A stretch of 64,000 nt of DNA. Source: Bryobacteraceae bacterium. GTDB lineage: Bacteria > Acidobacteriota > Terriglobia > Bryobacterales > Bryobacteraceae. The stretch is taken from positions 101,717 through 165,716 of the forward strand of contig JAIEMJ010000033.1 of the NCBI GenBank assembly GCA_019752335.1, in the 5' to 3' direction. The stretch's first letter is position 1; the number at the start of each line of letters is the position of its first letter. Shown in pieces: positions 1-64,000 of the stretch. The notes below the pieces were generated by a model. It saw only the letters and a program-made list of their open reading frames with translations. It had not been told where the DNA came from and did not search any database. Made by a program: the position numbers and the translations under genes.

Positions 1-649
1 CGTGGGCATCAAACCACTGATCCAAGGATTGACGCAAGCTGGAACCCGTAACGGGCAGTAGGAACGGCGCGCCGTCCAGGCCGGTGGGAAAGCGGCCTCG
101 GTACTTCGCCGCCAAGGCGGGCGCGCCAAACAACGTTACGCCGCAACTGCCCAGCAGGTGGTTGTAAGCCCGGCCGCGGGCCAGCGGGGCAATCGGCAAC
201 TCGGCGAGCACTACGTCCAGCCGGTGTTGCGCCAAGTCCCCGAGCAGGTGTTGCGGCGAGCCCTCCTCGCAGATCAATTGCACCGGCTCCGGCAAGGTGA
301 GCAGCGGACGCAGCACGCGGTAGGCAATCAGCTTGGGCACCATGTCGGAGATACCCACCAGCAAACGTTGCGCCCGGCCGCGCGGACGCCCCTTCAACAC
401 GTCCTGCAATTCGCGGCCTAAGCCGAAAATGTCTTCGGCGTAGGTGAACACTACCTGACCCACTTCCGTCAGCGCGAGGCCGCGTCCCGCTTTGACAAAC
501 AGCTTCTCTCCCAACGTCTCTTCCAACAGGCGAAGCTGGCCGCTGATGGTGGGTTGGGCCAGATTTAAGGCCGCACAAGCCTTGACGATGCTACCCTCTT
601 TCGCAACCGTCCAAAAGTAGAGCAAGTGATGATAGTTGAGCCATTCCAT
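1..649 (-). CDS. LysR-family regulator, NhaR-like (partial)
   Basis: Reading leftward from an ATG at 649, the protein starts MEWLNYHHLLYFWTVAKEG, a LysR winged-helix N-terminus closest in memory to NhaR, the activator of sodium/proton antiporter genes (NhaR begins with an almost parallel NYNHLYYFW stretch). The helix-turn-helix covers roughly residues 15-60 (AALNLAQPTISGQLRLLEE). About 216 codons are visible; the end of the effector-binding domain is cut by the window edge. The gene is divergent from the VanZ-like gene with about 40 bases between the starts. The family assignment is strong; the NhaR-like role is inference, and no antiporter gene is visible here. Confidence 0.88.
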   Translation of the reverse strand, partial: MEWLNYHHLLYFWTVAKEGSIVKACAALNLAQPTISGQLRLLEETLGEKLFVKAGRGLALTEVGQVVFTYAEDIFGLGRELQDVLKGRPRGRAQRLLVGISDMVPKLIAYRVLRPLLTLPEPVQLICEEGSPQHLLGDLAQHRLDVVLAELPIAPLARGRAYNHLLGSCGVTLFGAPALAAKYRGRFPTGLDGAPFLLPVTGSSLRQSLDQWFDAH

Positions 650-690
650 GGGTTGTGCCTGCCTCACTATGCCATAATCAAAGGCCGGTG

Positions 691-1530
691 ATGCCGTTTC
701 TTGCTGCCGTGCGCGCCCGGCCTTCCATAACGATCCTCCTCCTGGCTCTCTACACGTTGGCCGTCACCTTGCCGCATCAGCAGGTGCAGGACTGGCTCTA
801 TGTCCGCGTGATGCGTCCCCTCGGTCTCTCCAATTACTATTTCCTGATGGCCACGCTGGCCTGCGGCAGTTTAGCGGCGGCGGCTTGGCTGGTGATACGG
901 CGACTGGCTCGCCACTCCGAGCGGAGGACGTTGATGGGTTATAGCGCATTTACCGTTTTTCTTCTCTTCGTAGCCTGGCGGTTTCTGTCCGTGAATAATT
1001 CCGAGCTCGTCCATTTCCCGCAATATGCTGTCTTCGGCTTCGCCATCATGGCATTGTCTTTGTCAGTGACGGAAACGCTCAGTTGGGTGCTCCTGATCGG
1101 CGGCCTGGATGAGGCCAATCAGTATGCCGTTATCCATGGGGGCTGGGGCATTCCTTACGACTTCAACGACGTCATGCTGGACCTGATTGGCGGCATGATT
1201 GGCGTCATGCTTTGTGTCCTATGGCTAAAGGTAAGTCCGCGGATGCGGCACTGGCGGCCGGGCGCTGGTTTCGTCTTACTCACTTGTACCGTAGCTCTGG
1301 GCGCGCTGATGCTCCTGACGGACCATGCGCTGCTTTACGAAAACAAGCAACGTTCTGACTATTGGTTTGCGTTGAGCCGGTTGGCGCCAAAGGGGTTTTG
1401 GTTCTACGATCCGACGTGGGGGCCACGGTCGATTCACGCGCTGGGTCCGGTGGAGGGCCCGCTCTTCCTGGCCGGATTGCTCTTCATCTACGCCTGGCTG
1501 GACCGGCGCTTTGAGTTCCGCGCTGCATGA
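691..1530 (+). CDS. VanZ-like integral membrane protein
   Basis: A 279-residue multi-spanning membrane protein. It shows the VanZ-like signature: conserved NSE and HFPQY in one helix region, then DEANQY, and a final D-x-x-D-x-x-x-N/G-x-x-G helix (DFNDVMLDLIGGMIGV). The family is widespread and only partly characterised; VanZ itself gives low-level teicoplanin resistance, but most members have unknown roles. I chose ATG 691 over an upstream ATG at 655 because AAAGG lies six bases ahead of it. The stop overlaps the next start (ATGA), so it is translationally coupled to the oligosaccharyltransferase-like gene. Confidence 0.8.
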   Translation: MPFLAAVRARPSITILLLALYTLAVTLPHQQVQDWLYVRVMRPLGLSNYYFLMATLACGSLAAAAWLVIRRLARHSERRTLMGYSAFTVFLLFVAWRFLSVNNSELVHFPQYAVFGFAIMALSLSVTETLSWVLLIGGLDEANQYAVIHGGWGIPYDFNDVMLDLIGGMIGVMLCVLWLKVSPRMRHWRPGAGFVLLTCTVALGALMLLTDHALLYENKQRSDYWFALSRLAPKGFWFYDPTWGPRSIHALGPVEGPLFLAGLLFIYAWLDRRFEFRAA

Positions 1531-3494
1531 TAGGTCCCTGGGTCGCGGTTGCCGCTTTGAGCTTGCTGGCTTTGGCTCTGCGCGTCTTGCCTCGGCTCTA
1601 TCAGGTCTTCGGCATCCCGGGCTTCGTCAATTTCAGCGAGACGGACGCCTGGTGGCATGTCCGCATGATGCAGCAATGGGCCAGCACGTTTCCCGCGCGG
1701 TTGACGGTGGATCCCCTCGCGCGCATTAACGCTGGCCAGACGGTGGACACCGGTCCGTTTTTCGACTTACTTCCGGCCCTCCTCGGCTGGGCTTTCCAAC
1801 TCTCGCCCGAGACGCTGCAAGTCCTCGCCGCCTGGTATCCGGCGCTGCTGGGGACACTGCTCGTGCCAGTTACTTTTCTGGCGGGCCGCGCGATCTTTGG
1901 TCCCGCTGCCGGACTCTGGTCCGCCGCTGTCGTCGCGACGTTACCCGGCCATTTTCTGGCGACGAGTAGCTTAGGCTTTACTGACCATCATGTGATGGAA
2001 GCCCTACTTACGGCTCTCCTGCTCTACTTACTCGTGAAGCCTGCGCCAGCCCTCTGGCTGGGACTTACCCTGGCCGCTTACTTACTCACTTTTCCGGGTG
2101 GCGCGTTCGTCGTGGCGTTAATTACGCTGTGGTATTGGCTCGAAGGCTTGCGAGGCGACACCAGTGACAGCCGCCGTTTCGCTAACGCTTGTCTGATCGC
2201 CCTGCCGTTCGTCTGGTGGAACCTGCGGCTGTACTTAATGCCTTACACGTTGGCCGCCGTGACTTTAGCGGCGGCTTTGCTCTGGCTACTGCCGCTCTTT
2301 CCGAAACGCCGCGTAGTCTATCTGGCCGTCTCCGCGCTGGGAGCCGCCGCAGGATTGGCATTGGTCTCGCTAATCCCCGGCGATGAGCGTCTTCTTGACG
2401 TCGTACGCCGGCTGACAGCGTCGAATTCGCTGGCCCCCACAGTGGCCGAATTGCAGTCGCTGACGGGGGTGAAGGGTTACTTCTCGCTGGAGTACCCGTG
2501 GCGCGAGTTCGGCGTCGCCCTGATCTGTACCCTTACCGGCTTGCCGCTGCTGGCCGAAGACGTTTGGCGGCGTCCGCAACGCGCGCGGACGCTGTTTCTG
2601 CTCTGGGCCACGCTCTTCTTTGTGATGGCGATGTCGCAAGCGCGAATGACTTACTACTTCGGCGTCAGCGCGGCTTTGCTCTCTGGCTATTTGATGAGCC
2701 AACTACGCCCCCGCTCCTTCGCGGCCGTCGCTTTAGCGGCCATTCTCGTGCTGCCGAATCTGCGAAATGCGCTGGCCTCCACCGCTCCCTCCCTGGGCCA
2801 GGTGACGCCCGATTGGTTGACGGCTCTGCACTACCTGCGTGACCAGACGCCGCGGCCCGCGGCCTCCTATAGCGTGATGGCCTGGTGGGATTTCGGCTAC
2901 TGGATTACCGCCATCGCGGAACGTGTTCCGGTAAGCAACCCCACGCAGAGCGGCGCGGAGGAGGCGGCTGATTTCCTCCTCGCCACCAACGACGGGGCTG
3001 CCAGGGAAATCCTACAGAAGACGCGCGCCAAGTACATCGCGCTCGACTCGCGCTTACTGCTGCTCGGCGACGGCGAACGCATGCAGGGCGCGTTCCTGAG
3101 CCTGTTTCCCTACACCAAACGCTATCGCCAAAGTGATTATGTCTTTGTGGATGGCCGGCAGGTGTATCTACGCGCCCGTTACTTCGAGTCGATGCTGGTG
3201 CGCCTTTTTCTCGCGGATGGCCGCGCGTCAAAGGCCCCGGCGCGGGCCAACTTCGCGGTGGTCGCCATGGAAGGCGGCGCGCTCGTTCGCAAAGGCCGCT
3301 TCGAGCAATTGGACGCCGCGCGGCAAGCCGCCGCGTCCTGCCCGGGCTGCGAGGTGGTGAGCGAAGATCCGCTGATGCCGTGCATTGACTTGCCGCCGTC
3401 GGAACTAGCGGATCCCGTTTTTGCGTCAGCCACCGAGGTGCTCCGTTACGATGGCCGCTCGCGCGCGGCGGTGCAGATCTTCGCCGTCCGTTAG
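1527..3494 (+). CDS. STT3/PglB-type oligosaccharyltransferase-like protein
   Basis: A 655-residue protein with about a dozen predicted membrane helices followed by a soluble C-terminus. Three hallmarks of the STT3/AglB/PglB family are visible. An acidic first-loop motif (ETDAWWHVR, residues 38-46) corresponds to the metal-binding DxD region. TDHHV lies at 152-156. A WWDFG pentapeptide at 453-457 matches the WWDYG acceptor-recognition motif. Such enzymes move a lipid-linked glycan onto asparagine side chains on the outer membrane face. Overlap with the VanZ-like gene suggests co-translation. No flippase or glycosyltransferase locus is adjacent, so the glycan donor is unknown. An O-linked acceptor preference cannot be excluded. 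Confidence 0.85.
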   Translation: MIGPWVAVAALSLLALALRVLPRLYQVFGIPGFVNFSETDAWWHVRMMQQWASTFPARLTVDPLARINAGQTVDTGPFFDLLPALLGWAFQLSPETLQVLAAWYPALLGTLLVPVTFLAGRAIFGPAAGLWSAAVVATLPGHFLATSSLGFTDHHVMEALLTALLLYLLVKPAPALWLGLTLAAYLLTFPGGAFVVALITLWYWLEGLRGDTSDSRRFANACLIALPFVWWNLRLYLMPYTLAAVTLAAALLWLLPLFPKRRVVYLAVSALGAAAGLALVSLIPGDERLLDVVRRLTASNSLAPTVAELQSLTGVKGYFSLEYPWREFGVALICTLTGLPLLAEDVWRRPQRARTLFLLWATLFFVMAMSQARMTYYFGVSAALLSGYLMSQLRPRSFAAVALAAILVLPNLRNALASTAPSLGQVTPDWLTALHYLRDQTPRPAASYSVMAWWDFGYWITAIAERVPVSNPTQSGAEEAADFLLATNDGAAREILQKTRAKYIALDSRLLLLGDGERMQGAFLSLFPYTKRYRQSDYVFVDGRQVYLRARYFESMLVRLFLADGRASKAPARANFAVVAMEGGALVRKGRFEQLDAARQAAASCPGCEVVSEDPLMPCIDLPPSELADPVFASATEVLRYDGRSRAAVQIFAVR

Positions 3495-3498
3495 CGTT

Positions 3499-3978
3499 TT
3501 ACATGTCCATATAGGGCATCGGGGGCACGGTATGGTTCAGCCGCGCATAGACGGTGAGCGCGCCGCGGTGGTGCGCTGTATGATCGGTAATCGCTCCGAT
3601 GATCGCCATGCGCGGTAGTCCGCCCATGATCGGACCGGGGGGCAGCGGCGTCATCAGTTCGGCGTCGCTCTTGGCGGCCAGCGCCGTCTTCGCCGCCGCC
3701 ACCGCTTTCTCAAACCAGGCCCGAGCCGCCGCCAGTGAAGTGACAGCGTTGGCTACGCGGATATGTTCGTCGAAGTTCATATCGAAGCCTTCCGGGCGGA
3801 AAGCGCCTTCGATGAACCAATCAATCGTCTGCGCGGCATGCGCCACTTGTTGCGCCGCCGTCATCATTTCCGGCACGGGCGCAAAGGTACTATGCGCTTC
3901 GGTAAGGTTGCGCGTGGAGCGAACGAAGTATTCATGAGCCGCGGCGACTTCGGCGACGGCTTGTTGGGCAAGAGACAT
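3499..3978 (-). CDS. DinB-like four-helix metal-binding protein
   Basis: A 159-residue helical protein of the DinB/YfiT superfamily. The candidate metal ligands are a histidine near residue 47 (QVAHAAQTIDWF) and the C-terminal pair in DHTAHHRGALTVY, which fits the usual three-histidine site. Family members include thiol transferases (bacillithiol or mycothiol dependent) and damage-inducible proteins, so a specific reaction cannot be named. It converges on the oligosaccharyltransferase gene with four bases between the stops. It is divergent from the GH113-like gene, with an inverted repeat in the gap between them. Confidence 0.8.
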   Translation of the reverse strand: MSLAQQAVAEVAAAHEYFVRSTRNLTEAHSTFAPVPEMMTAAQQVAHAAQTIDWFIEGAFRPEGFDMNFDEHIRVANAVTSLAAARAWFEKAVAAAKTALAAKSDAELMTPLPPGPIMGGLPRMAIIGAITDHTAHHRGALTVYARLNHTVPPMPYMDM

Positions 3979-4020
3979 GGATGGGAACTCCTTAGACTTG
4001 TCATCTTCGCCTTTTCTTTA

Positions 4021-4050
4021 CCATCTGTCAAGAGGCTGATTGACAGATGG
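4021..4050. promoter_or_regulatory. Perfect 11-bp inverted repeat
   Basis: CCATCTGTCAA at 4021-4031 is matched by TTGACAGATGG at 4040-4050 with an eight-base spacer. It lies in the 186-base gap between the divergent DinB-like and GH113-like genes, about 45 bases upstream of the former. There is no T-run, so an operator for a dimeric regulator is more likely than a terminator. The binding protein is unknown. Confidence 0.5.
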
Positions 4051-4164
4051 GAGCACGGCTCATCCTTTGAAAACGTCTGCGTTCGGGGCTGGTTGGCACG
4101 CAGCAATTCGGGGTGGTTCTTGTGTCCCCATGACGAGTGATCCCACTCCGATAGACTAACTACC

Positions 4165-5775
4165 GTGGACTGGTTTGCACGCATCCTCGCTTTTCTGCCG
4201 CTGCTTTGGCTGGCGAGTTTTAACCTGTTCGTTGTGCCGGCCCTGTGGCGCGGCGAGGCTGGTCGCGGAGGGGTCTTCTTTCCTTTAGCCGTGATCGGCG
4301 GGAGGCGCGGCTGGGATCCGCTCACGGTGGCAATTCCACTCTTTGTCGCGGCCATCGCGTGGTTCTTCTTGCGACGCCGCACGCCCTGGCTCGCCGCGAC
4401 GTTGATCCTCACGCATGCATTCCTTGGAACGGTCCTCGCGCTGGGGCGTCGCGAATGGCATGTGGGCACCGCTTTGCTGATGCTGTCGCTGGCCGCGGTT
4501 GGCTTCCATTTACTCAGCGCCGAAGCGCGTTACGCGCGCCGTGTCGGCCAGTCGTTCTTGTTATTTGCCGCGCCGCTGGCGGTGCTTGCCGGAGGTAGCG
4601 CTCTTTTCCTTACGCGGTCACCCCGCATCTTCGGGCTCACTTCCGCCTTCGTCCTGGGCCCTCTGTTGCTGCCGCTTTTGGTGGGAAACTTCCGTCCGTC
4701 CGCCCAAGCATTACGGCCGTGGCCACGGTACGCGATTTGGCTGAGTCTACTGGCCTTGTTACTGACGGCGGGGGGAGCACAATTCCTTGACCGCGCACGG
4801 CAGCGCCAACGCAGGGACAACCTGGCGGCGGAGTTACAAAAAGTCCCGCCGGCCTCCCGGCTGAAGAGCTTACATTTTCAACGGGGAGTGAATTTTACTT
4901 CCGAGGGCTGGGAGGGCTACCATCCCGCGGCGGCGGCGAAGTTACTCGACTTACTGAAAGAGCATGGCGTCGACGCCGTCGCGTTGGTGCCTTACGGATC
5001 GATGACCCGCAATTCTCCGAGTATTCGTTTTGACCGCGAGTTGGAGAATTCCGGCACTTATGTCGCACTCGCCAATCTCGCCCATGCCCGGGGGATGGCC
5101 GTGATGCTGAAGCCGCAAATCTGGGGGACGGACGGCAGCTATCCGGGCGACTTCGCCATGCTCACCGAGGCGGATCGCCAGGCTTGGTTTGCCAACTACG
5201 CCCAGTTTGTCGATGAGTACGCCAAGCTGGCCGAACGCATGGGGGCCGACTTATTCTGTGTGGGCACCGAATTCAAGTTACTCTCGCGCTACGAGGAGGA
5301 ATGGCGCAGCCTGCTGGCGCGCGCGCGGCTCGCTTACCATGGTCCGCTCACTTATGCCGCCACGCAGGGCGAGGAGTTTGAGGGGATTCGTTTTTGGGAT
5401 GCGGTGGATTATATTGGCTTAAATAACTACTATCCGCTGCCCGACACGCTGGACGCGACGGCGATTGCCGTTAGGGTCGGCGAAGTCGCTAAGCGTTATG
5501 GAAAGCCGGTGATTCTTCCGGAGGTCGGCTTCGCGAGCGTGCGCCAGGCTCACCGCGCGCCGTGGGCCGAGGATGGCCCCGTCGACACGGCGCAGCAGGC
5601 GCGGTGTTACGAGGCGATCTTTCGCGCCTTTTACGGCCAGCCTTGGCTGCGCGGCATGTATTGGTGGAAGATCGGCACGGACTATCGCGGCGGGCCTAGT
5701 GACGGCTCCTTTACGCCGTGGGGCAAGCCCGCGATGGAAGTGATGAAGCGATGGTATCGACAGCCAAGAGAGTAG
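4165..5775 (+). CDS. Membrane-anchored GH113-like glycoside hydrolase
   Basis: A 536-residue protein. Residues 1-215 hold about seven hydrophobic helices, and the rest is a TIM-barrel-type domain starting at FQRGVNFTSEGWEGYH. The barrel resembles family GH113 (beta-mannanases and relatives). The putative acid/base is Glu369 in CVGTEFK and the putative nucleophile is Glu453 in ILPEVGFAS, with the downstream MYWWKIGTD strand typical of clan A hydrolases. The start is GTG 4165, directly before a hydrophobic segment. Fusion of a polytopic membrane domain to the hydrolase suggests action on a cell-surface or lipid-linked glycan, but that is inference. The DUF2809 gene overlaps its end. Confidence 0.72.
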   Translation: MDWFARILAFLPLLWLASFNLFVVPALWRGEAGRGGVFFPLAVIGGRRGWDPLTVAIPLFVAAIAWFFLRRRTPWLAATLILTHAFLGTVLALGRREWHVGTALLMLSLAAVGFHLLSAEARYARRVGQSFLLFAAPLAVLAGGSALFLTRSPRIFGLTSAFVLGPLLLPLLVGNFRPSAQALRPWPRYAIWLSLLALLLTAGGAQFLDRARQRQRRDNLAAELQKVPPASRLKSLHFQRGVNFTSEGWEGYHPAAAAKLLDLLKEHGVDAVALVPYGSMTRNSPSIRFDRELENSGTYVALANLAHARGMAVMLKPQIWGTDGSYPGDFAMLTEADRQAWFANYAQFVDEYAKLAERMGADLFCVGTEFKLLSRYEEEWRSLLARARLAYHGPLTYAATQGEEFEGIRFWDAVDYIGLNNYYPLPDTLDATAIAVRVGEVAKRYGKPVILPEVGFASVRQAHRAPWAEDGPVDTAQQARCYEAIFRAFYGQPWLRGMYWWKIGTDYRGGPSDGSFTPWGKPAMEVMKRWYRQPRE

Positions 5776-6110
5776 TCGGCGCAATCCTGCTGGGAATCGC
5801 CTCGCGCGTGTGGCCGCTCGGCTGGATCGTTTGGGACAAATACCTGGGCGACGCGCTCTACGCCGCGATGGTCTATCTGCTCTTGCGCCCTTGGTCGTCA
5901 CGGCCCGCCACGCAAGCGATGCTCCTGATGACTGGGCTCGAAGTGTTCCAATTGACCTTAATTCCGGCACGCTTGGCGGGCAACGAGCACTTGGCCGTCC
6001 GTCTGGTGGCGAGGTTACTCGGCACGCAGTTTGGCTGGCTCGACCTGCTGGCCTATGGCGTGGGCCTTCTCGCCGTCAGTTGGTGGGTGAGAGCAAGTCC
6101 TCAAGCGTAG
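5751..6110 (+). CDS. DUF2809 family membrane protein
   Basis: A 119-residue protein with about four hydrophobic helices and the DUF2809 features: DALYAAMVYLLLRP in the first half, then GLEVFQL, and a C-terminal LGTQFGWLDLLAYGVG segment. Function is unknown for the family. I used ATG 5751, which overlaps the end of the hydrolase gene by 25 bases and suggests co-expression. An upstream in-frame start at 5718 would add 11 residues with no hydrophobic or conserved content. Its stop overlaps the end of the convergent Rpn-type pseudogene. Confidence 0.75.
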   Translation: MVSTAKRVVGAILLGIASRVWPLGWIVWDKYLGDALYAAMVYLLLRPWSSRPATQAMLLMTGLEVFQLTLIPARLAGNEHLAVRLVARLLGTQFGWLDLLAYGVGLLAVSWWVRASPQA

Positions 6111-6909
6111 TGGCTTCGAAGATGCGCTCACCGAGCCGCTCGAGTTCGGCGCTCGCCAACGTGGCCAACTTCGTCTGCGCCCAAGCGGGAAGGGGTCCGA
6201 AGCGCTTCTCCATTTGGATGCGCAGGATGCGCAGTTCGCCCTCTTGACGGCCCTCTTGCAGGCCTTCTTGGCGGCCGCTCCGGAACGCGGGGCCAATGAT
6301 TTGGTTCTCCATGATATCGATCACGAGCGGCATTTTTTGCTACTTCCTCCCTGACCATCGGTTCCAATTTCCGCAAACCCGCCAACACCACTAACAGCCG
6401 CACCGCCGTATTGCGTTTGCTCTCCGGCAAGTGAGCGATCTTGTCAACAATCCGCTGGACCACAGTTTTCTTATCCTGAAGCCTAGTCAGGACCGCAACT
6501 AGATTATCGCCCACATCGGTGCTGCCCAGCAGCGCTCCCCATCCAGGTCGCGGACATCTACGATGCGATACCTCGTCAGGAAGTCTTTACCGCGTAGTTC
6601 GGACGGCATCGTCATCGGCGCGCTACCAACGTAGAACAACACTTGGTTGGGAAATTTCAGACGGTAGGTGCCCAGCGAATACTCAGCCATGCGCAGATCG
6701 ATTTCGGGGTCGTTGGTGCTTTGCAGTTCGAAGTGGTGCAGTTCGCCCTCGGGGTCCTCGCCAAGCAGGTCCATGCGCAAGGTTTGCGCCTTCGGCAGTT
6801 CGATCTCCACCCAACGTGTGATCGAAGTGCCCGCCAACAGCCGAATCAACAAACTGGCAGCGTCGTGCAGGAGCAGCTTCAGCGCTCCGTCGTAATCCAT
6901 TTGGGACAT
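6076..6909 (-). pseudogene. Rpn/YhgA-type PD-(D/E)XK nuclease-like gene, two frameshifts
   Basis: One gene of about 275 codons spread over three frames. The first part (6909 to about 6520) starts after a strong GGGAGGT ribosome site and has the nuclease-like core (WVEIELPKAQTLRMDLL, then HFELQS). The second (about 6520-6338) continues in another frame with GDNLVAVLTRLQDKK. The third (6333-6076) has the repetitive SGRQEGLQEGRQEGE tail and DUF4351-like end typical of Rpn recombination-promoting nucleases. The first break lies near 6515-6530, the second in a run of six T (6333-6338, A on the coding strand). It sits nine bases after plsX, in the same operon. Sequencing error at the homopolymer is possible; two breaks make decay more likely. 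Confidence 0.75.
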
Positions 6910-6918
6910 GTGACCTCC

Positions 6919-7926
6919 CTACAGCTTCGCGTCGGCCAACTCCTGCTCAATGCGCTCGTTGATGCGCCCACCGGCGTACTCCGCGGCGACGCGGATGGCG
7001 TTCTTCATCGCGTTCGCGTTGGAGCGGCCGTGGCAGATGATGCAGACGCCCTTCACGCCCAACAGCGGCGCACCACCGTACTCCGAATAGTCGAAGCCTT
7101 TGCGAAACTCGTTGAAGCCGTTGCGCGCCAGCACGGAGCCGATCTGGCGCGTGATGGTGCTCGAAAGCGAGTCCTTCAGCTTGTGGCGAATCACTTCGAC
7201 GAGGCCCTCGCTCACTTTCAGCGCGACATTGCCAATGAAGCCGTCGCAGACGATGACGTCGGCGTGGCCGTTGTATAGGTCGCGGCCTTCGACGTTACCG
7301 ATGTAGTTGATCGGCAGCTTTTTCATCAGGGGCTGGGTCCTGTGGACGAGTTCGTTGCCCTTGTGGTCCTCTTCGCCGATGGAAAGCAGGCCTACGCGCG
7401 GATGTTTCACGTGGAAGATGACGCGTGAATAGAGTTCGCCCATCACGGCGAACTGCGCGAGCATTTCGGGGCTGGAGTCGACGTTGGCGCCGACGTCCAC
7501 CATGACGCAAGGCTTGTTTTTGAGGGTGGGAAAGACGGCCGCCAGCGCGGGACGTTCGACGCCGGAAACCATGCCTTGCACGGTCTTCGCGGTGACCATG
7601 ACGGCCCCGGTGTTGCCGGCCGAGACCAGCCCTTGGGCGACGCCCTCGCGGACCAAGCGTGAGGCGACGCGGATCGAAGAGTCCTTCTTCGAGCGCATGG
7701 CTTTCGAGGCGCTATCCTCCATGGTGATCACTTCACTGGCATGGTGGATGGTGAGGGGAAGCGTCTCCCAATCGGACTGATGGGAGGCCAACTCGCGCCG
7801 CAGAATTTCTTCCTGGCCAACGAGGATTACGCGGACATCGTGCTCGATGACCGCTTGTATGGCGCCCTCTACCTCGGGTTTCGGGGCATGGTCGCCGCCC
7901 ATGGCGTCGACGGCTATGGTCAGCAT
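6919..7926 (-). CDS. plsX: Phosphate acyltransferase PlsX
   Basis: A 335-residue protein opening [16 protein letters not shown], the diagnostic PlsX N-terminus. Other family landmarks are [10 protein letters not shown] near residue 100, [10 protein letters not shown], and a C-terminal [14 protein letters not shown] motif. PlsX converts acyl-ACP plus phosphate to acyl-phosphate for the PlsY step of phosphatidate synthesis. Full length for the family. It follows rpmF by 12 bases, the classic yceD-rpmF-plsX order. A fabH gene would often follow; here an Rpn-type gene occupies that place. Confidence 0.97.
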
Positions 7927-7938
7927 GAACCCAGGAGG

Positions 7939-8127
7939 TTAGGCTTCGGCGACTTCAATCACTTCGCGGCCAGCCTTCCCGTACTTGCCGCACTTCGGGC
8001 AAACCCGATGGGGCAGCTTCGGCTCAAAGCAATGGGGGCAATCGTTACGGCCAGGGACGCGCAGGGCGTCGTGAGCGCGGCGGGTGGAGGTGCGGCGCTG
8101 GGAGTGACGTCTTTTTGGATTAGGCAT
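7939..8127 (-). CDS. rpmF: 50S ribosomal protein L32
   Basis: A 62-residue basic protein starting MPNPKRRHSQRRTSTRRAHD, the conserved bL32 N-terminus. A four-cysteine zinc ribbon follows (CPHC at about residues 31-34 and CPKC at about 44-47), so this is the zinc-binding form. It lies between the DUF177 gene and plsX, the usual arrangement that links ribosome assembly with phospholipid synthesis. Confidence 0.97.
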   Translation of the reverse strand: MPNPKRRHSQRRTSTRRAHDALRVPGRNDCPHCFEPKLPHRVCPKCGKYGKAGREVIEVAEA

Positions 8128-8155
8128 GGATTTCGATCCGTACTTCTATAATTTA

Positions 8156-8680
8156 CTAACTCAGCTTAAAACTCTTCAGCGCTTCCCAGCGGCTTTCCAC
8201 CACTGGAGAAACACAGGAACAACTCTGCTCATTCAAGCTCACGCCGCAAATCGGGCATAAGCCTTTGCAATCTTTCCGGCACAAGCGCTGCACCGGCAGG
8301 GCGAGCAGTACCTGCTCCCGCAAAATATCCCGCAGCGAGATGCCTTCACCTTCGTAAAAGCCAACATCGCTATCCGCCGCCTTTAGCCCCACCTCTACAC
8401 CGCCTTCCAGCTCTTCGAGCGGACGGTAGTACAGGTCAAACTTCTGGCGAATCTCCTCCCCGGCCGGCTCCAGGCAGCGGTCGCATGGCGTCTTCACCAG
8501 AATGTGAAAATCGCCCTGCACGTGAATTTCGCTCACCGAGTCCAAAAACTCGGCGACTCCCTGTGCGGAGAGCGGCCCCACCTGTTGCAGTTCGGGATCC
8601 AGGAGATCGACCTCCCCGGGCGCGTAGGCGACCTCGAACCGTTTCGGCTTTAACTCAAGTTCTCTGATCTTAAAAAACAT
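8156..8680 (-). CDS. YceD/DUF177 family protein
   Basis: A 174-residue protein with the DUF177 core: CDRCLEPAGEEIRQKFDLYY at about residues 76-95 and, in the C-terminal half, a cysteine-rich segment (LCRKDCKGLCPICGVSLN) that could bind zinc. YceD homologues are needed for normal 23S rRNA levels and are encoded just before rpmF, as here (29 bases apart). It starts at ATG 8680 and heads the yceD-rpmF-plsX operon, divergent from the LptC/OstA-like gene. Confidence 0.9.
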   Translation of the reverse strand: MFFKIRELELKPKRFEVAYAPGEVDLLDPELQQVGPLSAQGVAEFLDSVSEIHVQGDFHILVKTPCDRCLEPAGEEIRQKFDLYYRPLEELEGGVEVGLKAADSDVGFYEGEGISLRDILREQVLLALPVQRLCRKDCKGLCPICGVSLNEQSCSCVSPVVESRWEALKSFKLS

Positions 8681-8859
8681 GGATTTTCAAAAGACCTGGA
8701 ACCTAAGCACCCAAACGTGACCATCCCGAAGGACGGTAGAGAGAAACGAACCCTCTGAGTATAGCGCAAATCCTCTCCGGTGTGCGCGTCGGCCAACTAA
8801 AGCGCCTGTTTTCATCGCTTTCGCCATTTCCGGCTGATTCTGGTAAGGTGGAAGCAGGA

Positions 8860-11118
8860 ATGCGGCGATTCGCTTGGTTGCTAGTAATTGCGATTTTGGG
8901 CATCGTTTTCGCCGTCGGCAACTCTTACCTGCGGCAGAAGCGTCTCACCGCCTCGAACGCCCCGCCCAAGCCCGCTGCCCTCTCCCGCGGACTCTCCGCT
9001 AAGGCCTCCAAATGGGAGTGGGCCAACAACCAGGGCGACAAGCCCAAGGCCCTCATCCGCGCCACCAGCTTTCGCGAAATCAAGGACCCGCCCAGCACCG
9101 AGCTCGAAGGCCTCGAACTCCTCCTCTACGACAAGTCCGGCGTGAAGTATGACCTCGTCGAGAGCGCCCAAGCCCGCTTCACCAAAGGCGACCGCGTGCT
9201 CTTCTCCGAAAGCGACGTCCGCATCACCATGGGCATCCCCGAAGGCGGCCCCAAGCCGAATCGCGTGCTCGAAATCAAGAGCTCCGGCGTCCGCTTCGAG
9301 CTCGACTCCAACCGCGCCTCCACCGAAAAGCCCGTCTGGTTCAAGTTCGGCCTGGGCGAAGGCAAAGCCATCGGCGCGGACTATGACCCGAACCTGCATG
9401 AGCTCATCCTCCGTAGCGCCGTTGAACTCACCTGGCATGGCGCCAAGACCATGCACGTCGAATCCGGCGAGGCCCTCTATAAGGAGCTCGAAAGCAAGGT
9501 CTACCTGAAGCCCTGGGCCAAGCTCACGCGCGACAACCTCGTGCTCAACGCGCAGGACTCCGTCGTCGAGCTCGAAAAGGGCATTGTCCGCCGCGTCGAC
9601 GCCAACAAGGCCGTCGGCAGCGACCGGCAGAAGGGCCGCACTCTCGAATACGGCGCCGACACCCTCCACATCGAGTTCAACGCCAAGGGGCAAGCCGAAA
9701 AAGTAGAGGGCATCGGCGCCGCGCGCCTCTCCACCACCAACGAGCGCGAGCGCACGCAGATGAATGCCGCCCGCGTGGACCTCGAATTCCTCGCCACCGA
9801 CAAGGATTCTGCCTTGCAGCGCGCCTTCGCGCAAGGCAAGGCCCGCGTGGAGGCCAAGCCCTTGCCGCGCGACAAGGTGCCGCCCGCCGAGACGAAGGTG
9901 CTCTCGAGCGAATCTATCGAGCTCAAAATGCGCCCCGGTGGCGAAGAGATTGACCGGATGGAGACGCACGATCCTGGCGTGATTGAACTCCTGCCGAATC
10001 AACCCACCCAGCGCCAACGCCGCCTGGAGGGCGAGCGCATTCAGATGGCTTATGGCAAGAACAATGTGCTCGAGAAGCTCACCAGCGTGAAGTCCTCCAC
10101 GCGGACCGAGCCCGCTGCCTTCCCGGTCCCCAAGACGCCCGGCGTGCCTGTCCTCACCTGGAGCCAGCATCTCGAAGCCAACTTCACCCCCACCGGCGAA
10201 CTGGCGCGGATGGAACAGTGGACCAACTTCCGGTATCAGGAAGGCGCCCGCCAAGCCACCTCGGACCGGGCCCGGCTCGAACAGGCCAAAAGCGAAATCC
10301 ACCTCACCGGGAAAGCCCGCGTCTGGGATCCGGGCGGCTCCACCGACGCCGACACCATCCTGCTGGACCAAAAGACCGGCGACTTCTCCGCCGCGGGCCA
10401 AGTCCGCAGCGTGCGCGAGGGCGAGCGCAAGCAGACCGCCGGCGGCCTCATGAGCAGCAGTGAGCCCGTCCGCGCGACGGCGAACCAGATGTTTTCCACG
10501 GCCAAGAATACGCAGGTTCGCTACGAAGGCCGCGCGGTGATGTGGCAAGGCGCCAACCGCCTCAGCGCCGATCACATCGACATTGACCGGCCCGCCCAAA
10601 TCCTGAAGGCCAAGGGCCAAGTCGTGAGCCAGATACTCGATACCCAGGCGCCCAAAAGCGCCGGCCAAGTCTTCACCATCGTCCGCGCGCCGGACTTACT
10701 CTATTCCGACAAAGACCAGTTCGCCCACTACACCGGTGGTGGCGTATTTCTCACCCGGCCCGGCTTGCAGGTAAAGGGCCAGGAAATCCGCGCCTATATG
10801 TCCTCGAACGAGAATAGCCAATCGAATTGGGAAGGCCCCGACGGCGGCCTGGAAAAAGCCTTCGCCGACGGTAAGGTGGAGATTCTCGAGACCAAGGATA
10901 CGAAGTCCCGCCAAGGCTGGGGGGACCACGGCGAATACTACGTCGGCGAGTCGCGCCTGGTGCTCGAAGGCACGCGCCCCAAGATGATCGACTTGCTGGC
11001 CGGTGTTCCGCAGCGCACCACGGAAGGCAAAAGCCTGGTCTGGTTCGCCAACAACGACCGCCTCATCGTCGACGGCGAAGAGAGCAAACGCGCGATTTCG
11101 AACCTGAAGAAAAAGTAA
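8860..11118 (+). CDS. LptC/OstA-like lipopolysaccharide transport protein (large fusion)
   Basis: A 752-residue protein. It has an N-terminal membrane anchor (FAWLLVIAILGIVFAVG, about residues 4-20), an LptC-like beta-jellyroll region (about 60-240: IRATSFREIKDPP, ALYKELESKVYLKPWAK), and a C-terminal OstA/LptA-like region (about 540-750: ATANQMFSTAKNTQVRYEG, RLSADHIDIDRPAQILKAKG). LptC and LptA together bridge the periplasm for LPS. The length, about three times that of either single protein, suggests a fused bridge. I chose ATG 8860, preceded by AAGGTGGAAGCAGGA, over an upstream ATG at 8782. Its last 564 coding bases are duplicated exactly at 17919-18482. No lptB follows. Confidence 0.75.
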   Translation: MRRFAWLLVIAILGIVFAVGNSYLRQKRLTASNAPPKPAALSRGLSAKASKWEWANNQGDKPKALIRATSFREIKDPPSTELEGLELLLYDKSGVKYDLVESAQARFTKGDRVLFSESDVRITMGIPEGGPKPNRVLEIKSSGVRFELDSNRASTEKPVWFKFGLGEGKAIGADYDPNLHELILRSAVELTWHGAKTMHVESGEALYKELESKVYLKPWAKLTRDNLVLNAQDSVVELEKGIVRRVDANKAVGSDRQKGRTLEYGADTLHIEFNAKGQAEKVEGIGAARLSTTNERERTQMNAARVDLEFLATDKDSALQRAFAQGKARVEAKPLPRDKVPPAETKVLSSESIELKMRPGGEEIDRMETHDPGVIELLPNQPTQRQRRLEGERIQMAYGKNNVLEKLTSVKSSTRTEPAAFPVPKTPGVPVLTWSQHLEANFTPTGELARMEQWTNFRYQEGARQATSDRARLEQAKSEIHLTGKARVWDPGGSTDADTILLDQKTGDFSAAGQVRSVREGERKQTAGGLMSSSEPVRATANQMFSTAKNTQVRYEGRAVMWQGANRLSADHIDIDRPAQILKAKGQVVSQILDTQAPKSAGQVFTIVRAPDLLYSDKDQFAHYTGGGVFLTRPGLQVKGQEIRAYMSSNENSQSNWEGPDGGLEKAFADGKVEILETKDTKSRQGWGDHGEYYVGESRLVLEGTRPKMIDLLAGVPQRTTEGKSLVWFANNDRLIVDGEESKRAISNLKKK

Positions 11119-11120
11119 GC
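10555..11120 (+). repeat. 566-bp direct repeat, copy 1 (3' end of the LptC/OstA-like gene)
   Basis: Bases 10555-11120 match 17919-18484 with no difference that I can see on base-by-base reading. Similarity stops sharply at both ends: C versus G before the AACCGC start, and C versus G after the final AAGTAAGC. Copy 1 is part of the intact gene and its right edge abuts a truncated tRNA. Perfect identity implies a recent event or an assembly artefact. Confidence 0.95.
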
Positions 11121-11161
11121 CGCCGCCTTTCGTAGGGGTTCAAGTCCCCTCCCCCGCACCA
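11121..11161 (+). pseudogene. tRNA 3' fragment (T arm and acceptor end)
   Basis: A complete T arm is present: stem AGGGG at 11134-11138, loop TTCAAGT, stem CCCCT at 11146-11150. It is followed by the 3' acceptor strand CCCCCGC, discriminator A and an encoded CCA ending at 11161. The matching 5' acceptor strand, D arm and anticodon arm are absent: upstream is the stop codon of the LptC/OstA-like gene. The bases before the T arm would suit a long variable arm (Leu/Ser class), but the identity cannot be fixed. The break coincides with the end of the 566-bp repeat. Confidence 0.75.
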
Positions 11162-11181
11162 TTTTTCTTTCGTTCCCATAG

Positions 11182-11211
11182 AAAAGGCCATCGGAAATCC
11201 GATGGCCTTTT
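11182..11211 (+). terminator. Strong hairpin terminator
   Basis: AAAAGGCCATCGG, loop AAAT, CCGATGGCCTTTT: a perfect 13-bp stem with A and T tracts, so it can end transcription in both directions. It probably served the truncated tRNA on the plus strand and may also end the TonB receptor transcript on the minus strand. Confidence 0.9.
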
Positions 11212-11264
11212 CCTTTGGTAGATGAAACGGGTGACGGACCAGGGGGTCCGTCTTACATGGCAGA

Positions 11265-14180
11265 TCAGAAGTTGAGCCGGAGCATGAGTTGAACCGCTCG
11301 CGCCGGAGCCGCGCTGATCGCTTGGCCAAAACGGGGGTCAGCCAAGTTGTTGGCGTAGGTATCGTAGTTCACCAGATTGATCGCGTTGAAGGCTTCGGCG
11401 CGGAGTTGCAGGCGCCAGCGCTCAGTCACCGCGAACTCCTTCTGCATGCCGAGCGTGAGGTCGTAGAACACCTCAGCCCGTTCCGTATTCCGGCCGAGCG
11501 TTCCGAAGGTGCCCGGCGCGGGCAGAACCTGGGCCCGCAGTTGCGGCAAAGTGAGGCCGGGGGCCGGTTGGAAGCCGAACACGCCTGTTTGGCCTCTCAC
11601 CAGCGTTCCCGGGACATCGTTGATCCGGTTCACCACCAGGCCCTCTGGCGTCGCGGTGCCCGAGAGCAAGCTGAACGGAAAGCCACTGCGCCAGGCGTTG
11701 GTGGCGGTGAGTTGCCATCCGCCGAAGGCCGTCCGCGCCAGGCCACGCAACTGGGCCGCGCCCGGCAGGTCATAGATCACCGCGGAGCTGAAGTTAAACG
11801 GCACATTGAACTCGCTGTCGCCCCAATCCAGACGCCGGTTATTCTGAGCATAGATATTCACCGAATCGCGGCTGACTTCGTCGAGCGACTTCGACCAGGT
11901 GAACGAATTGCGCACCGTCAACGACTTGCCGATGCGCCCGTTCAAGGTAGCCTGCAGCGAGTGATAGACCGAGTTCGCCGCGGTCTCCTGTAGCGTGATG
12001 ACGCCGCTCGCCGGATTCGGACGCAAGCCCTGCGCCAACAAGGGACCACCGTTCGGCAGCCGCGTCATCGGCAGGGCCAGGCCACGCGTGCCGACGTAGC
12101 CCACGGAGGCCACCAGTGCCGTGGAGGGCAGCCGGTACTCGGTGGTTAAGTTCCACTGCTGTACGTAGGGCTGGCGCAGATCCTCGCTGGTCACCGTCAA
12201 ATTCTGGGACTGGGTGAGCGAACCGCCCAGCAGATTGTTCATCGCCGGATTGCGCGAAATCACCGTGGTGACGCGCGGCGGCGTCAAGCGAGTGTTGCCC
12301 AAATACCGGGCGGCCAACGGCGCAAAAAACAGTCCGTAGCCGCCGCGGACGACGAAGCTTTGCTGACGGCCTGGCGTGTAGGCAAAGCCAAAACGCGGCG
12401 CAAAGTTATTCCGGTCCGTGCGATAGTTCACGGCTACGCGGTCATACTTGTCGCTCGCGGGGGTGTACAGCTCATAGCGCAGCCCAAAGTTCAAGGTCAG
12501 CGACGGCCGCACCCGGAAGTCGTCCTGCACGTAGAGCGCGATTTCCCGTTGCCGTTGATCGAGGCGCGTGTCCCCGATCACCCGGGTGTAAGAGGCTGGC
12601 CGCCCGGCCAGAAAATCGGCCCGGCTCAAAAACGCCAGATTGCCGTCGCCGTCCGCGCGTTGCGTCGTGGCGATCTGGATGGCCCGCGCCACAATGCCGA
12701 ACTTAATTCCGTGCCGGCCCAGGTTGATGGAGGTGTCATTGGAGGCCTGGTAATTGTGTACGCGCGAGTCGTCGCGGAAGAAGGTCCCGAGCGCCGCGGC
12801 GCCCGTGACGGTGAGGCGGCCTACCTCGCCGTTCAGCGCCGGATCGCCCAGAAACCGGGTGAGGGGCCAGAGCGGGATGTTGTAGGTCGTGTAGTAGGCG
12901 CGCGCTTCGTTCACCACGCGCGAACTCAGCGTGGAGGTGAGATGGAGCACCGCTGAGCGGTTCTGGTTCCAACCGGCTGACCCGGTGGCAAAGAGGTTCG
13001 CCGCGCGCCGGAGCGAGTCAGTATTCGTGACACGCGCCGTCAGGAGATGCTTCTGGTTGATCGACCAGTCCACGCGTCCGAACCAGGTGCGCCCCAACAG
13101 CCGCTCCGAAATGCGGCCCGGATCGAATTGCGGTACGCCGGTGGCGCTGAACGAATTCGGAAGGGGATAGAGCTGCAGCAGGCTTTGCATCGCCGGCGCC
13201 GCGGATGCCCGCTCCGCCTGCGTAAAGGTGGCCTGGGGTACGGCGCTGTTCGCCGCCCGTTGCATGAACCACTCGGCGTTCATCGACACGAAGAGCCGGT
13301 TGCGGATGATGGGCCCATTGAGCAGCATCCCGAACTGATTCTGACGCAGCGAAGGCCGCTCGGTGTTGAGCGTATTCCGGGCGTCCAGCGCGTCGTTGCG
13401 GAAGAACTCATAGAAGCGCCCGTGCCAATCGTTCGTGCCCGACGGCGTCACCAGATTGATCGCGCCACTCGCGGACCGGCCGTACTCGGCCTTGTAACTC
13501 GACGTCTGGACCTCGACGGACCGAAGGGCCTCCTGGCTGACTGGCTGCTCGGTAAAGTTCGCCCCCAGCAGCGAACCGGTGTTCGGATTGTTGAAGTCCG
13601 CACCATCCACCATCACATTCACTGACGATTGTCCGCGCAGCCCATTGATCGAAAACGGGGCATGCGCGGTGCGCGAATTGTTGGTTCCCGGCAGCAGGAA
13701 AACCTGGCTCGAATAGTTCCGGCTGGTGCGGCCGGAAAGGGCCGGGATCCGGTCCAGGTCGCCTTCGGTAAACACGGTGCCGCGGCTGCCGGTGCTCATG
13801 GCGCGCGAGAGTTCGTCCACGCGCTCGCTGACGGTGAGCGTCTCCGCCACGCCCGCTACTTGCAAGGTAAAGTCCAACTGCACGGTGGCCCCTACTTGGA
13901 CTTCCAAGCGCTCCCGCCGAAGTTCGCCGAAGCCCACCTTCCGGACGCGGAGTTCGTAAAGGCCCGGGGGTAAGGCCGCCAGCCGGTACTGGCCATCTGG
14001 GTTGGTCTCTACCGTACGCACCAAGCCGCGCTCTTCGAGGATGGTCTCGACGCGGGCCGCCGATACTGGGGCGCCCGATGCATCGACCACCCGACCGGTG
14101 AGCGTTCCACTCACGGTTTGCGAGAGGGCGGCAGAGCCGCTGAAAAACAGGACAAGAAAAACTGGCAAAATTTGCTTCAT
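11265..14180 (-). CDS. TonB-dependent receptor, Oar-like, with carboxypeptidase-regulatory domain
   Basis: A 971-residue outer-membrane receptor. A signal peptide (KQILPVFLVLFFSGSAALSQ) is followed by a carboxypeptidase-regulatory-like beta-sandwich at about 25-110 (GTLTGRVVDASGAPVSAARV). Then come a plug domain (GLRGQSSVNVMVDGADFN; ALRSVEVQTSSYKAEYGRSASG) and a 22-strand barrel ending in the hydrophobic-aromatic pattern QLMLRLNF. The organisation is that of the Oar-like receptors greatly expanded in Acidobacteria. It is divergent from a three-gene ABC transporter, with a Fur-box-like sequence between them, so the substrate could be a ferric complex (inference). The whole module lies between the two 566-bp repeats. 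Confidence 0.9.
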   Translation of the reverse strand: MKQILPVFLVLFFSGSAALSQTVSGTLTGRVVDASGAPVSAARVETILEERGLVRTVETNPDGQYRLAALPPGLYELRVRKVGFGELRRERLEVQVGATVQLDFTLQVAGVAETLTVSERVDELSRAMSTGSRGTVFTEGDLDRIPALSGRTSRNYSSQVFLLPGTNNSRTAHAPFSINGLRGQSSVNVMVDGADFNNPNTGSLLGANFTEQPVSQEALRSVEVQTSSYKAEYGRSASGAINLVTPSGTNDWHGRFYEFFRNDALDARNTLNTERPSLRQNQFGMLLNGPIIRNRLFVSMNAEWFMQRAANSAVPQATFTQAERASAAPAMQSLLQLYPLPNSFSATGVPQFDPGRISERLLGRTWFGRVDWSINQKHLLTARVTNTDSLRRAANLFATGSAGWNQNRSAVLHLTSTLSSRVVNEARAYYTTYNIPLWPLTRFLGDPALNGEVGRLTVTGAAALGTFFRDDSRVHNYQASNDTSINLGRHGIKFGIVARAIQIATTQRADGDGNLAFLSRADFLAGRPASYTRVIGDTRLDQRQREIALYVQDDFRVRPSLTLNFGLRYELYTPASDKYDRVAVNYRTDRNNFAPRFGFAYTPGRQQSFVVRGGYGLFFAPLAARYLGNTRLTPPRVTTVISRNPAMNNLLGGSLTQSQNLTVTSEDLRQPYVQQWNLTTEYRLPSTALVASVGYVGTRGLALPMTRLPNGGPLLAQGLRPNPASGVITLQETAANSVYHSLQATLNGRIGKSLTVRNSFTWSKSLDEVSRDSVNIYAQNNRRLDWGDSEFNVPFNFSSAVIYDLPGAAQLRGLARTAFGGWQLTATNAWRSGFPFSLLSGTATPEGLVVNRINDVPGTLVRGQTGVFGFQPAPGLTLPQLRAQVLPAPGTFGTLGRNTERAEVFYDLTLGMQKEFAVTERWRLQLRAEAFNAINLVNYDTYANNLADPRFGQAISAAPARAVQLMLRLNF

Positions 14181-14213
14181 AAAAGGTTTGGCCGCTCCTT
14201 TGCGGTGTGTTAT

Positions 14214-14233
14214 GATAACGATAATCTTTTATC
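14214..14233. promoter_or_regulatory. Fur-box-like operator
   Basis: GATAACGATAATCTTTTATC lies in the 74-base gap between the TonB receptor and the ABC genes. It matches the 19-base Fur consensus (GATAATGATAATCATTATC) at 12 of the first 13 positions, then continues with one extra T and the closing TTATC. Its position, 33 bases from the receptor start and 21 bases before the ATPase start, would let one repressor control both directions under iron repletion. Confidence 0.65.
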
Positions 14234-14254
14234 AGTAAGGAACGCAAGTTTTTT

Positions 14255-14959
14255 ATGCTCCAGGCCCTAAATCTTTCGAAAGCCTACGGCAATCAAGTCG
14301 CGCTAGACTCTCTGAATCTCTCCATCGCCGCCGGCGAGATCTTTTGCCTGTTGGGGGCCAACGGAGCCGGCAAGACCACCACCATCAACCTCTTTCTGAA
14401 CTTCACCGCGCCGACTAGTGGCCAAGCGCTGGTTGATGGGCTGGACGTGATCCAGCACCCGCTCGAAAGCAAGCGGCGCCTGGCTTACATTCCAGAGACA
14501 GTGATGCTGTACCGTAACCTCTCGGGCCTCGAAAACCTCGACTATTTCGCCTCGCTCGGCACGCAGCAGAAGTACACGCGCAGCCAACTGGAGACTTTCT
14601 TGCAGCGCGCGGGACTGGCTCCCGACGCGGCTACCAAGAGAATCGGCGCCTACTCGAAAGGCATGCGGCAGAAGGTGGGCATCGCGATCGCGATCGCGAA
14701 GCAGGCCAAGGTGCTGCTGCTGGACGAACCCACCTCCGGGCTGGATCCGGCGGCCTCGAACGAGTTCAGCGAACTGCTCACGCAACTATCGCGCGAAGGC
14801 GTCGCGGTGCTGATGGCCACCCACGATCTGTTCCGCGCGAAGGAGTGCGGCACGCGCGTCGGCATCATGAAGCGCGGCCGGCTGGTGCAAACCATGGCGA
14901 CCTCGGAGATCGGCCACACCGAGCTCGAGGGCATCTATCTCGAACACATGAGGAACTAA
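14255..14959 (+). CDS. ABC transporter ATP-binding protein
   Basis: A 234-residue ABC ATPase with all motifs: Walker A GANGAGKTT at residues 34-42, a signature AYSKGMRQK in place of the usual SGGQ core, Walker B VLLLDEPTSGLD, and the switch histidine in ATHD. The YSKGMRQ-type signature is typical of ATPases serving ABC-2 permeases. It is followed after five bases by two such permeases, which together would form an export or membrane-remodelling complex. Co-regulation with the divergent TonB receptor through the Fur-like box is likely. Confidence 0.93.
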   Translation: MLQALNLSKAYGNQVALDSLNLSIAAGEIFCLLGANGAGKTTTINLFLNFTAPTSGQALVDGLDVIQHPLESKRRLAYIPETVMLYRNLSGLENLDYFASLGTQQKYTRSQLETFLQRAGLAPDAATKRIGAYSKGMRQKVGIAIAIAKQAKVLLLDEPTSGLDPAASNEFSELLTQLSREGVAVLMATHDLFRAKECGTRVGIMKRGRLVQTMATSEIGHTELEGIYLEHMRN

Positions 14960-14964
14960 CGACG

Positions 14965-16380
14965 ATGATCCGTACCATTGCAAAAAAAGAAGTGGTGGAA
15001 GCCCTGCGCGACGGCCGCTTCCGTTGGGCCGCTGGGCTGGTGGGCGTATTGCTGCTGATCGCCTTGGCCGCGGGCACCCGGCAATTCCTCGACTTGCGCG
15101 CGCAACACGAAGCCGCCAAGACGGAAACGCGCGCGCACTGGCTGCAGCAAGGCAAGAAGAATCCCCATTCGGCCGCGCACTATGGCGTTTATGCCTTTAA
15201 GCCGAAGACGGCCTTAAGCCTGCTGGACCAGGGCGTCGACCCCTACACTGGCGTCGCCGCCTGGCTCGAAGCGCACAAGCAGAACGACTTCCGTTACAAG
15301 CCCGCGCAGGACGCCAACACGCTCGCGCGCTTCGGCAACCTCAGCGGCGCCATCATTCTGCAGGCGCTGATTCCACTGGTGATTATTCTGCTGGGCTTCA
15401 GCGCGTTCGCCGGCGAGCGCGAGCAAGGCACGCTGCGCCAGTTGCTCAGCCTCGGCGTCCCTCCGACGCAATTGGCCTGGGGGAAGGCGTTGGGCGTGGG
15501 TGTCAGTTTGGCCATGATCGCCGTGCCCGCTGCGTTGCTGGGCTCGGCCGCGCTGGTGTTCGCCGGCTCGAACGGCGACTACGGCGCCGCCTGGCCGCGC
15601 TTCGCCGGCATGGCGGCGAGCTACGTGCTGTACTTCGTCACCTTCATTGCGCTATCGCTCGCCGTGAGCGCTTGGATGAAGACGGCGCGCGGGGCGCTGG
15701 TCCTGCTGCTGGGATTCTGGGTGGTGAACGCACTGCTGAGTCCGCGGGTGGCGGCCAGCCTGAGCCAGCGGGCGATTCCGGCGCCCGGCGCGTTTCAGTT
15801 CGCGCGCAACATTGAACTCGACCTTGCCCGCCACTCCGACGGTCATGACGCCGGCAAGCATACCGCCAAGTTGCTGGCTGGGACGCTGCAAAAATATCAG
15901 GTGACCAAGGTGGAAGATCTGCCGGTGAGTTTCGTCGGCATTCGCCTTCAGGATGGCGAGGCACAAGGCAACCAGGCCTACGACGCGCGTTATGGCGAAC
16001 TCTGGAACCAGTATGAGCGCCAGGGCCGGCTGCAGGAGGCTTTGGGCGTGGTGGCGCCGTTTCTCGCGATCCGTTCCGCCTCGATGGGCTTCGCCGGCAC
16101 TGACTTTTCGCAGCACCGCCACTTCGCCGCCGCCGCCGAACAGTATCGCCGCTACTTCATCGACGTCATCAACCAGGACATCATCCAGCGCGCTGGGAAC
16201 CAGGGCGTCTATCTGCGTGGCCAGGACCTTTGGAGCCAGATTCGTGACTTCGAATACGAGCTTCCCGGCGCTGGTTGGGTGGCCCAACAGCGCGCGCTCA
16301 GCCTCGCGGTGCTCGCCGGCTGGACCCTCGCCAGCCTTGGTCTGCTGCTCCTTGCCACGCGGCGGTTACGGCTCGAATAA
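14965..16380 (+). CDS. ABC-2 type permease with large extracytoplasmic domain (DUF3526-like)
   Basis: A 471-residue permease: one N-terminal helix (WAAGLVGVLLLIALAAG), a long soluble loop, then five helices beginning LIPLVIILLGFSAFAGEREQGTLRQLLS (the EREQGTL motif of ABC-2 permeases is clear). A second soluble segment and a last C-terminal helix follow. This layout fits DUF3526-type permeases, which occur as pairs next to one ATPase. I used ATG 14965, five bases after the ATPase stop; an earlier in-frame ATG overlaps the ATPase and would add unrelated sequence. Confidence 0.85.
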   Translation: MIRTIAKKEVVEALRDGRFRWAAGLVGVLLLIALAAGTRQFLDLRAQHEAAKTETRAHWLQQGKKNPHSAAHYGVYAFKPKTALSLLDQGVDPYTGVAAWLEAHKQNDFRYKPAQDANTLARFGNLSGAIILQALIPLVIILLGFSAFAGEREQGTLRQLLSLGVPPTQLAWGKALGVGVSLAMIAVPAALLGSAALVFAGSNGDYGAAWPRFAGMAASYVLYFVTFIALSLAVSAWMKTARGALVLLLGFWVVNALLSPRVAASLSQRAIPAPGAFQFARNIELDLARHSDGHDAGKHTAKLLAGTLQKYQVTKVEDLPVSFVGIRLQDGEAQGNQAYDARYGELWNQYERQGRLQEALGVVAPFLAIRSASMGFAGTDFSQHRHFAAAAEQYRRYFIDVINQDIIQRAGNQGVYLRGQDLWSQIRDFEYELPGAGWVAQQRALSLAVLAGWTLASLGLLLLATRRLRLE

Positions 16381-16384
16381 GCCC

Positions 16385-17824
16385 ATGAAAACAATTCTTC
16401 TCCACGAATGGCGCCAACTGCGCGCAGACCGGATGGCCCTGGCTTGCCTGGGCCTCTTTCTTGCCCTGCTGCTCTACGCGTTGGCGAGCGGGACTTTCCA
16501 GCAGCAGCGTCAGCAACAAACCCTGGCCGCCACCGCCCAAGAAGAGACCGAACGGCTCGCGAAACTGAAAGCCCAGTTACTGCGGATCGAGAGCGGCAAG
16601 GCTTCGGCGGCCGGCTTTCTTGACCCCCGCAGCGGCACGGCGATTGGCAACACATCGGGCGTGCGGTACATCACCATGCCTCCTGCCCCGCTCGGCACGC
16701 TTTCGGTGGGCCTCGGCGATCTGCACCCGTACTTCTACAAGCTCAGCCTGCGCAGCAAGTCTTTCACGCTGAATAATGAAGAACTGGAGAATCCGCTGAA
16801 CCTGTTGAGCGGCCCGTTTGACTTGGCCTTCGGGATCGTCATCCTGTTCCCGCTGTTCCTGATCGCGCTCAACTACAACCTGCTGTCGGCCGAACGCGAG
16901 CAAGGGACGCTGGCGCTCATTCTCTCGCAGCCGATTTCGCTGAAAGCGCTGGTAACGGGCAAGGTGCTGGTGCGGGGCGGGGCGCTCGTCGTGGCCGCTG
17001 TGGCCGTCACGCTCGCCGGCGGATTGCTCTTTGGCGCAGGCGCGGCCGTATTCCCCCGGCTGCTGGCCTGGACCGCCATCATCCTGCTCTACGGGCTTTT
17101 CTGGATGGGCCTTTGCGTCTGGGTGAATGCCTGGGGACGCTCCTCGGCCACCAATGCGATCGCTCTTTCCGCCTTCTGGCTGGGCTTCTGCCTCATCATT
17201 CCCTCGGCTTTGAATATCGCCGCCAGCGCACTGTACCCGATTCCCTCCCGAGTCGAGATGATCCAATCGCTGCGGACCGCGGGCAAAGAGGCGCAAGAGC
17301 AAGGCAGCCGGCTGCTATCGCGCTATCTGGAGGATCATCCCGAGTTTGCCCCGGCCCCCGCCCCCGGTGCACCCCCGGCCCCCGCGCCCGATTTTGGCAG
17401 CATCACCTATGCCGTCCAAATGGAAGTGGACAAGCGTACCGAGCCCGTCCTGGCGCGCTTCGAACAGGCCATCGCCCAACAGCAGGCCTTCGTCGATCGC
17501 CTCCGTTACCTCTCGCCCGCCGTGCTCGCGCAAGGCGCGTTGAACGAGTTCAGCGGCACCGGGCTTGCGCGTTATCGGGGCTTTCAGCTCCAGGCGGAGC
17601 GCTTCCATCGGACGTGGCAGCAGTACTTCTTTCCGAAGATCTTCCAAAAGGCCAAGCTCACGTCGGGCGAAATCGATACGCTGCCCCGTTTCCGTTACCA
17701 GGAGGAGTCGCTCGAGGCCGTGGTTGCCCGCTCGGCGCCCTTACTGGCGGTGCTCACCCTGCTGAGTCTGTTGGCTGGCGGACTCTCTCTGGCGAGCTTG
17801 CGTAAATTCAAGCGCTCGCTGTAG
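16385..17824 (+). CDS. ABC-2 type permease, second subunit
   Basis: A 479-residue paralogue of the preceding permease: an N-terminal helix (LACLGLFLALLLYALASG), a long loop with a helical stretch, then a helix bundle starting near residue 145 (FDLAFGIVILFPLFLIALN) with the EREQGTLALILSQP motif. A proline/alanine-rich linker (APAPAPGAPPAPAP) lies near residue 320. It starts four bases after the first permease. The ATPase plus two permeases form one transcription unit; the transported substrate is unknown. Its stop is directly followed by a remnant gene on the other strand, then repeat copy 2. Confidence 0.83.
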   Translation: MKTILLHEWRQLRADRMALACLGLFLALLLYALASGTFQQQRQQQTLAATAQEETERLAKLKAQLLRIESGKASAAGFLDPRSGTAIGNTSGVRYITMPPAPLGTLSVGLGDLHPYFYKLSLRSKSFTLNNEELENPLNLLSGPFDLAFGIVILFPLFLIALNYNLLSAEREQGTLALILSQPISLKALVTGKVLVRGGALVVAAVAVTLAGGLLFGAGAAVFPRLLAWTAIILLYGLFWMGLCVWVNAWGRSSATNAIALSAFWLGFCLIIPSALNIAASALYPIPSRVEMIQSLRTAGKEAQEQGSRLLSRYLEDHPEFAPAPAPGAPPAPAPDFGSITYAVQMEVDKRTEPVLARFEQAIAQQQAFVDRLRYLSPAVLAQGALNEFSGTGLARYRGFQLQAERFHRTWQQYFFPKIFQKAKLTSGEIDTLPRFRYQEESLEAVVARSAPLLAVLTLLSLLAGGLSLASLRKFKRSL

Positions 17825-17918
17825 CTACTCGAGCTCTTTCGTCTTCCAAGTCCCCGTAGCGAAGCCGATGATGAGCGTGTCTCCGCGCGCGCCTTCGAAA
17901 TGCGGCACATTGGCGGGG
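17825..17918 (-). pseudogene. C-terminal remnant of an unidentified gene
   Basis: On the minus strand an open frame enters from the repeat edge at 17918 and reads about 31 residues, including FEGARGDTLIIGFATGTW, to a TAG at 17825. The composition looks like a genuine protein C-terminus, but the upstream part is missing because the 566-bp repeat begins at 17919. I do not recognise the family. The truncation indicates that repeat copy 2 joined or replaced older sequence here. Confidence 0.4.
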
Positions 17919-18484
17919 AACCGCCTCAGCGCCGATCACATCGACATTGACCGGCCCGCCCAAATCCTGAAGGCCAAGGGCCAAGTCGTGAGCCAGATAC
18001 TCGATACCCAGGCGCCCAAAAGCGCCGGCCAAGTCTTCACCATCGTCCGCGCGCCGGACTTACTCTATTCCGACAAAGACCAGTTCGCCCACTACACCGG
18101 TGGTGGCGTATTTCTCACCCGGCCCGGCTTGCAGGTAAAGGGCCAGGAAATCCGCGCCTATATGTCCTCGAACGAGAATAGCCAATCGAATTGGGAAGGC
18201 CCCGACGGCGGCCTGGAAAAAGCCTTCGCCGACGGTAAGGTGGAGATTCTCGAGACCAAGGATACGAAGTCCCGCCAAGGCTGGGGGGACCACGGCGAAT
18301 ACTACGTCGGCGAGTCGCGCCTGGTGCTCGAAGGCACGCGCCCCAAGATGATCGACTTGCTGGCCGGTGTTCCGCAGCGCACCACGGAAGGCAAAAGCCT
18401 GGTCTGGTTCGCCAACAACGACCGCCTCATCGTCGACGGCGAAGAGAGCAAACGCGCGATTTCGAACCTGAAGAAAAAGTAAGC
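17919..18484 (+). repeat. 566-bp direct repeat, copy 2 (headless 3' end of the LptC/OstA-like gene)
   Basis: An exact copy of 10555-11120 in the same orientation, encoding the last 187 residues of the LptC/OstA-like protein through its stop codon. It has no start site of its own: an open frame can be traced back to 17868, but those first 17 residues are unrelated. It is best treated as a non-functional duplicate. The left edge truncates a minus-strand gene; the right edge leads to about 170 bases without a gene and then a metallothionein-like gene. Confidence 0.93.
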
Positions 18485-18652
18485 GGTTCCTCGCGCACTG
18501 AATGAGTTCTTTCTTGGTCGCAACCCCCCTCTCGCATCGAGAGAGTCACCCGGCGTAAAGAATAGCTGATTCGTTCAATACCCGGCAGGGCCTTCGATGA
18601 GAAACTCAACTTCGTTGGCCGCAAGTCAACCAGATCGAAAGGAAAACAAACC

Positions 18653-18805
18653 ATGTCCAAATCAACTCAATGTACCTGCAAATCCTGCCCGGGCGCAGTT
18701 TGCCCATGCGGATGCCAAAGCCCCAAAACCGAACCTACGCAGTCCGGCTGCGCGTGCGGCGATGTCTGCAAGTGCGGCCCCGCCTGCACCTGCAAACGCC
18801 CCTGA
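18653..18805 (+). CDS. Small cysteine-rich metallothionein-like protein
   Basis: A 50-residue protein starting MSKSTQCTCK and ending TCKRP, with 12 cysteines at residues 7, 9, 12, 17, 19, 21, 33, 35, 39, 41, 45 and 47. They form two clusters of six (CxCxxCxxxxCxCxC, then CxCxxxCxCxxxCxC) joined by a Cys-free linker. There are no aromatic residues and no histidines. This is the pattern of metallothioneins, which hold Zn, Cd or Cu in thiolate clusters. AAGGA lies 10 bases ahead of ATG 18653. A metal-binding role is inference from composition; I cannot assign it to a named family. Confidence 0.78.
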   Translation: MSKSTQCTCKSCPGAVCPCGCQSPKTEPTQSGCACGDVCKCGPACTCKRP

Positions 18806-18864
18806 GCGGCGCACTCAGTCCGGCGTCGGGCAATCGAAGTGATCATGAAGACGAAAGGAAGTTT

Positions 18865-19290
18865 ATGGGGTACGGAATCGGAAGCCTACTCTCGGTAGTG
18901 GTGGCTGTGTTTGCGAGGGCCGCGGGATTGGATCGCGATCGCGCTTTCTACCCGACGGTCGTGATCGTAGTGGCCCACTATTACGTCCTGTTTGCTGTGA
19001 TGGGCGGAACCACGCACGCTCTGCTGGTCGAATTGGGCTTAATGAGCGCGTTCGTGGTCGTTGCGGTGGCTGGATTTCAGCGTAACCTCTGGTGGGCCGC
19101 GGCCGCGCTGGTTGGCCATGGGGTGATGGATATCTTCCACGCCGGCCTGGTGACCAATGCCGGCGTGCCAGCATATTGGCCCGCTTTCTGCATGACGTAT
19201 GACGTGGGCGCCGGGGGGATTCTAGCGTGGCTGCTGATGCGCGCCAAGATACCGGCCCTGCCCCGTAGTGGCACCAGGGAGCCAAGTTGA
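18865..19290 (+). CDS. Small polytopic membrane protein (DUF6010-like)
   Basis: A 141-residue protein with four hydrophobic segments. Conserved-looking polar positions are PTVVIVVAHYYVLFAVMG near residue 30 and a helix pair with GHGVMDIFH and WPAFCMTYDVGAGG near residues 90-125. The layout recalls the DUF6010 family of unknown function, at modest certainty. ATG 18865 follows AAAGGAAG. Its stop overlaps the TTG start of the oxidoreductase gene, so the two are coupled. Confidence 0.7.
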   Translation: MGYGIGSLLSVVVAVFARAAGLDRDRAFYPTVVIVVAHYYVLFAVMGGTTHALLVELGLMSAFVVVAVAGFQRNLWWAAAALVGHGVMDIFHAGLVTNAGVPAYWPAFCMTYDVGAGGILAWLLMRAKIPALPRSGTREPS

Positions 19291-20273
19291 AAGCCATTCT
19301 GCACGCCCGCTACGGATCCCCGCACCTCCTCCGCTTCGAAGAGGTGGCGAGGCCAGTACCAAGGGACAAAGAGGTACTGATCAAAGTACACGCGACGACC
19401 GTGTCAACCGGGGACTGCAACATGCGCAATTTCACGTTCGTTACCCCATCCATGCGGCCGATGGCCAAACTTATGTTTGGCATCGGGAAACCCTGGAAAG
19501 AACGCATTCTCGGGACAGAACTGGCGGGAGAGATCGTGGGAGTGGGCAAAGGGGTTACGCGGTTCAAAGCCGGGGACCGGGTTTTTGGCTCGACCGGTAT
19601 GGAGGGTGGCGGCCACGCCCAATTCGCCTGCCTCCCTGAAAATGGGGCGTTGGCGATCAAACCCGATTCTCTGAACTGGGAGGAGGCCGCGGCCATTCCT
19701 TTCGGCGCGAATACCGCGTTGCACTACCTCCGGGGGCTGGGAAAGATCCAGGCTGGTCACCACCTTCTGATCATCGGAGCTTCCGGGAGCATCGGCTCCG
19801 CCGGAGTACAACTGGCCAAGCATTTTGGGGCGACGGTAACCGCCGTCTGCAGCGGCGCGAATGTGGAACTGGTGAAGTCGATGGGCGCCGGCAAGGTGAT
19901 CGACTATACCAAGGAAGATTTCACCAGGCATGCAGAGACCTACGACCTGATATTTGACGTTGTCGGCGCCACCACCTTTCACCGCTGCCAGCACCTGCTT
20001 GAACCCCGAGGTATTTTTCTCCCGTGCATCATGGGTTTGCCTGACGTGGCACAGAGCCTCTGGACCTCTATCGCGGGCGGAAAGAAAATACGGGGCGGTG
20101 TCGCAATCAACAACCTGGAGCGGATGGCCTTCATTGCGGAGTTGGCGGACGCGGGAAAGCTCAAGCCGGTGATCGACCGGAGGTATTCTTTGCAGCAGAT
20201 CCCGCAAGCTTTTGAATACGTTGAACGAGGGCACAAGAAGGGAAATGTCGTAATCACGGTGGAGCACCCGTAA
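19287..20273 (+). CDS. Zinc-free MDR oxidoreductase (quinone reductase-like)
   Basis: A 328-residue medium-chain dehydrogenase/reductase. The N-terminal GroES-like domain (MKAILHARYGSPHLLRFEEV) is followed by a Rossmann domain with LIIGASGSIGSAGVQLAKHFGA near residue 150, a GxGxxG/A-type NAD(P)H site. The catalytic-zinc cysteine and the structural-zinc cysteine cluster of alcohol dehydrogenases are absent, so it fits the quinone oxidoreductase branch. It starts at TTG 19287, overlapping the upstream stop, with GGGAG six bases before. Substrate unknown. Confidence 0.88.
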   Translation: MKAILHARYGSPHLLRFEEVARPVPRDKEVLIKVHATTVSTGDCNMRNFTFVTPSMRPMAKLMFGIGKPWKERILGTELAGEIVGVGKGVTRFKAGDRVFGSTGMEGGGHAQFACLPENGALAIKPDSLNWEEAAAIPFGANTALHYLRGLGKIQAGHHLLIIGASGSIGSAGVQLAKHFGATVTAVCSGANVELVKSMGAGKVIDYTKEDFTRHAETYDLIFDVVGATTFHRCQHLLEPRGIFLPCIMGLPDVAQSLWTSIAGGKKIRGGVAINNLERMAFIAELADAGKLKPVIDRRYSLQQIPQAFEYVERGHKKGNVVITVEHP

Positions 20274-20288
20274 TGATGGCGTTTCCCG

Positions 20289-20981
20289 TTAGTCGTACTT
20301 CTCGCTGATGATTTGCTTGCGGTCGAAGCCGCGGGCTTTGAGAATGGCTCGGACGTCGTCCACCATGGCTTTCAAACCGCAGACGTAGACGTCGAGGTCG
20401 CGGCGTTCGCCGACGGCTTCGAGGACTAGTGGCTGGACGCGCGACGTGGCGCCGCTCCAGGAGGGGTCCGGGCGGGTGAGCGTCGGGACAAAACGGAAGT
20501 TGGGGTGATCGCACTCAGCGGCGCGGAACTCTTCGGCGAAGATGAGGCCGTGGGGGTGCCGGGCGCCGAAGACCAGGGTGAAGTGTTGGCGAGGGTGACG
20601 GCTGAGGGCCCTGGCCAGGATGGCTCGGAAAGGGGTGATCCCGGTGCCGGTGGCGACCAGGATCGTATCCCGCACCGGTGGCCGCAGCACGAAGGTGCCC
20701 AGGGGGCCCTGCATGGGCACGGTGGCGCCGGGCGCGAGGGCGAAGAGGTAGGGCGAAAAGTAGCCGCCTTCGACGCGATTCAGGCAGAGCTCGAAGCGGT
20801 TGCCGTTGGGCGCGGAGGCGATGGAATAGGCCCGCGTCACCGGTTTGCCACGGATCTCCTCGGTGAAGGAGACGAATTGGCCGGCGGTAAACTCTAGCTG
20901 GTCCACTCCGGGGACGTCGAAAAAGAAGTGCTTGATTTCGGGGCTCAGCGAGCGGACTTCGAGCAATCGGGCAAGGGGCAT
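20289..20981 (-). CDS. Ferredoxin-NADP reductase-like flavoprotein
   Basis: A 230-residue single-unit reductase. An FAD-binding barrel carries the RAYSIASAP motif (about residues 50-58) and GGYFSPYLF. A nucleotide-binding domain carries LVATGTGITPFRAIL near residue 110 and a C-terminal DVYVCGLKAMVDDV. There is no iron-sulfur or haem domain, so it needs a separate redox partner. It converges on the MDR gene and is divergent from the MacB-like permease gene, 40 bases away. Confidence 0.88.
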   Translation of the reverse strand: MPLARLLEVRSLSPEIKHFFFDVPGVDQLEFTAGQFVSFTEEIRGKPVTRAYSIASAPNGNRFELCLNRVEGGYFSPYLFALAPGATVPMQGPLGTFVLRPPVRDTILVATGTGITPFRAILARALSRHPRQHFTLVFGARHPHGLIFAEEFRAAECDHPNFRFVPTLTRPDPSWSGATSRVQPLVLEAVGERRDLDVYVCGLKAMVDDVRAILKARGFDRKQIISEKYD

Positions 20982-21021
20982 CTGCCTTTAGTTTCCGACA
21001 ATTCGGCTACGCTTAAGAAGA

Positions 21022-22227
21022 ATGCAAGTGCAGGAAGTTTTGGCGGTGAGCCTGCGGGCGCTGTCGGCGAATAAATTACGGTCGTTCCTCACGGCCCTCG
21101 GACTGGTCATCGGCAACGCCAGCGTAATTCTCGTGGTGACGATCTCGCTCACTAGCACCGAGTTGATTCTGGAGAAGATCCGCGGCATCGGCTCCAACGT
21201 CGTCTGGGCCTATTACGAAGCCGGTTCGCGCGATTCTGACCAAGTGCAGAACGACTTCGTCAATCTGGCGGACGTCGAAGCCATTCGTACGCAACTCGCC
21301 GAGCGCATCGTGGCCGCCACGGCCGTGATGTCCTCGAACGACTTCCTCACCGTCAACGGCAAACCCCAGGAACTGGCCGTCCAGGGCTCGGACGAATTCT
21401 ACCCACGCGTCCGCAATGTGGCCGTGCTGGCCGGCCGCTTTATGGATGCGAGCGAGGTTGCCAGCCGGGCCAAGGTCGCCATGCTGACGGAGAAGCTCGC
21501 CAAGGATCTCTACGGTAGCCAGTCCGCCGCGATCGGCCAGGTGATGAAGCTGAAGGGCTTTCAGTTTACGGTGATCGGCACCTTCAAGGAACGCACCTCT
21601 ACCTTTGGCTTGAGCGAACTCGGCGAGCGCACGGTGCTGATTCCGATTACGGTGCTCAAGTACTTTGTGCGCGTCGAACGGATTGATCCGGTGTACGTGC
21701 AGGCGCGCCGTGCCAACGACGTGGTTGCGCTGACGGGCGAAGTACGGCGGATTCTGGAGAGCCGGCACCGGCCAGGGGCGCGTTATTTCGTCGACAACCT
21801 GGGCTCGATTCTGGAGACGGCGCAACAGATTGGCACGCTGCTGACGTTGGTGCTGATCCTGGTGTCGTTCATCGCGCTGTTGATTTCCGGTATCGGGATT
21901 ATGAACATTATGCTGGTGACGGTGACGGAGCGGACACGAGAAGTCGGCTTGCGGATGGCGATCGGGGCCAGCCGTCGCGAGGTGATGCTCCAGTTCCTGG
22001 CGGAAGCGACGATTTTGAGCGTTAGCGGCGGGTTGCTGGGTATGCTGATTGGGTTGGCGATTCCGGTGATTGGGCAGCAGTTCGCCGAGGGTTTGGATAT
22101 CCAGATTTCGTGGATTTCGGTGGCTGTTTCCTTTCTGGTGTCGTTCGTCGTCGGGCTGACGTTCGGCTATCTACCGGCGCAGCGCGCGGCCGGTTTGAGT
22201 CCCACTGAAGCTTTGCGCTACGAGTAG
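21022..22227 (+). CDS. MacB/FtsX-type ABC permease
   Basis: A 401-residue protein with the MacB layout: an N-terminal helix (SLRALSANKLRSFLTALGLVIG), a periplasmic MacB_PCD domain (about residues 50-270), and three C-terminal FtsX helices (LLTLVLILVSFIALLISGIGIMN). The coupling-helix region TERTREVGLRMAIGASRREV is also present. No ATPase partner is adjacent, so one encoded elsewhere must power it. Such proteins drive mechanotransmission for export or lipoprotein processes. Confidence 0.88.
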   Translation: MQVQEVLAVSLRALSANKLRSFLTALGLVIGNASVILVVTISLTSTELILEKIRGIGSNVVWAYYEAGSRDSDQVQNDFVNLADVEAIRTQLAERIVAATAVMSSNDFLTVNGKPQELAVQGSDEFYPRVRNVAVLAGRFMDASEVASRAKVAMLTEKLAKDLYGSQSAAIGQVMKLKGFQFTVIGTFKERTSTFGLSELGERTVLIPITVLKYFVRVERIDPVYVQARRANDVVALTGEVRRILESRHRPGARYFVDNLGSILETAQQIGTLLTLVLILVSFIALLISGIGIMNIMLVTVTERTREVGLRMAIGASRREVMLQFLAEATILSVSGGLLGMLIGLAIPVIGQQFAEGLDIQISWISVAVSFLVSFVVGLTFGYLPAQRAAGLSPTEALRYE

Positions 22228-22458
22228 CCGGAGGATTTTCCCGGCGTTCGGCGAGGCGAAAAAGCATTGAAGTCAAGATTCGATGTGGTTTGTTTTCGTG
22301 CGTGCGAGCGTGGGCGGGATGGCTGCGCTATGGGGGTTATCTAATTATTCAATTGGATTGAAATATGCTGTCCGGGTTAATCTCACGGAATCAAGCCCGT
22401 TAGTCGATCTGACTAGTAGAGGTCGTTAGGCTTGAGGGTCAACAGGGAGATTACAGCA

Positions 22459-23604
22459 TTGAAGTTATCCAAATTCGCCTTCGTACTACTTTTGGGAGCG
22501 GCCCTGTGGGCGCAAACTCCAGCTCCGGCCCCCGCTGCGGCGTCGACCGAGCCAGCAAAGCCGGCCGAAAAGGATCCCTGGGCGGTGGGTAAAGTGAAGT
22601 TCGGCTTCGTCTTCGACGGGTATCTGTCGGGCAACACGAATCGTCCGCTCTACAAACGCAATTTCGGCCGCGCCTTCGACGTCCGCTCCGGCCGTCCGGA
22701 CTTGAATCTCGCCCTGTTCTCGGTGGAAATGGCGCCGGAGCCGATCGGCTTCCGCGTCGACTTGGGCGTCGGTACGACGATCAAGTCGTTCTACGTGTCG
22801 TCCCCGATTGAGAAGCGCACGGGTGATGGCTTAGCCAATCTGCTGCAAGCCTACGCGAGCATCAAGCCGAAGAAGGATCATGGTTTTCAGATTGACGTTG
22901 GCAAGTTCTACACGGCGGCGGGCGCTGAAGTTACCGAGACGCATTTGAACTGGAATTATTCCCGTGCCTATCTCTACAACAACGGCCCGTTCTACCACGT
23001 CGGCGTTCGCGCCACCACCCCGATCGGCAAGCACTTTACGGCTGGCGCGCAGTTGGTGAATGGCTGGAACAATGAGAAAGACAACAACAGCGCGAAGACC
23101 GTCGGCCTCACCGGCGCGTTGACTTTCGACAAGATCACTTGGGCCAATGCTTACTACACCGGCGCGGAGAATTTCGATACGTCGCGCGGCAAGCGCAATT
23201 TCTGGGATACAGTGCTCCTGATCAATCCGAACCCGAAGGCGAACTTCTACATCAACGTAGACATCGGCGCCAACGGACGGCCGACGGGCCAGGGCTCCGA
23301 CAAGTTCGGTGGCGTCGGCATCGCGGGCCGCTTCATGCTGCACGAGAAGTTCTACCTCAGCCCTCGCTGGGAGTATTACAAGGACGGCGACGGCTTCATC
23401 ACCGGCACCGCCCAGAACCTGCAGGAATTCACGCTGACGGGCGACTACCGGGTCGCGCCGGGCTGGTACATTCGTCCGGAGTTCCGCCGCGATTGGTCGA
23501 ACAAGGGCTTCTTCGACGGTGGCCAGGGCTTCGGCACGGCGCGGGCGCAAAACACGTTCTCCATCGGCGTGATTGCAGCCTTCGGTGCGCGCCGCCCGAT
23601 TTAG
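22459..23604 (+). CDS. Outer-membrane beta-barrel porin (BBP2/OmpL-like)
   Basis: A 381-residue protein: signal peptide (KLSKFAFVLLLGAALWAQ), an Ala/Pro linker, then amphipathic strands typical of putative beta-barrel porin-2. Landmarks are FVFDGYLSGNTNRP, DVGKFYTAAGAEVTE and a final strand ending NTFSIGVIAAFGARRPI. I prefer TTG 22459, which follows GGGAGA at a good distance and places the signal peptide at the N-terminus; an upstream TTG at 22432 would add nine polar residues. It probably allows passive diffusion of small solutes. Confidence 0.8.
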   Translation: MKLSKFAFVLLLGAALWAQTPAPAPAAASTEPAKPAEKDPWAVGKVKFGFVFDGYLSGNTNRPLYKRNFGRAFDVRSGRPDLNLALFSVEMAPEPIGFRVDLGVGTTIKSFYVSSPIEKRTGDGLANLLQAYASIKPKKDHGFQIDVGKFYTAAGAEVTETHLNWNYSRAYLYNNGPFYHVGVRATTPIGKHFTAGAQLVNGWNNEKDNNSAKTVGLTGALTFDKITWANAYYTGAENFDTSRGKRNFWDTVLLINPNPKANFYINVDIGANGRPTGQGSDKFGGVGIAGRFMLHEKFYLSPRWEYYKDGDGFITGTAQNLQEFTLTGDYRVAPGWYIRPEFRRDWSNKGFFDGGQGFGTARAQNTFSIGVIAAFGARRPI

Positions 23605-23638
23605 TGCGGCTTAGGGCCGGATCGCGCATAATGAAGGC

Positions 23639-24538
23639 ATGAAGAAGATTCTGGCGCCAGCGGTATGCGCAATGCTGCTGGCCGCGCAATCGCCCAATGA
23701 TCCAGGCCGCATCACGGTGGAGGTTTTTCGGGCGAACTTCCTGATGACGGTCACCGACAAGAAGGGCCGCTTCGTCACCGACCTCACGCAGCCCGACTTC
23801 GAAGTGGTCGAGAGCAAGAAGAAGCAAACCATCCTGGAGTTTGTGGCGGAAAACAATCTGCCGCTGCGCCTGGCGATCGTCGTCGATACCAGTAACTCCA
23901 TTCGCGACCGCTTCAAGTTCCAGCAGGAAGCGGCCAGCGAATTCGTGAAGAGCGTGATCCGCCCCAAGACCGATCGCGCGATCGTGGTCGGTTTCGACAA
24001 CTCGGCGCAGCTACTCTCGGACCTCACCGACGATGTCGGCAAACTCGAAAGCGCCATCCGCGGCATGCGCCCCGGTGGCGGCACCGCGCTCTACGACGCC
24101 ATTTACTTCGCCTGCCGCGACAAGCTGATGCAGGATCAGCCGATGTACAAATTCCGCCGGGCCCTGGTACTGCTGAGTGACGGCGACGACAACGCCAGCC
24201 GCTACACGCGCGACCAGGCTCTCGAAATGGCGCAGAAGGCCGACGTGGTGCTTTACACGATCTCCACCAACATCACGCGCATTCCCACGGACGGCGACAA
24301 GGTCCTGAAGTATCTCTCCGCCGAAACCGGCGGCGTGACGTTCTTCCCCTTCCGCGCGACGGACCTGACGCAGTCTTTCGAGAACATCGCCAACGAACTG
24401 CGGTCGCAGTACGCGATCCTGTACCGTCCGGAGCCCCTGAAGCTGGATGGGCTTTACCATGAGGTGGAGATCAAGATCAAAGGCCGTAAGGACCTGATCG
24501 TGCGTACGCGCAAAGGCTACTTCGCGCCGCGAACTTAG
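23639..24538 (+). CDS. Secreted VWFA-related protein, Acidobacteria type
   Basis: A 299-residue protein with a short signal peptide (KKILAPAVCAMLLAAQS) and the TDKKGRFVTDLTQPDFEV block that precedes the von Willebrand A domain in the VWFA-related family abundant in Acidobacteria. The metal-ion-dependent adhesion site is intact: DTSNS at residues 83-87, the GGGT loop, and LSDGDD near residue 182. It starts 34 bases after the porin gene. The role is unknown; extracellular protein or surface binding is the usual suggestion. Confidence 0.87.
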   Translation: MKKILAPAVCAMLLAAQSPNDPGRITVEVFRANFLMTVTDKKGRFVTDLTQPDFEVVESKKKQTILEFVAENNLPLRLAIVVDTSNSIRDRFKFQQEAASEFVKSVIRPKTDRAIVVGFDNSAQLLSDLTDDVGKLESAIRGMRPGGGTALYDAIYFACRDKLMQDQPMYKFRRALVLLSDGDDNASRYTRDQALEMAQKADVVLYTISTNITRIPTDGDKVLKYLSAETGGVTFFPFRATDLTQSFENIANELRSQYAILYRPEPLKLDGLYHEVEIKIKGRKDLIVRTRKGYFAPRT

Positions 24539-24544
24539 GTAACT

Positions 24545-25033
24545 TTAGGCGCTGTGACGAATTTGCGATACGGGCAGGACCTGGTGCGTCCGCTCATTCA
24601 GGAACCGCATCATCTCCGCTTCATTGCGATGCAGGTCGCCGAGGGTCATCCGGTTCAGCACCTGGTCAATCATGACCTGCAACGTCTGCCAGACAGGACG
24701 GATGCTACAGTCCTGATTGTGCGCGCAGACCTCTTGTAAGCCGGAATGGCGGTCACAGAATGAAGGACCGAAGAGGCGCCCGCCTAGCAACTCGAGCACG
24801 GATCCCACGGTAATCTGTTCCGCCGTTCGCGATAGAGTGTAGCCGCCACTCTGTCCGCGGACGCTGGCGACGAATCCACCCATCCTTAACAAACGCATCA
24901 ACTTGGCGACATTGGGAATCGATAGACCTTCGGCCCGGCTAATCTCAGGTATACTGAGGCTGGCCCCTTCACCTTGTCGCGCCATGTGGAGTAGGCAACG
25001 GAGCCCGTACTCCTCCTGAGCACTCAACTTCAT
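24545..25033 (-). CDS. Rrf2-family regulator with Fe-S ligands
   Basis: A 162-residue winged-helix regulator starting MKLSAQEEYGLRCLLHMA, typical of Rrf2. The recognition region is SIPNVAKLMRLLRMGGFV. Three cysteines at 93, 103 and 109 (SFCDRHSG; VCAHNQDC) match the cluster-binding loop of IscR/NsrR-type members, so an iron-sulfur cluster is likely to act as the sensor. It is divergent from glycogen phosphorylase across a 104-base AT-rich gap, but its regulon is not evident; no isc, suf or nitric-oxide genes are near. Confidence 0.88.
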   Translation of the reverse strand: MKLSAQEEYGLRCLLHMARQGEGASLSIPEISRAEGLSIPNVAKLMRLLRMGGFVASVRGQSGGYTLSRTAEQITVGSVLELLGGRLFGPSFCDRHSGLQEVCAHNQDCSIRPVWQTLQVMIDQVLNRMTLGDLHRNEAEMMRFLNERTHQVLPVSQIRHSA

Positions 25034-25137
25034 GACGCAATTGTAATACCTGTGGTTTTGATTTGCTCTTCATTTTGAAAACTTAATTTAATCGTACGTT
25101 TACAACCCGCCCTTTACCTCAAACAAAGAAGTAACTG

Positions 25138-27699
25138 ATGTCCTTTCAAATTCCTTCCTACCGCGAACTCCAAGTGAATCCCGCGTTGCCGGCTTCCTTG
25201 AAGCGACTCCCCGAACTCGCCCACAACCTGTTGTGGAGTTGGGACCACCACTTGCGAATGGTGTTTCGCCGTCTGGACCCCGTGGCCTGGCGCGCCAGCC
25301 ACAACCCGGTGCTAATGCTGAGCAGCCTGCCGCAGGAGACGCTGGAGCGCGCCGCGGCCGACCCCCGGTTCATGGCCGCCTACGACCGGGCCTGCGAGCG
25401 CTTTGACGCCTACATGCGCCGCGCGCCCATGGACCTGAAGCAGCCCGGCGACGAGAATCTGCTGATCGCCTACTTCTCCATGGAGTACGGCCTTACCGAT
25501 TGCCTGCCCGTCTACTCCGGCGGCTTGGGCGTGCTCTCGGGCGACCATATGAAGGGCTCCAGCGACGCTGGACTGCCGCTGGTCGGCGTCGGACTGGCCT
25601 ACCAAAAGGGCTACCATCAGCAGTCGCTCAACCCCGATGGCTGGCAGATGGAGCTTTACCCCGTCAACGACTTCCATCTGATGCCCTGCCGCCCCGTGCT
25701 CGACGCGCAAGGGCAAGAACTGCGCATCCTGGTGAACCTGCCCTTCGCCGCCATCCACATCAAGCTGTGGCTGGTGGAGAGCGGCCGCAATAAGCTCTAC
25801 CTGCTCGACACGAACATTCCGGAGAATGCGAGCGAAGAGATCCGCAACATCACCGAGAACCTCTACGGCGGTGACCATGGCACCCGCATCAAGCAGGAGA
25901 TCGTGCTCGGCATCGGCGGCTTGCGGGCGCTGAAGAAGATGGGCTATCGCCCCACCGTGTTCCACATGAACGAAGGCCACGCCGCGTTCCTCGCCCTCGA
26001 ACGCATCCGCGACCTGATGGATGAGCATAAGCTCAGCTTTGCGGAGGCCCTGGAAGCGACGCGCGAGAGCAACATCTTCACGACGCATACGTCGGTGCCG
26101 GCCGGCATTGACCTCTTTGACGGCGCGCTGGTTTGGGATCATCTCAGCCGCTTCTGTAATGAAGGCGGCATCACTCCCGCCCAGCTTTTCAGCCTGGGCC
26201 GCCGCGTCGCCGGAGATACCAACGAGAAGTTCTCCATGGCGATTACCGCCATGAACTGTTCGGCCTTCCGTAACGCCGTCAGCATTCTGCATGGCGCGGT
26301 ATCGCGCGATATGTGGGGCGTGCTCTGGCCGAATCTGCCGACAGACGAAGTGCCGGTGACGGCCGTCACCAATGGCACGCACCTTCCCTCCATGCTCAAC
26401 GGCGATCTGGCCACGGTCTTCGATAGCTACCTGCAGCCCGACTGGCGGGATCGCCATCAGGAGCCCGGCATCTGGGCCCAGGTGGACGAGATTCCCCATC
26501 AGGAAATTTGGGAAGCCCATCGCCGCCGTAAAAAACAGCTAGCGCTTTTTGTGCGGGAGCGCGCTTCCGCCACGGCTCGCAAACGCCACGCCACGGCCGC
26601 CGAAATCCGGCGCATTGAAGAAGGCTTCGACCCGGAGGTCTTCACTATCGGCTTCGCCCGCCGCTTTGCCACTTACAAGCGCGCCACGCTGCTCTTCCGC
26701 GATCCGGAACGCTTGAAGCGCATCCTGCTGAGTGCTGACCGCCCCGTGCAGATCGTCATCGCTGGCAAGGCGCATCCGAAGGACGTGCCGGGCAAGACTT
26801 TCATCCGCGAAATCGCGCTGCTCTCGCGCGATCCGGAGTTACGCAATCGTCTGGTTTTCCTCGAAAACTACGGCCTGCGCATCGGTAAAGAGATGGTGCA
26901 AGGCGTCGACCTGTGGCTCAACACGCCGCGTCGTGGCGAAGAGGCTTGCGGCACCTCCGGCATGAAGGCGGCCTTGAACGGCGTGCTCAACCTGAGTATC
27001 CTCGACGGCTGGTATGACGAAGCCTACGAGGACTCCGGCGGCTGGGCCATCGGCGGCCGCGAAGATTACCGCGAGGACCAGGACGACCTGCACGCCCTCG
27101 ACATTTACTCCGCGCTCGAAAACGACATCCTGCCGCTCTACTACCGCCGCAACGAAGACGGCGTGCCCGATGCCTGGGTGGAGCGCATGAAGACCTGCCT
27201 GAAGAACATGAGCCCGCGCTTCAACGCGCAGCGCATGCTGCAGGACTATACCGTGGGCCTCTACCGCCCCGCGCACGCCGCCTTCGAGCAGATGCGCGGC
27301 GGCGGGTTCGCCCTGGCCCGCGAACGCGCCCAGTGGGACGCCCAAGTGAATAGCGTTTGGGAGCGCGTGCAGATTCGCGAAGCCGGCCCCATAACGCCCG
27401 TGAAGGAACTGACGTCGGGCGAGGCTGTGACGGTGCGTGTGGTCGCCGACCTGGCCGGCCTGAAACCCGAGGATGTCCGCGTGGAAGTGGTGGTGGGCCG
27501 CATCGGGGCGGATGGCCAACTCGGCGAAACGCGCATTTCAGCCCTTTCCCCCACCGAAACAAAAGATGGCCTCCATGTTTTTACCCATCGTTTGGTACCG
27601 CAACGTATGGGACGGTTGGGGTACGCCTTCCGCATCAGTCCGAATCAAACCGAAGATCCATTGCGGCGCCCGTGCCAAGGGCGTATGAAATGGAGTTAG
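25138..27699 (+). CDS. glgP: Alpha-glucan (glycogen) phosphorylase, GT35
   Basis: An 853-residue protein of the shorter bacterial/archaeal phosphorylase type. It begins with the DUF3417-like region (LPELAHNLLWSWDHHLRMVF), followed by FSMEYGLTDCLPVYSGGLGVLSGDH. The pyridoxal phosphate lysine is Lys610 in EEACGTSGMKAALNG. The enzyme releases glucose-1-phosphate from glycogen or maltodextrins. The C-terminal 100 residues form an extra beta-rich segment. ATG 25138 is 8 bases after AAGAAG. No other glycogen gene is adjacent. Confidence 0.93.
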   Translation: MSFQIPSYRELQVNPALPASLKRLPELAHNLLWSWDHHLRMVFRRLDPVAWRASHNPVLMLSSLPQETLERAAADPRFMAAYDRACERFDAYMRRAPMDLKQPGDENLLIAYFSMEYGLTDCLPVYSGGLGVLSGDHMKGSSDAGLPLVGVGLAYQKGYHQQSLNPDGWQMELYPVNDFHLMPCRPVLDAQGQELRILVNLPFAAIHIKLWLVESGRNKLYLLDTNIPENASEEIRNITENLYGGDHGTRIKQEIVLGIGGLRALKKMGYRPTVFHMNEGHAAFLALERIRDLMDEHKLSFAEALEATRESNIFTTHTSVPAGIDLFDGALVWDHLSRFCNEGGITPAQLFSLGRRVAGDTNEKFSMAITAMNCSAFRNAVSILHGAVSRDMWGVLWPNLPTDEVPVTAVTNGTHLPSMLNGDLATVFDSYLQPDWRDRHQEPGIWAQVDEIPHQEIWEAHRRRKKQLALFVRERASATARKRHATAAEIRRIEEGFDPEVFTIGFARRFATYKRATLLFRDPERLKRILLSADRPVQIVIAGKAHPKDVPGKTFIREIALLSRDPELRNRLVFLENYGLRIGKEMVQGVDLWLNTPRRGEEACGTSGMKAALNGVLNLSILDGWYDEAYEDSGGWAIGGREDYREDQDDLHALDIYSALENDILPLYYRRNEDGVPDAWVERMKTCLKNMSPRFNAQRMLQDYTVGLYRPAHAAFEQMRGGGFALARERAQWDAQVNSVWERVQIREAGPITPVKELTSGEAVTVRVVADLAGLKPEDVRVEVVVGRIGADGQLGETRISALSPTETKDGLHVFTHRLVPQRMGRLGYAFRISPNQTEDPLRRPCQGRMKWS

Positions 27700-28013
27700 A
27701 GAATTTACACGAGCTAAAGTTCGTGCTGGATTTGTCCGAAAGAACGTGATATAAGGGTGGAGTCCGATCCAGTGCGACCCTCTCGTTGAGCCACTCCCCC
27801 TCTGTTTCCCGAAGCCTTGTGCTTTTTCGAAACCGGTTGGCGAATCGAGATACATTGTCTGACTTACTTTGTTCACAATTTGCAGACACGAACGGATTAC
27901 CACGGGCTAAGTCTGAAGATCACACTTCCAGTTCTTTTCCAACGATAAAACGCAGTGTCTACCGGTAGGCATTCGCTAAGAGTCTGGAAGTACCTCTAAG
28001 GGAGCATCTTTTC
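27700..28013. other. 314-base gap without a gene
   Basis: I find no convincing protein or RNA gene here. TTGTCC (27735-27740) and TATAAG (27752-27757) are only 11 bases apart, too close for a standard promoter. The 28014 gene has AAGGGAG about ten bases before its ATG, so its promoter should lie in this gap. Confidence 0.3.
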
Positions 28014-28511
28014 ATGGATGACGACCGCAAATACCGCCAGAACGGCTACCAGGACCGCGGCTTTGACCGCGGCGGCGATCGCGGTTTCGACCGCGAACGC
28101 CCCAAGCCGCAAGGCCCCCGCCCTTCGATCGATATCACTGGCCCCCGCTTGCCCCGCATGGTGCAGACGGTAACTGCCTCGCGTTGTTACAACTGCGCGA
28201 CTACGCTCGCCTCCGATGTCGACTTTACGGGAAATTGTCCCAAGTGTAACGCAGCCCTGCATTGTTGTAAGCAGTGTTCCCACTTCGAACCGTCGACCCG
28301 TTTCCAGTGCTTAAAGCCGATCCCGGAACGCATCGCCTATAAAGACCGGGCGAATCTGTGCCAGTTATTCTCTCCGCAAGTTACCGTGGCCCGCGACGCG
28401 GCCCGCGAAAACGCCTCGGGGCCCATGCGCGCGCCGATCCTCGCCAACGGTCCGGCGCCCAAAAGCGCCAGCGATGCGCGCGCGGCTTTCGATAACCTAT
28501 TTAAGAAGTAA
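28014..28511 (+). CDS. Cysteine-rich zinc-ribbon-like protein, unknown function
   Basis: A 165-residue soluble protein in three parts. The N-terminus is an Arg/Gly/Asp-rich low-complexity tail (DRGFDRGGDRGFDRERP). The centre, about residues 58-120, holds nine cysteines (CYNC, CPKC, CCKQC, FQC, NLC) that could bind one or two zinc ions. The C-terminus is an Ala/Pro linker ending in DARAAFDNLFKK. The RGG-like tail plus zinc ribbon suggests nucleic-acid or ribosome contact, but that is inference. I do not recognise a named family. Its end overlaps the convergent ROK gene by 15 bases. Confidence 0.7.
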   Translation: MDDDRKYRQNGYQDRGFDRGGDRGFDRERPKPQGPRPSIDITGPRLPRMVQTVTASRCYNCATTLASDVDFTGNCPKCNAALHCCKQCSHFEPSTRFQCLKPIPERIAYKDRANLCQLFSPQVTVARDAARENASGPMRAPILANGPAPKSASDARAAFDNLFKK

Positions 28512-29351
28512 ACGGCTCAATTCCAGCGCGCCCCACAGCACGCTGTCGTCGCCTAGTTGTGCCGGTACTAGGTCAACGCGGGCGCGCGACCAACTCGTCA
28601 TCTGCCGCCCTAACTCCTCGCGCAAGGGCACAAACAGTAAGTCACCTGCTTTGCTGATGCCGCCGCCAATCACGATGCGCGCGGGGTTCAGTAACATCAG
28701 GGCGGCTTTTAGCCCCAGCGATAAATCCACGACGTAACGCGCCACAAAGCGCGGATCCTGCACTAACTCACGCGCGGACCGGCCGTGGTCGCGTTCGAGC
28801 CATAGTCCACAGCACAGCCGCTCGAAGCAGCCACGCGCGCCACACAGGCAAACGGGACCCTCGGGGCGAATCGTCAAATGGCCGATCTCGCCACCATAGC
28901 TATCGGCGCCGCGATGGACGCCAGCGTCGGTGAGAATGCCCCCGCCGATCCCGGTGGAAAGCGTCATGTAGAAGAGCGGCAACGCCCCTTGGCCGGCGCC
29001 ATGCAGGCCTTCGCCTAGCGCGCCTACGTTGGCGTCGTTGTCCATGATGACGGGCACGCCCAGCTCGTGCTTGAGGAACAGGGGCAGGGCATAGTCGCTC
29101 CAGCCGCCGACGTGCGTTGAGAGCGCGATACGCTGTTGGTCGAACAGCACCGGCCCGCCAAAGCCGACGCCGCAGAGGCCGAAGCCCGGATCGCTTTGCC
29201 AGGCACGCGCGTGCGCGACGATGCGTTCCAACATCCAATCGCGGCCGCCATCGCGGTCTGTGGGTTCGGTGACGCGGCGCACCATCTGGCCGTCCGCAAA
29301 GACAGCCATCGAGAACTTCGTGCCGCCTACGTCGATCGCTAAGGTATTCAC
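28497..29351 (-). CDS. ROK-family sugar kinase
   Basis: A 284-residue ROK protein without an HTH domain, so a kinase rather than a repressor. It starts MNTLAIDVGGTKFSMAVF (phosphate-1 motif), has the catalytic Asp in PVIMDNDANVGALGE, and the ROK zinc motif CLCGARGCFE near residue 170, with GEIGH just before it. These features are those of glucokinase/N-acetylhexosamine kinases. It is the last gene of a four-gene minus-strand operon and overlaps the PfkB gene by four bases. Confidence 0.88.
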   Translation of the reverse strand: MNTLAIDVGGTKFSMAVFADGQMVRRVTEPTDRDGGRDWMLERIVAHARAWQSDPGFGLCGVGFGGPVLFDQQRIALSTHVGGWSDYALPLFLKHELGVPVIMDNDANVGALGEGLHGAGQGALPLFYMTLSTGIGGGILTDAGVHRGADSYGGEIGHLTIRPEGPVCLCGARGCFERLCCGLWLERDHGRSARELVQDPRFVARYVVDLSLGLKAALMLLNPARIVIGGGISKAGDLLFVPLREELGRQMTSWSRARVDLVPAQLGDDSVLWGALELSRLLLK

Positions 29352-30310
29352 GCCAGAATCTCCTCGGGCGTGGCCGTGCCGGTGCCCCGTTTCATGACGG
29401 TGATCGACGCGACGCGATGGCCAAAGTGAATCGCCGCTTCCGGAGAGGCGCCCGCGGCCATGGCCATGGCCGTTCCCGCGGAGAAGCTATCGCCCGCGCC
29501 GCAAATGTCCACCGGCTTGGCCACGCGCTCGGTCGGAATCCAGGTTTCGCCGTCGGGCCGCACCAACATCACGCCGTCGCCGCCATGCGTCACCATCAGC
29601 CACGGAGCCTGGGTTAGTTCGCGCAGTTGGCCGAAGGCGCGCGGATGGCCGAAGAGCCGTTGGCAAAGCGTCTCAGCCTCTTCCTGATTCGGCTTCAGAG
29701 GTACCTGGCGAAAGCCCGCCAGATGCGCGCGCGAATCGACGAAGAAGAATTGCCGGTCAGCCAACTGGGCAATCGCTTCGCGCACGGCGGGCGTGATCAG
29801 TCCGCCGATTTCCGTTTCGGCCTGATCGCAAATGAAGATCACGTCGAAGCGCCCCGCCCAGGCTTGTAGCTGATCGATGACTTGTCTCTCCGCCGGTTCG
29901 GGGATCGGCTCCACGGAGACGAAGTCCACGCGCGGCAGGTCTTCCACGCCCGTCACTTCGTTGAGTAACTTCGTGTAAGTGAAAGTCGGATAACCGGCGT
30001 GCGTGAGGAGTAACTCGAAAGAGACCCGGCGGCGCGATAGCGCGTGTTTCAACTCGTAGCCGAAGCCATCATCGCCTACTAAGCCAAGTAAGCTCACCGA
30101 GCCGACGCCTAAGTCGGCCAGGTTATTTGCCACCGTCCCCGCCGCGCCGGGAGTTACTTCCGTGCGCACGACCGCCACGCGCGGGATGCCGGTTTCGCGT
30201 GAAGCTTCGGAGAGCGCGGGCGAGTAAGTACACCAGCGGTCCAAGCAGAGGTCGCCGACTACCAGCGCATTCAGCGAGGGCAGCCGGTGAAGAATCTCCC
30301 GCGCGGTCAT
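29348..30310 (-). CDS. PfkB-family carbohydrate kinase, RfaE/HldE-N-like
   Basis: A 320-residue ribokinase-fold enzyme. It opens with LNALVVGDLCLDRWCTY, has TPGAAGTVANNLADLGVGSVSLLGLVG near residue 55 (sugar-binding region), and the anion-hole motif VDICGAGDSFSAGTAMA near the C-terminus. The closest recalled relatives are heptose-7-phosphate kinases, although no nucleotidyltransferase domain follows. ATG 30310 overlaps the upstream stop (ATGA), so I preferred it to an in-frame start 18 bases upstream. The substrate is unknown; the neighbouring HAD and ROK genes suggest a sugar-phosphate pathway. Confidence 0.8.
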   Translation of the reverse strand: MTAREILHRLPSLNALVVGDLCLDRWCTYSPALSEASRETGIPRVAVVRTEVTPGAAGTVANNLADLGVGSVSLLGLVGDDGFGYELKHALSRRRVSFELLLTHAGYPTFTYTKLLNEVTGVEDLPRVDFVSVEPIPEPAERQVIDQLQAWAGRFDVIFICDQAETEIGGLITPAVREAIAQLADRQFFFVDSRAHLAGFRQVPLKPNQEEAETLCQRLFGHPRAFGQLRELTQAPWLMVTHGGDGVMLVRPDGETWIPTERVAKPVDICGAGDSFSAGTAMAMAAGASPEAAIHFGHRVASITVMKRGTGTATPEEILA

Positions 30311-31269
30311 GCTTGGAGCAGCCTCCACAAGGCCGGCAGGGTAGCGCGATGGGGTCCGCAGAAGTATTCGCTTTGCCCGCCGTCGGCGACGGTGCGCACC
30401 AGTATGGTCTTGTGCGGGCGAAAGTAATAGCCGGGGTCGGATTTCGGCAACTCCGCCCGCCAGTCGCCCGTGATCGGCACTAAGTCGAAGACGGCCGACA
30501 GAAAATCGCGAATCACGCGGCCTTCCTGCGCGGCGATATTGCGCGACATTGCCAGCGCCTTCAGATAAACCTCAGGCGCCATGATCGCGGAGCCGAAGCT
30601 CAGCATCACTCCGCCCTCCAGGCGCTCCATCGTTTTCGCGAAGATGAGGAAGTCGCGATAGGAGGCCGCGCCCGTCGCCGCGCCGTCGCAGTTGGGATGC
30701 TCGTGCAGAATGTCGTAGCCGATGCCGACATGCACCGTCACCGGGACGCCCACGCGATAGGCCGCGGCGAGCACGGACAAGTCGCGATGCGGATAGTGGC
30801 TCTCCAGGATGCGCCGGCCCACGTTCTCGCCGAGGCCTAAGCCGAGCTGAGCGGCTTCGTTGATCCAGTCGTTCAGTTCGCCGGTTTCGCGCCACAGGCC
30901 GAACTCGCCGGTGCGGATGTAGCGCGCCACACTTTCCGTGGTGGCGCCGATGCGGGCAATCTCGTAGTCGTGAATGGCGCCCGCGCCGTTCATGGCGATC
31001 TGGTCAATCCAGCCGCGTTCGATCAGGTCGATCAGATGGCGGTTGACGCCCGCGCGCAGCACGTGCGCGCCCATCATCAGAATGCGCGCGGACCCACGCT
31101 CTCTCGCCTCGCGCAAGCGCGTCGCGACGCGCGCCAAACGCGGCTCGTCGAACGGCGGCGTGGCGTCCGTCAGCGCGAGCCAGTTGCCGAGCGGCAGGTC
31201 GTGCGCGCGATCCCCGAGCGGCTGGATGCGCAGGCGTTTGCGGTCAAAGATTTCGTATTTACTCTTCAC
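30307..31269 (-). CDS. Deoxyhypusine synthase-like protein
   Basis: A 320-residue protein that I tentatively place in the bacterial deoxyhypusine-synthase-like group. The NAD-fold stretch ARILMMGAHVLRAGVNRHLIDL is followed by IAMNGAGAIHDYEIARIGAT and a C-terminal HKTILVRTVADGG. True deoxyhypusine synthase modifies eIF5A, which bacteria lack; bacterial relatives include homospermidine-type enzymes. I do not see an obvious match to the lysine-bearing active-site loop of the eukaryotic enzyme. It sits between a HAD phosphatase and a PfkB kinase, seven bases and minus four bases away, so a role in the same pathway is likely. Confidence 0.58.
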   Translation of the reverse strand: MKSKYEIFDRKRLRIQPLGDRAHDLPLGNWLALTDATPPFDEPRLARVATRLREARERGSARILMMGAHVLRAGVNRHLIDLIERGWIDQIAMNGAGAIHDYEIARIGATTESVARYIRTGEFGLWRETGELNDWINEAAQLGLGLGENVGRRILESHYPHRDLSVLAAAYRVGVPVTVHVGIGYDILHEHPNCDGAATGAASYRDFLIFAKTMERLEGGVMLSFGSAIMAPEVYLKALAMSRNIAAQEGRVIRDFLSAVFDLVPITGDWRAELPKSDPGYYFRPHKTILVRTVADGGQSEYFCGPHRATLPALWRLLQA

Positions 31270-31275
31270 CGACGC

Positions 31276-32082
31276 TTACTCTGTAGCGAACAGGACCGGC
31301 AACCACGACTCGCAGCCCAGGAAGTTTGGCAGCATGAAGTCGGCGCCGACGCCCGCCAGCCGTTGGCGCTTCCAAGCGTCGATCTTGAGGCACTCCGGCT
31401 CGTCAGTCGCCAGTCCGACGGCGATGCCGCCCGCCTGCTTCACCACGTCGATCTCGACGTAGCCGTCGCCGAAGACGAGTAGTTCCTCGCCCGAGTAGCC
31501 CGCCTGCTCCACCAGCCGCTTCACCAGCATGCCCTTCGAGAAGGATGCCATATCGTCAGAGGCTCCGAAGATGCCGCCGTCGAAGTAGCGAGCCAGATCC
31601 AACAAGCCTGCTTCGCGGCGGACGTCCACTTCGTCGGTGCCGCTGGCCAAGTAGATCTTCAGTCCGCGCGCTTTCAGGGCTTCGAGCAACGCGCGCGAGC
31701 CGGGCACCATGTATTTCTCGGGCGCGGCGCCGTTCTGCAGGTCCGCCACGCGGTCCTTGATGACCTCCCACAGGCGGCGCAGATACTCGTGTTTGTAGTC
31801 GAGCGGCGGTAGCGCCTTGCCCCCGCGCTTTTCGAGTTCGGCGGCGTATTGGATCATCTGGTAGATGGTCTCTTTGCCGGTCAGCTGCCCGACGTACTCC
31901 TCCACGATGCGCGTCAGTTCAGCGTCGCTTTCGCCGCTGTTCAACTCGCGCAAGCCGTCCACCATCATGGGCACCATCACGTGTACCCATCCGGAGCGCA
32001 CCAGCGACACCGTCCCATCAAAATCAAAGATCGCGACCTTGGCATGGCGAGCGCTAGCGCCCGCGTTCAGAACTTCTAGCAT
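31276..32082 (-). CDS. HAD-superfamily phosphatase
   Basis: A 268-residue HAD hydrolase. Motif I is FDFDGT at residues 19-24 (nucleophile Asp20, acid/base Asp22), motif II is the serine/threonine in LASGTDE, and motif III/IV is VFGDGYVEID. The cap domain lies between motifs I and II and is helical. It is first in the four-gene operon HAD - DHS-like - PfkB - ROK. Substrate unknown; a sugar phosphate is suggested by context. Confidence 0.85.
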   Translation of the reverse strand: MLEVLNAGASARHAKVAIFDFDGTVSLVRSGWVHVMVPMMVDGLRELNSGESDAELTRIVEEYVGQLTGKETIYQMIQYAAELEKRGGKALPPLDYKHEYLRRLWEVIKDRVADLQNGAAPEKYMVPGSRALLEALKARGLKIYLASGTDEVDVRREAGLLDLARYFDGGIFGASDDMASFSKGMLVKRLVEQAGYSGEELLVFGDGYVEIDVVKQAGGIAVGLATDEPECLKIDAWKRQRLAGVGADFMLPNFLGCESWLPVLFATE

Positions 32083-32111
32083 GTACTACGTCATTGTCCC
32101 ATGGCGTATCC

Positions 32112-32141
32112 AAAAACGAAAAAGCGCCCGTTGCCGGACGC
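32112..32141 (-). terminator. Hairpin terminator on the minus strand
   Basis: GCGCCCG at 32124-32130 pairs with CGGACGC at 32135-32141 with one mismatch. On the minus strand the stem is followed by TTTTTCGTTTTT. It ends the transcript of the secreted-protein gene at 32256-32963 before the HAD operon begins. Confidence 0.7.
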
Positions 32142-32255
32142 CTCTTCGCTCTGTCTAGGATTTTCTATGCTGCGCTCTGTTTCGTAAAGCTAGCCCTCCT
32201 GGGATCGGTCTACGAAACTGTATGCGCGAAAGACGCACCGAGCGGGTCAAAAAAA

Positions 32256-32963
32256 TTACTTCTCAGCTACCGCTTCATTCTCTACCGCCGACTGGTAGTT
32301 CGAATACTTCACCGCCATCTCCACGCGGCCCACGACGCGGGCATCAATCAGGCTCTCCCACTCCGTCAGGTAGGCGTGGCCGTCGCGGATCTCGTACTTA
32401 CGCGTGAACTCGGTCTTCTTGAAAAACACCGAGGGATTCTTCACCAGGCGGCCACTCTCGCGCAGGGGCAAGCCGGTTTCGGCGTCGAGCCAGAGGTCGC
32501 CCTTGAAGAGGCCGACGCGCTTTTCTTTCGGGCTGAGCTGGAAGATGTATGCCACCTTGCCATCCTGCTCAATGCGGCCCTTGAAGTTGAATTTATAGTT
32601 GGCCGGGGTGAGCGAGATATCGCCGGTTTGCGCATGGGCCTCGGTTTCGGCCGTCAGAAAGCGGGCGATCACGTCGCGCTTTACCTGGTCGTCACCGGTG
32701 AAGGTAAGCTTCTGATAGGTGACACGGCCAACCTTGGAGATCAGGCGCAAGGCGGTCATCTTGCTCGATTTCTTCCACTTCGGCACCGACGCTTCGATCT
32801 CGCAATCCATCGCCACGTTGGTTAAGGGAACGCGAGCCTTCTCCTGCTCCCAGTAACGCTCAAGCAGGTCTCTTGCCGGATCCGGCTTCACCGGAGCGGA
32901 AAAGGACTGCGCGTGAAGCAGGCCAACCATGGCTAAACTCAGGACGCCGACAGAACTTCCCAT
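32256..32963 (-). CDS. Secreted protein, LolA/outer-membrane-lipoprotein-sorting-like fold
   Basis: A 235-residue protein with a signal peptide (SSVGVLSLAMVGLLHAQS). The body alternates short beta-strands: KMTALRLISKVGRVTYQKL, YKFNFKGRIEQDGKVAYIFQL, and KGDLWLDAETGLPLRESGRLV. The last block, a DxETGLPLR pattern, is common in LolA/RseB-like proteins that bind lipids. The function is not known. It is a single-gene unit with its own terminator downstream. Confidence 0.6.
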   Translation of the reverse strand: MGSSVGVLSLAMVGLLHAQSFSAPVKPDPARDLLERYWEQEKARVPLTNVAMDCEIEASVPKWKKSSKMTALRLISKVGRVTYQKLTFTGDDQVKRDVIARFLTAETEAHAQTGDISLTPANYKFNFKGRIEQDGKVAYIFQLSPKEKRVGLFKGDLWLDAETGLPLRESGRLVKNPSVFFKKTEFTRKYEIRDGHAYLTEWESLIDARVVGRVEMAVKYSNYQSAVENEAVAEK

Positions 32964-32975
32964 CAGATTATTACT

Positions 32976-33419
32976 CTATTGTAACTGTTCTATTACCTGA
33001 ATCAAATCAAAGCCTTCGCGCACCGCCGGAGGGCGAAGTTTGGCCGACATTTCGCGGATCACCTCGGCGGGCACCTGACGCTCTCGCGCCGCATTCCGGC
33101 GCAGACACTCCTCCAGGGGCGTCGCGAAGTAGATCGCGTTTACGGTAGCGCCTGCCGCCTTCGCCAGCTTGATCCACGGCTTCCGATGCGCTGCCTGCAG
33201 ACTGGTCGCGTCGATGATGGTCGACGCCGCGCCCAACGCCAGCCGCCTGCGCAGTAAGTACCGCATAGTGCCAAAAACCTCGGCATGAATCCGCTGATTC
33301 TGGACATCGTCCGACAGCAGCACCCGCACGGCGTCCGACGAAAGAATCGTGATGCCTTGGGACGCAGCCCAAGTCGATTTGCCGGAGCCCGGCAAGCCGA
33401 CCAGCACCCATACCGTCAT
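32976..33419 (-). CDS. P-loop kinase-like ATPase (polynucleotide-kinase type)
   Basis: A 147-residue protein starting MTVWVLVGLPGSGKSTWAAS, with Walker A GLPGSGKST at residues 8-16. Further features are the STIIDAT strand and a lid-like RRNAARERQVPAEVI segment, as in T4 polynucleotide kinase-type phosphotransferases. The real start is ATG 33419, which overlaps the TAA stop of the acyl-CoA dehydrogenase (TAATG). A longer reading frame upstream is only a shadow of that gene. Substrate unknown. Confidence 0.78.
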   Translation of the reverse strand: MTVWVLVGLPGSGKSTWAASQGITILSSDAVRVLLSDDVQNQRIHAEVFGTMRYLLRRRLALGAASTIIDATSLQAAHRKPWIKLAKAAGATVNAIYFATPLEECLRRNAARERQVPAEVIREMSAKLRPPAVREGFDLIQVIEQLQ

Positions 33420-35221
33420 TAGTACGTGTATTTCTCGGTGGCCAGCACGCGCAGCGCAATCTGCTGCCGTAGGGCAATCGAGTTTACCGGCTCGTACTTG
33501 GTCAAGCGCTTCAGGAAGGTGAGTCCGGTCCGCAACGTGTCGCCTTCGCCGCACGCCGCCAGCACCGTCTTGCCGATGCCCTCCATGGCCTGCATGCGAT
33601 CCCGCAGGAACACTTGCGACATCGCCGAGGCCACTTCGCCGCGGCCCAGCATCGCGAGCTTGCGCGCGCGCAAATACGTACACTCCATGGCGAAGGCCGA
33701 CATCGCCAGGTCCGCGATGCCTGCCATCACTTCCTGCTGCTGGTCCAGATTGGTGGTGAAGCGCTGATAGGCGGCGCCCAATACCAGGAGCGTGGTTTTC
33801 TTCGCATTGGCCACCAGCGCCGTCTCCGCGGCCCATTCGGACGTATCGTCGTTCAAGGCCGGGCCAGCCATCAACTCGCCCATCAGCTTCTGCACCGCGG
33901 CCACCAGCGGCAACTGCCCGCGTTGCGCGCGCTTCAGCAACGTGCCCGTGCCCAGCATGCGGTTGATCTCGTTGGTGCCTTCCCAAATGCGGTTGATGCG
34001 CGAATCGCGATAGTGCTTCTCCACCGCGTACTCCGCGGAGAAGCCATTGCCGCCGTGGATCTGCACGCCCTCATCGACGATGAAGTCGAGCGCCTCGCTG
34101 GCGAATACCTTCACAAAGCTGCACTCGGCCGCGAACTCTTCCACGGCCTTCAGATAGGTGGGCCAGGCGTTCTCCTGCCGCGGCGTCCAGCCTTCCAGAT
34201 GCGCCTCAATCATGCCGGCCATGCGGTAGCTGATGCTCTCCGTGGCGAACGTGAGGATGGCCATCTCCGCCAGCTTCTGCCGGATCATGCCGAACTCGCC
34301 AATCGACTTCCCAAACGCCTTCCGGTCATTCGCGTACTTCGCGCACAACCCCAGCACGTACTTCGACGCGCCCACGGCGAACGGGCCAAGCTTCAGCCGG
34401 CCCAGGTTCAGCACGTTGAAGGCGATAATGTGGCCGCGGCCAATTTCGCCCAGTACGTTCTCCACCGGCACATGGACGTTGTCGAGGAAGATCGCCGTCG
34501 TCGAGCCGCCCTTCACGCCCATCTTCTTCTCTTCGTGGCCCGGCTTCACGCCCGCATAAGCGCGCTCCACCAGGAAGGCGGTGAACTTATCCTTGGCGCC
34601 GTCGATCTTGGCGAACACGGTGTAGAAATCGGCTTCGCCGCCGTTGGAGATCCACATCTTGGTGCCGTTCAGCACGTAGTGGCGGCCATCGGCGGAGAGG
34701 ACGGCCGTCGTCTTCGCGGCCAGCGAGTCGCTGCCGGCTTCGGGCTCGGTGAGCGCGTAAGCGCCAATCAGTTCGCCCTTCGCCAGACGAGTGAGATACT
34801 TCTCTCGTTGCGCGGGCGTCCCGTAGAGCAGGATCGGCAACGTGCCAATGCCCGCGTGCGCCCCGTGCCAATTGGCGTAGCTGCCATCCTTGGCCAACCC
34901 CTCGGCGACGATCATGGACGACACCATGTCCATCTCCATCCCGCCGTACTCCTCGGGCACCGTCACCGCCGTCAGCCCCAGTTCAGCGGACTTCTTCACG
35001 ATGCGCACGGCCACGCCGGGCTCGTGCCGCAGGATCGCTTCCAGATTCGGCTCCACTTCCTGGCGGAAGAAGTCGTCCGTGGTGCGGGCAATGGCCTTGT
35101 GGTCTTCGGTGAAGTCCTCGGGCGAATACAGTTGTTCGGGAGAAGCGGCGTTCAGCAGGAACGCGCCTCCGATGGTCTTGGGTACAACGGTCTGCGGCAA
35201 GGCGCTAGGAATGGCGGCCAT
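33419..35221 (-). CDS. Acyl-CoA dehydrogenase (very-long-chain/FadE-like)
   Basis: A 600-residue flavoenzyme. The N-terminal helical domain leads to YALTEPEAGSDSLAAKTTA and WISNGGEADFYTVFAKID, the FAD and substrate-binding middle domain. The catalytic glutamate region follows in RINRIWEGTNEINRM. An extra C-terminal helical domain of about 170 residues makes it like VLCAD/ACAD9-type enzymes. It catalyses the first step of fatty acid beta-oxidation. I used ATG 35221, with AAAGGA eight bases before; the longer frame adds 37 unlikely residues. It is coupled to the P-loop kinase gene. Confidence 0.92.
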   Translation of the reverse strand: MAAIPSALPQTVVPKTIGGAFLLNAASPEQLYSPEDFTEDHKAIARTTDDFFRQEVEPNLEAILRHEPGVAVRIVKKSAELGLTAVTVPEEYGGMEMDMVSSMIVAEGLAKDGSYANWHGAHAGIGTLPILLYGTPAQREKYLTRLAKGELIGAYALTEPEAGSDSLAAKTTAVLSADGRHYVLNGTKMWISNGGEADFYTVFAKIDGAKDKFTAFLVERAYAGVKPGHEEKKMGVKGGSTTAIFLDNVHVPVENVLGEIGRGHIIAFNVLNLGRLKLGPFAVGASKYVLGLCAKYANDRKAFGKSIGEFGMIRQKLAEMAILTFATESISYRMAGMIEAHLEGWTPRQENAWPTYLKAVEEFAAECSFVKVFASEALDFIVDEGVQIHGGNGFSAEYAVEKHYRDSRINRIWEGTNEINRMLGTGTLLKRAQRGQLPLVAAVQKLMGELMAGPALNDDTSEWAAETALVANAKKTTLLVLGAAYQRFTTNLDQQQEVMAGIADLAMSAFAMECTYLRARKLAMLGRGEVASAMSQVFLRDRMQAMEGIGKTVLAACGEGDTLRTGLTFLKRLTKYEPVNSIALRQQIALRVLATEKYTY

Positions 35222-35396
35222 GGATATGGTCCTTTCGTCGGGGAAGTCCAGTTTTGAAAATACCACTTCAGTGCCACCGCATCCAGTCAATCCGCGGAGC
35301 CGCGAGAGATCGCCATCGGCTACTACAATCAAGAGGAGTCACGTGCTCGTGTCCCATTGCGAGCGCGGGACGCGACTCGGGCTGAACGGGAACAAT

Positions 35397-35640
35397 ATGA
35401 AGAGGGAATTGACAGCTAAACCCAACGACGAGTTGCGGCCCGAATACGATCTCGCCCAGTTGAAGGGCGGCGTGCGCGGCAAATTACTATCGCCAAGCCA
35501 TTGGTGGGACCAACTTGGTGCTGATTGAGCCTGACCTGGCCGATTTATTCCCGGACGGCGAATCGGTGAATCGGGCGCTGCGCGTCGTGGCCCAAGCCGC
35601 CCAAGCCGCGACCGCCGCGAAGCGTCGCCGCAAAGCCTGA
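35397..35640 (+). pseudogene. Small conserved antitoxin-like protein gene, one frameshift
   Basis: From ATG 35397 the frame reads KRELTAKPNDELRPEYDLAQ and LKGGVRGK, then runs into a premature TGA at 35526. Reading one base later at about 35481-35486 restores KYYRQAIGGTNLVLIEPDLA, then LFPDGESVNRALRVVAQ, to a TGA at 35640. The joined 80-residue product matches a widespread small-protein pattern (YDL..L.GGVRGKY, NLVL.EPDLA..FPD.ESVN.AL). Such proteins often occur beside toxin-like genes, but none is adjacent. A single extra T in AAATT explains the break; sequencing error is possible. Confidence 0.68.
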
Positions 35641-35656
35641 ACCGGCTTCCACCTGG

Positions 35657-36793
35657 CTACTGGGTTTGCCGACGCAGCCAGTCAATCCGCGGCTGACGGC
35701 TTTTCGGACTGTCGAGGGAAAAGCTGCGCGCGTCCTCAAGCTCCGTGCGAATCATCGCGGCCGTCTCTTCCACGGCACGGATGATGGCCGCATCGCGCTT
35801 ACCGAACGTCATCCATGCGATCTCCTCCTTGCCCGGATCATACTCCCACAGGCCGATCAGGCGCCCGCCCCGCACGATGGCGTGGCAACTGAGGTCGGTT
35901 AAGCCGCCCGAGAGCATCTCGCGCGCGACGTCCAGGTCGGCGGGGTCGATAAAGTCGTTCACGTTGCGGCGCAGCAGAAACAGGGCGTCCAGGCTGCTGA
36001 GCAATACGACTTTCGTGTCGCGCTTCGCGGCTGCTGGCGCGCCGGGCAGCATCCAGCGCTCGGCATCAAAGGCCTGCAGGCCCAGCGGAGCCACGGCTGC
36101 CTGCGCCTTCTTCACGCCGAGTCCGCTGAACCATTGGAACTCGGCCAACGTCGCGGGACCCGTCCAGCCGAAGTACAAGCGCGCCAGGTCCGTAAAGGCG
36201 TCCTCCGCCGGACGCTTGGGCAGCGGCAAGTTCCACAACGTATAGCGATAGCGCTGATTGTCGAGCCGGCCGTTCGCCGGCACACGCCGCAGCACGCCCG
36301 CGATCTGCAAGCGGCCAAGCGCCACCGGCAACGTCGAGTTCAAGCCTTTCTTCTTGCCGGCCTCGCCCAGGCTCCGGACGCGGTCGCCGCAGCGTTCGGT
36401 AATCGCGGCCGGGTCCAGCGGACCCTCCCGCAAAGCGTCGCACACCGCGGTCTCCAGGCGCTCCACTTCGCGCACCGTGACGCCTAGCTTCATGGCCGTC
36501 GCCATTTCGCCGTCGCCCGCCGCCCGCGCACACTCGAGCGCCAAGGCGAAGTGCGCGGCCGGCACCACATAAGTACACCCACGCGCCGCCGGCAATTCAT
36601 GAACTTCGAGGCCGGCCACCGCGCGGTCGATGACGCTGGGCAGGATGCCGCAGCGAGCGTACAAGGACAGATAAGGCCCCACGCCACCCACCGACCTCGC
36701 CCACCCGGACGTAGCCAAAATCCCCGCCGCAGACTCCTTCGCCAAAGAGTCATCCAACCCCTGCCGACGCCAATACCAATCACGCAGTTCCAT
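35657..36793 (-). CDS. AlkZ/YcaQ-like winged-helix (HTH_42) protein
   Basis: A 378-residue protein of the HTH_42 superfamily, which includes the DNA glycosylases AlkZ and YcaQ that unhook interstrand crosslinks. Visible blocks are GGVGPYLSLYARCGI, a TYVVPAAHFALAL strand, a middle winged-helix region, LYFGWTGPATLAEFQWFSG, and a beta-rich end with RGGRLIGLWEYD. I could not find the catalytic QxQ/QxD pair of characterised AlkZ members at the expected place, so the glycosylase role is uncertain. It precedes tRNA-Pro on the opposite strand. Confidence 0.68.
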   Translation of the reverse strand: MELRDWYWRRQGLDDSLAKESAAGILATSGWARSVGGVGPYLSLYARCGILPSVIDRAVAGLEVHELPAARGCTYVVPAAHFALALECARAAGDGEMATAMKLGVTVREVERLETAVCDALREGPLDPAAITERCGDRVRSLGEAGKKKGLNSTLPVALGRLQIAGVLRRVPANGRLDNQRYRYTLWNLPLPKRPAEDAFTDLARLYFGWTGPATLAEFQWFSGLGVKKAQAAVAPLGLQAFDAERWMLPGAPAAAKRDTKVVLLSSLDALFLLRRNVNDFIDPADLDVAREMLSGGLTDLSCHAIVRGGRLIGLWEYDPGKEEIAWMTFGKRDAAIIRAVEETAAMIRTELEDARSFSLDSPKSRQPRIDWLRRQTQ

Positions 36794-36837
36794 TCGAGTG
36801 CTAACGTAGCACAGCGGAAGCTGTTACCCTAGAAGTT

Positions 36838-36914
36838 CGGGGCGTAGCGCAGCCTGGTAGCGCATCTGCTTTGGGAGCAGAGGGTCGTGAGTTCGAATCC
36901 CACCGCCCCGACCA
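36838..36914 (+). tRNA. tRNA-Pro (TGG)
   Basis: Full cloverleaf: acceptor CGGGGCG with CGCCCCG at 36904-36910, anticodon arm CTGC-TTTGGGA-GCAG with anticodon TGG, T arm GTGAG-TTCGAAT-CCCAC, and encoded CCA at 36912-36914. The 3' 48 bases recur at 39332-39379, marking this gene as the integration site of a small island. Confidence 0.97.
36867..36914 (+). repeat. Attachment-site repeat in tRNA-Pro (left)
   Basis: The 48 bases from the anticodon arm to the encoded CCA are identical to 39332-39379. Integration into a tRNA 3' end by a tyrosine recombinase leaves exactly such a direct repeat. This side keeps the functional tRNA. Confidence 0.9.
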
Positions 36915-36920
36915 ATACAT

Positions 36921-37553
36921 TCAATCTGTTGCGGGCATCTTCAGGATGCCCATTTCTTCGCTGTAGATATTTTTGTAGACACCTCGACCGTTTGCGGTCT
37001 TCAGGCCGTTCCGCCATGGCGGGATCGCGCGTGGTTTGCCGCCCTTCCCCACTACTTCTACTTCACGCTGGTTGGTTTCGAAGGGCAGCCTCTCAAGGGA
37101 GAGAGCTTCCGAGACCCGGAGCCCCGTCGTAAGCAGTACGTCGATCAGGGCCCGCAGCCGAAGGTTTATGAAGGTGGTCGGCGGGATTGCAGAGTAGATC
37201 TGGCTCACTTCCTCGTTCGTCAGGTACTGGACGTGGGGCCGGGGGCGCTTCGGCAGTAGAATCTCCGCCGGGTTCAGCGCTTCCACTTTGAGCACCGTGC
37301 GGCAAAACTTCAGAAACCCCTTCAGCGTCATGAGCACGCCGTACTGGCGGTTGATGCCGGTGTTGGCCTCAACCATGGCGCTGCGCAGGCTTACCACCGA
37401 CATGCGGTCGAATCGGGAAAGATCCAGGCCGCCGAAATGCCGCACGACCCACGAGTTCATGCAGTCTTTGTACTTTACGAGGCTTTCTTTGGAGTAGCCA
37501 CCCTCTGCCCGCGCCCAGGACTGGAACAGCGTTGTTGCGTCTTCAATGGTCAT
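36921..37553 (-). pseudogene. Tyrosine recombinase, C-terminally truncated
   Basis: A 210-residue product. The N-terminal core-binding domain lies at about residues 5-90 (LFQSWARAEGGYSKESLVKY). The first half of the catalytic domain has the active Arg146 in LLTTGLRVSEALSL and the beta-hairpin lysine in VVGKGGKPRAIP (170-173). Sequence then drifts into a non-homologous tail. The HxxR box, the second histidine and the nucleophilic tyrosine are all missing, with the stop only six bases from the tRNA end. An internal deletion on the tRNA side is the simplest explanation. Confidence 0.83.
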
Positions 37554-37631
37554 CGTTGTTTCTACTTACTGCTCGGATAGTCACATTAGCAGACGTGCAG
37601 AAACTTCCAAGGCGGGAAAGGATGGGGATAA

Positions 37632-37660
37632 GAAAAGCCCCGCCACCTTCGGCAGGGCTC
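37632..37660 (-). terminator. Hairpin terminator on the minus strand
   Basis: AGCCC-C-GCC at 37636-37644 pairs with GGC-A-GGGCT at 37651-37659 (one mismatch, six-base loop), followed by TTTTCTT on the minus strand. It separates the 37705-38277 gene from the recombinase remnant. Confidence 0.65.
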
Positions 37661-37704
37661 TCACTTGCTCAATTAGGATCGGCCAACACGGTGACGATGC
37701 CTAT

Positions 37705-38277
37705 CTACCCGTAGTAGCAGTCCTCCAAATACTCTGCGGTTACAAAGCGGACGAGTTGCCCGAGCTCGTTAAAGATGAAGAACACGGGTGGGACTTTAGT
37801 GTATTTCTCATACGGAGCAAAATTGTTTCCGCTTGGCGACTCAGGCGCATATTTTGAGTACATGCGCTCATAAACGGACTTCCGATGTGCCTCGTCGTAG
37901 CCGTAGACTGAATCGCCGTCGTCCGTCGTGCCGATCAAGACCAATTCTCTGAACGTCTCAGGGGAAACCGCGTCGATTGCACTGGTTTCACCACAACGAT
38001 TGATCGAGCGGTTGGAGTAAGGTGATGTGGGCCTACTTCCGTCTGTCCATGTTAAACGGGGAACGCTGTTGTTCCCTAATACTTTGGATGCTAATCGATA
38101 CTGAATTGAGGATCCATCGACGGTCGGCATGCTGAATATGGTTGGTGTGGCAAGCAAATCACCATAAAGATTACGGCCATCAACGGTCTGATACCAACTG
38201 CTTTGCTTTTCCATACAGAACCGATTAACCGGGTCCTCAGGAGAATAGATTAAATGCACCGCTTGATGTTGCAACAA
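37705..38277 (-). CDS. Hypothetical protein of the tRNA-Pro island
   Basis: A 190-residue open frame. The N-terminus overlaps the upstream gene by 41 bases in another frame. Its first residues (HQAVHLIYSPEDPVNRFCME) look like the middle of a protein rather than a start, and no ribosome site is visible before ATG 38277. It has no membrane segment and no motif I recognise. The later part, PPVFFIFNELGQLVRFVTAE, has beta-strand character. It may be the second half of one gene whose first half is 38237-38962, split by a frameshift. Confidence 0.45.
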   Translation of the reverse strand: MLQHQAVHLIYSPEDPVNRFCMEKQSSWYQTVDGRNLYGDLLATPTIFSMPTVDGSSIQYRLASKVLGNNSVPRLTWTDGSRPTSPYSNRSINRCGETSAIDAVSPETFRELVLIGTTDDGDSVYGYDEAHRKSVYERMYSKYAPESPSGNNFAPYEKYTKVPPVFFIFNELGQLVRFVTAEYLEDCYYG

Positions 38278-38962
38278 CCAAGGGCAGTGACTCGGCGTTA
38301 ACCGACAGCTGCAAGCTTGACTGCCCGCGCAAGTCTTTCAGGATAATCGACGGATCGTACTCAAGCGTTATTCCCTCATTCGCCTTTGGAGCTTGTGCGT
38401 ACGTTTCATCTGGAGGTTCAGCAAGAGCAATAAACATTGATCCTTTGCGTAGAAAGTACTCCTTGCCGACTATTGCCGATAAACCACTATGCACACTCGT
38501 AAGAAGCAATACTTCGTAGTTCTTATACTGACCAGTGGTCACCGTCCCTAGCTTGTACAATGCATCGCTTCCGTTCTCAAAATCTTCAATAGTCTTGTAG
38601 GCCCAGACCTGCTGGTTAGGTAGGTACTGTGGTAATTGCCAGGCAACTGTTCCGTCGGTAGGCAGTGTCATGGGATCAACGAATGATTTGCAAGATGTCG
38701 CGAGATACCACAGGTCGGGCTGCCTAGCAGGCATCGGCTCATCGATCTTTTTATCATCGAAACGGTATTGGGCGTAAGGGTCTGCGCCGGAGTGAGAGGA
38801 AGCAGGCTGAGATATCTTTGAGCCGGTGGACCTGACTTCTGTGTCACGTGCTTCGTATCCGGCCAGAAACCAGTACACACCAAGAAAAAGCAACGCCCCA
38901 GATGTTGCAAAGTAAAGGACCGTTTTCAATTTCTCTAGATGTTGAGAGCTTGGATAGTGCAT
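38237..38962 (-). CDS. Hypothetical membrane-anchored protein of the tRNA-Pro island
   Basis: A 241-residue frame with one N-terminal membrane helix (VLYFATSGALLFLGVYWFLAG, about residues 15-35). An extracytoplasmic region follows, containing LWYLATSCKSFVDPMTL and a VGKEYFLRKGSMFIALAEPPDE strand pair. The last 14 residues run over the start of the next gene. I recognise no family. A continuous protein of about 420 residues would result if a single-base shift joined this to the following frame near 38260. Confidence 0.5.
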   Translation of the reverse strand: MHYPSSQHLEKLKTVLYFATSGALLFLGVYWFLAGYEARDTEVRSTGSKISQPASSHSGADPYAQYRFDDKKIDEPMPARQPDLWYLATSCKSFVDPMTLPTDGTVAWQLPQYLPNQQVWAYKTIEDFENGSDALYKLGTVTTGQYKNYEVLLLTSVHSGLSAIVGKEYFLRKGSMFIALAEPPDETYAQAPKANEGITLEYDPSIILKDLRGQSSLQLSVNAESLPLVVATSSGAFNLFS

Positions 38963-39331
38963 CTGACGAGGTTATAAGCCTTAAATATTACGTCCCCAGC
39001 ATGCCCGATTGTACCGGTTCCTGCAAGATCGAGAACAGTCCAAGGAGGCAAGCGCGAGGAGCAACCACGGGCGTGACATTCAGTCTCGGGCAAGGCGTAG
39101 ACACCCAGCTTCAGAAACAGATGCGGACAAGACGGACATGGAAGGGCAACCGGCCGAAAAATGAATCGGCGTCCGAGGTTGCGTCCAAATCCCGCATGTC
39201 CGACGTAGATAATTCTGTAGACGGAAAAGCACCAGATGCCCACAGGAGCCACCAGACTTCAACAGGAGCATCCGCAACCCATTGGAGAAAAAAGGCCCTG
39301 GAAAGGGGCAAATTCGGAGAAAACCGGAATG

Positions 39332-39379
39332 TGCTTTGGGAGCAGAGGGTCGTGAGTTCGAATCCCACCGCCCCGACCA
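39332..39379 (+). repeat. Attachment-site repeat, tRNA-Pro 3' copy (right)
   Basis: An exact 48-base copy of 36867-36914, from TGCTTTGGGAGC to GACCA. The 5' half of the tRNA is absent here, so it is not a functional tRNA. It is the distal attachment site of the small island. Confidence 0.93.
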
Positions 39380-39565
39380 TTCCAAAACAAACTCATTTCC
39401 TCTCGGCCTCAATGCTGGGCGTGTGTTTGACGTGCCTGTTCGGAGTCTTGATTGGAACCGAGCCGTAGCGCACCATGCCAACGGGCTTCAGGAGCGGAAC
39501 GTATGTGATAGAGACTTGGATGGAGCCAGCCGACCGATTCGGCGGCTGCACAAGCAGATGGGGGT
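39380..39565. other. Spacer between two attachment sites
   Basis: These 186 bases separate the right tRNA-Pro repeat from the initiator-tRNA fragment. I see no coding region or RNA here. It may be the original chromosomal flank downstream of both tRNA genes, bringing two independent integration hot spots side by side. Confidence 0.4.
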
Positions 39566-39615
39566 TGGTTGCGGGGGCATGATTTGAACATGCGACCTTT
39601 GGGTTATGAGCCCAA
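39566..39615 (-). pseudogene. Initiator tRNA-Met(CAT) 3' half, putative attachment site
   Basis: Reading leftward: anticodon stem TTGGG, loop CTCATAA, stem CCCAA; variable AGGTC; T arm GCATG-TTCAAAT-CATGC; acceptor strand CCCCGCA; then A-CCA ending at 39566. Three G:C pairs under the anticodon and an A at position 72 are hallmarks of initiator tRNA. The D arm and 5' acceptor strand are missing; phased repeats follow instead. The breakpoint at the anticodon stem is where integrases usually recombine, so this is read as one end of an element that extends to the right. Confidence 0.85.
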
Positions 39616-39623
39616 ACATAGAA

Positions 39624-39784
39624 TTGCCCTGGGTTGCCCTCAATTGCCCTCCGTGCCCCGAAGTTGTTGATCTCATTGCCCTGCGTTGCCCTGGAGTGCC
39701 CTCAGTTTGGTGACAGTTTTGGTGACATCGGGCGTCGGGTTGCCCTAGTTTACCCATGGAATTGGTGACAATTTTGGTGACATC
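39624..39784. repeat. Phased TTGCCCT repeats and paired TGGTGACA repeats
   Basis: TTGCCCT starts at 39624, 39634 and 39644, then 39676 and 39686, then 39740; near-matches fall at 39653 and 39696. Within clusters the spacing is exactly 10 bases, so copies face the same side of the helix. Two 24-base blocks (39706-39729 and 39761-39784) each contain TTGGTGACA twice, 11 bases apart. They lie just inside the tRNA attachment fragment, where integrase arm sites and excisionase sites are expected. No gene is seen between 39616 and 40164. Confidence 0.75.
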
Positions 39785-39814
39785 AATTTGCGAGTCATTT
39801 GCCAAAAGCATGCA

Positions 39815-39826
39815 CAAGCTAGCCTG
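39815..39826. promoter_or_regulatory. Operator-like CAAGCTAGCCTG (left copy)
   Basis: The 12-mer CAAGCTAGCCTG recurs at 63709-63720 inside a predicted promoter. The surrounding bases (GCA before, TGTATCATG after) give it partial dyad symmetry around GCTAGC. A single regulator of the element could act at both places. I see no clear promoter at this copy. Confidence 0.45.
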
Positions 39827-40164
39827 TATCATGCTCTGATTATGCGCGATGCTGATGTGGACAGTCAATGCCCGTTAAAAGCGCTCGATCCTGTGCTGAA
39901 GCGCGTCGTCGGGCCATTGAACGGCGAAAGTCTATTTGGCTTCTGCCGGAACGAGCTCCCCAGCCGAGTGATGGGCTGGACATCCCCCTGCTGAGTACCT
40001 CCCATGCAGTAAGGTAAGCGCTAGCTCTCGACTTGATATCGATCCGTCACTCGACACGATAGTGGTGTATCGATGCCCTACTATCTGGGGGCGTATCTTC
40101 CCGCGAGACGGGTCATAGTTGAATTTGTCCGACACCCAAAGCGACAAATTCTCAAGGAGTGATC

Positions 40165-41586
40165 ATGAATATCTCCCATCCGACAGCGATCTCAGATTCC
40201 GCAATGGCAGATCTGGTCGTTACTCAGCATCGATACTTCAGAGGCAATTTCACGAAGTCGGTCGATTTCAGAATTGCTCAGCTCTCAAAGCTTAGATCCA
40301 TGGTCGAAGGCAACGAGAAACTGCTTCAAGAGGCGATTCACGCTGACTACGGGAAGCAAGAGTTCGACACCTTCCTAACGGAGTTTTACTTCGTCTACGA
40401 AGAGATCGCAACGGCCATCGCAGGGGTGCAAGAGTGGTCAAAGACCAAGCCGGTGACCACCAATATGCTGAACGCCCCGGCAAAGAGCTACATCATCGCA
40501 GAGCCTCTCGGAGTCAGTCTCGTGATTGGTCCGTGGAATTATCCATATCAGTTGACAATGGGCCCGGTTGTGGCGGCGATGGCGGCGGGGTGCACGATCA
40601 TCCTGAAACCGAGTGAACTCACTCCACATTGCAGTGGGTTGTTGGCAAAGCTGATTCGACAGCATTTCTCGCCAGAGTATTTTGCCGTGGTGGAGGGCGG
40701 TATACCAGAAACTACTGAATTACTCGCCCAGAAATTTGACATGATTTTCTTCACCGGCAGCGTAGCGGTCGGCAAAATCGTCTATCAGGCAGCCGCAAAG
40801 AATCTGACCCCGGTAGTACTCGAACTCGGCGGTAAGAGCCCGGTGATCATCGCACCAGACTGCGATCTGAACGAAACGGCGCGCCGGCTCGTCTGGGCAA
40901 AGTTCTTGAACGCAGGCCAAACGTGCATCGCTCCCGATTATGTACTCGTTCACGAGAGTATCGAGGCTCCGTTCCTCGAATGCCTGGCCAAAGAAATCAC
41001 TGCCATGGACTACAGCTTGCAGAATGGCAACTACATCCATATCGTCAACGAACGCAACACTTCGCGGATCATTGGCCTTATCGACCCGAGCAAAGTGTTT
41101 CTCGGTGGCGGCCATGATGTCGGCAATCGATTCATTCAGCCTACGATCCTGACAAACGTTCAATGGACGGACAAGATCATGCAAGAAGAGATCTTTGGTC
41201 CCCTTCTTCCGATTCTGGCTTACCAGCACCTGGATGATGCGATCAGCCAAATCAAAGACAGGGCAAAGCCCTTGGCGCTCTATCTGTTTACTCGGGACGA
41301 ACCGACCAAAGAAAAAGTCCTCAGCGAAGTGTCGTTTGGGGGCGGCTGCGTTAACGACGCCGTGATGCACGTCGCAAATGGCGACCTGCCCTTTGGCGGA
41401 GTTGGTGAAAGCGGAATTGGTAACTACCACGGTATCGCGGGGTTCAGGGCTTTTTCACATTACAAGAGCATTCTCGAAAAAGAGCTCGTGCCGGATCAGG
41501 ACGTGAAGTACTCGCCGCATACGAGCGAGAAGTTGACCATGCTTAAGTCGATTACCGCGGTCGGGCAGCCATGGGAACTGAAATGA
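40165..41586 (+). CDS. Aldehyde dehydrogenase, class 3-like
   Basis: A 473-residue NAD(P)-dependent aldehyde dehydrogenase. Catalytic Cys254 is in NAGQTCIAPDYVLV, general-base Glu220 in VVLELGGKSPVII, the oxyanion Asn in GPWNYPYQLTMGP, and the cofactor loop is FFTGSVAVGK. The lack of a long N-terminus and the PFGGVGESGIGNYHG end fit class 3 (fatty/aromatic aldehyde) enzymes. ATG 40165 follows AAGGAG by five bases; GTG 40159 would sit on that site. It begins a four-gene run (ALDH, barrel, kinase-like, cNMP/TrxR-like) with minus 4, 14 and 5-base spacing. Confidence 0.93.
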   Translation: MNISHPTAISDSAMADLVVTQHRYFRGNFTKSVDFRIAQLSKLRSMVEGNEKLLQEAIHADYGKQEFDTFLTEFYFVYEEIATAIAGVQEWSKTKPVTTNMLNAPAKSYIIAEPLGVSLVIGPWNYPYQLTMGPVVAAMAAGCTIILKPSELTPHCSGLLAKLIRQHFSPEYFAVVEGGIPETTELLAQKFDMIFFTGSVAVGKIVYQAAAKNLTPVVLELGGKSPVIIAPDCDLNETARRLVWAKFLNAGQTCIAPDYVLVHESIEAPFLECLAKEITAMDYSLQNGNYIHIVNERNTSRIIGLIDPSKVFLGGGHDVGNRFIQPTILTNVQWTDKIMQEEIFGPLLPILAYQHLDDAISQIKDRAKPLALYLFTRDEPTKEKVLSEVSFGGGCVNDAVMHVANGDLPFGGVGESGIGNYHGIAGFRAFSHYKSILEKELVPDQDVKYSPHTSEKLTMLKSITAVGQPWELK

Positions 41587-42815
41587 GAGTCGCTTCCCTT
41601 TGCCTGATCTTGCATTCTCTGCTGCTCGGCCAGAGTCGCCAAGCCGAACTGGAGCAGCAGCGCCGGAAGCACGCTGACCAGCTCTCTCCAGAGATTACAT
41701 CTAAGGCTGAAGACTTGGTGCGGCGCATTGATGGCAAGTTTCTGGCTCGCATCAACTATGGGTACAACGGCCTCGGCGTCAAGGCTGGAGGGCTGGTGAA
41801 CGGCGGCGGATTCGCTATTGGTCCGCAATACCTGCGGGACGATTTCCGCAACGGGGCCATCGGTATTTATGCGGCGGCTCAGGTGTCGACGAGGAGCTAC
41901 GAGAAGGCCGAAGCAGCACTGTATTTCCCAAAGCTCTTCGACGGCCGAGTCGCCTTCGATTTACGGGGCGGATATCGAAACTATGCCAGTCTTCCCTATT
42001 ACGGGCCGGGGCCGGATTCTCCGAAGACTCGCGCGAACTACCGTCTGGAAGACACCGCCTTCGATGGCACGGTTACCTTGTCGCCTTTGCGATTTGTCAA
42101 ACTCGGTACCGCCGCGGGATTGTTCAATACCAATGTGGGCCCGGGTAAAGACAATCGTTTCGTCTCTGCGGAACGTGTCTTCACGCCATCGCAAAGCCCC
42201 GGCATCGACCAGCAGACCAATTTCTACCGCTATGGAGGCTTTGGTCAGTTCGACTATCGTGACGATTCTTTTGGTCCACGATCTGGAGGGAACTACGTCG
42301 TTCAGTACAACCGCTATGACGACCGCCGAAGGGACAAGTACAACTTCAATGCAATCGACGTCGACCTGCAGCAATACGTCAGCTTGTTCAATAAGAGTCG
42401 CGTGCTGGCCTTGCGCGCTCACAGCCGACTGACGGACCGCGCCGCCGGGCAGAACGTCCCGTTCTACCTGCAGCCGGTGCTGGGCGGCTCGGACGATTTG
42501 CGAGGCTTCCGTCCGTTTCGATTCACCGGCAACAACAGCTTCGTCATGAATGGCGAATACCGGTGGGCGATCTTTTCCGGTCTGGATGGAGCCCTATTCG
42601 TGGATGCCGGAAAGGTGTTTGATCGCCGAGGGCAGTTGAACTTCAGAGACCTCGAAGCAAGCACAGGTTTTGGGCTTCGGTTCAATGCGCGAAACCAGAC
42701 ATTCGTGCGGGTGGATGTCGGGTTCAGTCATGAAGGCTTTCAGGTGTGGTTCAAGTTTGGCGACATATTCGCACAACGCCCGCTCGGAACGTCCAGTTCG
42801 CAACCCATTTTCTAG
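41583..42815 (+). CDS. Omp85/BamA-type surface antigen barrel
   Basis: A 410-residue outer-membrane protein: signal peptide (MRVASLCLILHSLLLG), a short Glu/Arg-rich helix in place of POTRA domains, then a 16-strand-type barrel. Landmarks are the GGSDDLRGFRPFRF block, matching the conserved VRGY/F lid-lock region of Omp85 barrels, and LFVDAGKVFDRRGQLNF near the end. Omp85 proteins normally insert or export proteins; without POTRA domains this resembles the bacterial surface antigen group. ATG 41583 overlaps the ALDH stop (ATGA). It is closely followed by a secreted kinase-like protein, suggesting a functional pair. Confidence 0.82.
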   Translation: MRVASLCLILHSLLLGQSRQAELEQQRRKHADQLSPEITSKAEDLVRRIDGKFLARINYGYNGLGVKAGGLVNGGGFAIGPQYLRDDFRNGAIGIYAAAQVSTRSYEKAEAALYFPKLFDGRVAFDLRGGYRNYASLPYYGPGPDSPKTRANYRLEDTAFDGTVTLSPLRFVKLGTAAGLFNTNVGPGKDNRFVSAERVFTPSQSPGIDQQTNFYRYGGFGQFDYRDDSFGPRSGGNYVVQYNRYDDRRRDKYNFNAIDVDLQQYVSLFNKSRVLALRAHSRLTDRAAGQNVPFYLQPVLGGSDDLRGFRPFRFTGNNSFVMNGEYRWAIFSGLDGALFVDAGKVFDRRGQLNFRDLEASTGFGLRFNARNQTFVRVDVGFSHEGFQVWFKFGDIFAQRPLGTSSSQPIF

Positions 42816-42829
42816 AAAGGTTAGCCACC

Positions 42830-44329
42830 ATGAGATTCCTTACCCTACTCTGTTTGACCGTTTGCGGCCTGTGCGCGCAGAAATTCCACCTGGACGACCC
42901 GCTGGAGAATGAACTGAAGCCAATCCCCGTGGCCGACGCGTCCAAGCGGAAGCTGAGCGACTACTACGACGCCGTAAGCCACTCGCTCGCGACGCCGGGC
43001 GATATAGAGCGCAGACAAGCGGCGCAAGGAGTGAATACGCTCGGAGAGCCAATGCAGGGTGCCTGGTGGACCAAGCGCCACTACTACCATCCGATGTCTC
43101 TCGACGAGCTAGTAGCCGGACCGGGCAACACCCACGCCCCTTCCATGCAGGGCCAATGGACGGTGATTGGGGCCAAGAGTGAGGGCATCACGCCTGGCTT
43201 CGTCATGATCGATTCGAAGAAAGAGATGTACTACATCAAATTCGACCCGCTGACGAATCCGGAAATGGCCACCGGCGCGGACCATGTCGCCATCCGCCTC
43301 GTTCATGCTCTTGGGTACCACGTACCAGAGAACTATCTGGTTGAATTTTCGCCTTCACTTCTTGCCCTGGGCAATGACGTTTTGATCGCCGACCGGCTGG
43401 GCCGGCAGCATAAGATGAACAGCCGCGATTTAGGCGAGATGCTGCGGATGGCGCCGAAGACAAAAGAAGGCAAGTACCGCGCTACCGCCAGCCGGGCAAT
43501 TCCGGGCAAAGGCATTGGTCCATACCGCTATTTCGGAGTCCGCAGCGATGATCCAAACGACTATGTTCCCCATGAACATCGGCGGGACCTGCGCGGACTC
43601 GCCGTGGTATCGGCTTGGATCGACCATGATGATTCGCGAGCCATCAATACGTATGACTCGCTGATCGACGGGTCGATCCGTCACTACATACTGGACCTGG
43701 GTTCCTCGCTCGGAAGCGGCACGCAAAAGGCGAACAGTCCACGCTCCGGCGGCGAATACTTATTCGGGTGGAAGCAATCGGCAGGACAGTTGTTTTCGTT
43801 AGGATTTGCCGTCCCCTCCTGGGCACGCGCGGACTATCCGAAATTGCCATCCATTGGACTGTTCGAATCGAAAACGTTCGATCCCGAGAAATGGGTGCCG
43901 GAGTATCCGAACCCGGCATTCCTGAATCGCCTTCCCGACGACGAGTTTTGGGCAGCGAAGCAGATCGTCTCCTTTAGCGATGAAGAGATTGAAGCCATCG
44001 TTCGTTCTGCCCGCTACTCGGACCGCGAAGCGGAGCGGTGGCTGATCCGTTGCCTGGTCGAGCGCCGCGACAAGATCGGGCGGTCCTACTTTGCCAAGGT
44101 ACTGCCGATTGACCAGTTCACGTATCGCGATGGCGATGTGAAGTTCGTCGATCTCGCGGAAAAGGCAGGATACGGCGCTGTCGGACCGTTCCATCTCCAA
44201 TGGCTGTCGCCACAAAATTCCTATCGCACCGCAGTCATCACAACGCCATCCCGGCCTCGGCAGAGTGTGGAAGTCACGGTCCGGCTGTCGGGCCAACCTA
44301 CCGTAGTTGGCGTCGAGCGCACCTGGTAA
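42830..44329 (+). CDS. Secreted protein with kinase-like (HipA/Fam20-type) features
   Basis: A 499-residue protein with a signal peptide (MRFLTLLCLTVCGLCAQ). The central region has the order of residues seen in atypical kinases. Lys137 in MYYIKFDP could be the ATP lysine, and Glu145 in NPEMATGADHVAIRLVHALG its salt-bridge partner. Asp265 and Asn273 in AWIDHDDSRAIN could form the catalytic loop, and Asp289 in YILDLGSSLGSG the metal-binding DFG-like motif. This is inference from motif order, not a recognised database family. It follows an Omp85-like barrel by 14 bases, so the product may act in the periplasm or be displayed at the surface. AGAAAGG lies ten bases before ATG 42830. Confidence 0.62.
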   Translation: MRFLTLLCLTVCGLCAQKFHLDDPLENELKPIPVADASKRKLSDYYDAVSHSLATPGDIERRQAAQGVNTLGEPMQGAWWTKRHYYHPMSLDELVAGPGNTHAPSMQGQWTVIGAKSEGITPGFVMIDSKKEMYYIKFDPLTNPEMATGADHVAIRLVHALGYHVPENYLVEFSPSLLALGNDVLIADRLGRQHKMNSRDLGEMLRMAPKTKEGKYRATASRAIPGKGIGPYRYFGVRSDDPNDYVPHEHRRDLRGLAVVSAWIDHDDSRAINTYDSLIDGSIRHYILDLGSSLGSGTQKANSPRSGGEYLFGWKQSAGQLFSLGFAVPSWARADYPKLPSIGLFESKTFDPEKWVPEYPNPAFLNRLPDDEFWAAKQIVSFSDEEIEAIVRSARYSDREAERWLIRCLVERRDKIGRSYFAKVLPIDQFTYRDGDVKFVDLAEKAGYGAVGPFHLQWLSPQNSYRTAVITTPSRPRQSVEVTVRLSGQPTVVGVERTW

Positions 44330-44334
44330 CCGCT

Positions 44335-45993
44335 ATGAATCCCACCAATCTTGTTATTTCCAAGACCTCAAAGTCCGAACTCCCTCGTGGCCAGCAGCTA
44401 TCGAAATCTGCGATTGCGCGAATGCGGCCATATGGAGTGGAGGAAGGCGTTCTTAAGGGCGCCGATATCTACTGCCGGGGCTCGCGGCAAGCGGATTTCT
44501 ACGTCGTGCTCCGCGGTGAGTTGCAGACGTTTGAGCAGAAGCAGAATGGAATAAGCGTTACGGTGGAGCGTTACACAGAGGGACACTTCACGGGCGAACT
44601 TGACCTTCTGAATAAGCGCGGAACACTGCTTAGTTGCAGAGCGGTCCGGGACAGTCTCCTTTTGAGAATTGAGCGCGCTGCGCTGCAACGGCTCCTGCAT
44701 GACGAACCGGAGCTTTGTGAAGTGATCACGCAGCAATGGCTCTGGCGACGACAGGATCGGATCGACGCTTCGCACAGCGGAGTGGTCGCCATCGGTCTCA
44801 GCGGCCAAGCGGAGTCGGTCCGACTGCGACAGTTCCTGGTACGCAACGGATACCCGCATCGCTTTGTCGATTCCGGCGAGAGCGTGGAAGCTGCGCTCCT
44901 TCTCGAAGCCCTGAACCTGAGTGAACACCAATTGCCTGCGCTATTTCTTCCAGACAAGCGCATACTGCTCAACCCGACGAATACCGAACTGGCCAACGAA
45001 CTGGGTCTCGGCGACAGCGTGGAATGCGATCAGCTGTTTGACGTGGCCATTGTAGGTGCGGGTCCAGGTGGGCTGGCAGCGGCACTGCTGGCGTCGTCCA
45101 GCGGGCTACGGACGGTCGTCATTGAAGGCAATGCCCCCGGAGGACAGGCCGCAACGAGTTCCAGGATTGAAAACTACCTTGGATTCCCCGCTGGACTCTC
45201 GGGTCAAGAACTGGCTCAGCGAGCCGAGCTTCAGGTGCAACGGTTTGGTGCCCGGATGTTGATCTCGCGCCAAGTCCTGGAACTTAGCCGTTCCGGCGCA
45301 TCCCATTGCCTTCGAATGAGCGATGGCGAGTCGATATCGGCAACTGCGGTGATCCTGGCTTGCGGTGCGAGGTACCGCCGCTTGGACGTTCCGCTGCACG
45401 AGATCATGGAAACGTCCCGTGTCTATTACACGGCTACGGCGTTCGAAGCAGCACAGTGCGGAGGCCACACAGTGGTGGTGACAGGGGGGGGGAACTCCGC
45501 CGGACAAGCTGCGACTCATCTTGCTCGGACTGCCGCGCACGTCCACATAGTCGTCCGCGGCACAAATCTGGGCGTGTCCATGGCCGACTACCTGGTCCGC
45601 CGCATCGACGCCAATCCCAAAATTACCGTTCATACGAATTCATCGATCCTTTCCGTGGTGCCCAAAGAGAGCCGATATCTGATGGAGATCTCCGGAGCCC
45701 AGATCTGTTTCGACAGCATCTTTGTTCTCATCGGCGCGGACCCCAATACCGAATGGCTGCCGAAGGACGTCGAGGTAGACCGGAAAGGCTATCTGGTGAC
45801 AGGCCGCGGCGAATGGCAGGATTCCTCTCCGTACGCGACCAGTGACGAAGGCGTTTACGCCATCGGAGACGTGCGATCCGGTTCCATGAAAAGGGTAGCC
45901 GCAGCCGTCGGCGAGGGTTCCGTGGTGGTGGCGGACGTGCAGCGCTTCTTGGAGAGCAACTCCAAAGTGGCGGCGAACGGCGCTACTTTCTGA
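44335..45993 (+). CDS. cNMP-binding / glutaredoxin-like / thioredoxin-reductase-like fusion
   Basis: A 552-residue three-part protein. Residues 25-140 form a cyclic-nucleotide-binding domain (FYVVLRGELQTFEQ; EGHFTGELDLLNKRG). Residues 150-225 are a glutaredoxin-like fold without its CxxC. Residues 236-540 are a thioredoxin-reductase-like flavin domain (VAIVGAGPGGLAAALL; VVVTGGGNSAGQAATHLA; GVYAIGDVRSGSMKR). The active CxxC expected before the second nucleotide motif is absent (YYTATAFEAAQCGG), so it cannot be a standard thioredoxin reductase. A nucleotide-gated NADPH oxidoreductase with an unknown partner is plausible. It begins five bases after the kinase-like gene. Confidence 0.83.
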   Translation: MNPTNLVISKTSKSELPRGQQLSKSAIARMRPYGVEEGVLKGADIYCRGSRQADFYVVLRGELQTFEQKQNGISVTVERYTEGHFTGELDLLNKRGTLLSCRAVRDSLLLRIERAALQRLLHDEPELCEVITQQWLWRRQDRIDASHSGVVAIGLSGQAESVRLRQFLVRNGYPHRFVDSGESVEAALLLEALNLSEHQLPALFLPDKRILLNPTNTELANELGLGDSVECDQLFDVAIVGAGPGGLAAALLASSSGLRTVVIEGNAPGGQAATSSRIENYLGFPAGLSGQELAQRAELQVQRFGARMLISRQVLELSRSGASHCLRMSDGESISATAVILACGARYRRLDVPLHEIMETSRVYYTATAFEAAQCGGHTVVVTGGGNSAGQAATHLARTAAHVHIVVRGTNLGVSMADYLVRRIDANPKITVHTNSSILSVVPKESRYLMEISGAQICFDSIFVLIGADPNTEWLPKDVEVDRKGYLVTGRGEWQDSSPYATSDEGVYAIGDVRSGSMKRVAAAVGEGSVVVADVQRFLESNSKVAANGATF

Positions 45994-46044
45994 GGTCGGC
46001 AAATTGGGGGCAAAAGTCTAAAGTGGCAGTAAAGGAACTTTCTC

Positions 46045-46878
46045 ATGCAAGATCAACTGATTCAAACGACACCGCTTCACATTGAGAAGCAGTCCGCGTC
46101 CATCTGGCGGGTAATCCTCAATGACCCGCCGTTCAATCTCATCGGCCCACAGATGATCGCCGCGCTGCAGTCAGCCGTAGGCGAAATGGAGGCGTCGCCG
46201 CAACTCAAAGTTGTGATCTTTGAAAGCGCGGTTCCCGATTTCTTCATTGCCCATGTCGACCTGCTCCAGGTCGGCGTTGGCAACACAGAGGCAGGTCCCA
46301 CCGGTATGCTCCCCTGGCCCGACGCGTTGCGGCGTCTGGAAACAGCGTCGTTTGTCACGATCGGGGTACTGCGTGGACGAGCGCGCGGAGTAGGCAGCGA
46401 ATTTTTACAGGCTTTGGATATGCGCTTTGCCAGCATTGAGAAGGGGCTGCTCGCGCAGATCGAAGTCGGCTGTGGCATCATTCCGGGCGGAGGGGGGCTG
46501 GAGCGTCTGCCGAGGATGTTGGGCCGAGCACGAGCGATTGAGGCGATCTGCGGCGCCGATGAGTTCGATGCCGTCACCGCGGAACGCTATGGCTGGATCA
46601 ACCGGGCACTGCCAGACGCGGAGCTCGATGGCTTTGTGAGCAAGCTGGCTCACCGCATTTCGACATTCGACGGCGCGGCGATCGCCGCGGCGAAGCAGGT
46701 GATCACAGAACGCGTCGGGCTGGCTTCCCGACAGGAGCTGGAGGGTACTTACAGCCGGTTCCTCGAAACTCTCACCTGGCCAGCAACCCAACGACGCTTG
46801 GGCAGTATGGTGGAGCATGGTTTGCAGCGGGATGCCGAGTTTGAACGGGATCTGCCCTCGCGCATGATTGGCCTCTAA
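46045..46878 (+). CDS. Enoyl-CoA hydratase/isomerase (crotonase) family protein
   Basis: A 277-residue crotonase-fold protein. Recognisable parts are the first strand pair SIWRVILNDPPFNLIGPQM, an oxyanion-hole region FFIAHVDLLQVG, and RARGVGSEFLQALDMRFAS with IIPGGGGLERLPRMLG. The usual catalytic glutamates of enoyl-CoA hydratase are not obvious: the second motif has IIPGGGG where active hydratases have a Glu before P-G-x-G. The reaction may therefore differ. AAAGGAA precedes ATG 46045. It converges on a response regulator gene with one base between the stops. Confidence 0.83.
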   Translation: MQDQLIQTTPLHIEKQSASIWRVILNDPPFNLIGPQMIAALQSAVGEMEASPQLKVVIFESAVPDFFIAHVDLLQVGVGNTEAGPTGMLPWPDALRRLETASFVTIGVLRGRARGVGSEFLQALDMRFASIEKGLLAQIEVGCGIIPGGGGLERLPRMLGRARAIEAICGADEFDAVTAERYGWINRALPDAELDGFVSKLAHRISTFDGAAIAAAKQVITERVGLASRQELEGTYSRFLETLTWPATQRRLGSMVEHGLQRDAEFERDLPSRMIGL

Positions 46879-46879
46879 G

Positions 46880-47503
46880 CTAGACCTCCATGATGCCGCG
46901 CTTCATCGCAACGATCACCGCATGGGTGCGGTCGTTCGCATGCAATTTGGACAAGATGTTCTTCATGTGTCCCTTCACGGTGTCCTCGGAAATCCCAAGG
47001 TTATCGGCAATAATTTTGTTGGAACATCCGGCGGCGACGGTTTGCAGCACTTCCAGTTCTCTCTTGGAGAGTGACTCGAAGCCCATGTATTCCGCCATCC
47101 CCAGTGCAATCTCATTCGGGATTCGCTTGATCCCTTTGGCGACAGTGCGAATCGTGTCGATGAGATCGGTGCGCAACATGCTCTTGAGCAGATACCCGAC
47201 TGCGCCCGCCTTTAGCGCTCCGGCTGCCTGGACGTCCCCGGAGTACGTTGTCAGGACGATGATTTTGGCCTCAGGAAACTCGGCTCGGATCGCCCGGATC
47301 GATTCAATGCCGTTCATGCCCGGCATCTGGAGATCCATCAACGTTACGTCCGGCCGGTGTTCGCGATACGCGGCGAGCGCCTCGTGGCCGTCCTTTGCCT
47401 CGGCAACTAACTCCATATCCTCCTGCCGCGAGATCGCATGAGCAACCCCATCTCTCATCAGAGGGTGATCGTCAACGGACAAAATGCGAATCAACTTTGA
47501 CAT
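46880..47503 (-). CDS. NarL/FixJ-type response regulator
   Basis: A 207-residue regulator: receiver domain at residues 1-120 (LSVDDHPLMRDG acidic pocket; phosphoacceptor Asp in DVTLMDLQMPGMNG; Lys in GYLLKSMLR) and LuxR-type HTH at about 140-205 (LSKRELEVLQTVAAGCSNKIIADNLG). It is closely similar to the regulator at 48296-48934, so the two arose by duplication. I used ATG 47503, giving MSKLIRILSVDD; the longer frame has no ribosome site. It probably answers one of the two propeller kinases. Confidence 0.92.
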   Translation of the reverse strand: MSKLIRILSVDDHPLMRDGVAHAISRQEDMELVAEAKDGHEALAAYREHRPDVTLMDLQMPGMNGIESIRAIRAEFPEAKIIVLTTYSGDVQAAGALKAGAVGYLLKSMLRTDLIDTIRTVAKGIKRIPNEIALGMAEYMGFESLSKRELEVLQTVAAGCSNKIIADNLGISEDTVKGHMKNILSKLHANDRTHAVIVAMKRGIMEV

Positions 47504-47668
47504 ATGCAGCACCCTCATTCCCAGTGTTCATTTCGATTTCTTTCTGAGCCTAACATCTGCGGCCGCATATTGCCCCACACGAAAGGGTTGTCTGTGGCCC
47601 ACACTGCGGGAGCGCGGAAGTGGACGCCAAAGATGAGACGCTCGGGGATAAGGGAGAATCAGGGAAAC

Positions 47669-48331
47669 ATGAAAGTGGTCGTGCTTTTGGGCGCATCTGG
47701 GATGGTGGGCTCCTTAGCCCTGCGCCAATTGATCGCCGAAGAGAACGTCCAGCGTGTTATCGCGCCTACGCGTACGCCCCTGCGTGCGAATCCGAAGGTG
47801 GTAAACCCGGTGCTGCCGAATCTGCTGGTGCTCCTGGAAATGGACATCTGGACTTCCGTTGACGCCGTCATCTGCACTCTCGGAACCACCCGCCAAAAGG
47901 CAGGCTCCGACGAAGCGTTTCGGCGCATTGATCGAGATCTCCCCCTTGCGCTCGCCAGAAAGGCTCGTGAGATGGGAGTTCCAGCCTTCGGTTATGTGTC
48001 CTCGCTGGGGGCCGATCCGAAGTCGCTATTCCTCTATTCGCGCACCAAAGGGGAAGTGGAGCAGGCGCTCTCCGGGATGAACTTCCCATCACTTACGATC
48101 ATCCGCCCCAGCCTCATCAGTGGAGACCGCCAGCAAAGCCGTTTTATGGAACGTGCAGCCACCGGTTTCCTCAATGTACTGTCGCCACTGCTTCCAGCAA
48201 GCGTCCGTCCGAACCGGGCGGATATCATTGCCTCGGCTCTCGTTGATCGCGCGGTGAATCCTCGAGCCGGCCAGACGGCGATCCGTTCTAAAGATCTAGG
48301 CCCCGAGAATTCCCCGCTTCAAGGCGATTAG
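47669..48331 (+). CDS. NAD(P)-binding oxidoreductase, atypical SDR
   Basis: A 220-residue Rossmann protein: GASGMVGSLALRQL at residues 8-21 is the GxxGxxG cofactor site, ICTLGTTRQKAGSD near 88 and YVSSLGADPKSLFLYSRTKG near 130 contain the S-Y-K-like residues of atypical short-chain reductases (YraR/HTATIP2-like). AGGGA precedes ATG 47669. It overlaps the end of the convergent response regulator by 36 bases and is flanked on both sides by oppositely oriented regulators. Substrate unknown. Confidence 0.82.
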   Translation: MKVVVLLGASGMVGSLALRQLIAEENVQRVIAPTRTPLRANPKVVNPVLPNLLVLLEMDIWTSVDAVICTLGTTRQKAGSDEAFRRIDRDLPLALARKAREMGVPAFGYVSSLGADPKSLFLYSRTKGEVEQALSGMNFPSLTIIRPSLISGDRQQSRFMERAATGFLNVLSPLLPASVRPNRADIIASALVDRAVNPRAGQTAIRSKDLGPENSPLQGD

Positions 48332-48934
48332 CACTGCGTGGGTCCGGTCGTTCGCGCCGAGTTTTGAGAGAATGCCCCGCATATGGCCCTTCACTGTGTC
48401 TTCCGTGATGTGGAGGTCCTCCGCCACGGCTTTGTTTGAAAGTCCTTCCGCCACCGAACGAAGAACTTCCACTTCACGGGCTGATAGCGATTCCGACGAA
48501 ATGAATTCGGCAATGCTGGATGCGATCTCCGCCGGAACGTGACGCTTCCCGCTGGCAACGGCGCGAATCGCATCAATCAAACCATTGCGCAGAGTACTCT
48601 TCAGCAGGTAGCCAGCCGCGCCTGCCTTCAGCGACTGCGCCGCATTCACGTCGCCCGCATACGTTGTCAACATGATTACCTTGGCTTGAGGATGAAACTC
48701 ACGAATCGCCCCCACAGCTTCGATGCCGTTCATGTGGGGCATTCGCAGGTCCATCAACACCACATCGGGCCGATGCTTCCGGTAGGCCTCCACGGCTTCG
48801 CGTCCATCATTCGCCTCGGCAATCAATTCCATGTCAGGCTGCTTCCGCAGCAGGTGTGAAATCCCGTCGCGAATGAACTCGTGGTCGTCTACGCAAAGAA
48901 TACGGATTTTTCGAGCAATGTCGCTCATGGTCAT
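48296..48934 (-). CDS. NarL/FixJ-type response regulator, kinase-coupled
   Basis: A 212-residue regulator: receiver domain with LCVDDHEFIRDG, phosphoacceptor Asp in DVVLMDLRMPHMNG and GYLLKSTLRNG, then a LuxR HTH (LSAREVEVLRSVAEGLSNKAVAEDLH). ATG 48934 overlaps the stop of the propeller histidine kinase (ATGA), so the two are co-translated and are surely cognate. It is the paralogue of the regulator at 46880-47503, with very similar domain edges and linker. Confidence 0.93.
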   Translation of the reverse strand: MTMSDIARKIRILCVDDHEFIRDGISHLLRKQPDMELIAEANDGREAVEAYRKHRPDVVLMDLRMPHMNGIEAVGAIREFHPQAKVIMLTTYAGDVNAAQSLKAGAAGYLLKSTLRNGLIDAIRAVASGKRHVPAEIASSIAEFISSESLSAREVEVLRSVAEGLSNKAVAEDLHITEDTVKGHMRGILSKLGANDRTHAVLIALKRGILGA

Positions 48935-51900
48935 TTTGCCTCTTCGTCGATGGAATCTCTTACTTCGCCGGGAACGGCCAGGCGGTGAAGAAAATGAAGC
49001 ACGCACCTCAGCTTCCCTGCCGGTCGCAAATACACTTTTGCTGCGGGGATGCGCACATACAGCGCAGTTCCTAACGGCTTCGCGCTTCGCAGTTCCAGCG
49101 TGGCGCCGATGGATTTGGCCCTTTCCCGCATCCCGATCAGGCCAAAGTGTCCAAACTTGCCACCCGCCTCCAATACTTGATCGGGTATGCCGATGCCATT
49201 GTCCCGGCAGATCATCTCGAACCGCGCCGGATCAAAACGCAACTCCACTTCGATCTTTGACGCTTGCGCATGAGCGAAGGCGTTGGCCAGCGCTTCTCGC
49301 GCAATCCGGCAAAGCTCATCCTGAGCCACGGGCTGGAGCTCCACTTGCCGCCCTACAGCAATCACTTTTAGATCGACTGCCTTGTTCCATCGCAACTGTT
49401 GGCCGACGGCGGCAATCGACTCCGCAAACGTCGCGTCGCCAGAAGTTTGTCGCCGCAACTGCTGAACGCGGTCCCGCCCCTCCGCAATCACCAGATCCGC
49501 TCGTCCGAGCGCTTCGGTCAACTCGATCCGCGCCGGAGCCCCCTCCGGCAAACTCTCTGTCGCCACGTGAAAACGGAGCATCAAGCCTTGGATGGCCTGC
49601 AACAGGGTATCGTGCAATTCTCGCGCAATCCGTACCCGCTCATTGGCACGCGCTTCAAGCTGTCTGCGGATAGCGGCGGCAACGGTCCGCAATCGGATCG
49701 TATAGAGCAGCCAAAGCATGGCGGCGACGACCAGCCCGCAGAGCGCACGGAACCACTTGGTTTCGTAGAAGGCAGGCAGGACGTCAATCCGCGGGATGCT
49801 AACAATGTCGCTGACGACGCCGTCGCTATTGGCAGCTCGTACCTCAAACCCGTACCCTCCCGGATTCAGATCGGTGTAGATTGCGGATGTTCTGGTATCG
49901 GGCTGACTCCATTCGGATTCGACACCGTTGAGCCGATACTGGTAGGTCAAGCGTTCCGGTTGGGCCAGGCTCACGGCCCCGAATCGTATCTCGGCCTTGT
50001 GCATGCGGGCCGGCAACTGCACAGGTGCAGTTAAGGGGAGTACGGCTTCATCGGCCTTCATCTCCAGCACCCGGACGATGGGTTGTATCGCGTTCTTCTC
50101 AACCCGATTCGGGTCCGTCCAAAAAACGCCACCGGAAGTGGCAAACCAAAGCAAACCGTTTCCATCACGAGCGGCCGTTGGCCTCCGCACCAGTTGCTCC
50201 GGCAAGCCAAACACCCCGTCCCGATGATCGAAGGATTGCGTTTTCACCCGATGGGTGCGATCCGCCAAAGCCTTTCGCAATTCTCCGGCTGGCAACCGGA
50301 TCACCCCAGAAGCGGCGTTTGCCCAAAGATCGCCGTTTGAAGCGCCCACCAGCCCGGAGATGCCTCGCAGTATGCCGTGCTCGGCCGCCTCAATCCGCTG
50401 GAAGCCTGTGCCAGTAAATGTAACCAAACCGCTCGATCCCGCTGCCCAAATGCGCCCGGCTTCCTCCGTGATGACCAACGTAATCCCTAGGCGAACTCCG
50501 TCCTTGGCCGAATAGGTTCGATTCTCTGTTCCCTTCCGGACGCCGATGCGATCACCCGTATACCCCGCCCATAAACGGCCCTCGGAGTCAGACAGAACTG
50601 CCAGCGCCGTTTCTACTCCGGCCAGCGGTGCGGGCGGAAGCTTCTCCCAATTGTTTGCTGCCCACTTCAAAATCGGGCTCCGGTTGAACGTCGCATAGAG
50701 AGTGCCATCTGCGGCTTCCGCGATCGACATCAGCGGCGACTGGGCAATCGACTCGACCAGGGGGATCTTGGTAAACTTCCCAGCCTTAAGATGCCAAAGC
50801 GCATCGCCGTCATTGACCCACATAGCTCCATCCCTTGATGGGGCGAGGGTTAGGGTGTAACGGCGGCCGCCGTGAGCTTGGATGCCCTTCCCTGACAGGG
50901 ACAACAACGGACTCTCTCTTGTACCGAGCCATATGGCACCGTTGTCTGCCGCCGAGACGACGGGCGACATGTTGTTTCGCACCTCTAAGAGTGGAACAAA
51001 CCGGGAAGAGCGAAACCGGTCAAGCCCCGCACTCGTGCCGGTCCAAATGTTGTTCTCGCGGTCAAGTAGGACTGCCCGCACCACGCCACCAGACAAGTTG
51101 GTTCCGGGGTCCAGCCATTCCATTTTGGAGCCGGCCACCATGCGCGCAACTCCCTTTGCCGTGCCAACCCATGTCGCGCTTCCCGCGGACCCCAAGGCAA
51201 ATGTTTCGCTGGCGACGAAGACCGGCTTTCCGTTGGGCTTGCAGCCTTCATTAAGGCAAAGCGGACGAACCCCGAGCTCCATCTCGCTCAGCCAAACGGT
51301 TCCATCGTCGGTCTGAGTCATGGCCGAAGGCCACACCACGCGCTCGCGCGTTTTCTCAAAGTGGTTCTTGCCCGGAGGCAAAAGGAAGATCGAGTCATCC
51401 GAAGCAAGAACCAATTCGCCGGATCGTTTCACCAGGACGTCGTGGACAGCCTTTTGCCTGTGGACCCCCATCTCCGCCCCGTCTACAAACCTCCAGCGGT
51501 CGCCTTCGAGTCGGATCAACCTGTTCCCCGCTACGGCCCAAGCCTGCTTGTTGGTGGAGACGACAATCCGGTGTACGGCACCAGTGGGAACTCCTTCCGC
51601 AGCGCCCCACACCCGCACCTGCCCCCCGTAGATTCGCGCAATGCCGCCAAAAAGAAAGCCAACCCAGATACTGCCGTCGGGGTCGGCCAGCAGACTCCGC
51701 ACTGATAGCGACGGGAACGCGGCCTGACCTTCGGCTGGCTGGAATGCGGTGAAGTGAAGACCGTCGAAAGTGAAGAGTCCGCCGAGCGTGCCGATCCATA
51801 GACGTCCGTCAAGCGACTGCGCTAGCGCATTGACCCCGGTGGGGGCGCCATCCCGGCTGGACCAAGCGGTGTGGTGCAACTGAGCGAGGGTTACCCCCGC

Positions 51901-51999
51901 TTCCACGGTCGAAGCGCCCAAGGCGGTTGTGAGCACCACAGCTACCATCCGGCCATAGTGTTTTAAGATTTGCAGATGATCTCCCTGAATCGCGCCCAT
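48931..51999 (-). CDS. Beta-propeller hybrid sensor histidine kinase (NarX-like transmitter)
   Basis: About 1,022 residues. A signal/anchor sequence (MVAVVLTTALGASTVEAG) is followed by two seven-bladed two-component-regulator propellers with repeated W-x-G and G-x-x-R/L blades (DGRLWIGTLGGLFTFDG). Then come a Y_Y_Y domain (YQYRLNGVESEWS; LNPGGYGFEVRAAN), one helix, HisKA_3 with the phosphorylated His in RIARELHDTLLQ (near 49610), and an ATPase domain (DNGIGIP; FGLIGMRERA). It probably senses an extracellular ligand in the propellers. The start is uncertain: TTG 52056 is also open. It is coupled to the response regulator at 48296-48934. Confidence 0.9.
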   Translation of the reverse strand: MGAIQGDHLQILKHYGRMVAVVLTTALGASTVEAGVTLAQLHHTAWSSRDGAPTGVNALAQSLDGRLWIGTLGGLFTFDGLHFTAFQPAEGQAAFPSLSVRSLLADPDGSIWVGFLFGGIARIYGGQVRVWGAAEGVPTGAVHRIVVSTNKQAWAVAGNRLIRLEGDRWRFVDGAEMGVHRQKAVHDVLVKRSGELVLASDDSIFLLPPGKNHFEKTRERVVWPSAMTQTDDGTVWLSEMELGVRPLCLNEGCKPNGKPVFVASETFALGSAGSATWVGTAKGVARMVAGSKMEWLDPGTNLSGGVVRAVLLDRENNIWTGTSAGLDRFRSSRFVPLLEVRNNMSPVVSAADNGAIWLGTRESPLLSLSGKGIQAHGGRRYTLTLAPSRDGAMWVNDGDALWHLKAGKFTKIPLVESIAQSPLMSIAEAADGTLYATFNRSPILKWAANNWEKLPPAPLAGVETALAVLSDSEGRLWAGYTGDRIGVRKGTENRTYSAKDGVRLGITLVITEEAGRIWAAGSSGLVTFTGTGFQRIEAAEHGILRGISGLVGASNGDLWANAASGVIRLPAGELRKALADRTHRVKTQSFDHRDGVFGLPEQLVRRPTAARDGNGLLWFATSGGVFWTDPNRVEKNAIQPIVRVLEMKADEAVLPLTAPVQLPARMHKAEIRFGAVSLAQPERLTYQYRLNGVESEWSQPDTRTSAIYTDLNPGGYGFEVRAANSDGVVSDIVSIPRIDVLPAFYETKWFRALCGLVVAAMLWLLYTIRLRTVAAAIRRQLEARANERVRIARELHDTLLQAIQGLMLRFHVATESLPEGAPARIELTEALGRADLVIAEGRDRVQQLRRQTSGDATFAESIAAVGQQLRWNKAVDLKVIAVGRQVELQPVAQDELCRIAREALANAFAHAQASKIEVELRFDPARFEMICRDNGIGIPDQVLEAGGKFGHFGLIGMRERAKSIGATLELRSAKPLGTALYVRIPAAKVYLRPAGKLRCVLHFLHRLAVPGEVRDSIDEEAK

Positions 52000-52157
52000 T
52001 AAGAAGAAGGGCCTTCTCAAATATGGGTCAGGCAAGAACAAATTACATGCCTCCAAAGTGTTGCCTCTCCGCCAACACTTTGGAGGGATGCGCGATTTCG
52101 CAGAACAGTTAGGCTGGAATTGTGTGGAAAAAAATCGGGCGAAATTCGTCGAGTTCT

Positions 52158-52490
52158 ATGAATCTGGGGCTGCTGCTATTTCGAGGCGCCTTGGCAATGC
52201 TGCTCTTTCTCGGTGGGCAGGCGCAGTTGCTTTATGCCCCACACCCAATTGCTTTCGCCGTTCTTACTTTGCTGGCGGTGCTGATCGCCATGGGTGGCAT
52301 CACTTTTCTTGCCGCGCTCGTTTCGTGCTTCCAGATTGCGTATGTTCAGCTCCTGGTTTCGAGCGAAGAACCTTTATTGGCTGCGCTCACCATCGTTCTC
52401 TGTCTTGCGCTGGTCCTGACCGGGGCGGGCGAGTATTCTGTTGACGGGCAGTTCGCCAGTCAGCGCCGATCCGTTATCCCGTCTGCCTGA
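52158..52490 (+). CDS. Small DoxX-like membrane protein
   Basis: A 110-residue protein with four hydrophobic segments (LLLFRGALAMLLFLGGQAQLL; VLTLLAVLIAMGGITFLAALV; a third and fourth to residue 98). The size and the first-helix pattern recall DoxX-type proteins, some of which serve quinone or thiosulfate metabolism, but certainty is modest. An upstream GTG at 52122 could also start it. Its last 117 bases overlap the 3' end of the convergent second propeller kinase, an unusually long overlap. Confidence 0.55.
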   Translation: MNLGLLLFRGALAMLLFLGGQAQLLYAPHPIAFAVLTLLAVLIAMGGITFLAALVSCFQIAYVQLLVSSEEPLLAALTIVLCLALVLTGAGEYSVDGQFASQRRSVIPSA

Positions 52491-55481
52491 CCAGTTCCAG
52501 AGGCGGTCCATCATGCCGCGCCAGCCCCCGATCGTCGATGTTCTTCGGTACGCGCGGCTGCCGGGGATCTTCAATGTGATCTGCGTTCCGTTTGCGGGGC
52601 TGCTTTCCAAGCTGAACTCGGCACCCACGGCAGTTGCCCGTTCTCTCATTCCGATCAAACCCCAGTGCCCCGATCGGCCGCCAGTTCGGATCACCTCCGG
52701 ATCTATGCCTGTGCCGTTGTCGGAACACGTGAGCTTGAACGCGTTGCGATCGTAGACCAGCGTCACGTCAATTCGCGTCGCCTGCGCATGATGAGCCGAG
52801 TTACGGATGGCCTCCCTGGCAATGCGGCAAAGTTCATCTTGAACCAGCGAATGGAGCGGAATGCTCACTCCTTCCGTTGCCAAATGGAACTGTTTGGCTG
52901 TGTTCTCACCCAACTCCTCTACGATCTCGGTGAGCCGTTCGCTTAGGTCCACCGTCGCATTCGCATCGGATCGCAATGATTGCACGTGTTTTCGCGCTTC
53001 CTCAATTGCGCCCTCGGCGCGGATCAGGACCGCGGCGAGCGAAGCCTTTGCGGGTTCGCGATCTGACATGTCTTCCACCGCAAAGTGAAATCGAAGCATG
53101 AGCGCCTGAATGGTTTGGAGGAGTGTGTCGTGCAATTCCCGTGCAATGTGCAGGCGCTCCTGCACTCGCTCTTCCATCATGGTCTGCATGTGCCCCGTGA
53201 TGTATCGCAGCCTGGCTATGTACAGCAAGTAGAGTAAGCCGGCGAGGGCCAACGAACAAGTCAGATAAAACCACGAAGAATGATAGAAAGCAGGCTGGAT
53301 GGTAAAGCGAAGCAGCGCAGGCTGACTCCAAACTCCGTTGCCGTTGCTCGCGGAGACTTCAAACGTATAGTCGCCGGGGGGGAGTCGACCGTAGCTGACC
53401 GAGCGGGTCGTCGCGTTGTTGAATCGAGCGACCGGGTCGTCATTCAGCTTGTATCGGTACTGGACACGTTCCGGCGAAGTCATCTCCACCGCTGAGTAAG
53501 AAATCTCCAGCTCCCGGAGCTCGGAGTACTTCGTCGTCAGTGAGCTTGCCCCTTGCGGTACGTTGTTGAGTTGAACCTCTTCAATGCTGATGGCCGGAGC
53601 AGCGTTGTTCTGTGAGCGCGCTCCGGGATCTAAATAAAAGATGTTCCCCGCCGTGGCGAACCAAAGCCGTCCGGAACTATCCGCGATCGCCGACGGCAGG
53701 GGCCGGAGCTGCGAGGGCACCCCTCTCAGCCCGTATCGGGCATCGAAGACTTCAAAGGTTCGCAGTTCACCGCTATTCTCAATCTCGGCAAGGCCTGGAG
53801 CCTCCACACGCACTACGCCCGCCCCCCCGTTCAACCACAAGACGCCTTGCTTGTCCTGCACGATTCCGGAAACACCCCGCAGCGCAGTTTCGGGGTTGAC
53901 GGAGACTTTACGGAAGACGCCGTTGATCCGAACGGCCACTCCGTCCGTTCCTCCTACCCACAAATGGCCATTGTTCTCGTAGAACGTCAGCAGATTGCCA
54001 ATACGAGCGTGGGGTGCCAAGCTGATATCGCGTTGCACCTGCCCGGCCAATTCCACGATGGCATTGTTCGTATACCCCAACCAGATAGAATCCGACGAAG
54101 GGTTGGAATACAACGTGAAGGGCGTCTCCTTCTTCTCGCTGTGGCTGGTCGGAACGGCACGCCATTCGCCGTCAAAGCGCCAGAGACCGCGCCCATAAAA
54201 CGCGACCAGCAAATTGCCCGCCTTGTCACAAACCAGGCTCTGCGCCACCGAATTTCCAACTTCAGCGGGCGGTGGAACTCGCTCCGCGTTTCCGTCCGTG
54301 TAATGGAAAAGCGCGTGCGACCAGAAGTCGTACAACCACACGCCTCCCCGCCGGTCGTTACCAATGGCGCTCACCCCATGCTTTCGCGTCTCGGAAACCA
54401 AGGTGGAATTCTTCACCCGCTGCAAAGGTTCGCCGAGCGCCCCGATCCAGACCGTGCCATCCTCAGTGGCGGCAATCGCCGGAAAGGACTGAACGGGCTT
54501 TTGGGACAAAGGGTGAAATAGTGAAGGCCGAAAACGATCCAAGCCGCCGCTGGTTCCTACCCAGATGTTGCCCTCGTCGTCTTTGAGAACGGCCCGAGTC
54601 TCCTGCGAAGTAAGGCCGTCCGCCTTTAGAAATCTCTGCGGGGGCAACAGCGATTTAGAGGCGCGAAGCACGCCCTTGTAGTCCTGCGCCAACCAGATAG
54701 AGTCGTCTGGTTCCGTAAGAATGGCGGCCACGCCCTTCAACGGAATCTCTGGCCGGTCGGGATACTCTTTTAAGGGGCGCGCGCTTCGCCAGGCATCCGA
54801 GACCCATAGCTCCCCTTTGCTCAGTTCGAAGAATTGGCTGACGCTAAACGTCGTCGCCTGATACTCGCGAAACGCGCTCGCCCCCGCCGGGAGATAGTAG
54901 ACATGTTTGTGTTCAGACGCCCACACCGTGCCTTTGCGGTCGAGGAAGCCAGCCAGAATTCCGTCCGACGCCAACCCATGATTGGTGCCGAAGTTGTCCC
55001 AGCTTTGTCCGTTAAACTTCCACAGACGTCCTCCGGCAACGCTCCAAACACTGCCATCTGCAAAGGACATCAGTTGTTCGGTGGAATCGTATATCAGACC
55101 TTCGGCGGGCCCAAAGTGTTTAATCCCATCTTTCGTCAGGTAGGAAATGCCCCCAACGCGGTACCCGATCCAGAGGCCTCCCTTGCGGTCCGCCACCAAG
55201 GCGGAGATGTCGTTCGAGACGAGCCGCTGTTGTTTCGGATGGAACGGATAGGATGAGAATCTGAATCCGTCGAAGCGATGGAGCCCAAGAGTCGTCCCCA
55301 ACCAAAGGTATCGATCGCTGGTCTGCGCAAGAGCCCCGATTCCGCTTGGAGCCCCATCGCGTGCCGTCCAACTGAGATGACTAAATCCGCTCAGCGAATC
55401 GAGTAGTGGCGCTGGGTCCGCCGCCCGTGCGATCGACACCAGCATGCAGACCCAAAGACAAGTCGGGAGGAGGCTAGGCAT
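52374..55481 (-). CDS. Second beta-propeller sensor histidine kinase
   Basis: A 1,035-residue paralogue of the kinase at 48931-51999. It has a signal peptide (PSLLPTCLWVCMLVSIARA), paired propellers (DRYLWLGTTLGLHRFDGF), a Y_Y_Y domain (VQYRYKLNDDPVARF; LPPGDYTFEVSASN) and one helix (FYLTCSLALAGLLYLLYIARL). HisKA_3 (RLHIARELHDTLLQTIQALM) and an ATPase domain (SDNGTGIDPE; GLIGMRERATAVGAE) follow. A 60-residue Arg-rich tail follows the catalytic domain. No response regulator is coupled to it, so the free regulator at 46880-47503 is the likely partner. It overlaps the DoxX-like gene. Confidence 0.9.
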   Translation of the reverse strand: MPSLLPTCLWVCMLVSIARAADPAPLLDSLSGFSHLSWTARDGAPSGIGALAQTSDRYLWLGTTLGLHRFDGFRFSSYPFHPKQQRLVSNDISALVADRKGGLWIGYRVGGISYLTKDGIKHFGPAEGLIYDSTEQLMSFADGSVWSVAGGRLWKFNGQSWDNFGTNHGLASDGILAGFLDRKGTVWASEHKHVYYLPAGASAFREYQATTFSVSQFFELSKGELWVSDAWRSARPLKEYPDRPEIPLKGVAAILTEPDDSIWLAQDYKGVLRASKSLLPPQRFLKADGLTSQETRAVLKDDEGNIWVGTSGGLDRFRPSLFHPLSQKPVQSFPAIAATEDGTVWIGALGEPLQRVKNSTLVSETRKHGVSAIGNDRRGGVWLYDFWSHALFHYTDGNAERVPPPAEVGNSVAQSLVCDKAGNLLVAFYGRGLWRFDGEWRAVPTSHSEKKETPFTLYSNPSSDSIWLGYTNNAIVELAGQVQRDISLAPHARIGNLLTFYENNGHLWVGGTDGVAVRINGVFRKVSVNPETALRGVSGIVQDKQGVLWLNGGAGVVRVEAPGLAEIENSGELRTFEVFDARYGLRGVPSQLRPLPSAIADSSGRLWFATAGNIFYLDPGARSQNNAAPAISIEEVQLNNVPQGASSLTTKYSELRELEISYSAVEMTSPERVQYRYKLNDDPVARFNNATTRSVSYGRLPPGDYTFEVSASNGNGVWSQPALLRFTIQPAFYHSSWFYLTCSLALAGLLYLLYIARLRYITGHMQTMMEERVQERLHIARELHDTLLQTIQALMLRFHFAVEDMSDREPAKASLAAVLIRAEGAIEEARKHVQSLRSDANATVDLSERLTEIVEELGENTAKQFHLATEGVSIPLHSLVQDELCRIAREAIRNSAHHAQATRIDVTLVYDRNAFKLTCSDNGTGIDPEVIRTGGRSGHWGLIGMRERATAVGAEFSLESSPANGTQITLKIPGSRAYRRTSTIGGWRGMMDRLWNWSGRRDNGSALTGELPVNRILARPGQDQRKTENDGERSQ

Positions 55482-55503
55482 GATTTAGGGTAACGAGTTT
55501 AGG

Positions 55504-55977
55504 TCATGCAATTGCCGCCACGGTCGAAGACTGGGCTTTCAACGCCCGGAAGCCCACCGCGCAAAAGAGTAGCAAAACCGCTCCCTGTGCAAGTTGAAAT
55601 GGAAGTTCTGTCTGGGTCGGTGCCAAGGCGTGCAGCGGCGGGACTTTGAGAAACAGCTGAACCACCAGGACAAACACATTGAGATAAAGGGCCAGAATGG
55701 TCGTGACTACGTAGGTCCTCCGCCAGTCGGCCTTTCCTCGCGCGCGGACGGCCAGCGCTAGCACTGCCAAAGAAACAAGGCCCAAAATGTGGGCGGGGGT
55801 GATGTGGTCGGCCGGAAAAAGAAACCCGGTAGCGCTGGTGGCGATCGTCGAGTAGAGATACAGATTGGTCCAAACGCTGCGAATGCGAGAAAGCAGCAAG
55901 TCCCGGACAAAAACGAAGCCAGCTCCGATTCCTATTAGGCTGAGGACGACGTGGAAAAGCGTGAATGCAGTAAGCAT
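55504..55977 (-). CDS. Small integral membrane protein, unknown function
   Basis: A 157-residue protein with four hydrophobic helices (TLFHVVLSLIGIGAGFVFVRD; STIATSATGFLFP; ILGLVSLAVLALAVRA; TTILALYLNVFVLVVQLFLKV), a fifth near the C-terminus. Ribosome site AAAGGAG precedes ATG 55977 by seven bases. I do not recognise a named family; the PPLHALAPTQTELPFQ stretch between the last two helices is a conserved-looking feature. It lies just upstream of the second propeller kinase gene on the same strand. Confidence 0.68.
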   Translation of the reverse strand: MLTAFTLFHVVLSLIGIGAGFVFVRDLLLSRIRSVWTNLYLYSTIATSATGFLFPADHITPAHILGLVSLAVLALAVRARGKADWRRTYVVTTILALYLNVFVLVVQLFLKVPPLHALAPTQTELPFQLAQGAVLLLFCAVGFRALKAQSSTVAAIA

Positions 55978-56067
55978 GTTTGATCTCCTTTGATTTGTAG
56001 TCTGAATGAATTTGTTGTCCAGCACACCGCGAAATGGGAGCGGCAATTACCAACCCGAAAGGGTGGT

Positions 56068-56298
56068 TTAGCGCCTCCAGCCGCCCAGCGAACGATACAA
56101 CCGCACCACAGACCGCAACTCCTCGCGTTTGGTCTGCGCCAACCCGAGTTCGCCATAGAAAAGGTCTCGTTCGGCGTCGAGCACCTGGAGATAGCTCGAC
56201 ACATAGCCGCTGCATAGCAGTTTGGATAGCCGGTTAGCTTCGCGAAGGGTCCGCATTAGGTCTTCCTGTTCCGTTCGTTGTTCCCGAGTCTTAGTCAC
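56068..56298 (-). pseudogene. C-terminal remnant of a TolC/NodT-type efflux outer-membrane protein
   Basis: A 76-residue open frame. Its residues 20-76 match the last coiled-coil repeat of RND outer-membrane factors: EANRLSKLLCSGYVSSYLQV, DAERDLFYGELGLAQTKREE and RSLGGWRR. A full protein would be about 450-500 residues, so the first 85 percent is gone and the present N-terminus reads into unrelated sequence. No RND pump or adaptor gene remains nearby. Confidence 0.7.
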
Positions 56299-56389
56299 GG
56301 TGATCAGGGTATATCAGACTTGGTTGTCTTGTGCCCTTTCCGCGCTCCCCATCGGCCAGTTCGGTTGGTTTTGCTTTCGACTACGGACC

Positions 56390-56551
56390 ATCGCCGATAC
56401 TAGTCAGTTGGAAGCGCGGCTTATCGTACTTCTCGTAGAGCGCGATCGAAGTGTCCGCGAACCTCACAGCACTCTTCTCCAGGGGCTGATCGGATTGATT
56501 CTGCGCTTCCTTGAGCAAACGAATACTAGCCCGCTGGCGAGGCAGCATTAG
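56390..56551 (+). pseudogene. Remnant of a histidine kinase HisKA_3 segment
   Basis: In one plus-strand frame the bases read QLEARLIVLLVERDRSVREP followed by HSTLLQGLIGLILRFLEQT. Compared with RIARELHDTLLQ-x-x-QGLMLRF in intact NarX-type kinases, this keeps the phosphoacceptor histidine and the LLQ...LRF spacing but has lost RIAR and HD. Nothing kinase-like continues on either side. The rest of the gap 56299-56643 holds no gene that I can see. Confidence 0.6.
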
Positions 56552-56643
56552 GGGGCAGAGTAGCAGCAGAAGATCGCTGGCTGGGTCGACAGCGTTAAGA
56601 AATTGTTCGCTTCAGCCTGACCACGACACATCATCAACACTCC

Positions 56644-57726
56644 TCAATGCGCGGCTCGATTCGGCCCAGCAGGTTTAAGCTTGGGTTGATCGTTTAGGTA
56701 TTGCTCGGCCCTTACCCCAGCCTCGTCCACGTCTCGCTGATCGACGATGCGATAGCGGTCAAACATCGCGTCGGTTTCGTGGCCGATAATTCTGCGAATG
56801 GTGGCACGCGGGATGCCGGCCCGATCCATATTTCGGACCGCACTGCGTCTGAGGTCATGAAAGTGGAGCCCCTTCACCTCGGCCATTTTGCAGGCCGTCG
56901 CCCACGCCTTACGGAAGTCAACTATCTTCTCGCCCTCGCGGTGAAAGACGAGTTTGCAGTTCGGGAATGATTCGTTGCGAAGCTTGAACGCTTCAACCAG
57001 GGCATCTTTCATTTCGCCGTAGATCGGGAGTACCCGGGCAACTTTTGCTTTTGTCTGGCCTCGCTCAAGCCAAACCTGGGACGCCGGGAAATCAACTTGC
57101 TCCCACTTAAGCTTGAGGAGTTCTCCGAGGCGGCAACCGACGTGATAGCCAGTCACAAAGAGCGGAAACAGGTAGGCGGGAAGTGTCTGCTTTAGCGAAA
57201 CATATTGATGATGCTCCAGAAATCCGGTGCGGACATTGTCCTCATCGAGCATGCGAAATTTGGGAACGCGAGGAAGCTCCTCGTTATCGACGGCGAGCTT
57301 GAACGCAGCGCGGAGGTGCTCCATTTCGCGATTGATCGCAGCGTCAGCTGCATCTTGTTGGCGGCGCTGACGAACGTACGCATCAACCTGACGCCGACCG
57401 AAATCAAGAGCTTTGATCGGCCCAAGCAAGGGGATCAAGTGAAGACGCATTCTGGACTCTAACTGCTTCTTGCTTGCGCGTCCGCGTAGTTCATAGTCCG
57501 AAAGAAGGCCATTCAAAAGGTCTACGACTCTGAGCCGTTTCGATCCTGGGTCCGGTAACTGGTTCAGCTCAACTTCAGCCATCTTTTGGCGCAATACTTC
57601 TTCGGCCCGCTTCTTGTTGCGAGTCTTCGTGCTTTCAAATACCGGGTAGCGGTCGACGTAGTACTTCATCCACCACATGCGCCCCCTTCGCCAGAGCCCG
57701 CCGCTCCCATAGTCACGCTTTTCCAT
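56644..57726 (-). CDS. Tyrosine-type site-specific integrase
   Basis: A 360-residue recombinase with a complete active site: Arg199 in VGCRLGELLKLKW, Lys226 or Lys228 in the beta-hairpin, His290 and Arg293 in HDLRR, His316 in IGHETDAMF, and nucleophile Tyr325. The N-terminus has an arm-binding-like segment (DYGSGGLWRRGRMWWMKYY) followed by a core-binding domain. It probably inserts the element into a tRNA gene; the arm domain would bind phased repeats such as those at 39624-39746. ATG 57726 is preceded by GAGGAAAG. It lies 15 bases after the excisionase-like gene on the same strand. Confidence 0.93.
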   Translation of the reverse strand: MEKRDYGSGGLWRRGRMWWMKYYVDRYPVFESTKTRNKKRAEEVLRQKMAEVELNQLPDPGSKRLRVVDLLNGLLSDYELRGRASKKQLESRMRLHLIPLLGPIKALDFGRRQVDAYVRQRRQQDAADAAINREMEHLRAAFKLAVDNEELPRVPKFRMLDEDNVRTGFLEHHQYVSLKQTLPAYLFPLFVTGYHVGCRLGELLKLKWEQVDFPASQVWLERGQTKAKVARVLPIYGEMKDALVEAFKLRNESFPNCKLVFHREGEKIVDFRKAWATACKMAEVKGLHFHDLRRSAVRNMDRAGIPRATIRRIIGHETDAMFDRYRIVDQRDVDEAGVRAEQYLNDQPKLKPAGPNRAAH

Positions 57727-57741
57727 CAAATACTTTCCTCC

Positions 57742-57984
57742 TTACGCTCGGTTGCGTTTGATCCAAGCATCCAGATCAGTCCGGTCGAACATGACCCGCC
57801 CATCGCCTCGAATCGACGCGAGTTTCCTTCGCTGAACGAGATGCCTAATGGACTTTTCGGTCCGTCCGAGGTAGCGGGCTGCGTCGGCTACGGTGAGAAG
57901 CCGGGGCATGATCGCGGATGATTGTGGCTGGTTGTGGAACGCGCCTGTAAGGAGTTCCTCAGATTCATGTGTTCTCACTGGCAT
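57742..57984 (-). CDS. Excisionase-like HTH_17 DNA-binding protein
   Basis: An 80-residue protein whose last 52 residues form an AlpA/Xis-type winged helix: LLTVADAARYLGRTEKSIRH, then LVQRRKLASIRGDGRVMFD and LDAWIKRNRA. A canonical AGGAGGT stands eight bases before ATG 57984, so the longer N-terminus is real. Directly upstream of the integrase, it is expected to direct excision of the element, or to regulate the integrase gene. Confidence 0.85.
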   Translation of the reverse strand: MPVRTHESEELLTGAFHNQPQSSAIMPRLLTVADAARYLGRTEKSIRHLVQRRKLASIRGDGRVMFDRTDLDAWIKRNRA

Positions 57985-58015
57985 TTGGTTGACCTCCTAA
58001 AGTCGGGGTGTAGGT

Positions 58016-59131
58016 TTAGCCGTTGACGGCGGATAGAAAGGGGATACCGAACAGCCGAGACCATGCGGCAAGGCAGAATTGTTGGGCAGCCGGAATATGG
58101 GTGTTTCTTGTCCACGCCGCGTTTGAAACGCCGACGATGAGCGTCGGCTTGCCGAAGGCGGAATGAAGGATGGGCCATACGAGAAGTTGTTCGTAGCAGA
58201 TGAGGACGGCGAGATTGTGCGGACCGATTTGCAAGGTTCCGGTTCCGGTCAGATTCAGGGGGACGCCGTCCGCCGGGCCGAACGGTTTCCACATCCCTAT
58301 CGGAATAGGGATACGTTGGCTAAAGGGTTCTTGTTTGGAAGCGCCAATAACGACAACTCCGTTTCGAAACTCCAGCGAGTTTGCGATTGGTAGACCGGCT
58401 CCGACTAGGGCGGTTCGGTGTGTGGCCTCAAGATGCTCCATCGTGGGTGTCCAAAACGCCTCCGTTGCCTCCGTCCATCGACGAACCGCGCCTTCAGGGA
58501 GAATCAAGAGACGCGATTGGGCAGAGTGAATGGCGATTCGAGCCTCCTCTTCTTTTTGGAAGAAATCAGGCGAATCCTTCGTGTTCAAAGCCTGAATGCC
58601 GGCGGGCGAAGGGATCGGGCCATTGATGAGGTTTGCGGCTAGCGCCACGGCTACCACGCTCTTCGGCCAAACCGGCAGGGTCGCGGGGACAAGCGCCGTC
58701 GCGGCCAAACCGATCAGCCCAGTTCCGGGAAACAGAATACCGGCAGACACGAGAGGCGATGCCCAGCAGACCAATCCAATAGGAGGGACGGCCGACAAGA
58801 TTAACGCGGCGGGGCATCGCCAAATTCGTTGAGCGGGGTCAGCGCTCCATAGGATCGCCCATGGGAGCGATAGGATTGACGACGCCAATACCCAGATGAA
58901 CCAGGCTTGCAACGAGCTGGAAGGTTCGAACACTTTCGAAACCGCGATAATGGACACAGTTGCGGCGAGGAAGTACACGAGAGCCACTGTGGTCGCGTTC
59001 AATCGAGTGGTCTGGCGGAAGATGATCCACGGAATAGCAATGCTGAACCCCAAGAGGAGCATTGGCCCGCGCCACGCAATTGCGCCGATTAGCCCGGCGG
59101 CACCGACGCTGATTAGCCATGAAGTAGCCAT
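58016..59131 (-). CDS. traB: TraB-like conjugal transfer protein (nitrilase-fold, membrane)
   Basis: A 371-residue protein: six or so hydrophobic helices in the first 170 residues, then a nitrilase-type domain with the catalytic Glu in LLILPEGAVRRW and Cys in LAVLICYEQLL. This is the apolipoprotein-N-acyltransferase-like layout of TraB proteins in Ti and IncP-type transfer regions. The exact reaction of TraB in conjugation is not established. It starts inside the end of the TraF gene (19-base overlap). Confidence 0.78.
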   Translation of the reverse strand: MATSWLISVGAAGLIGAIAWRGPMLLLGFSIAIPWIIFRQTTRLNATTVALVYFLAATVSIIAVSKVFEPSSSLQAWFIWVLASSILSLPWAILWSADPAQRIWRCPAALILSAVPPIGLVCWASPLVSAGILFPGTGLIGLAATALVPATLPVWPKSVVAVALAANLINGPIPSPAGIQALNTKDSPDFFQKEEEARIAIHSAQSRLLILPEGAVRRWTEATEAFWTPTMEHLEATHRTALVGAGLPIANSLEFRNGVVVIGASKQEPFSQRIPIPIGMWKPFGPADGVPLNLTGTGTLQIGPHNLAVLICYEQLLVWPILHSAFGKPTLIVGVSNAAWTRNTHIPAAQQFCLAAWSRLFGIPFLSAVNG

Positions 59132-59655
59132 AGTGGGCGAAGCCTCCGGCGTATCTGACTGGTCTGTATTGGACCCATGTACCGAGAGTCGTAACTCCCG
59201 GCGTTATACGTTGATGCAACCCAAACAGTGCCAGGGCTGACTCCATACAGTCCGGTCGGCCACGCCTTAAGCGGCCTGCCGCTCGCGTCGTACTGAACGG
59301 GATAGGTTTTGGGGAGTAAATTGCCATTGACGCTGATGCCTTCTGGGCTGACGATCACGAGATCTCCGGGGCGTGCCACGATGGGCTTCAGCAGAGGGAC
59401 GGCGCCATCCGGGCAAGCAAATCCTGGGGTGCGATAGCTTCGCGATGCGGATTCGGAGGCGAACGGCTCCACGGGACAGAACTCAATCAGTTCGGCCCTG
59501 ACGTCGCTCGTTGTTGCATACAGGCCCAGCGGAAGGCTGTAGCTCGTGTTGATGCGAATGCCGAAAGTCATCGCGACGGCGGACAGGATTGATAGCGTGA
59601 ATAGCGCCGCGCCAGTGGCTACGGTGACTCTCTTATGACGGCCAAACGGAAGCAT
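59113..59655 (-). CDS. traF: TraF-type conjugal signal peptidase (S26)
   Basis: A 180-residue S26-family protease with one N-terminal helix (TGAALFTLSILSAVAMTFGI). The putative catalytic serine is in RINTSYSLPLGLY (about residue 40) and the general-base lysine is Lys90 in LLKPIVARPGD. SYDSRYMGPIQTSQI near the C-terminus is the domain-III motif. In IncP-type systems TraF matures and circularises the pilin. I used ATG 59655, with GAGGAGG about eight bases before; the longer frame overlaps SSB further. It overlaps SSB by 23 bases. Confidence 0.85.
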   Translation of the reverse strand: MLPFGRHKRVTVATGAALFTLSILSAVAMTFGIRINTSYSLPLGLYATTSDVRAELIEFCPVEPFASESASRSYRTPGFACPDGAVPLLKPIVARPGDLVIVSPEGISVNGNLLPKTYPVQYDASGRPLKAWPTGLYGVSPGTVWVASTYNAGSYDSRYMGPIQTSQIRRRLRPLWLLHG

Positions 59656-60070
59656 CGGCTTCGACCTCCTCGACGCCACTTACGGGCGCTGCCGCAGCAC
59701 CTTCCCGCTGGGGTGCGTTATCCGCCGGTGCCTCCTTCGTCGTCCGAGGCTTTGCGATCAGGTAAACACTGCGCGCGATGATCTCGTAGACTGTGCGCGG
59801 GCTTCCGTCCTTCGGCGTGAACTTACGCGTTTGAAGCGTACCCTCGACGAAGATGTTCTCGCCCTTCTCGTACGTGACGGCGATATCGGCGAGGTCGCCA
59901 TAGAAGACAAGGTTGTGCCAGTTCGTGTGTTCCTGGGCTTGGTTGTTGCGGTCGGTGTAGCGGTAGCCTTCGGCCATGCGGACGTTGGCGACTGGTGTGC
60001 CCGAAGGCATGTAGCGAACTTGCGGCTTGTCGGCGAGGTAGCCCGCCAACTCGATGCGGTTCTTTTGCAT
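59633..60070 (-). CDS. ssb: Single-stranded DNA-binding protein
   Basis: A 145-residue SSB: OB-fold with IELAGYLADKPQVRYMPSGT, NVRMAEGYRYTDRNNQAQEH and WHNLVFYGDLADIAVTYEKG, then a disordered tail that ends VEEVEADASVWPS rather than the usual DDDIPF-like tip. The missing acidic-phenylalanine tip suggests it does not recruit host partners in the standard way. It is the element's own copy, placed between TraG and TraF. ATG 60070 is one base after the TraG stop. Confidence 0.93.
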   Translation of the reverse strand: MQKNRIELAGYLADKPQVRYMPSGTPVANVRMAEGYRYTDRNNQAQEHTNWHNLVFYGDLADIAVTYEKGENIFVEGTLQTRKFTPKDGSPRTVYEIIARSVYLIAKPRTTKEAPADNAPQREGAAAAPVSGVEEVEADASVWPS

Positions 60071-60071
60071 G

Positions 60072-62147
60072 TCAGTCTTTCCTTTCTTCGTGAAGATCCA
60101 AGTCGAGCTGCTCAATGAAGCCGGGCTTTGTTGGCACTGAGCCATTCAACTCGGCAAGGAAGGCAGCTTCCATTGGGGATTGTGGGACGAACTCCGCGCG
60201 GCTGATGACGTTGCGGGTTCGATCCGGTGGCAGTTGCGGCTCGATGCCGGTCTCGCCGATGGCAAGGAACTTGGTCGGCGGAGGAATCTCGGCACGATGC
60301 TTCAAAACAGGGTCGGTGAAGTAGAGGATCTGGGTTCCGTAAATGGGGTGGTGGCCGCTGACGAAAATCAACATGTCACCGGGTGCCGTGATCCTCTCGT
60401 TGGAGCCCTCCCCGCTCTTCTTCGGCGGTCTCAGGCGCATCACTTCATCGGGCGTCACCAGCGGACGCTCAACTTGATCGACCGTCGCACTCATATGGTT
60501 GGCGATTGGCGCCAAGCGGGACCCGGAGAAGTTGAAAGTAGCCTTCTGGATCGTCTTGGTGCCTGTCATCTTCGAAAGCAGTTCCGCCGTGTCGAACTGG
60601 TTCGGCGCATAGGCAACCCGGACGTGGCAGTTGGAAACGATGCTCTCGTTCGGCCCGTATTCATCAACGATCTGCCGGATGTCCTGCGTAATAATGTACG
60701 CCTTCAGACCGTAGCCAGCCATGTACGAGAGCGCGTCGGCAAAGATCTCCATGCGCTTTAGCGATGGGAATTCGTCAACCATGAACAGGAGCCGGTGGCG
60801 ATTACGCTTCTGCGCCGCGCCTTGGAAATCCATCCGCTCTGTGAGCCGGTTGACGATCATCGTAAAGATGAGTCGGATCAGCGGGCGGAGCCGGATTTTG
60901 TCGGACGGAGGCACGACAAGGTAGAGCGAAACAGGCCGGGTGTGATTGACCAGATCGTCAATGGTGAAGTCGCTCGCGGCGGTGTTCTTGGCAACTAGCG
61001 GATCGCTGTAGAGGGTGAGTGCGGTCTTGGCTGTGGACAGGACGCCGGAGAAGTCCTTGTCCTCCTTGTCGAGCATCTCGCGCACTTTTTCTCGAACCAC
61101 AGGATGAGTGGTGGTTCGCTCCCCATCTGCGGTCATCCACTGATGGCTTCGCTGTGGATCGTGGGGGAAGTTCTCTAGCTCGCTCAAAGTATCGCGGAAA
61201 CTCTGTCCGGGCCTAGTGAAGGTGGCGGCAAGGTCCCCCAGACTGGCTTCGCGTCCTGCGGCTGCGGCCGCGTAGCAAACATGTAGGATCATGCCCGTGG
61301 TGATGGACGCTGCGGCGTCCTGCCAGTAGCGTTCCATCGGGCTGTCTTCGCCAGTGCGGACGATCATATCTGCCACGTTCTGGGCGTCGGATACGTCGCG
61401 TGGGGTGCCGATTCTCACCTCCGCGAGTGGATTGAAGCGGGAGCCATTCGCCACCTCGACAGGTGAGAACTTGAAGCAGAGATGGCCGGCTTTTGCCCGG
61501 AAACCAGCGGTACGCGCCCAGTTTTCGCCTTTGATGTCGTAGACTACGGCGGATTCTGACCAGGCGAGTAGCGTGGGAATGACCAAGCCGATGCCCTTGC
61601 CGCTTCGTGTAGGGGCGAATGCGAGAACGTGTTCGGGACCATTGTGGCGGAGATAGTGGAGGTGTCTCGTGGCAGGATCGAGCCACCCACCCACGTAAAC
61701 GCCCTGATTGGAATCGACCAAGCCGGTCTCCCGGATATCGGTCGCGCTTGCCCAGCGAGCGGAGCCGTGCAGGTCTTCATTATTTGCGGATAGACGACGA
61801 GCGCGACGCAGATTGAGGCCATAAACGACTAGCACCGTGACGGCGGAACCAATCACGACGATCAAGGCTCCAGCGAGCAGCGGCTGCTTCACTTGAAGGC
61901 TAGTCGTGTTGCTGTGTTGGAAGAGCCAGAATGCCCAAGCCGTCGGCTGGTAGAGCGCATGGCCGGACTGGACGAGAAGGGGGGAACCAAGCGCTGCTTG
62001 ATAGCGAAATTGATACGCGACGAATTGGGTTGCGGCCACGTTCACGCCAAGTAGCAAAGCAAGGCCGGTGAGCATTGCTGACCAGTTGTATCCTCCGACG
62101 AAGCCGGGGTCTGCGGGCGTTCTATAAACCTTGGGCTCGCGCGGCAT
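60072..62147 (-). CDS. traG: TraG/VirD4-type coupling protein
   Basis: A 691-residue coupling ATPase. Two N-terminal helices (AMLTGLALLLGVNVAATQFVA and LLAGALIVVIGSAVTVLVVYG) precede the soluble part. Walker A is APTRSGKG at residues 178-185, and Walker B LLFMVDEFPSL lies in the middle. A long C-terminus carries RPPKKSGEGSNERITAPGDM and a GHHPIYGTQILYF block. It links the relaxosome to the type IV secretion channel. ATG 62147 fits the family start; the longer frame overlaps the ArdC-like gene. Confidence 0.9.
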   Translation of the reverse strand: MPREPKVYRTPADPGFVGGYNWSAMLTGLALLLGVNVAATQFVAYQFRYQAALGSPLLVQSGHALYQPTAWAFWLFQHSNTTSLQVKQPLLAGALIVVIGSAVTVLVVYGLNLRRARRLSANNEDLHGSARWASATDIRETGLVDSNQGVYVGGWLDPATRHLHYLRHNGPEHVLAFAPTRSGKGIGLVIPTLLAWSESAVVYDIKGENWARTAGFRAKAGHLCFKFSPVEVANGSRFNPLAEVRIGTPRDVSDAQNVADMIVRTGEDSPMERYWQDAAASITTGMILHVCYAAAAAGREASLGDLAATFTRPGQSFRDTLSELENFPHDPQRSHQWMTADGERTTTHPVVREKVREMLDKEDKDFSGVLSTAKTALTLYSDPLVAKNTAASDFTIDDLVNHTRPVSLYLVVPPSDKIRLRPLIRLIFTMIVNRLTERMDFQGAAQKRNRHRLLFMVDEFPSLKRMEIFADALSYMAGYGLKAYIITQDIRQIVDEYGPNESIVSNCHVRVAYAPNQFDTAELLSKMTGTKTIQKATFNFSGSRLAPIANHMSATVDQVERPLVTPDEVMRLRPPKKSGEGSNERITAPGDMLIFVSGHHPIYGTQILYFTDPVLKHRAEIPPPTKFLAIGETGIEPQLPPDRTRNVISRAEFVPQSPMEAAFLAELNGSVPTKPGFIEQLDLDLHEERKD

Positions 62148-62157
62148 TGGGTTTCTC

Positions 62158-63555
62158 TCAGCGCTCGATCGCTCGGGATCGTTGCCGTTCCTGATTCGGC
62201 TTAAGTTGCGCAACCTGATTGGAATAGGCGATCAACACGTTCTGGGCGGGAGTGGCCGCACCGGGAAGTAGATGCTTCTCATGCGCAACTGCGCTCTTCG
62301 CGCTCACCTTCTGAAGGACATGATGTTCGGTTTCGGCCAGGACCTCGCCACGATACTTTCCCGAATCGGTGTCAGCTTGATACGTCTTCACTTTCTCACC
62401 CATCACCTTGCGGGCAGTCTCCTCGGCGGCAGCGAAGGACTCTTTGATGGCCTGCTCACTTGGTGGACGACGCCCATCGACTTCGCCGTCCAAGATCTTC
62501 TCCGCTTCGATCTTTGCGACACCTTTTGACGCTACTGGTTCGCGATGCTCGGTCGCGGTTTCCTTCTCGGTGATCGTCACCGCCCCAGCGCTGCGCTCAA
62601 ACGCGGCGACGTGCTCAGAAGTTTCGGTTCGCAATTGCTTGCCGCGCTCCAGGTCGAGAAGGTAATCCGCTGCACGATGGGCGTCTTTGGCGGCGCGGAA
62701 GATTTCGTTCTTGTCTTCGCTGAGCGCTTTGATCCAAGACTTAACGTAAGCCGCGTGCTGTTCAGGGTTGTGTGGGATGCCGCGCTCGGCTGCAAGGAAA
62801 ACGCTGGCGAGTTCGGCTCGTAACTCTTCTTTCGCATAGTTGGGATCGCCGAAGCGGTAGCTCTCGTTTAGCGTCTGCCGGTTGAGACGGTCCGGATGGC
62901 CGCTCCAATGGGCCAGTTCGTGCAGCGCCGTGCCGTAGTAATCCGCCGCGCTCTTAAATGCAGCATCTGGGGGAAGGTGTATGCGGTCGGCGGACCTGCT
63001 ATAAAAAGCTCGGTCGTTCTGATCGTGGATGATTTTCGCCCCGGAGTTTTGAAGGATAGATTCGCCAGTTTCCGCGACTTCCCATGCCGCACGCTCTTTG
63101 GGGACATAGGGCGCGATCCCGTCAATTTGTTTGGCGTTAAAAACCGAGAAGACTTTTCGAAGCGGTCCACGATAGTCGCCGTTGGCGGCATCAGGCTTCG
63201 ACTTTTCCTCAGAGCTTTGGCCATTCTTGGCATCCTCACCGAATTGCCAGAACTCGATTTGGGTTCCCTTCTCTCCTGCCCGAACCTGCAACCCATTCGC
63301 TGCTGCCTGCTTATAGGTAAGCCATCGAGGGTCATCGAAGCCCTTGCGGGTTCCTACGGCCATCAAGTGAAGGGCGTTGCCACCGCGATAGTTTTTCTCA
63401 GTGGTCGGATTGAAAGGAAGCTGCAGCGATCCCGGTTCCCATGGCTTCTGCCAGGGTGCCGTCCCTTTCTCCAGCATTTCGACGATCTGGTCGGTTACTT
63501 CTTTACGAAAGTCCCGCTTAGCCGGAACTTCATCGGAGGTGGGTTCGTTGGCCAT
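62158..63555 (-). CDS. ArdC-like antirestriction/zincin protein with C-terminal KfrB-like domain
   Basis: A 465-residue protein. Residues 10-150 form the ArdC ssDNA-binding N-domain (APWQKPWEPGSLQLPFNPTT; NYRGGNALHLM). Residues 160-300 form a metalloprotease-like domain with the zinc motif HELAHWSGH at 212-220. Near 385-455 a KfrB-like domain follows (KTYQADTDSGKYRGEVLAET). ArdC protects incoming single-stranded DNA on entry into a new host. Many plasmid forms lack the KfrB-like part, so this fusion is notable. It heads the transfer operon. Confidence 0.83.
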   Translation of the reverse strand: MANEPTSDEVPAKRDFRKEVTDQIVEMLEKGTAPWQKPWEPGSLQLPFNPTTEKNYRGGNALHLMAVGTRKGFDDPRWLTYKQAAANGLQVRAGEKGTQIEFWQFGEDAKNGQSSEEKSKPDAANGDYRGPLRKVFSVFNAKQIDGIAPYVPKERAAWEVAETGESILQNSGAKIIHDQNDRAFYSRSADRIHLPPDAAFKSAADYYGTALHELAHWSGHPDRLNRQTLNESYRFGDPNYAKEELRAELASVFLAAERGIPHNPEQHAAYVKSWIKALSEDKNEIFRAAKDAHRAADYLLDLERGKQLRTETSEHVAAFERSAGAVTITEKETATEHREPVASKGVAKIEAEKILDGEVDGRRPPSEQAIKESFAAAEETARKVMGEKVKTYQADTDSGKYRGEVLAETEHHVLQKVSAKSAVAHEKHLLPGAATPAQNVLIAYSNQVAQLKPNQERQRSRAIER

Positions 63556-63558
63556 TCG

Positions 63559-63690
63559 TCACATCCTTTCGTCGAAGTCGGTTTCTGGTTGCTCTTCTTC
63601 AAAGCCAGACTCAGCGAGCGGCTCATTGCCGTTGTCGAGGCCTTGTTCGGGCTCTGGATCGATGACGGTTTGATTTATGTCTTCTTCCAT
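63559..63690 (-). CDS. Small acidic protein upstream of the ArdC-like gene (doubtful)
   Basis: From ATG 63690 a 43-residue product reads MEEDINQTVIDPEPEQGLDN and ends DFDERM, with 18 acidic residues and no cysteine. An in-frame ATG at 63696 is also possible. It ends three bases before the ArdC-like start, as expected for a leader gene of the operon. Against it, the predicted -10 box lies only six bases upstream, leaving no room for a leader or ribosome site. I recognise no family. Confidence 0.4.
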   Translation of the reverse strand: MEEDINQTVIDPEPEQGLDNGNEPLAESGFEEEQPETDFDERM

Positions 63691-63695
63691 TAGCA

Positions 63696-63724
63696 TATCT
63701 AGCCTGTGCAAGCTAGCCTGACAA
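63696..63724 (-). promoter_or_regulatory. Predicted promoter with embedded operator repeats
   Basis: On the minus strand TTGTCA (63724-63719) and TAGATA (63701-63696) are separated by exactly 17 bases, close to sigma-70 consensus. The spacer and flanks hold two direct CAGGCTAG copies 14 bases apart (63720-63713 and 63706-63699). The longer CAGGCTAGCTTG reappears at 39815-39826. It should drive the ArdC-like to TraB operon under a repressor. Confidence 0.65.
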
Positions 63725-64000
63725 AAGTATGGCCCTAGCTTCCCCACTTGTCAAGAGCGAAGAGTCGTTGGTTCGCTAGCAAGGATGTTCTGGCTCAGAA
63801 CAGCTCGGCCGGCAATGTCACGCTGAGAGACATGTTCGCCGGGCCAGGCGGCTCGAACTTGGGCACCCGCGAGAAACAACCGGCTCTCAACCCGGGCAAT
63901 CGAAAAATGACGTTCGCCGGCGAACACGAAAAGATCATGGACGCGGGCTAGGCTGAATAAGGTCTAGCAGTCGATGTATCGATGCCTGCCGTCGCTAAGT
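63725..64000. other. Right window end, no clear gene
   Basis: An open frame at 63748-63951 (plus strand, 67 codons) is visible, but it has a weak start context and no family resemblance. I would not annotate it as a gene without more sequence. The region may be the promoter side of a divergent operon continuing beyond 64,000. Confidence 0.3.

Follow-up and report, generated by a model that had tools for sequence, protein, structure and literature searches.

The window, by which the whole analysed stretch of 64,000 nucleotides is meant, corresponds to positions 101717-165716 of contig C18 in a 7.2-Mb assembly of 55 contigs that is 97% complete, and has a G+C content of 59.8%. It contains a gene for an LptC/LptA-like fusion protein whose 3' end is found a second time downstream, in the same orientation, and between the two copies lies a block of 6.8 kb (11121-17918) with four transport genes inside. 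The left end of this block carries a piece of a tRNA gene, and its right end a piece of a cupin gene on the opposite strand. The features of the locus are collected in Table 1.

Table 1. Features of the repeat-flanked transport block and its surroundings, in window coordinates.
Feature	Position	Strand	Remarks
LptC/LptA-like fusion gene, complete	8782..11118	+	778 aa, counted from the first listed start codon; above cut-off in Pfam for LptC and LptD_N/LptA
Left repeat copy	10555..11120	+	Lpt gene end, stop codon and two bases beyond; exact match to 17919-18484
9-base spacer of unknown origin	11121..11129		Outside the tRNA-Leu matches
tRNA-Leu(GAG) 3' remnant	11130..11212	+	T-arm, acceptor 3' strand, CCA, trailer hairpin
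Oar-type TonB-dependent receptor, 971 aa	11265..14180	-	Pfam CarboxypepD_reg, Plug, OMP_b-brl_4
ABC transporter ATPase, 234 aa	14255..14959	+	Pfam ABC_tran
ABC-2 permease with DUF3526	14965..16380	+	Pfam
Second ABC-2 permease with DUF3526	16382..17824	+	Pfam
Cupin gene end, cut at the repeat	17825..17918	-	Last 30 codons and stop
Right, orphan repeat copy	17919..18484	+	188-codon gene end without the gene start
Post-repeat stretch, 76 bases	18485..18560		Perhaps native Lpt trailer; similarity to the same-genus relative G001 begins at 18561

The repeat and the gene whose end it copies

An exact-repeat comparison within the window gave identity in 566 of 566 bases between the two copies, at an offset of 7,364. 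The left copy takes in the final 564 coding bases of the complete Lpt gene, its stop codon among them, and the claim of the preliminary description that these bases recur unchanged 7,364 bases downstream is thereby confirmed. The target gene is consequently present in two states, as a complete ORF at the left and as a gene end lacking a start at the right. Two DNA searches of the assembly placed the repeat at these two positions only. Moreover, a survey of 816,605 bases of the same assembly, 11% of its 7.2 Mb (contigs C18, C49, C54 and C55 whole, and parts of C1, C3, C21, C23, C38 and C44), returned 24 exact repeats that span at least 40 bases, the second longest of which has 91 bases. The 566-base repeat is thus neither a product of chance nor typical for this assembly. 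A further repetitive region is found at the start of contig C18, which lies within a repeat array with a period of 120 bases (L117 1-550).

The gene at the left copy, labelled LptC/OstA-like in the preliminary description, has Pfam matches to both LptC and LptD_N/LptA above cut-off, and its predicted role is lipopolysaccharide transport. The organism is a Bryobacter-like acidobacterium, and G001, the sole relative of the same genus among the genomes searched, encodes an Lpt protein with 83% amino acid identity over 754 residues. Over the repeat itself, G001 is 80% identical in bases, and the two copies in the window have not a single difference. Thus, the duplication is either recent or not real.

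The Lpt gene was matched in 59 of 61 genomes, and the 20 best-scoring places, two from Bryobacter and 18 from other genera of the family, were inspected. Directly after the Lpt gene, lptB is found in 14 of these 18 loci, and the remaining four have no lptB in the available flank, which in one case is truncated where the contig stops. For the two Bryobacter genomes, the window genome and G001, the best lptB match is located on another contig. In G001, a gene that by eye resembles a GDSL-type esterase begins 17 bases past the Lpt stop codon, and the corresponding stretch gave no match in the window genome. The search of related genomes for the uninterrupted order, suggested in the preliminary description, did not yield it: the order leading from the Lpt gene to 18485 was not found in any genome searched, and G001 carries the Lpt gene without the block but with a right-hand neighbour different from that of the window, its matches to the window's right flank being placed on other contigs. 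The stretch between the right repeat copy and 18561 has an unremarkable fold (z -0.6), and no terminator was found by scan at either Lpt gene end.

In both Bryobacter genomes, no more than about 80 bases separate the Lpt stop codon from other DNA. It could be speculated that the 3' end of the Lpt gene serves Bryobacter genomes as a landing site for incoming unrelated DNA, and that the window has caught a natural insertion-duplication before its erasure by RecA, in which a receptor/exporter cassette was ligated to a fragment of a host gene; this proposal is a long shot.

Contents and relatives of the transport block

The receptor gene is encoded on the minus strand, and the ATPase and the two DUF3526 permeases are divergent from it. 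The presence of a TonB receptor and an ABC-2 system between the repeat copies, as first described, is confirmed by Pfam. The designation of the module as an iron-type transport system finds no such backing, since none of the haem and siderophore receptor models reaches its cut-off for the block receptor (the cut-off of the best-scoring NCBIfam haem-receptor model is 316.85, and the receptor scores 30.5, far below it) and the ABC genes are of the ABC-2 type. ABC-2 systems are mostly exporters. DUF3526 was not mentioned in the literature searched.

With respect to its composition, the block has a correlation of 0.47, inside the range of 0.26-0.68 obtained for sliding segments of the window, and gives no clear signal of a foreign composition. 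Within the same window, the lowest tetranucleotide correlations with the remaining sequence (0.26-0.39), together with a somewhat lower G+C content, belong to the 6.8-kb segments starting at 42001-54001, and the region 42000-58000 is possibly acquired.

The assembly holds one full-length match of the block. A segmental duplication, one of the three origins considered in the preliminary description, does not fit, given that the search of the assembly did not yield the block a second time and that the sequence past the second repeat is not block sequence. Among 237 genomes of the family, 19, including the window genome, match the block at an E value of 1e-60 or better; the matches in the other 18 consist of pieces that are 65-72% identical, so that none of the 237 emerged as the source of the block. 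The receptor region is matched in three of the 19 genomes, all from genus g5. Two of them, G136 and G144, carry the same four genes in the same divergent arrangement, with a receptor about 65% identical in amino acids; in the third, G148, the receptor is present and no match to the ABC genes was found in the 18 kb read. Closer receptors, 88 and 90% identical, are encoded on short metagenome contigs. A plasmid origin was also considered and rejected: 23 plasmid records match the block, none over 80% of it, and the best covers 13%. One scan of viral contigs gave no relative of the receptor.

The loci of G136 and G144 are 85% identical over the 6.6 kb of the cassette, and outside it share only matches of 298 and 41 bases. 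Since the cassettes are alike and their flanks unlike, it is the cassette itself that changes neighbours, and the comparison suggests that the receptor/ABC-DUF3526 unit moves as a whole. These two cassettes, from a genus other than that of the window, are located at L185 5555-12080 and L187 7195-13753. The g5 cassettes differ from that of the window in having other neighbours and no exact flanking repeat of at least 20 bases; such direct repeats were absent from seven of eight cassette loci, and that of the eighth is a 26-base tandem.

Remnants at the inner edges

The preliminary description placed a cut tRNA gene at the left inner junction, starting at 11121. A tRNA remnant is indeed present, but it starts at about 11130, as indicated by its match to the genome's own tRNA-Leu(GAG) and by the family genomes. 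Contig C21 holds an intact tRNA-Leu(GAG) with its trailer, to which the remnant is 83% identical along 83 bases, with no difference in the first 34. In 237 family genomes, nearly all tRNA matches listed begin no earlier than block position 9-12, and the one that begins first does so at position 7, in a single genome; and the bases 11121-11129 were absent from the variable arm in all 25 tRNA-Leu(GAG) genes obtained from 30 fetched loci. The stretch 11121-11225 folds strongly (z -5.0), and neither ARAGORN nor Rfam calls the remnant as a tRNA. The genome's own tRNA-Leu(GAG) (L052 6223-6307) has an A-C mismatch in the acceptor stem, GCGGAGG versus CCCCCGC, which is also seen in some other genera (L201, L203) and is absent in genus g5. 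Beyond the remnant, an intergenic palindrome-like element at 11229-11257 has 19 further partial copies across the genome, according to one search.

At the right inner edge, the minus-strand gene that had been described as cut at 17918 is confirmed as such and corresponds to a cupin C-terminus, with 84% amino acid identity over 31 residues (83% in nucleotides) to an intact paralogue on contig C23, which itself gave no match in G001. An ORF spanning the junction with the repeat (17868-18482) is matched over its whole length solely by the window's own contig (99% of the ORF, 100% identity; a cluster of 3 sequences and 1 contig); the other ten of the 11 proteins that match it show 37-84% identity over 56-92%.

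Complete tRNA-Leu genes, five in number (anticodons TAA, TAG, CAG, CAA and GAG), and the intact cupin paralogue are present elsewhere in the assembly; therefore, the two remnants are extra copies and not broken resident genes. Neither the missing 5' half of the tRNA nor the missing half of the cupin gene was found in the searches. A derivation of the block ends from the resident tRNA-Leu(GAG) on C21 or from the cupin gene on C23 was rejected, as both genes are intact, only 83% identical to the remnants, and have other neighbours.

A tRNA 3' end with its own trailer behind it resembles the far end of a tRNA-integrated element, and the same window holds a remnant of this sort at a tRNA-Pro gene. 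It could accordingly be asked whether the block is a site-specific integrative element that restored the 3' end of the Lpt gene on entry, the tRNA-Leu remnant being an older attachment site. Nevertheless, no integrase, transposase or replication gene was seen by Pfam among the block genes, the tRNA piece lies outside the repeat, and the repeat is perfect over 566 bases, whereas known integrative elements have short cores, all of which makes this reading very improbable. A transposon with target-site duplication was rejected for the missing transposase, the lack of an inverted repeat at the block ends (scan of 8000-22000) and a duplication as long as 566 bases. For site-specific integration, for transposition and for duplication of the block alike, at least one of the defining features tested is absent, and these readings are disfavoured.

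As for the tRNA-Pro gene, its final 48 bases (36867-36914) have an exact second copy at 39332-39379, and a 210-aa fragment of a XerD-like integrase, matching only the first 178 or so of 290 model positions, adjoins it; the region 36838-39379 is read as the remnant of a small integrative element.

Origin of the arrangement

Both junctions between repeat and block join unrelated sequences, and the third, from the right repeat copy into the right flank, is plausibly native. In the reading we prefer, to which a probability somewhat below one half (about 0.45) is assigned, the block entered as a circle carrying the same gene end and was inserted by a single crossover into the Lpt gene, that is, by insertion-duplication. 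First, a circle of 7,364 bases would have formed by end-to-end joining of a DNA fragment of 6.8 kb with 566 bases from the organism's own genome. RecA would then have crossed this circle into the resident Lpt gene. The outcome would be tolerated because the fragment extends past the stop codon by two bases, leaving the left gene copy complete. It is predicted that a crossover between the direct repeats, mediated by RecA, would release the 7,364-base circle again and restore the uninterrupted gene.

Several findings are consistent with insertion of a circle: the perfect repeat occurs only at the two outer edges and each inner edge cuts an older feature; the assembly has a single block and intact versions of the cut features, whose other halves were not found; G001 has the gene without the block; and the composition of the block is within the window range. 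In addition, transformed bacteria are described as integrating foreign DNA that is joined to a homologous segment (PMC3784515). Among the three origins considered in the preliminary description, integration of a circle through homology is the best fit to the anatomy of the locus, with a wrong join as its alternative. Against it, the formation of the circle requires two unlikely joins, the model leaves unexplained why the repeat ends on its right side just two bases beyond the stop codon, no relative with the uninterrupted order and no source genome of the block were found, and the assembly has the appearance of a k=77 short-read product, whose graph would look alike for a separate circle.

The same final order would also result from capture at a chromosomal break, with no circle involved, if a foreign 6.8-kb fragment had been joined between staggered ends 566 bases apart, or if a replication fork had changed its template and returned, the repeat being copied in the course of the joining. 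The joins show at most one shared base at the right edge of the repeat and the 9-base spacer at the left end of the block, and end joining often leaves joins of this type. A stagger of 566 bases is, however, long for bacteria, and a resident template for the copying is ruled out to the extent that the block turned up only once in the assembly. This route is considered unlikely.

A different kind of explanation is that the chromosome is uninterrupted, and that the assembler walked a loop and wrote into the contig either a separate circle, composed of the repeat and the block, or DNA that was chimeric in the library, in which case a related strain may have supplied the block. Among 34 contig ends, 15 pairs share at least 25 bases, and six of the 15 share exactly 77, as is characteristic of de Bruijn assembly with k=77; for this reason the assembly looks like a product of short reads of this type. 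Apart from the 566-base repeat, no exact repeat longer than 91 bases was resolved in the 816,605 bases surveyed, and the absence of the other halves of the cut tRNA and cupin from the searches, as well as the match of the fused ORF to the window's own contig alone, point in the same direction. At k=77, both copies of the repeat fall on a single graph node, with two ways in and two ways out, and an integrated block is the same graph as a separate 7,364-base circle. The choice of the assembler between the two is set by read pairs and depth.

Even so, such a graph requires reads over both inner junctions, which would imply a real molecule with these joins in the library, and it would be unlikely for chance to place a wrong join precisely at each end of one 566-base stretch. 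Two such wrong joins are less likely than one real molecule, although this molecule need not be chromosomal. A separate circle would have to contend with the lack of a replication gene in the block to maintain it, and the composition of the block, which is not foreign to the window, also speaks against an artefact. Taken together, an artefact or a separate circle ranks second in probability, behind insertion of a circle and ahead of capture at a break.

Returning to insertion of a circle, the arrangement is analogous to Campbell-type insertion-duplication, in which a circle integrates by a single crossover with homologous DNA, as is also known from the ectopic integration of ligated fragments in transformed bacteria. 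In both cases, direct homologous copies bracket the insert, one copy of the gene is intact and the other is a fragment, and the insert can in principle be excised. The window case differs in that it is natural and belongs to a Bryobacter-like genome, in that the insert has neither vector nor replicon, and in that the circle itself is inferred. Homology-facilitated illegitimate recombination usually deletes recipient DNA, whereas this locus has gained a second copy of the target end, and its joins are illegitimate at both inner edges. The likeness to that process, which is cited in PMC3784515, lies in foreign DNA anchored by homology and in an illegitimate join. Elements integrated at tRNA genes share with the block the tRNA 3' remnant at one end; in contrast, the block has no integrase, and its long perfect repeat does not include the tRNA.

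Insertion-duplication is a known kind of event, and a natural case in this group would be a useful example once confirmed by reads. Taking into account that loss by recombination between the repeats is expected, the perfect repeat, if its joins are real, points to a recent event. Should the joins not be real, the locus would illustrate that a short-read assembly can yield a convincing false insertion, which is of relevance to surveys of gene transfer in draft genomes. If they are real, they would represent a natural, additive capture of genes without a mobile element, by which DNA devoid of integrase or transposase would become chromosomal through its joining to a fragment of the host genome.
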